Below are positions 1 to 25,786 of a stretch of 25,786 nt of DNA, in pieces. The stretch is from Saccoglossus kowalevskii. Taxonomy: Eukaryota; Hemichordata; Enteropneusta; Harrimaniidae. The first letter of the stretch is position 1. Each line of letters opens with the position of its first letter. Location of the stretch: contig NW_003105106.1 of assembly GCF_000003605.2 (NCBI RefSeq), positions 475,837-501,622 of the forward strand, read 5' to 3'. The notes beneath the pieces were generated by a model. That model made no database searches. It was not told the origin of the DNA and worked only from the letters and a program-made list of their open reading frames with translations. The translations under genes and the position numbers were made by a program.

Positions 1-590
1 AATTTGAAGTTTTTCATAAAGAGAAATCAAGGGGGGTAATGCTTCGCTCAAAAGCCCGGAAAATTGAATTAGGAGAAAAATGCACTAAATATTTTTTAAA
101 TTTAGAAAAGAGAAATTATATTGAAAAAACAATCACCGCCCTCAAAATTGATGACACAATTGTTACAGGCCCCCAAAGAAATTCTAGCTGAAGAAAGGCG
201 ATTTTATGAAAAGCTTTACAAAAGTTCTGCTACTGAGCAGATTAATAATTACGGGGAGTTTGGTGTGCTCTTACCGCAATTGTCAGCTGAGCAGCAGGCA
301 TCTGCTGAGGGCGCTATAACACTATCTGAATGCCTCCATGTTCTTAAACATAATGGAAAACAGTAAAAGCCCTGGTAATGATGGCTTCCCCTCAGAATTT
401 TTTAAGTCTGGTGGTACCACAATTAGTTCATCTTTTTACATCATTGCCAAACTCGTCAAATGGTTATTTCAATCAACTTAACAATCTAATTTTTGATTTC
501 ATTTGGAATGGAAAAAAAACAAAAATGTGGTGGATAAGTTTATATTGCAAAACTAGGCGTTGGGGTGTTCTTTTCGTCACATAAAACGAA
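1..590 (+). mobile_element. L1/Tx1-like LINE ORF2 fragment, broken
   Basis: This is a piece of the second ORF of a non-LTR retrotransposon in the L1/Tx1 group. The first part (about 3-405) reads through the linker before the reverse-transcriptase palm: GEKCTKYFLNLEKRN, then KEILAEERRFYEKLY, then SPGNDGFPSEFFK, all typical of this group. The frame changes in a C-run near 170-174 and again near 345-355. From about 410 the sequence jumps to a much later part of ORF2 (FNQLNNLIFDFIWNGKKTK), so the catalytic palm, including the YADD box, is missing. The 5' end is cut by the window. It is a dead, internally deleted copy, separate from the minus-strand copy at 1385-2800. Confidence 0.82.
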
Positions 591-599
591 CTGATTAAA

Positions 600-1380
600 C
601 ATGCGGAATTGTTATTGAAACGGACATCGATTGCGTTGTGTTTTCTTGAGTTGAACAGATGTAAGGTATAATTCAAACTTGTTTATTTGTACTCAACATG
701 AACATCAATACGTTGTACAGCAAATACTTCTTGGTATAAAATATAAATCGCTAAATAATAGCTTCATGAGGAGTTGACATCGTAGAGAGCATAGAAAGGA
801 GGGTGTGCATAACGAGCATCATGTTGCGAAGCTACCATAGAAGGAATTACAGCGACGGCCTGAATCGGACTTCTCACAACAGCGCTTTGCCTGGTTAATG
901 TAATTGTCAACGTTAGAGCGGCATTTGTCTCGGTGACAGCTAATCGGAGAAGTGCCAAACACGTGTTTGTACTCTAGAATATATCATGCCAAAACGTTCC
1001 GAAAATAAAACAACGCTAATGATTGGCGCATACAAACGAAACATAACGCTGTCATTCCATATTAGGAGCGACACGCGACTAACACGAGGCAGAACTTTGG
1101 TGGGAATTTTGGGCGTTAAACAGACAAGTACCGCGAGAACGCAATGGGAAACAATGTAGCGAACGTTTGGATATAGCGTCACGGTTGCTACAGAAACCGA
1201 TCTAGTCTCTCAGGACTCAACTCGTGGTTATCAAAACAATGTCTGAAATTACAAACTAGCTTAGAGAACATCATACAGAAAGTAAAATTTTTTCATGTTA
1301 GATAACTGCGCGCGACATGAACATTGATCAAGTTTAAAATATATATCTTTGGAATTACTAGAGTTTTTATAATCTGAATT
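600..1380. other. Stretch without a recognised gene
   Basis: No known family was recognised. On the minus strand two short open stretches (1182-940 and 958-764) overlap slightly in different frames. The first has hydrophobic patches (CVLAVLVCL, APIISVVLF) and the second ends in HPPFYALYDVNSS before a stop. They could be the tail of a lost membrane-protein exon or chance ORFs. No convincing splice sites or promoter are visible. Confidence 0.3.
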
Positions 1381-1384
1381 TTAC

Positions 1385-2800
1385 CAATAATGGAAAGATT
1401 ACGACTTGTCCAGCAACGCAGCACACATGCAAGTCCTTTGAGTGGTGCCAGTCAGGTTTTTTTCATAAGCTGCAGTTGCATCATAAGAGAAAAATACACC
1501 AACAATCTTGATAGGGGACATAGGCCACTTCACCCCAAACATCCTTTCTTGACGGAATCTACATTTCCCCAACCAGATTGCTTCTGTTTTATCATTATTC
1601 ACAGTTAGCCCTGACAGCAAGGCAAACTGACCCAGGAGAAAAAGAAGATATTTTGCAAATTCAACATCTTGTACAAAACATGTTAAATCGTCTGCATAAT
1701 CAGCCGTTTTAATCTCATGTCCCATAATCATAATTCCGTGCACATTACTATTATGCTGCAGGGTGACTAGGACAATTTCTATGAGAGAATAAACAATATA
1801 GGTGAGAGGGGGTCCCCTTGCCTTACCCCCCTAGAGAGACTAAAATAACTGGTGAATTTACCTCTGTTCATAACACAACTATGTGGGTTTGAATAGAAAG
1901 TATGAACCCACTTTATAAGGGAAGGGCCAATAATTAAACTTTTCGAGGCAGTCAAACATATATTTCCATTCTAGGATGTCAAAAGCTTTTTGAAAATCAA
2001 TTACCATTAAGATACCAGTTTCATTTGTATCTTTCGTATATTCCATAACCCCTTCAATAAGACGCACACACCGACCAATTGTTCTATTTTTAATAAAGGC
2101 TGTTTGAGTTTTCCCAATAACTATGTCCAATACCCTCTCAAATCGTTTCGCAATACGTCTTGCTGCAATTTTATAATCTGTATTTAGCAACGTTATTGGA
2201 CGCCAGTTTGAAATATATCTCTTATCTTTATCTTTTTTTTCAATCAAAGTGATTATCCCTTGACATTGGCTGTTTGACAGAAATCCTTTTTCATACGAAT
2301 CATTCAAAGCATTTATAACATATATTGGGGGCCAGAATGTTAAATAAAATTCAACTGTTAGGCCATCATTCCCTGGTGTTTTGTTTTTGTTCATACTGTT
2401 TAGTGAATTAAGTCCCTCCTCCAAACACAGAGGCCCTTCACCAGAATCTCGGTCTCTCAAGTTTAGGAATGATTTTATTATTTTTGAAAAATACATCACT
2501 GATATTTTTGGTGTAGCTGAATAAACGAGAAGCATAGAGACTAGAGTAAAACTTGTGGATATGAGCTTGTATATCAATTGGATTTAATAAGAGCATTCCA
2601 GAAGAATCAAATAACTGTGTAATTTGTGATTTTTTGCATTATATTCTTCTAGGCCCAAAACATATTTGGTATTTTCCCTCTATTCGTACCAATCTACTCA
2701 AGCACGAACAATTGCCCCTTCTGTCAAATAATCATATTCTAGTTTGAGATCCTTTTGAATTGCTTCAATGTTGGTTTTAATCTCATTAGATTAATTTTTA
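1385..2800 (-). mobile_element. L1/Tx1-like LINE reverse-transcriptase fragment, broken
   Basis: This is a minus-strand ORF2 fragment of an L1/Tx1-like LINE. Reading from 2800 downward: a degraded linker (EGAIVRA, then a tract like the usual WYEEGE...KYFLNLE segment), then NKTPGNDGLTVEFY, WRPITLLNTDYKI, TAFIKNRTIG, motif A (LMVIDFQKAFD), motif B (RGVRQGDPLSP, about 1840-1800) and motif C (YADD, about 1690). Homology carries on into the segment after the palm (LLSGLTVNNDKTEAIWLG). Stops lie in the linker (about 2580-2720) and frame changes lie near 1880 and 1745, so it is dead. The endonuclease domain and 3' tail are absent. A Glu/Asp/Lys-rich open stretch at 3000-2800 may be more of the linker but is uncertain. 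Confidence 0.85.
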
Positions 2801-3295
2801 CTCAGCTCTATGTCTAGTACTCTTAGCCTAACATTTTTACCCTTTTCAACAATGTTATACTCCTCATTTATATCATTATCAGATTTGGTAGTTTCAGTGG
2901 TATCGGTTTTATCAAATTCAGTAGCAATCTCATTAATGTTATTGTTTACCGAGGTTTTAAAACTGTTAAAATAGGATTGATGCCAGTAGGACATGTACAT
3001 CGTGCAATGTAAGGTTGATGATACCGCACATCAACAACTACTACATTTAATGTAAGGTTGAGGCCAGTACAATACATTTTGGTATGTAATATTGATGTAT
3101 GTAATATTGATTGATTGTCAGAAGGACCATACTTATTACGGTGTAATTTCACCATCACTTGCTATTGAGCAGGACTTTGTATTGATGTATAACAGTACTA
3201 GTGTTATTATAATATATGTAAATGTGTTCTGAAAAAAAAATACCACACGTACATGTTCCGGTACAAATACATATTAACAAACACTTCTAGCAAAC

Positions 3296-3423
3296 CTTAA
3301 AGGATTTGCCTTGACTATCAATAGTTAGATCAAGTGGCCACCAGTAATCAACTTTATCCTCAGTTTCATTATGTAACACTTGCATACTGTTATCCCCATC
3401 GAGGTAAGATGTGCGCAGTAACA
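3296..3423 (-). CDS. Gene A exon 10: late part of MAM 2, last recognisable exon
   Basis: Phase 1 in, phase 0 out, 128 nt. It reads SYLDGDNSMQVLHNETEDK, then YWWPLDLTIDS and GKSFK before GTTTGC. This matches the MAM segment just before the F-Q-V boundary. No exon with the expected IDDI.F..C ending is visible further on, so the gene's 3' part is missing or unrecognisable. Confidence 0.65.
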
Positions 3424-3535
3424 CTAACAATGAGACACACGATACCAAAAGGTAACTTAGGAAACAAATCACCAGGAATACACAGTTAAGATTTGATTAA
3501 TATTATCTGTGATAAATATGTATGTTATTGTATAC

Positions 3536-3646
3536 CATGATTTTGTAGAACGAATCTTACTCTACATCCAATGCTTGTTCCTTTGATTGATGGACTGGCA
3601 AGTCGTGCGTATTCGCCGTATTGCTCTCTGGTGTATAAGTACTGGC
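3536..3646 (-). CDS. Gene A exon 9: middle of MAM 2
   Basis: Phase 1-1, 111 nt. It reads GQYLYTREQYGEYARLASPS, then CRVRFVLQNHG. The ASPS...C...F pattern is the MAM core strand. The donor is GTATAC. An intron splits MAM 2 here where MAM 1 (exon 4) has none. Confidence 0.72.
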
Positions 3647-3809
3647 CTTAAAAATAAATTATGTGTCTTATTTTCAGTCAATCGTGTTACAATTTATGTC
3701 TTTCAATTTTGTCATTGAATCAATCAAAAAATTACATGCTTAATCAAGACTTGAACTAACTGATTATGTTGCAATTGTGTGAATAATATTAACATTATCA
3801 AATACGTAC

Positions 3810-3935
3810 CATCAACTGTTCTAAAGGTGTGGTCAAGCTCAGTTCCACGAGAGAATAACCATTTATATTCTTGGTCATATTCTTGTCCCTAATCACAAAG
3901 GTCTAGTTCAAAATCACATCTACCAACTAAAGCAC
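3810..3935 (-). CDS. Gene A exon 8: start of MAM 2, with a stop codon
   Basis: Phase 1-1, 126 nt, acceptor ATTACAG, donor GTACGT. It reads GRCDFELDLCD, a TAG at 3891-3889, then GQEYDQEYKWLFSRGTE and HTFRTVDG. The MAM consensus after CDFE..LC is G/D then W, so TAG most simply replaces TGG. The rest of the exon is intact and in frame, which suggests a recent nonsense change. Confidence 0.78.
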
Positions 3936-4316
3936 CTGTAATGCAACGTATATACAGAATTGAATGATGTTATTATTTTTTGTAAATAAAGAAATAAATA
4001 TGGTATGTGAAGGTTTATATGTGCATTTCTTGTACATGCACTTCTAATACGGTAAGGCTGTGATTTTCCGAATGACAAATTCCACTTACTCAGCTTAAGG
4101 TATGAAAATGTAAACAAGTTAACTTACGGTATCAAACCATGTGACGGCGATACCTATCATATTTGAGTTCAATGTGTTCATACATATATGTCGCTCTTCA
4201 AAAGCATACAAAAATGTTCGCCATACAATATATTACCACATATATATGTAGTATTGGATTGATATAATACATAATTATATGCAACCACTTAGTAACCCAT
4301 ATACGTGAGTGATTAC

Positions 4317-4439
4317 CGCAATATTGTTCATCTGAAGAGTCCATACAGTCATCTGCAAAATTACACACTTTCTTTTTGTCAATACAGTGCCCATCAGAAC
4401 AGCGGAATTCGTCATCTGTGCACGTCTTGTTACTTACAA
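4317..4439 (-). CDS. Gene A exon 7: LDL-receptor class A module
   Basis: Phase 1-1, 123 nt, with a strong acceptor (CTTTTTTCAG). All six LDLa cysteines are present: CTDDEFRC, GHC, KKKVC, NFADDC and the final YC. The calcium-binding DSSDE is intact, so this module could fold normally. The donor is GTAATC, a weak match. Confidence 0.85.
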
Positions 4440-4498
4440 CTGAAAAAAGATATTTGATATGATATATTTTAAAAGTATTATGGAATGAATGTAATTAC

Positions 4499-4561
4499 CA
4501 TCAGTAAGATAATTTAATGGAACATGCTCAATAATTTGACATGGTAATATTTCTTTACACA
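4499..4561 (-). CDS. Gene A exon 6: 21-residue linker exon
   Basis: A 63-nt open stretch with acceptor CTATTTAG, donor GTAATT and symmetric phase 1-1 codes VCKEILPCQIIEHV, then PLNYLTD. It holds two cysteines and matches no module I recognise. Because it is phase 1-1 it may be skipped or included without changing frame. Splice sites and phase support it; there is no homology support. Confidence 0.5.
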
Positions 4562-4744
4562 CTAAATAGTACAAAGTGAGTTATATGTAATCTCTCGCAC
4601 AAAAACAAAACAATAATTATTACAGCTACATGAAAATGGTAAAACGTATATATATTGTAATGCCACGTTATAGCAGCAAACTGCATGTCAAACGTACAAC
4701 AACTAGATATATTGTAGTAATAAAATGTATGCTATATGACATAC

Positions 4745-4829
4745 CTGGCGGTGCACAATCTATAAATACCACATCATCTATACATGTATCAAATACCGCG
4801 TCTTTACCACGAGTAGCTTGTATGACCAC
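4745..4829 (-). CDS. Gene A exon 5: end of MAM 1
   Basis: Phase 0 in, phase 1 out, 85 nt. It reads VVIQATRGKDAVFD, then CIDDVVFIDCAPP, the standard MAM terminus with the last two cysteines (family consensus: V.F.A.RG....IAIDDI.F..C). The acceptor is TTACATAG and the donor GTATGT. In gene B the same MAM end shares one exon with the following LDLa module. Confidence 0.8.
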
Positions 4830-4914
4830 CTATGTAAGAAAACCGTAGCAATAATTGCGACAAGTATTTAAATATGTGTGCAATGTAACATAGTATTACT
4901 TCAAATTACAGTAC

Positions 4915-5166
4915 CTGAAAGCGTCCTCCGATTCCTATGAAGACCAATGCGCGTTGCCATTCATTCGCAACTTCGTTCATTAATACAAATTTCAGGTTCA
5001 TCTCACTTTCATAAATTGTGAATACTTTCAGTAAACCAGAAGTGCTACTACCCACATGGTACCAGGATTCCAGATGGCAATTGGGACCAGACTGTCCAGA
5101 CTGGTGGTGTTATTTGTGCTTTTGTGTTTCTTTCTCCGGGGGAGTTGTCAGCGAATATGTAAAATC
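4915..5166 (-). CDS. Gene A exon 4: middle of MAM 1, frameshifted
   Basis: The exon opens in phase 1 (GFYIFADNSPGERNTKAQ) and closes in phase 0 (LVFIGIGGRFQ before GTACTG). The MAM core CHLESWYHVGSSTSGLLKVF is readable only one frame over, so a one-base excess (or two-base loss) lies near 5090-5105. Length is 252 nt against 269 in the gene B counterpart (24339-24607). No splice pair inside the exon would restore the frame; the only GT...AG there is about ten bases apart. Confidence 0.75.
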
Positions 5167-5282
5167 CTAAGATAAAATAGATAGATAAGGTCCGTCAATA
5201 CTGATGTGAAAGACGTTAATGTTTACGGATTAATGTTCCCAATGTACCATTAGTTATAATACTGTTATGAATACTAATGTAC

Positions 5283-5447
5283 CATCGGAAGTAGTCGTTG
5301 TATGGCCAACACGTGGCCGAAAATCCTCAGCTGAACGACCTTGTTGTATTTCCCATGGAAATTGTGAAATGTCGTAAAATTCGCGTGACGAGGCAAATAC
5401 GCCATTCCATCCACAATCACCACTTTCAAAATCACAGATGTACTGCA
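5283..5447 (-). CDS. Gene A exon 3: first part of MAM 1
   Basis: Phase 1-1, 165 nt. It begins with the classic MAM opening (YICDFESGDCGW) and continues through FPWEIQQGRS to GHTTTTSDG. The donor is GTACAT, weak but usable. It aligns with gene B exon 19653-19787 at the CDFE...CGW motif, though the rest is strongly diverged. Confidence 0.82.
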
Positions 5448-5574
5448 CTGTAATAAATTGTAAAATTATGTTGTCAAATTAAAAGGAATGTAACAATTGT
5501 CGCGACATGCAATAAAGAATACTCTGTTTCGGTTGGAGATATATGTGATTAATGATCATTTCGGTAAATCTCAC

Positions 5575-5732
5575 TACAGCGAGCTCCTTCCTCTTCACCA
5601 TTCGAACAGTCATCACGGAAGTTGCAAACCAGTTCTGGAGCAATGCATTCGTTATCCACTGTACAGTAGAACTCGTTGTCATTGCACGAAGGGTGGAATG
5701 TCATTGGTGAACGAATTGTTGGCAAAGTTTTT
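5575..5732 (-). CDS. Gene A exon 2: LDL-receptor class A module
   Basis: The acceptor is a pyrimidine-rich tract ending CTGCAG, and the donor is A/GTGAGA. After a short linker (TLPTIRSPMTFHPS) come the six LDLa cysteines: CNDNEFYC, then ECIAPELVC, then NFRDDC, ending EEEGARC. The usual calcium-binding DxSDE is replaced by SNGEE, so calcium binding may be weak. Entry is phase 2, exit phase 1. Gene B has no module at this place that I can find. Confidence 0.75.
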
Positions 5733-5767
5733 CTGCAGAAAATGTAGAAAACAAATTAACAATTAAA

Positions 5768-5835
5768 AACAAACTCACACACTACACTATACTGCACCAC
5801 ACTACACTACACTATACTACGCTACGTCACACCAC
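5768..5835. repeat. Degenerate CACTA-type tandem repeat
   Basis: Repeated variants of CACTACA and CACTATA run through this stretch in intron 1 of gene A. It is a low-complexity tract with no sign of function. Confidence 0.7.
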
Positions 5836-5849
5836 GACGGCAAGCCACT

Positions 5850-6476
5850 GAAACTGTGCCGCACTGCATTGAATTTATTTCCTCCGTTTTTTCTGTTATT
5901 ATTATTTTGTTTTTATTGATTTTGTTATTCGCATACCAGCTTTTTTATTTCATATTTTATATTTAGTAATTTTCCTCTGTGTTATTTTGCGATATTTTTC
6001 CATTTCATTTTTATTTTCACTTTATATCTTTGTCGTTCATTGCTTTATTGTTAATTAATTTATTTTATTTTTATTCGGTGTTTTGCGGGTCATATTTTAT
6101 TATTTTGCTTTTTTTTTTTAGAAATTTAGAAATTTGGCCAAAAGAGGCCACGATTTTTTTTCATTGTTTTCTGTTTATTATTATTATGTATGATGGAATA
6201 TTTTTGCAACACTTGGCGCGCCGTAGCTCCCCACCCCCATTTCAAAACATTAACCCCTTAGAACATGCTCACTCATAATGCTAACCAGTCTGGCACTGTT
6301 GTTATAAACGTGCACTAGGATTACCGGAGCAGGGGAATCTCCAACTCGGTCAGGTGACTTTATTCTCACATGAAATTAATGTTCAATACATACACCAGTG
6401 ACCAAAGTGCACCCAACGGTAATTATAACTATCTTGTGCTCAGCGTGTGTTACATTTTGTAAAATCAACGACATTC
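5850..6476. other. T-rich intron sequence, nothing recognised
   Basis: Intron 1 of gene A. The plus strand is T-rich (5880-6180), followed by a mixed tract. No module exon, repeat family or RNA gene was seen. Confidence 0.5.
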
Positions 6477-6969
6477 TAAGCTACGGTATCTATTGTGAAA
6501 AACTGTGAAAGATTTTAATGTATGTAGTGCGAATGCGAAATTAAATTAAAAGTTATTTTGTTGAATACAAGTCATTTTTGAATGAAACATTAGAAAATAA
6601 AGAGGCCACCATTCGGACTGGAGTATACAATATATTCTTTGCTGTGTATTTTAGTGTGAAAAGAACAGCCAGTCATTATTTCACTCGCCAATGAATAAAG
6701 TGTTTGAACAAACAGATTAGGGTTGCATAAACAGGTCTGTAGATTGATTCATGCTTAACATTTATTAAGCCTATGAGTGATAGTTTCTGGACACTACTAT
6801 GTCTGTTTTGATCATGTACAAGTAATATGGTATACTCATTGTTGTCACATGACAATATATTGGTATGTGAGTTTTAATAAGTGTTTCTGCACCCTGGCAC
6901 TGAGATGGTGATTATAAAAATTGTCAATTATATCAAAGTTAAAAATAAGGGTTCCATAATTTCTTGGTA

Positions 6970-8315
6970 ATATATAGCAAATATTCATGCAAAATAACAA
7001 TAACAATAATAAAAAAATCTCTGTTTTATCCTGTGCAAAAATGCGAATATATATATATATATATGTTCCTGCCACGTGTTTCCTGCATTGCAGATAGCGA
7101 GCGGATAGAAATAGACTGATTTTATTCGGGTTGTTTGAACAAATTTGACGTTTTCATTGATATTTATATGTGTAAATTTGTATTTGAATACATCATTTTG
7201 TCGTTATCTGTTAATTTATACTACTATAGAATCAAAGATTCATTCAAACGAACATTCCATTTTTAAAGTGCATTCCAGTATCCAGCAATGTGTGTTGACT
7301 GCAGAACAAATCTATAAGTTTCCATATCAGAGTTAATTATTGAAAAGAACGATACTGTGTCTTGGAAATGTAATAAATTAAGCAATGTGGGATACGGTAT
7401 TTCTGTGTCCGTATCGGAAGCAATTTTGATTGATGACAGCAATGTTATTTTAGATGTGAATTCAGTTTATACAAATTTGCGGATTATGGAAACCTCTTAC
7501 CATTGAATTATCGAGCTATCAAACCTCTAGAATATAGAGCCGGTATCGTCTCAGACACTCCCGTCATCAAGAGCGAAGCAGTTTGAGGCAGACACAGTGG
7601 AAGACCATAGTCACGCGTAAATTACCATAAGTTCGTTTTAGAAATGTACACACTTGGTAAACGCACTCTCCGTATACCTTAGGTCAACACCCGTTCGTCG
7701 ATTCCAACCACTTGGTTATATTTTCTGGGCATTTTATAACTTTAAAATTGTTCTTTTATCAACACACTTTAAAAAAATAATCGCAAACACATTTAAGTGT
7801 CAAAAAGGTGAAAGAAGTGAATTAGAACTGTCCACTCTTTTTACATGCACGGTGGAAATATAAACGTCGCAGTTGGTTATTCGCCGTTCGTGAAATACCC
7901 TAACCAGCAATATTTGGAAACAAGTGCGCATGGACGTACTATATATGGATATCAGATGAAAACAGTACGTTTATATGTATTTTTTAACTTATCAATGAAG
8001 ATTGTAACTTATCAAGCTACTGTATTAGTATTTGGTCGACATGTCTACGCTACGATCATAAATCAAGAAACGTGTTTTGAATTACTGGGTTCACGCATTA
8101 TAACTTAGTTTCGAATATTGACACCACGGCTTCATTGAATTGTGTCTTCTTCAAGACCGAGGAATAGAGAATAGAAGAGTGTCGAGGAAACATTTACTTG
8201 AGATCTGACTACCAATTATCAATTGCGACTGGTCTTTTCAGTCGATTAAGTTTAAGTTAAATTTAAAAGCCGATCAATTTTAATTATACATCGGGTTCTT
8301 CACAAACCCGAATGT
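6970..8315. other. Extra DNA in the left arm, possible insertion
   Basis: This stretch of intron 1 has no match in the right arm, whereas flanking blocks do. An (AT)n run lies at 7047-7064. Imperfect inverted ends can be read at ATTCGGGTTGTTTGAACA (7124 on) and CACAAACCCGAAT (8301-8313), hinting at a DNA transposon of about 1.2 kb. ORFs inside (69 and 87 codons) resemble nothing known, and a target duplication is not clear. Confidence 0.35.
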
Positions 8316-8571
8316 GGTGGTCCTGAGTTTGTGATTCGACAACGTCATATTCTTAAAAGAGCATAATATTGGATGCAATACAAAACAAAACAAAACCGGG
8401 GGAAGAAGAAGTCAATTCAAAATGTGAAAAACATCGTACCACATGGCGAAATCTAATCTAAAATAATAACAACTGTTATCTAAGGTTAAAACTTCAACTG
8501 AAAAATCCAAATACGAAAAAATGATTGTGTACATCGTCGGTAGCCAATATGCACTTGTAAAAAGCAATCAC

Positions 8572-8630
8572 GTATCTGTGTGCAAAGAGCCAGACATAAA
8601 CATGATTGCAAGAAAATATGCATACACCAT
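8572..8630 (-). CDS. Gene A exon 1: signal peptide
   Basis: The ATG at 8630-8628 opens a hydrophobic leader, MVYAYFLAIMFMSGSLHTD. It aligns with exon 1 of gene B ([18 protein letters not shown]), which fixes the start. In gene B the donor directly follows CACACAG. Here that GT is AT, and the only nearby GT (8571-8570, GTGATT) lies four bases on, ending the exon in phase 2. That is the phase required by the acceptor at 5732. Confidence 0.7.
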
Positions 8631-8688
8631 GTCGAAGTAGTCGCTGAATTACAGTCACAGTTTTCTCTGCATGCGATCGTTGTGTTTC

Positions 8689-8694
8689 TTTATA
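8689..8694 (-). promoter_or_regulatory. TATA-like box of gene A
   Basis: TATAAA on the minus strand, about 60 bases before the ATG. The tract between it and the ATG contains CACAACGATCGCATGC, identical in the gene B copy, so the core promoter and short leader were duplicated together. Confidence 0.5.
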
Positions 8695-8798
8695 TGTACA
8701 TCTCCGATGTGTTGTTCTCTTGTCATCTAGTGAGGCCTCGCTTTTACATCAGTTTGACTGGAAAAATAAAATTTCAAATGAAATAAACGATACGCTAA

Positions 8799-9050
8799 AT
8801 GTCAGTTGAATGCCGGTATGAATCTTCACTCGACTTTTTAATAACGCAGTATATGTATGTACACACAGTTATTGTAAATGTAAATACTAATAGATTAGTT
8901 TATTTTTCACGTCGTGTACAGAAACAATTTCATTATTGTCAATTTCATATCCTATGGGATGAAACCTTTTTGTTATTTTTGTGTTTATTAATCTTATTCC
9001 TCTGCCATTTGTTATTTGATGTTTATCGTTTATACAAACTGGCCATTTAA
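8799..9050 (+). CDS. Small ORF shared by both arms, left copy (83 codons)
   Basis: The ORF diverges from gene A and points into the loop. It begins MSVECRYESSLDFLI and continues YMYVHT, RRVQKQFHYCQFHILWDE and a hydrophobic end (TFLLFLCLLILFLCHLLF). The right arm keeps a homologous 84-codon ORF with the same start. The main internal gap between them is six bases and keeps frame. It could be a small membrane protein from a bidirectional promoter, or an accident of DNA homology, since many differences change residues. Confidence 0.25.
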   Translation: MSVECRYESSLDFLITQYMYVHTVIVNVNTNRLVYFSRRVQKQFHYCQFHILWDETFLLFLCLLILFLCHLLFDVYRLYKLAI

Positions 9051-9124
9051 TAATGTAACTTGATGACTACCATTAAAGTAATGATTCATCGCTTATTAAT
9101 CACCGCAGACTATAACTATAACTA

Positions 9125-9256
9125 ATGGCGGGATACGATTACTTTTTAACCTCCCAGGGTCTACACGGGCGGCAATACTTTGAAGTGAGAGGTGTCTCGC
9201 ACACAGCAACAAAGACGTATTATCAACATCACTACCAGCGCTACGTGTTAAAATGA
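9125..9256 (+). CDS. 43-codon ORF at the inner edge of the left arm
   Basis: The ORF starts MAGYDYFLTSQGLHGRQYF and ends YQRYVLK, with a splice-donor-like GTATGT shortly after its stop (about 9280). Its first 18 bases resemble ATGGATGGATACGAATAC at 14591 (minus strand), just inside the right arm. Weak evidence for a start codon shared by transcripts running into the loop. Confidence 0.18.
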   Translation: MAGYDYFLTSQGLHGRQYFEVRGVSHTATKTYYQHHYQRYVLK

Positions 9257-9620
9257 TGTTGTTTTACCTAAAAGAAGAAGGTATGTTGAATGTAGGAATC
9301 TTGTCACGATTTTCCCGTTTGATATTGAGTGAGTACTATGGTTGCTTTAGACGTACTTCTTCTTAGACATATCTACAATGTAGCTTACCACTACATTACA
9401 GGATACATTAATGAAACTTGATATCTTCTATACGAAGTTTTATTGTAACCAATTTATTTGATAGATTGCGTGTTCAGAATTGATTTACTCTTGTACTTCG
9501 TCACATTTTTATCATTTAGCCTTGCTGCTAACTTTTATATAAGTTTCTGGCATTATATATAACGTATAAACAGTAATTAAAGAAATGTGATGAAAATTGT
9601 TTTCTCAACTGTTAATGCAG

Positions 9621-9740
9621 TTTCTCGTGAGGTTAAATCAAATATTTGTGAAATGTTTGCATGGGAATACCCAGATCTAATTGATACCACTCCTCCGCAA
9701 CAAAATATCACATTATTTTGCCGACCCATCTTAACTGCAG
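9621..9740 (+). CDS. Candidate phase 1-1 exon, unrecognised
   Basis: An open 120-nt stretch is framed by a good acceptor (pyrimidine tract, then AATGCAG) and a donor (GCAG/GTAGTA). Read in phase 1 it gives SREVKSNICEMFAWEYPDL, then DTTPPQQNITLFCRPILTA. It has two cysteines and an N-glycosylation motif (NIT). Symmetric phase 1-1 exons are typical of extracellular module genes. I found no neighbouring exon on this strand and know no matching domain. Confidence 0.3.
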
Positions 9741-11149
9741 GTAGTAAAGTTGTTTTTAACAACGTTTTCTTAGTACATGGGAAGGACCAGCAATGAATCT
9801 TTTAGGAAGGAAATACTGGTTAGGAAAGCCAATGTATGGTTGTTGTATTAATATAGGAGAGGAGATTAATGATTTGCGGTTGGCTATATGGTAGCATTCT
9901 TGTATGTAGAATTACCAAAAATATCAAAAAGTCTCAGTTCTCCAACAAAACATCTACAGTAATACGACTTACTATAAACATAATGTAATTAGCAGGTACA
10001 ACAACATATGTCTCATGGAGGGAGAATATACTTTAACTAGCACTAAGATCTTCCAATACAAATGTTGTTTTGAAATTATTCATGATTTCTATATCCGAAT
10101 TGTCGCATTTTCCGTCTCTCTTTATACTTAACATTAACATATTCAGACGCGATGTAATTCTATTTGCGTACCATAACTAACATCAGGCATGAATAGATCA
10201 GAAATATAACAATTCAAATGAACACAAGTTAACATGCAACAATGGAAGAAGTCAGCTGCATATTTTAAAGATAGAGTGAGTGCGGGTGGGTGGGTAAATA
10301 CGAGGACAGCTAGAATAACTATTTAAGACAGCTGGCTATTATTTCCAGTTGAACAATATGCGCATAAACGATCAATGTTTATTGTATGTGCTGTGGTGCA
10401 GGATGTATTTTTTTTGGAAACCCTAACATCACGTCATAATTAGTTTTCAGGAGGTCCATGTATCACTCACTGGTTTGACTCTGTTTGCTTCTTTATTTTT
10501 TTTTCCTGAATTGTAAAAATTGTGATATTGCCCGAATGATCATGTGTCATTTACGTTATCACATCGAACATACATCCACCATGCACAATTACTACCATAC
10601 ATCACTCACACCCGGTCCCCCACAAAATAACAACACTTATATTTGAAATATGCAATATTTTATTTTATGTAAATATAAAAGGTTTCACGAAATGAAATGA
10701 ATTGAGGAAATCTCAAACGCAAGTTATTTGACCACTCGCCAGATAAAAATGTCGTGCCGTGGAAGTGACTGAAATTACTTTCTCACGAAAGTACCACACC
10801 TTCTATTCACAAGTCATTCAGCCTTTTTTACCCAGAGTAGAGCGTTTTCGGCAAGCATCGGCGTAGACGTGCTTATAGCGTAAAACGCGCCACAGCGATC
10901 CCGGCTGCCACGCGGCTATACATGTTTGCTACGTATAAAGAATACCTTAAATAAAAAAAACAGAGTATCTTACTTATTATCCATTTTGGCAAGTTATCTG
11001 TCTATTTCGAATGCCTAAAGTTCCTCAAAATCTTTGAAAGCAACACGAAAGCAACAGCGGCCGGGCAGCACCACTGCGACGAACGACAATTTGTTATGCA
11101 GAGTAGTTTCAGTGACCTCATCTATGTGATATATCATGTAATATCTACT
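9741..11149. other. Loop sequence, nothing recognised
   Basis: No gene, RNA or clear repeat was recognised. The tract at 10840-10920 and 11040-11090 is richer in G and C than its surroundings but shows no ORF of note. Confidence 0.4.
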
Positions 11150-11311
11150 TGAATATACTTAAGCAATAACCCCCGCCGAAGGCGGGTATATAACGAGATA
11201 TTGCACGATTCACATATATGCACGAGCCGCAGCCGAGTGCACATATGGAGTGAATTGTGCATTATCAAGTGGTATACCAACTTAGGAGGGGGGTTATATA
11301 AGTATATTGAC
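11150..11311. mobile_element. Foldback MITE-like palindrome
   Basis: About 160 bases form one long imperfect inverted repeat. The outer ends are GAATATACTTAAGCAATAAC and, on the other strand, CAATATACTTATATAACCCC. The inner arms pair GATATTGCACGATTCACATA with GATAATGCACAATTCACTCC, meeting at a small GC-rich centre (GAGCCGCAGCCGAG). A short nested hairpin (CCCGCC GAA GGCGGG) sits in the left arm. Such palindromes are typical of non-autonomous DNA transposons; it has no coding capacity. Confidence 0.72.
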
Positions 11312-11650
11312 AATTCGATAAAACTAGTAAAACAAAAATTTACTTTCATCTACTAAAAGATCATGATTATGGCCCTTGAACATGAATATTATAAGAATAT
11401 ATAAGAATAGTATGTAGTTGTACGCTGAATGCATACACAAATTACATGCGCAACATAGTTCAAATTGAATACAAACTAATTTGTATTCCTCATGAAAAAG
11501 AAACGTATCCACAGTGAATAGAGCAGCGAAAACACACAAATTAGCATAACAAAAGATGACCTTTCTGACCTTTTACTGACTGCGTCAACGCGATTTGAAA
11601 TACAGGGTCGTGTATAGTTTGGATCATTAAAACAACGGATTTTCCACGTT
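11312..11650. other. Loop sequence, nothing recognised
   Basis: AT-rich sequence with short chance ORFs only. Confidence 0.4.
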
Positions 11651-11651
11651 T

Positions 11652-12067
11652 TCATTCCGGTTTTTGTACAATTTGGATTGTAATTTGCCCATTGACAGTA
11701 CAGTTGTGAAATAAACCGGTTTTGTGACTCATCATACTACTTGTAACTGTGGATATTTGACGTTCAGCGGTACTTGGTTCGACCACAATTTGAGACGCGG
11801 TGGGACGCGGTGTATCATGTACGGCGACCGGCACAGCGACCTCAGTTCCAACATCTGACCTGGATACCTCTGGTATAACCAAAGTTTTATGACAGTATGA
11901 CTGACAAGTTTTGTCGTTGTTCTGGGGAAAGTTTGATGGTGTAAGATCGGATTCTCGCATCGTTTTTGTGATACGTACATGATTATGCCTTGTCTCAACT
12001 CCGGCCGAAAGAAAGACTTTGCACGCCGTCGCTCTATTAAATGCAGTGGCTGGTGTACACTCGGCAC
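11652..12067 (-). other. Coding-like stretch, unrecognised
   Basis: Two minus-strand frames stay open across this stretch. The 102-codon frame (11960-11652) ends HNCTVNGQITIQIVQKPE and is rich in Thr, Ser and Val; its upstream continuation reads VFLSAGVETRHNHV. Base composition is less AT-rich than the flanks, as in exons. It may be the last exon of a lost gene or a fragment of a transposon protein. No known domain was identified. Confidence 0.25.
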
Positions 12068-12420
12068 AAATCTGCAGCTTTCTAAATTACCTTCATCATC
12101 TCATGTAATTTATTTACCCATAGTGAAGAATTACAATACCATATGTATCGTCGTCGAATTCTGCGTTGTCCCATGTTTCTTTGAAACATATGGCAATTAC
12201 CCGGTGCAATTTCACTGCAATTTTGTCATCTAGAATTCGAACGCCACTACAGGACACCGGTTGTTATTGGTGGCATACATTTTTGCCTGTGACTCATTTT
12301 TTGTCCTTCAATCCGTCAATCTTATCTAGTACTTAAAGATGTTTTCTTTGTTGGAGGTTCGCAATTCATCTCAAATTCACAACACGGAGAACACAGTGTT
12401 CTGGCGTTCGTGTAGGCACC

Positions 12421-12744
12421 TCACGGTGTTGAGGAACGGTGGTTTAGGTTTGTGTGGCGAACGACAATCACCCAACGACCGACGCTCACAACTTGGATCC
12501 CACCATTAACAAAAAGCAATATTATGGTTGTATAACTTTTCAGATGTTTTAATTCAGTACTTTTTTCAATATTCTTCCAAAATTCAACCACTATACTTCC
12601 ATAAAAATCAAATAATACCGGTATTTTGTATTTCCGTATTAAACCTGTAGTCAATTCATGTTCCAGGGCCACTTGGTTTAGCCGTGCATTATCAGCCAAT
12701 ATACCATGGATTGCATATGCAAATTTTGTGTTTGGAACAATCAA
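12421..12744 (-). CDS. 107-codon ORF, unrecognised
   Basis: The ORF begins MIVPNTKFAYAIHGILADNA and includes KIPVLFDFYGSIVVEFWKNI and TTIILLFVNGG. It has a protein-like mix of residues but no family I recognise, and no splice sites or neighbours to support it. It could be a chance ORF or a transposon relic. Confidence 0.2.
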   Translation of the reverse strand: MIVPNTKFAYAIHGILADNARLNQVALEHELTTGLIRKYKIPVLFDFYGSIVVEFWKNIEKSTELKHLKSYTTIILLFVNGGIQVVSVGRWVIVVRHTNLNHRSSTP

Positions 12745-12769
12745 ATCAATGGATTAACACCATCAATAT

Positions 12770-13404
12770 ACTGGTATAATATACTATGTAATATCCAATT
12801 TTATTCAATGTCATGTGAATGGGACTGAACCAATCACAGCATGCTTAACAACAGTGAGATGTTATAATATCGATTTGTCACAATACAGAAAATATTCTCT
12901 ACTCACTACTGAACAGTTTATAATACTGTTGCTATGATCAATGGGTTTGAACGCAACACACTCCTGGCCAAAGTTTACATCAAAAATGTTTTCTGCCATT
13001 GACATGTCCAATGAAAAAAATGGATTCTACTGGATTAGAAATGAGATTTCTAGACCGCATTCTTTCATTTGTAAATAGAATAGCTGAAGTTTAGGATTTA
13101 GGCGTTCCCATTATACGCAACAAACTAGAGAGTTCTGCTTCAGTAATAACATTTCTAGTCGTTGGGCTGAACGTCACTATTTAATATTTGCATCTATTGA
13201 ATAATGTGCTTCGCCAGTCGTCAACCAACAAACCAGCTTCTGCTCTGGTCAGCATATACCTTGGCCTTCTTCAGGTTTGGTCTCACAGGTGAGTTTAAGG
13301 TCCACTGTATACATTTTAAAGGCGAGCTTTCCAAGTTATGGGTTCCTACCTAGCACGTCAGAGACTCACAATTGAAATTCAATGTCTACTTGCAACATCT
13401 GGTC
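12770..13404. other. Loop sequence, nothing recognised
   Basis: No ORF, RNA gene or clear repeat seen. Confidence 0.4.
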
Positions 13405-13720
13405 AATCCAATATTTCTCAGTATTCCAGCTACAGTTTCCGGAGTGTAGCATAGGCATGTAGGTATGTCAGGTATGTCAGTATGTAGAATTACCTAGGGT
13501 ACTTTCAGGTTGAACATGTTTGTCACAAGCATGGTGCTGTTGACGTGGTGTGTTACCTATACTTGTGACTGTATTTCCAATATTTGTCAGTATACCAGCT
13601 ACAGTTTCCGGAGTGTAGCATTGGCATGGCATAGGTATGTCATTTTGTAGAATTACCTAGGGTACTTTCATGTTGAACATGGTTGTCACAAGCATTGTGC
13701 AGTTGAAATGGAGTGGTATC
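13405..13720. repeat. Tandem duplication, period about 169 bases
   Basis: Two copies of a unit of about 150-169 bases lie side by side. CCAGCTACAGTTTCCGGAGT occurs at 13426 and 13595, and GTAGAATTACCTAGGGTACT follows in both, as does the GTTGAACATG...TTGTCACAAGCAT block. A short TATGTCAGG stutter sits in the first copy near 13460-13485. Confidence 0.85.
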
Positions 13721-14460
13721 TTATGCACATGCAATTGTGGATTAGATTAGTGATGAGTGGTTGTGAGTGTTTAACTGGTGACAATTTGCTGCAGCAGACA
13801 TGGACTGTAGATTGTTGCTGCTAGAGTTAGATGTTGGTTGCATTGTGTCAGTGGGTTTTATTTTTACTAGTGTCAGCTGCATGGCTGCTCATCCGTGCTT
13901 TCAAGTTGTAGTTTTACGACATGTTGTAATGTGAAATGAAATGTAGTGATCAAGCTAGACAGAAATCTTTTAGTGAGACACAGAGGCATGTAGAAAGCAA
14001 TATGTGAACATAATATTGATTATATTGGGCAAGGAAAAGTTAGTAACAAATTGTCCAATATTTTCTTTGTCTACACATGCTCACAACACGTATCTATCGA
14101 TCAGCTGTTCGATTTCATTGTCTCTGTCGTCTTCAAATAATATGCAAATTGTCACAATATAACTGAGCTATCGCGAATATTAGGCTTTTACAGTGTGTTT
14201 TTTCAAGCCATTTACTTTTCAGGCAATATTGTAGGTTGCTATTGATTACTTGGACCTAGAAAACGTATACCTTTAAATATTTAATACATTATCAAATAAT
14301 GAGAAAATGAATCGGCGACATTAGAACAAAAAATAAGCTTAAAAGCAACAACATTTACTTATACACAGTATGTTGCAATTAAAAGAAGACTGAAGAAAGA
14401 ATTGAAACTGACCACGAAGGTTCTGTCAATTATTTTCCAAATTTACTTTGAAAAACTTAC
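13721..14460. other. Loop sequence, nothing recognised
   Basis: No gene or RNA seen. The first part (to about 13960) is rich in G and T on the plus strand. Confidence 0.4.
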
Positions 14461-14591
14461 CTCATTTTCTGCATTGTTCGATTGACAAAAAATCATCTTG
14501 GTTGCCGTGTGTGAGATAACTCTGTGGGTCATCGCCGCTCATTTGAACCTCGGCGGCAGTTTCCTTCATTGACGTATTCGTATCCATCCAT
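14461..14591 (-). other. Candidate first exon of a transcript diverging from gene B
   Basis: A minus-strand stretch with exon-like composition ends at a strong donor (ATGAG/GTAAGT, junction 14461/14460). From the ATG at 14587 it reads MDTNTSMKETAAEVQMSGDD, PQSYLTHGNQDDFLS and IEQCRK, then TGA one base before the donor. Either the 41 residues are a complete small ORF, or this is a 5' untranslated exon. It lies just inside the right arm, upstream of gene B on the opposite strand. Confidence 0.28.
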
Positions 14592-14662
14592 TTGCATCTG
14601 CATATCAGTTTTGTTCTTTCAAGTTATAATATGTGGTGATTAATAAGCGATGAATCATTACT

Positions 14663-14917
14663 TTAATGGTAGTCATCAAGATAATTATTAAATGGCCAGT
14701 TTGTATCAACGAAACAACATAAAAATAAGTTTAAAAAACTGAGAAATAACAAACAGGTTTCACCCCATAGGATATAGAATTGGCAATAATGAAAGCGTTT
14801 CTGTATACGACATGAACAATAAAGTAATCTATTAGCATTTACATTAATTGTGTGTACATACATATAATACATTATTAAAAGATCGAGTGAAGATTCATAC
14901 CGGCATTCAACTGACAT
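14663..14917 (-). CDS. Small ORF shared by both arms, right copy (84 codons)
   Basis: Homologue of the ORF at 8799-9050: MSVECRYESSLDLLI, YMYVHT, RIQKRFHYCQFYILWGE, then a hydrophobic stretch (LLFLSFLNLFLCC). The carboxy end differs through an indel. It diverges from gene B. No family is recognised, and coding status is unproven. Confidence 0.25.
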   Translation of the reverse strand: MSVECRYESSLDLLIMYYMYVHTINVNANRLLYCSCRIQKRFHYCQFYILWGETCLLFLSFLNLFLCCFVDTNWPFNNYLDDYH

Positions 14918-15042
14918 TTAGCGTACCGTTTATTTCATTTAATTTATTTGAAATGATATTTGTCCAGGCGAACTGATGTTTCACTAGCACGGATCTCTCT
15001 CTATACGTCGATGTCGACGGAACTACACAACAGAGGAGTGCA

Positions 15043-15048
15043 TATATA
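15043..15048 (+). promoter_or_regulatory. TATA-like box of gene B
   Basis: TATATA about 60 bases before the ATG at 15107, at the same relative position as the box of gene A. A start near 15070-15080 would leave a 5' leader of about 30 bases. Confidence 0.5.
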
Positions 15049-15106
15049 GTGACACAACGATCGCATGCGGGGAAAACTGAGGCTGTAATTCAACGACTCC
15101 TTCGAC

Positions 15107-15161
15107 ATGGAGTATGCATATTTTCTTGTAATCCTATTTATATCTGGCTCCTTTCACACAG
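15107..15161 (+). CDS. Gene B exon 1: signal peptide
   Basis: The ATG at 15107 opens [18 protein letters not shown], a hydrophobic secretion leader, then a phase-1 donor (G/GTAAGT) with perfect consensus. The start is fixed by the matching exon of gene A and by the TATA-like box 60 bases upstream. Confidence 0.8.
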
Positions 15162-18100
15162 GTAAGTGATTTTTTACGAGTGTATATTGGCTACCAACTA
15201 TGTACAAATCATTTGTTGATATTTATTCTCATATAACAATTACTATTTTACAATTCACCAAGCGGTGGGATTTTTTTACTTTTGAAATGATTTCTTCTTC
15301 TCTCGGTGTTTGTTTTGTATTTCATCTGAGATAATGTTGTTTATATAACGTTGTCGTATCACAAACTAGCCAATTCAAGTCCAACTCAATAATCAACTCT
15401 AAGATGGAAACTTATAGAATTATTCTGCTGTCAACATTATCAACATACATTGCTTGGTATCGGAAGGTACTTTAAAAATAAAAAGTCTGTTTGAAATGAA
15501 ACTTCGATGCTAACACCAATAAAAACTCATATATAATTATGTTGTCATATGACGACAATGCACCTTGCATATTTTACTTACATGTTCGAAACAGCTCCCT
15601 GTTTTCAGAAACTGTCAATAACAGGCTTATCCAATTTTAAGCATGAATGATTTTGGCAATCTGCAGACATGTTTATGCAACCCAAAACTGTCCAAACACT
15701 TGATTCAGTGGGGAGTTTATGTTTCATTCAAAAACGACTTGTGTTAACCAAATATTTTTATAATTTCATCTCCCACATTTTAAAATCGTTCACAGTTTTT
15801 CTCAATAGATACATTTAAAGAAATGGAATATTAACTTCGCATAGGTGTGTTAGGATTTGCTGTCATCATAACGGTGATTGTGAAGGTATAGTTGTAGCTA
15901 TATATGGCAATTTGTGTAGCAATAATCAGACAGATTTATATGATGTTTTGGGAAATATAATATGATATTGGGGTGTAAATTTATAATAAAACAAACCAAA
16001 ATGCGAGTGTAATAAATAAATACGTATTTTTAATATTTCAAATCGTATACATGTTCCAATTAATATTGCAGTAATGTCGATAAAATAACTTTCATTGTCA
16101 ACAGCGATTTCTGATATCTGGACAACATTGAAATTCTATTTTTTGGGGATTATTGTAATATTTTCTTGTAGCTTATTGAAAAGAACAAAGTTTTTAGGGT
16201 CTATGGTGGAACCAGCGTCTAGCGATGCAGGTAGAACATAAGAGTCAACAGATTGGAGATAACAAAGACGTACATTATTGGAAGTACAATTATCGTGTTC
16301 GTAAGATAAATGGTGGGGCCGGCTAACTAGAGAAGCTTGGATACAAATTCTACAGCAAGAATATTTGTTTATTTTTCGATTGCAATCATTTAACGAACAC
16401 TGCGTATAGAATACACAGGTTTGAATAAAGCTGGATGGTCAACATATCAGTATAAAAATTAAATCACTTGTCTTTATTCTGTCATTCAGTATAGTATGTA
16501 CGTATACGACGCGTTTACCCAAACCTGGGTAAACGATACACAAAGTGTTTCATAATCAGACATTTGTTAAAATATTGATTTTATGTCCCATTTTCTTTAC
16601 TCACAATCTTAAATATTTACACCGTGTTAAATATTTTCCAGTCAGCAAAACAGGATGTCACTAGTACGAGACTATCCTGTTGGTTGCATACTAAGCTGGG
16701 AACGGAAAACCGTATATGAGTCAGTTGCATCTTCGTAAGCCAAGGTTTAGTAATTGGTCCGTCATTTGAGCATTATACCTTGACAGAATTCCCATTATAA
16801 ATCTGTATTCACTATCGACAACAGCGTGTGTCTGATGCATTTTTATGGATAATCCAACACGAGGTTTTGATGCGTTTTGATGCGTTTCTCAAAATAAACC
16901 AATTACAACAAACCCTCAATCTCTCCATTCTCGTGGTACACAAATACTTAGCGCCCCTTACATGTTGTACTTTAATAGTTAAAAAGAAACAAATAAACAC
17001 TTTTCCCCATGCAGCAAGGTAAAGAATCATGCACAATTCTGCATAGTTATCTACATAGTGTATTTTATTCACAAAACAACTGGAACTGAAAAACTAACTC
17101 TATATAGAGAACAAATTAACAGCCATATTAAAATAGACATTTGTTAATAAACTAATTACTCAACTATACAAACACACTAATCTCATATGTTATTACCCAA
17201 CAGATGAAATAAACAAATAAATAGCAATTGAAGATAAAAGTTATAGTTATATTATTAGAAATTGTTAACAACAAACCAGTTGTACTATTGTTAACGGGCG
17301 CAGGGTTGTTTGCTGTCAGGTGTGGGGTGGATGTGGTTCGTCGTTAAGGAAAATGTGTGACGCTATTTGGGTTGAATTTGGGGTATATTGCTTGGCTTTG
17401 AGGGTACCTTCTGGGAATAGCATAGGTGATATTTTATACATCAACGCAGAGTAGTGAGCCGTACTGAACTGACCTGTCGTCCACTCAGTCTTCAACTCAA
17501 CTGTGCTGTCACCAATCTCGAGGTCTCCGCTCTTACCGTCTACTCTAACGTTTCCAACTGTACTCAAACTGTCTACCACTAAAATACCTCGTAAAGGTGC
17601 ATTGTTGGATGCATCATATTACCTTGAGATCACTGGGCTCTTACGTATTCACGAGAAATGCAGTGCGATAACAGAGACTGAATTTAGTACAATTTGGGCA
17701 GCAATCACCTCTGTGACTGCTCTCATATAGCTAAAGAAATTACTTTCATATACTTAGAGTTGTATTTCAGACTGAGAGAGTTGATGTCTTATTGTCACTT
17801 GTTTATAGTAAGTTCTCACAAAACATGATCTTCATTCATTGACGTATGAAACTTAAACCGATATCAACGCTTTCAATGGATTTGTATCACTCATTTAGTC
17901 TGTCGAAGGGACTTCTCTGGACAGAGTGATAGCAGAAATAAGTGACCCTTTTTAGTTAGAAGAAATATAAATAAAGTAATGTCATGAATCATTTCAACTT
18001 CACTCATAGGAGCCATGAGTAGTGAAACAAAAATGAAGAGTAGAACTAAACTATGATCTAAATATGTATCAAGTTTATTACCTCCAAATCGAGAGGAAGT

Positions 18101-21100
18101 TGGTGGCAGCCGCCCTAACATTTTATCTTGAATCGGTCTTTATATCAAAGAGGAGTTTTCGTTATATAAAATGACATTGCAAACGAGATTTGTCCATGAC
18201 AGCGTGTATGCGGTTGCTTGTAGAATGTAGTAGTATTTGGAGTTTACCGCCGTTTTGCATTGTAAGTTATATTCATTGCAGTCTGAATACGGAATTGGAA
18301 GCACGACACAATAGTTGTTTTTGGTGACAAGTCTTAACCTCGTTCTTTACCGCAAGCAAAGAACTATTATCAAATATATAGTGTCTTTGAAAAAAACTAT
18401 TCATATTTATAAAATTAGTTTGTATTTCTATTATCGTACACGTATGATACATCCTATAAAACAGTGCAATAACTGTTTGTTTACTGTCTTTTTAATGCAT
18501 AATTACGAAATTGGTGGTGTGAAGCATTAGTTAGCATACATATTTTGAAGAATAGGAAGGGAGACAAATTTCATACTGAATGGATGGAAAAAACTATATG
18601 TAAGTTTTTCATGAAAGGAAATAGACAGGTCATTTCACTGTATGGTGACACTGATGTGGAAATTTTTGTTGAAGTAGGCTTTGGGAAATCTCTGATATAT
18701 TGACTCCCGTCTGCTGAAAATGTAGTAGTGTGGTAGGACTGAACTTTGTTTCGTGATATAATGAAGCCAGTTCGAGCTAATAATTATATCATAACTGATA
18801 GGATCTTTTAGAATAGGCTGATTAGTTTTTCGGTATGAGATAATTGAGAACTTAAATTCGGTACCAATACGGTAGTCCTCACAGTGCTAAAATCTAGCTC
18901 ATGATTTCAGTGTACGCCTATTGAAATCAAGCACAGTGGGCGATATATTTGGGTACTATGCCAAGATAAAGACATCACTGATATACCAATACACTGTACA
19001 ATTGAGATGTATACACGGTTTTACTATACAGTATACAAAATCACAACTCGATTTAATACAAATGAACTGATCAAGATAGTATTAGTTGAAACGACACAAG
19101 ACATGACTGAAGTCACATCAAGTGAGACAAAAACCCAGACCTGTGTGTAGGCTTGGGCATGGGTAGAGAGTTTATTCTCGCCCTGTTTAGAACTTTATGC
19201 AGTGTCTCTAGAGTTTATAACTTAAGATCTTTGTTCCGATTACCCTGCAATTCTCCCTCCGAACAGAGACTCCTTTATAAGTCAGGTCAAGTCTTAAAAC
19301 AATATAGTACTGGTATAGTGTTGACTTGCTTTTAAAGATTTGTTATATTGCCCTTACCAAATGAAATGATGCCGCCCACTAATCATTGAATACAACTACA
19401 GAAATGTATCATTGTGTAGTTTCTAATAATATGTTTTGACATCAAGTATTTTTACCTTCCCGCATAGGTTGTGAATATATTCATTCCACAATAGACCCCA
19501 CTGCTATTGAAGTCTATTGCACTGTTCACGATATTATTAACTAAGACAATAAGACTGTCAGATTGGTGCTGTGCTTCACTCAAAATACAATAAAAATTTC
19601 TAATATCAAAAATATATTAACTGCTATTACTACTATTATCTTGAATTCACAGCAAATACATGTGATTTTGAGAATAGCCAATGTGGGTGGTATGCAGATA
19701 TCATTGGCGATGGTTGTGAATGGGTAAGATCACAAGGTAACACTGAATTAGCTCCCGGATATGTCGGCGGATTCAACAACACTGATGGTAAGTAACAAAA
19801 TACAGACATCCATCTTGATTGTATACAGAAGTGTTTTGTGTTTGTGAAAAAAATTATATCTATGATTAAGAACTAAATGGGGAGCAGAGGTCTGGCTTTC
19901 GTCACTCCGTACATGAAATTTGAGATCTATGAATGAATTCTGACGATAAAATAACACCTTGTATATGCTGCGAAATTCCTTAAATATCAAGTATAAAACG
20001 GGCTTTGAAGTAGACAACAACGTCCTCTTTGGCTGGTGTCATTTCGCCTATTGGGGCGCTAGGTGATGACGTCACTAATGAACATGATGTCTCAGCCATA
20101 TCACTATTGTATACACGTACCCATTCTATTCTGAATAACCGTTCAAAATGCAAAAACATTTCGTTTTTAACTATCTATCAATATATGCACCCAGTCTTTC
20201 CTTTGATCTAGATTTGATTGGAATGGAATATTTTATTTTAAACATTATTCTGAGGTTACTTACTGCCCCAACATTTTTTTCAACGCAATTACGGTATGAT
20301 TGTCACATACTTCATAGACACTATATCATTACATTAATAGACACAGACTGTACATCCGAGGTCATCATTTTGTCAATGACATTCTTTCAATTTCATTATT
20401 GCTGGCTGTGTAGACCAGACTATCAATGTACACGTAACGGTTTTCACACATATCGGCTCTAATCTTTGGGTTTAGATGATAAATTGAGATGCATCGTGAC
20501 AACGGTGTCTTGCAGGACTGCGCATCACAAAAATCGTATGAGTTCACAGGCTATAGGCCTAGTAAATCGCTGTCATCATTTATGTACGATGCACTGTTTG
20601 GCGATACATGCTGCCGTGGGTGAAATTAGACGTCACATTTATTTTTGGCCATTAGATTCCCTGATTCATGACATCATGTGTACTGTAGACAATTTCTATG
20701 ACTCTGCATTACATGCGTGTAATCCACGTCACGATTATTGCAGTGTCAATTTATCTCCGCTTTTTCCACAAATAATTCATTTTTTCCCTGGGAAAACGTC
20801 GTCAATCTTATTTTATTAACCTCTACTTTGTCTTGACGGCGTAAATTACACCTCAATAAGCGTCTTTGGTTGATTTCTCGCACCCAAAATTGATTTTCGA
20901 TTCAGTCCTAATTACGCGATTCAACTAATATACTAAATACAGGCGACCACGTTCTTGACTGAAGTGGCATATCTTTTTAATCGCATTTTCAACTTAAATA
21001 TACCAACACTGTAAGATCTAGCAATTAACAAAAACATAACAAATCACTTAATCTCAATACAAATAAGGTATAAAATATATAGTAGTAAAGATATCTCTAA

Positions 21101-24100
21101 ATACTACAGTTCAGTATTTCTCTATTTCACCATAGATGGCGCTATCACCGAAGGTCACAACATAATCACAATAATTCAGCTAACACAAAAAACAAATCTT
21201 CAAACAATTCAAAAAGTAAATATTCCAAAACAATGAATGTGGATAAACTTCGATCTTATCACAAGTTTGTATAATAACTTATTAACAATGAGTAACACTT
21301 TGCCAAACAACGATGAAGAAATCGTACACATAATATTGTAATGCTTGTTTACACAAGCCAGTATATCACATCAAAAAAAGCTCTACGCTGGTTCATTCCT
21401 TAATAAAACTGTTCTCTGAAGACTCAAAGTACAACTAACTCAACTGTATATTACCTCTTTGGCCTATTTAGTTGGTACTCTGAGAGAGAATATCGACGAA
21501 ATTGCGTCTGTGGCGTTCATCGATACAAACAATGGAAACATAGCTTCTGTTGCATCATAAAACAAACAATATGTGGTAATACGCAATAAAAAACTCATGC
21601 AGGCAATAAATCTGCCCTTTAAATACAAAATATCTATTCCTACAGTATAATAATAATTTAACATAAATAATTTTATGAAATAAGAAGCTATTTAACAAAA
21701 CTACTCAATCTTTGTACCAATTACGACTAGAGGGCACTGTTAACACAAGATGCCGTGAAATCTCAGTGCACCTCGTCAGTTACACTCCCACCAAATCACT
21801 CATTAACAACAGTACATACAAGGAATATTGTCTATACTTGAGTGATTTCAAAATTAATAAAGAGTTCCTGAGAGGTAATATATATATATATATCGTAAAA
21901 GCGTGATCACAGTACAGGCTTCATTTTCTAGAAGAAGAATCAGTTTCTGGACAGGTCTTTGCAATACTTATAGCTTGCTCAATTTTCTGCCTTTCTTATC
22001 AATGTTCTTGGTACCAATCTTAACTTTAACTTTTCTGACTAAACCATCATCGCTTGCCGCAATCTCAATTACGATGTCCAATGGCCACTGCATTCGATGA
22101 AGTTGTTCATCTTTCAATAAGACTATGTCTCCCACCTTGATATTATGTCTTGGTGTGTTTCACTTCTGTCGTTTTGTCAGCGTATTCAGGTACTCTTCTC
22201 CAGCGTTTCCTGATGTAAAAGTCTTCTTTTACAAATTTACCTGGAGGGGGCAGTGCCAATGATGGTTTTATGGTGAGTAAATGGTTTGGATAAAGGTTCA
22301 GGACTTGTAAGAGCATTCAGTATGTCTACTGTGAGTGGACGGCTATTAAAAATGACCACAACTTCATACAAGAATGTACATAGTGATGCAGAATCAAGAT
22401 GACCGGAAGACTGTCGTAGAAGTGACGACAGTTCATTTTGGATTGTCCTGACTTGTCGCCCCACACACCACTTCTATGACTAGCATATGGAGGATTCATG
22501 ACGAATTTACACTGATGCTCTGCCAGAAATACTTGAATTCTTTCTGTGTCTAACTCCTGCAGAGCTTCTTGAAATTCATTCTTTGCTCCTACGAAGTTGC
22601 TACCCTGATCAGATCGAAGCTGTAGTACAGAACCTCTAATCGCAATAAAACATCAAAGACTGTTAATAATACAATCTGTTGACATATCATCAAGCATTTC
22701 AATGTGGACAGCCCTGGAACACATGCACGTGAACAAAAGTCCATACTTCTTGTGCTGTTGCCTTCTATCTTTAACTATAATACTACCAGAACAGTCCATA
22801 CCACAATATGAAAATGGAGCTGAAGACTCGGTCTTCTGGAAGATCTGCGATTTTTTGCTCTTCAACAGGACGACGAAGACAACGACATTTGACACACTTG
22901 TGAATGTGAATGTGACTGGCTACACTGGAGGGCGATGTTAACACAAGATATCGTGAAGTCTCAGCGCACCTCGTCAGCTACACTGCGCCTACGGCGGGTC
23001 CCGGGATCATTGCGTCTAGTTTGTGTTGACCAAAGTTTGACCACCAAGTCACGCACTGAACTCAAGTTATTTAATATTGGACACAGTTCAAGTTGCGTTC
23101 GCGAACGATTCGAAATGGTATTGATTTGAAGAGTCGTTCAGAATGTAATAATAGTTAATACTCGTTGTGTCCCCAAACTGTTTCATTAAAACCACTATTC
23201 GATCACGCCTGTGCTAGTGATCAGTGTTTGGGCAAGCGGTCGGTGTTTTCAAGCAAACAAGAGAAACAAACGATATAATTGTGGTAGTTTTTCGGTCGGA
23301 AAGTACCGTGCGGTCGGAAGTTAAGCGATAGGCAGTCGATTAAAAAGTGGGAAGTTGGGCGAAATGAGTACTGTAGTTCAAGTGATGTTAGCGTATTTCT
23401 AATTTATCTTTAACTCGGGCAATATTTATTTACCAACTGTGTACTATAGTTAGAACGCTATACGTGTCTTCATTTTCAGGTTAGTCCTTCGCCGATTTCT
23501 CGCAACCATCCTCTTGAAATTTGATTTGGGATTTCAAGAAAATTAACATGAATCGTTATGGCATTCATACGATATTGGCGTACTTAATGGTTTAAATTAT
23601 CAGCGTTCACTGATGACGTCACTGACTGGCCTTCTAGACGCGAAATAACGCCATGCAAATTGGGCGTTTATTATTTACTTCACAGCCCCTTTTATACTCG
23701 ATATTTAGGGCATTTCGCAGTACATACAACTATTTCACATGTACTAAGTGACAAAAGCCAGACCTCTGCCCCCTTTAAAACTTTAATAAGCTTGCAAATA
23801 TTCTGCCTCATATAAGTGATTGCAGTGCAAGTAGGAACAAATCTTTGGCCAATGTAATTATATCTATATAATTCTATATATAAAATTCTATACGCCGTAT
23901 AAACGATAAGCATGTAATTGCATTTTGTTTGAACACATGTGTTCTCATATCACAAAACAAGACAATGCTAACATGAACCATAAATTGAGTTTATATGTTC
24001 AAATAAAAGATACCACCGGACGCTTGGGATACGGAATAGAAGCGAAGCTAACAAAATAATCTCCATGTATTCGATTAAGTGTTTAGTCAACAATTTTATT

Positions 24101-25160
24101 ATGTCAAGAAAATACACCTCACATACTATATAATCTGGAACAAAAATATGCAAAAGGTCAACATAGTCGTGTATTTTTGGAACGATTTTAAATGGAAATT
24201 TTAGGGGGAAATGAATAAATAGGTACACTCAGTGAAGGTCAATGATTTACTTGTTCCACTAATTCCATTGTTTCATTGTATAGCATATTATCTGTGTTCA
24301 AAACATATTACTCCAAATAGATATGTCTATCATTTTAGGGCATTATATGTACGTTATGAAATCCGTTATGATTTCCGAGAGACCGCATAATCAACCAGGG
24401 ACGGCTAGTTTAATGAGTCCTGTGTTTTCTTCTGCTGCATCTGATTGCAAAGTAAACTTTTGGCTACGTTATATCAGGCAAATAAATAGACTGACCATGT
24501 CCATTGTGCGAGGTAATACAACTATGAGCTTATGGGTGCCCAGTTATAAGGATTATCAATGGGATAACATTACAGTAGGAATCGGAAGGCAAACCACTCC
24601 CTGGCAGGTATTTACCATATTTATTTTCATAAACAAGTTATCAAATTAATAGGTTAAATTTTAAAGAACGACCTTCCACTACCTATATCGTATTGCATTT
24701 GTCACAAATTCACTAAAAGAAGGGATCCTATGTCTGAAAATGTCCGAATGGAACTGAATATTTATCCCAATTAACGAATTCGTAGTAAACGTCCACATAC
24801 CAGCAAATTACATATAGTCGTTTAACATGTTAGTTGTCTTGTACTATACACTGACATATGTTCACCACCCAGTATGTTTATACTATGTCGTGTAACATGC
24901 ATTACATGTGCTATTATATAATTATACATTCACAATCACTCACACACCTTAGGTCGGATTCGTAGCGAGCAAATGTTCTTCATACATCTGGGAAATGGCA
25001 ATCGATGACGTTGAATTTGTGGATTGTGAGTGGCCAGATTCTACTCAATCGTGTGACACTGGTAGTCATTTTTGGTGTACAAATGGTGCTTGCATTGACG
25101 AGGATTTGTTGTGTGATCTTGTAAACAATTGCGGAGATAACTCAGATGAAATGAACTGTG
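15107..25160 (+). CDS. Gene B: secreted MAM/LDLa-domain protein, 5' part
   Basis: Four exons are inferred: 15107-15161, 19653-19787, 24339-24607 and 24953-25160. Phases agree throughout (1, 1, 0, then 1 at the last donor), giving 222 residues in frame: signal peptide (1-18), one complete MAM module (about 20-179) and one LDLa module (about 187-222). The modules are extracellular and disulphide-bonded, so the product is exported; a role in adhesion or ligand capture is only a family-level guess. The last exon ends at an intact phase-1 donor (GTGAGT), so more modules should follow beyond the window. Introns are long (4.5 and 4.6 kb) and loaded with transposon debris. No stop or frameshift was seen, so this copy looks functional. 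Confidence 0.82.
15816..17300. other. Intron 1 of gene B, nothing recognised
   Basis: AT-rich intron sequence. Short ORFs on both strands near 16812-17072 overlap as mirror images and look like chance. No LDLa exon like exon 2 of gene A was found. Confidence 0.45.
17316..17640 (-). CDS. Unrecognised minus-strand ORF in intron 1 of gene B
   Basis: The frame is open for about 108 codons: [60 protein letters not shown], ending DEPHPPHT at 17316. The residue mix looks like a soluble beta-rich protein, and the region is less AT-rich than its flanks, as real exons are. No family is recognised. It could be an exon of an antisense gene or part of a mobile element protein. Sequence just downstream has an inverted GTTAACAA pair (17263-17298). 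Confidence 0.35.
17740..19640. other. Intron 1 of gene B, nothing recognised
   Basis: No exon, RNA gene or repeat family was identified. A 76-codon minus ORF (18121-17891) and a 71-codon plus ORF (18315-18530) have no recognisable features. Confidence 0.45.
19653..19787 (+). CDS. Gene B exon 2: first part of MAM
   Basis: Phase 1-1, 135 nt, acceptor AATTCACAG, donor GTAAGT. It reads [20 protein letters not shown], then [23 protein letters not shown]...CGW is the diagnostic MAM opening. Confidence 0.88.
19865..20105 (+). repeat. Dispersed repeat, copy 1
   Basis: Matches the reverse complement of 23590-23790. Shared blocks in order: GAGCAGAGGTCTGGCTTTCG, CTGCGAAATTCCTTAAATAT, AAGTATAAAACGGGCTTTGA, GGTGTCATTTCGCC and TGATGACGTCACTAATGAAC. 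The CRE-like TGACGTCA core is kept in both copies. Its family is unknown; it may be a MITE or SINE. Confidence 0.75.
20110..21720. other. Intron 2 of gene B, nothing recognised
   Basis: Open frames of 104 codons (20148-20462) and 117 codons (20466-20819) lie end to end on the plus strand, but neither resembles a known protein and no splice sites frame them. This may be the body of a larger repeat starting at 19865. The rest is AT-rich. Confidence 0.4.
21725..23140 (-). mobile_element. BEL/Pao LTR retrotransposon fossil
   Basis: A minus-strand relic of a BEL/Pao element. The integrase core is recognisable at about 22895-22650 ([15 protein letters not shown], then [20 protein letters not shown]). 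Further integrase parts lie at 22464-22237 (NSRPLT), and the carboxy-terminal segment at about 22130-21920 ([33 protein letters not shown]). Terminal repeats are visible: TGTTAACACAAGAT and CACCTCGTCAG occur at 21737 and 22937 in the same orientation. Capsid, protease and reverse-transcriptase parts are not seen. The element is clearly broken, with several breaks, and its two end repeats have diverged noticeably, so it is old. Confidence 0.82.
23150..23585. other. Intron 2 of gene B, nothing recognised
   Basis: Less AT-rich in the middle (23200-23380), possibly part of the neighbouring LTR or a different repeat. No ORF of note. Confidence 0.35.
23590..23790 (-). repeat. Dispersed repeat, copy 2 (inverted)
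   Basis: Reverse-complement partner of 19865-20105. On the minus strand the order is GGGGCAGAGGTCTGGCTTTT, CTGCGAAATGCCCTAAATAT, GAGTATAAAAGGGGCTGTGA, GGCGTTATTTCGCG, GTGACGTCATCAGTGAAC. Similarity is high but not complete, so the copies inserted or duplicated some time ago. Confidence 0.75.
23795..24335. other. Intron 2 of gene B, nothing recognised
   Basis: AT-rich sequence up to the exon 3 acceptor (ATCATTTTAG). No other feature seen. Confidence 0.45.
24339..24607 (+). CDS. Gene B exon 3: middle of MAM
   Basis: Phase 1 in, phase 0 out, 269 nt. It reads [20 protein letters not shown], then [37 protein letters not shown], and ends TTPWQ before GTATTT. A.L.SP and C...FW are the MAM core motifs. 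Confidence 0.88.
24953..25160 (+). CDS. Gene B exon 4: end of MAM plus LDLa
   Basis: Phase 0 in, phase 1 out, 208 nt. VGFVASKC...[11 protein letters not shown] closes the MAM module. LDLa follows with all six cysteines: [18 protein letters not shown] and the final NC, with calcium-binding DNSDE intact. In gene A the same two parts are on separate exons. Confidence 0.9.
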
Positions 25161-25200
25161 GTGAGTAGTATATCAAAAAGTTGAATAGGTCCGTGTAACT

Positions 25201-25260
25201 AAAGATTTAGTTTGTGATATTGTGAATAATTGTGGTGATAACTCAGTTAGAATGAAGCTG
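25201..25260 (+). pseudogene. Decayed partial copy of the LDLa exon
   Basis: About 45 bases after the exon 4 donor, the sequence [18 protein letters not shown] can be read. It copies the exon's own end ([18 protein letters not shown]), and most DNA differences in the Cys-Asp-Asn stretch are silent. The SDE calcium motif and final cysteine are lost and there is no donor. It looks like a tandem duplication fossil, not a used exon. Confidence 0.72.
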
Positions 25261-25305
25261 ACAAAAAATTGTTTTTACGAGAGTCGGAGTTGAAAGAAAT
25301 AATTT

Positions 25306-25334
25306 TAATATAATATAATATAATATAATATAAT
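25306..25334. repeat. (TAATA)n microsatellite
   Basis: About six units of a five-base TAATA repeat, directly before the LINE. Confidence 0.85.
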
Positions 25335-25786
25335 CGGATGAACGCAGTGCTTTTCAGCGCTCCCCGATTTTCTGCCTGTTTTGCGTTTTTGCGTTCGTTG
25401 TGCGCCCGTGTTTCTTCACAGTTGTATATATAGTGTGTCTACCTTTTACGTGAGTAATTTATAGTTGTTGTTTTTGTTATTATTGTGGGTTTTGGAGTGT
25501 TTTTGCCTTTGCCTTGGCAAGGTGGTCGGCAACCAAGATGGCTGCCGCTCACACAAGGCCACCGTCAACACCAACAGTTCACCTTACTAGAAACCATGCG
25601 GTACGATGTGAAAACATTGATGGCATTCCTGTTGAAACTTATGTGGAGTCAGTTGCAGATTTAGTCTGGCCAGTAATATTGTGGCTGCATCCCCTATGAA
25701 CCGATCGGTTATTGTCTTTTAAATAAGTACATGGGTCGACATGGTTTCTGCCGCTGGCCTTGACATTGAGACTCCATGTTTCTGTT
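25335..25786 (+). mobile_element. Tx1-like LINE, 5' region and start of ORF1
   Basis: After the microsatellite comes a GC-richer leader (25335-25513), then ORF1 from the ATG at 25514: MARWSATKMAAAHTRPPSTP, then HLTRNHAVRCENIDGIPVET, YVESVADLVWP. I recognise this opening from ORF1 proteins of Tx1-like LINEs in fish and lancelets (from memory, not searched). The frame shifts near 25665-25680, after which AASPMNRSVIVF continues in another frame, so this copy is damaged. It lies in the intron after exon 4 of gene B, same strand, and runs off the window. The start region includes CAAGATGGC, like the YY1-binding site of mammalian L1. Confidence 0.75.

Follow-up and report, generated by a model that had tools for sequence, protein, structure and literature searches.

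The window analyzed here (C6:475837-501622; 25,786 nucleotides of the Saccoglossus kowalevskii genome) looks like the site where a gene encoding an adhesion-type protein, either secreted or located at the cell surface, was duplicated head to head as an inverted copy. Its mirror symmetry appears to stem from an old duplication of an ordinary kind and not from a switch. A probability of roughly 0.8 was assigned to the reading that an ordinary inverted duplication was followed by decay of the left copy (A) and by short conversion in the 3' exons. Accordingly, a multi-exon MAM/LDLa gene with a putative signal peptide would have been duplicated and inverted, head to head, and the palindrome described below would be the inner remnant of this duplication. 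The A copy of the window would subsequently have lost its middle part, amounting to 12-24 kb of the content of B, together with its outer part. Moreover, it would have lost acceptors as well as the splice donor of exon 1 and gained a frameshift and a stop, with B remaining intact. A and B would have diverged independently in the promoter and intron 1, and brief stretches of the 3' exons would have been exchanged via interlocus gene conversion. Among the results listed by the literature searches, none dealt with this locus.

Geometry of the inverted arms

The window is free of Ns inside and is flanked by N runs on both sides (572-Mb genome); both arms therefore lie in a single gap-free contig. 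A sequence-only reading had described a large imperfect palindrome around a loop of about 5.5 kb, and this was confirmed. A repeat search and self-blastn of the window detected inverted arm pairs in a single register, at 6486-6590/15812-15719, 6683-6885/15716-15512, 7227-7343/15512-15386, and 8326-9117/15367-14622. The pieces were 72-80% identical in blastn, and the longest, 8326-9117/15367-14622, was 76% identical over 813 columns with gaps (E 1.6e-172, the best value obtained). The comparison of the window with itself thus yielded the inverted diagonal that the same reading had predicted, and the reversed-window control gave one match of 27 bp.

The left arm (A; 6486..9117, minus strand) measures 2632 bp and the right arm (B; 14622..15812, plus strand) 1191 bp, and the loop between them, which is unstranded, occupies 5504 bp (9118..14621). 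The left arm is longer because the unmatched stretches 6886-7226 and 7344-8325 sit inside it. As had been proposed, an upstream block, a TATA-like box, a leader, exon 1, and part of intron 1 (on the right, its beginning in gene B) were present in both arms. The sequence common to both arms near the ATG was also verified, as the 16-mer CACAACGATCGCATGC occurred exactly in the window twice, once per arm, in the interval from the TATA-like box to the ATG (8669..8684 on the minus strand in A; 15053..15068 on the plus strand in B). The ATGs, at 8630 (minus) and 15107 (plus), are separated by 6477 bp, and the 5' ends of the homologous arms face outward, as in an inverted head-to-head gene duplication.

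The homology extends into the gene bodies. Inverted similarity between A and B resumes beyond 6477..15815, where 3200-5871 matches the later exons of B at C6:516-519 kb in inverted orientation with 80-81% identity, and C4304:576-590 kb on a second scaffold likewise matches C6. An Rfam scan of the window returned no families, and a comparison of the window with a phage sequence collection, which is uninformative for animal DNA, gave no match.

An apparently intact right copy and a decayed left copy

The copies of the window are referred to as A6 and B6, and those of C4304 as A43, B43, and C43. In the case of gene B, the coding part of exon 1 (15107..15161, plus strand) specifies 18 residues that were judged by eye to form a hydrophobic leader, a putative signal peptide, and is followed by the donor GTAAGT at 15162 in phase 1. 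Exon 2 (19653..19787, plus strand) begins the first MAM domain, exon 3 (24339..24607, plus strand), whose gaps relative to C4304 are 3 bp and 6 bp, continues it, and exon 4 (24953..25160, plus strand) contains its end and an LDLa domain. Exons 2-4, read in frame, scored 68 bits for MAM and 29.3 bits for LDLa against Pfam cut-offs of 26.4 and 24.1, respectively. The eight later exons at C6:516-519 kb, arranged as LDLa-MAM-LDLa-MAM, scored 104.6 bits for MAM and 52.9 bits for LDLa, also above the cut-offs; gene B thus exceeds the Pfam cut-offs for both domains of a MAM/LDLa multidomain protein. The reading frame is open in exons 1-4 and in the eight later exons. Gene B looks intact in the exons examined and is probably functional.

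In the case of the left copy, the coding part of exon 1, MVYAYFLAIMFMSGSLHT (8576..8630, minus strand), is followed by AT (8575-8574) at the donor position, which reads GT in all four of the remaining copies. Its 3' exons (LDLa-MAM-LDLa-MAM; 3296..5734, minus strand, coordinates counted by eye) are decayed, with a changed acceptor near 5745, a 2-bp deletion causing a frameshift at 5100/5099 relative to A43 and B43, a stop TAG replacing TGG at 3891-3889, and a deleted acceptor at 3436/3435. The claim that two MAM/LDLa genes start head to head was accordingly upheld for the outward-facing mirrored 5' ends, but only B looks like an intact gene.

The later exons of A (5734-3296) lie 2.8 kb from its exon 1. 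The distance from the arm to the later exons is 0.6 kb in A, compared with 24.6 kb for B in C6 (12.0 kb of which are Ns) and approximately 12 kb in C4304. As 12 kb of the C6 figure consists of Ns, the missing middle of A was sized at 12-24 kb. A deletion after the duplication would probably account for this difference; alternatively, some independent rearrangement might have moved the 3' block of A next to the A arm.

Since its lesions are disabling relative to the related copies, A6 is most likely a pseudogene that has lost its function. It is unlikely that A6 is instead expressed in truncated form, with a signal peptide, an LDLa domain, and a partial MAM domain produced by splicing from a cryptic donor to a new acceptor. 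Exon 1 of A6 can be joined in frame to the first later exons by a donor 4 bp downstream and the new acceptor, giving 166 codons before a stop, and two changes preserve the frame at this junction, an outcome expected by chance in about one of three cases. However, the cryptic donor AC|GTGATT is weak by the donor consensus, and the in-frame stretch runs into the frameshift and the stop. The dN/dS of 0.77 for A6-A43, compared with 0.35 for B6-B43, also counts against a functional A6 product.

The second scaffold and alternative explanations

A query with exon 1 across the genome gave four places, two on C6 and two on C4304; C43 was missing from these and was seen in a separate comparison. C4304 is antiparallel to C6: pieces of window 10141-25322, continuing to about C6:528 kb, match C4304 in descending order from 476907 to 450003, where the compared C4304 sequence stops, and window 6143-9390 matches C4304 538043-530803. 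The loop of C4304 measures about 58 kb, including 17.8 kb of Ns and the third promoter/exon-1 copy, C43 (ATG at 484395), and about 750 bp of C6 (window 9391-10140) occupy the position of about 54 kb of C4304.

Within the loop, 9225-9390 and parts of 10141-14088 run collinearly with C4304 and are not inverted. This bears on the suggestion that the loop is inverted in some individuals through recombination of one arm with the other. Inverted arms are present and such an event is mechanically possible, but each loop end retains its own arm in both of the scaffolds compared, within an N-free stretch. Moreover, the longest arm piece is just 76% identical and gapped, and in the inner and outer arm parts alike the A copies go together, as do the B copies. 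No sign of loop inversion was thus seen between C6 and C4304, and an inversion switch is highly improbable.

The presence of two related scaffolds in the assembly makes unmerged haplotypes possible, and one arm could in principle be a misplaced haplotype, the assembly artefact that the sequence-only reading had named as its own refutation. The sequence does not support this. The arms diverge by 17-19%, compared with 5-9% between matching C6 and C4304 copies, the window contig is gap-free, and B43 and C43 stand head to head in an N-free part of C4304. An artefact is accordingly very improbable.

The arms were also suggested to pair promoters. Within the aligned arms, variation is lowest at 14632..14710 (plus strand), a stretch located approximately 400-475 bp before the ATG of B, with its A counterpart at 9028..9107 on the minus strand. 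The best windows over four copies had 76 of 80 (shuffle p 0.0004), 58 of 60 (0.002), and 39 of 40 (0.048) identical columns, which suggests a putative regulatory element at 14632-14710/9107-9028. Promoter-proximal sequence is alike across all five copies, and most so in this stretch, as would be expected of a functional divergent pair with a bidirectional promoter or an enhancer in the loop and a palindrome held by selection. Bidirectional promoter pairs have start sites within about 1 kb of each other. With ATGs standing in for start sites, the spacing here is far wider and is not maintained, being 6477 bp in the window, about 10.6 kb for B43-C43, and 59 kb for B43-A43. Copy A is, moreover, broken. 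A shared promoter is therefore quite unlikely, and inverted duplication with decay of A is the preferred reading.

A43 differs from A6. Its exon 1 is open, and its later exons, at C4304 579.1-582.2 kb past an N run, comprise eight open exons, the last of which has a doubtful acceptor (GGAAGA). N runs lie between A43 and its later exons (541960-576408) and between A43 and B43 (512781-530599); thus, the status of A43 as one gene and its place and orientation with respect to B43 depend on scaffolding over these Ns. A tblastn search of C4304:476-542 kb, as far as this region is sequenced, detected no MAM/LDLa exon. From C4304 576 to 590 kb, A43 tracks B6 out to C6:527.6 kb, and the duplication was thus much larger than the palindrome noted at first.

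C6 and C4304 may represent either a pair of haplotypes or separate loci. In favor of alleles, the B sides are collinear in 21 blocks of at least 150 bp (22463 ungapped columns, 8.5% divergence), and the four exon-1 places fall two per scaffold, with C43 unlisted there. Against alleles, C6:445837-478990 gave only three matches, of 76-154 bp, to the sampled C4304 sequence right of 582.4 kb, a sampling that omitted 590-600, 620-630, and 640-646 kb and in which 600-610 kb was two thirds N and two of the C6 stretches were all N. The dS of 0.163 for B6-B43 is also high for alleles. Large allelic divergence does occur in animals, as PMC4284660 gives an SNP polymorphism of 4.39% for a lancelet; the 8.5% between C6 and C4304 exceeds this value.

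Divergence, probable exchange, and significance

In the promoter/exon-1 core, the ungapped distances were 0.085 for A6-A43, 0.054 for B6-B43, and 0.169-0.188 between A and B. Site patterns over 819 columns comprised 87 uniting the two A copies and likewise the two B copies (AABB), one grouping copies by scaffold (ABAB), and one crossing pattern (ABBA). The corresponding counts in intron 1 (480 columns) were 67, 1, and 2, with a poorer alignment than in the core. On vertebrate sex chromosomes, palindromes consist of large gene-bearing inverted arms that flank a spacer and are kept near-identical by arm-to-arm conversion. The arms of the window are 72-80% identical in the blastn pieces, and the core pattern of 87:1:1 differs from that of a conversion-maintained palindrome, whose near-identical arms are more alike within than between molecules. 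An apparent run of seven core sites shared by A43 and B6 (p 0.0016) was discounted, on inspection by eye, as probably an effect of the alignment around an A6-specific replacement near 8732-8739.

Gene conversion was accordingly not seen in the arms, but short conversion-like tracts were found in the 3' exons beyond them. In the 3' block (2597 columns), 163 AABB, 1 ABAB, and 15 ABBA sites were counted, and 10 of the 15 ABBA sites form one run, equaled in length in none of 20000 shuffles. Over these ten successive informative sites (5130..5223, minus strand), A6 equals B43 and A43 equals B6; in columns 5230-5125, differences numbered 2 of 106 for A43-B6 and 7 of 106 for A6-B43, compared with 16 for A6-A43 and 15 for B6-B43. 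The run is a strong candidate for a conversion-like tract. A second tract (3747..3842, minus strand), in which A6 equals B43 at 21 successive polymorphic sites (0 of 10000 shuffles), is suggestive of conversion; in columns 3860-3740, A6-B43 differ at 3 of 121 and A6-A43 at 17 of 121. It was graded below the ABBA run because five other pairs likewise reached p 0.0003-0.0016 in the agreement-run test, partly perhaps from an uneven spread of variable sites. Farther out, no excess of agreement within C4304 was found, as, over 6191 columns, A43 shares 249 sites with B6 and 251 with B43 (runs test p 0.11). Exchange between A and B thus appears to have been rare, short, and located in the 3' exon block, and gene conversion is the probable source of the tracts.

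Comparable arrangements are known. In PMC3966223, C. elegans hsp16-1/hsp16-48 are described as inverted head-to-head modules for which gene conversion was proposed, and surviving conversion tracts in Caenorhabditis are said to cluster at 50-200 nt. The window resembles this system in its inverted head-to-head duplicates and tract sizes. However, the hsp16 modules are 1.9 kb long and 416 bp apart, whereas the gene here is far larger, the loop spans kilobases, and one copy is decayed. Similarly, according to PMC2632668, the haplotypes of amphioxus VCBP clusters vary in copy number and contain pseudogenes and inverted repeats. The present locus shares the likeness of a small cluster with such features, although C6 and C4304 may not be alleles and the VCBPs belong to another protein family.

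It is doubtful, though conceivable, that the inverted copies serve as a store from which small MAM/LDLa exon variants pass between both genes and between haplotypes, with promoters and first exons remaining distinct. If so, haplotypes would differ in how many intact copies they carry and in which exon variants they have for a polymorphic surface protein. The locus offers a test case for inverted duplicates over time, in which the arms evolve independently and the exchange detected involves only brief exon tracts that lie beyond the palindrome. It also serves as a warning that a head-to-head pair in raw sequence may not mean two working genes, as the left start lacks a splice donor.

Third promoter/exon-1 copy

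Besides the promoter/exon-1 copies A43 and B43, the second, syntenic scaffold of the assembly (C4304) carried a third copy, C43, at positions 3464–5689 within C4304:480001–490000, the donor of which was intact. Downstream of this copy, a MAM/LDLa exon was not found in the sequenced DNA to 512 kb.

Retroelement remnants and a small inverted repeat

Within an intron of B, the right-hand gene, 20922–22981 was without counterpart in the syntenic part of C4304. This stretch, a BEL/Pao-like retroelement remnant, contained a DUF5641 match and a weak rve match below the cut-off (21968–22652, minus strand). A second, small inverted repeat (19880–20047/23640–23773, 80–89%) was also located within the B introns. 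To the left of the decayed later exons of A, the left-hand gene, RVT_1 (reverse transcriptase) fragments were detected at 1399–2583 (minus strand); one exceeded the Pfam cut-off, whereas two fell short of it, and together they represent a LINE-like remnant.

Loop between the arms

In the loop, a tandem repeat with a 163-bp unit was observed at 13407–13706 (1.8 copies), and C4304 seems to contain fewer copies of this unit. On comparing the window with C4304, the loop stretch 11152–12777 was present only in the window. With an imperfect self-complementary stretch of 179 bp (11142–11320) at its start, this is perhaps a foldback element.
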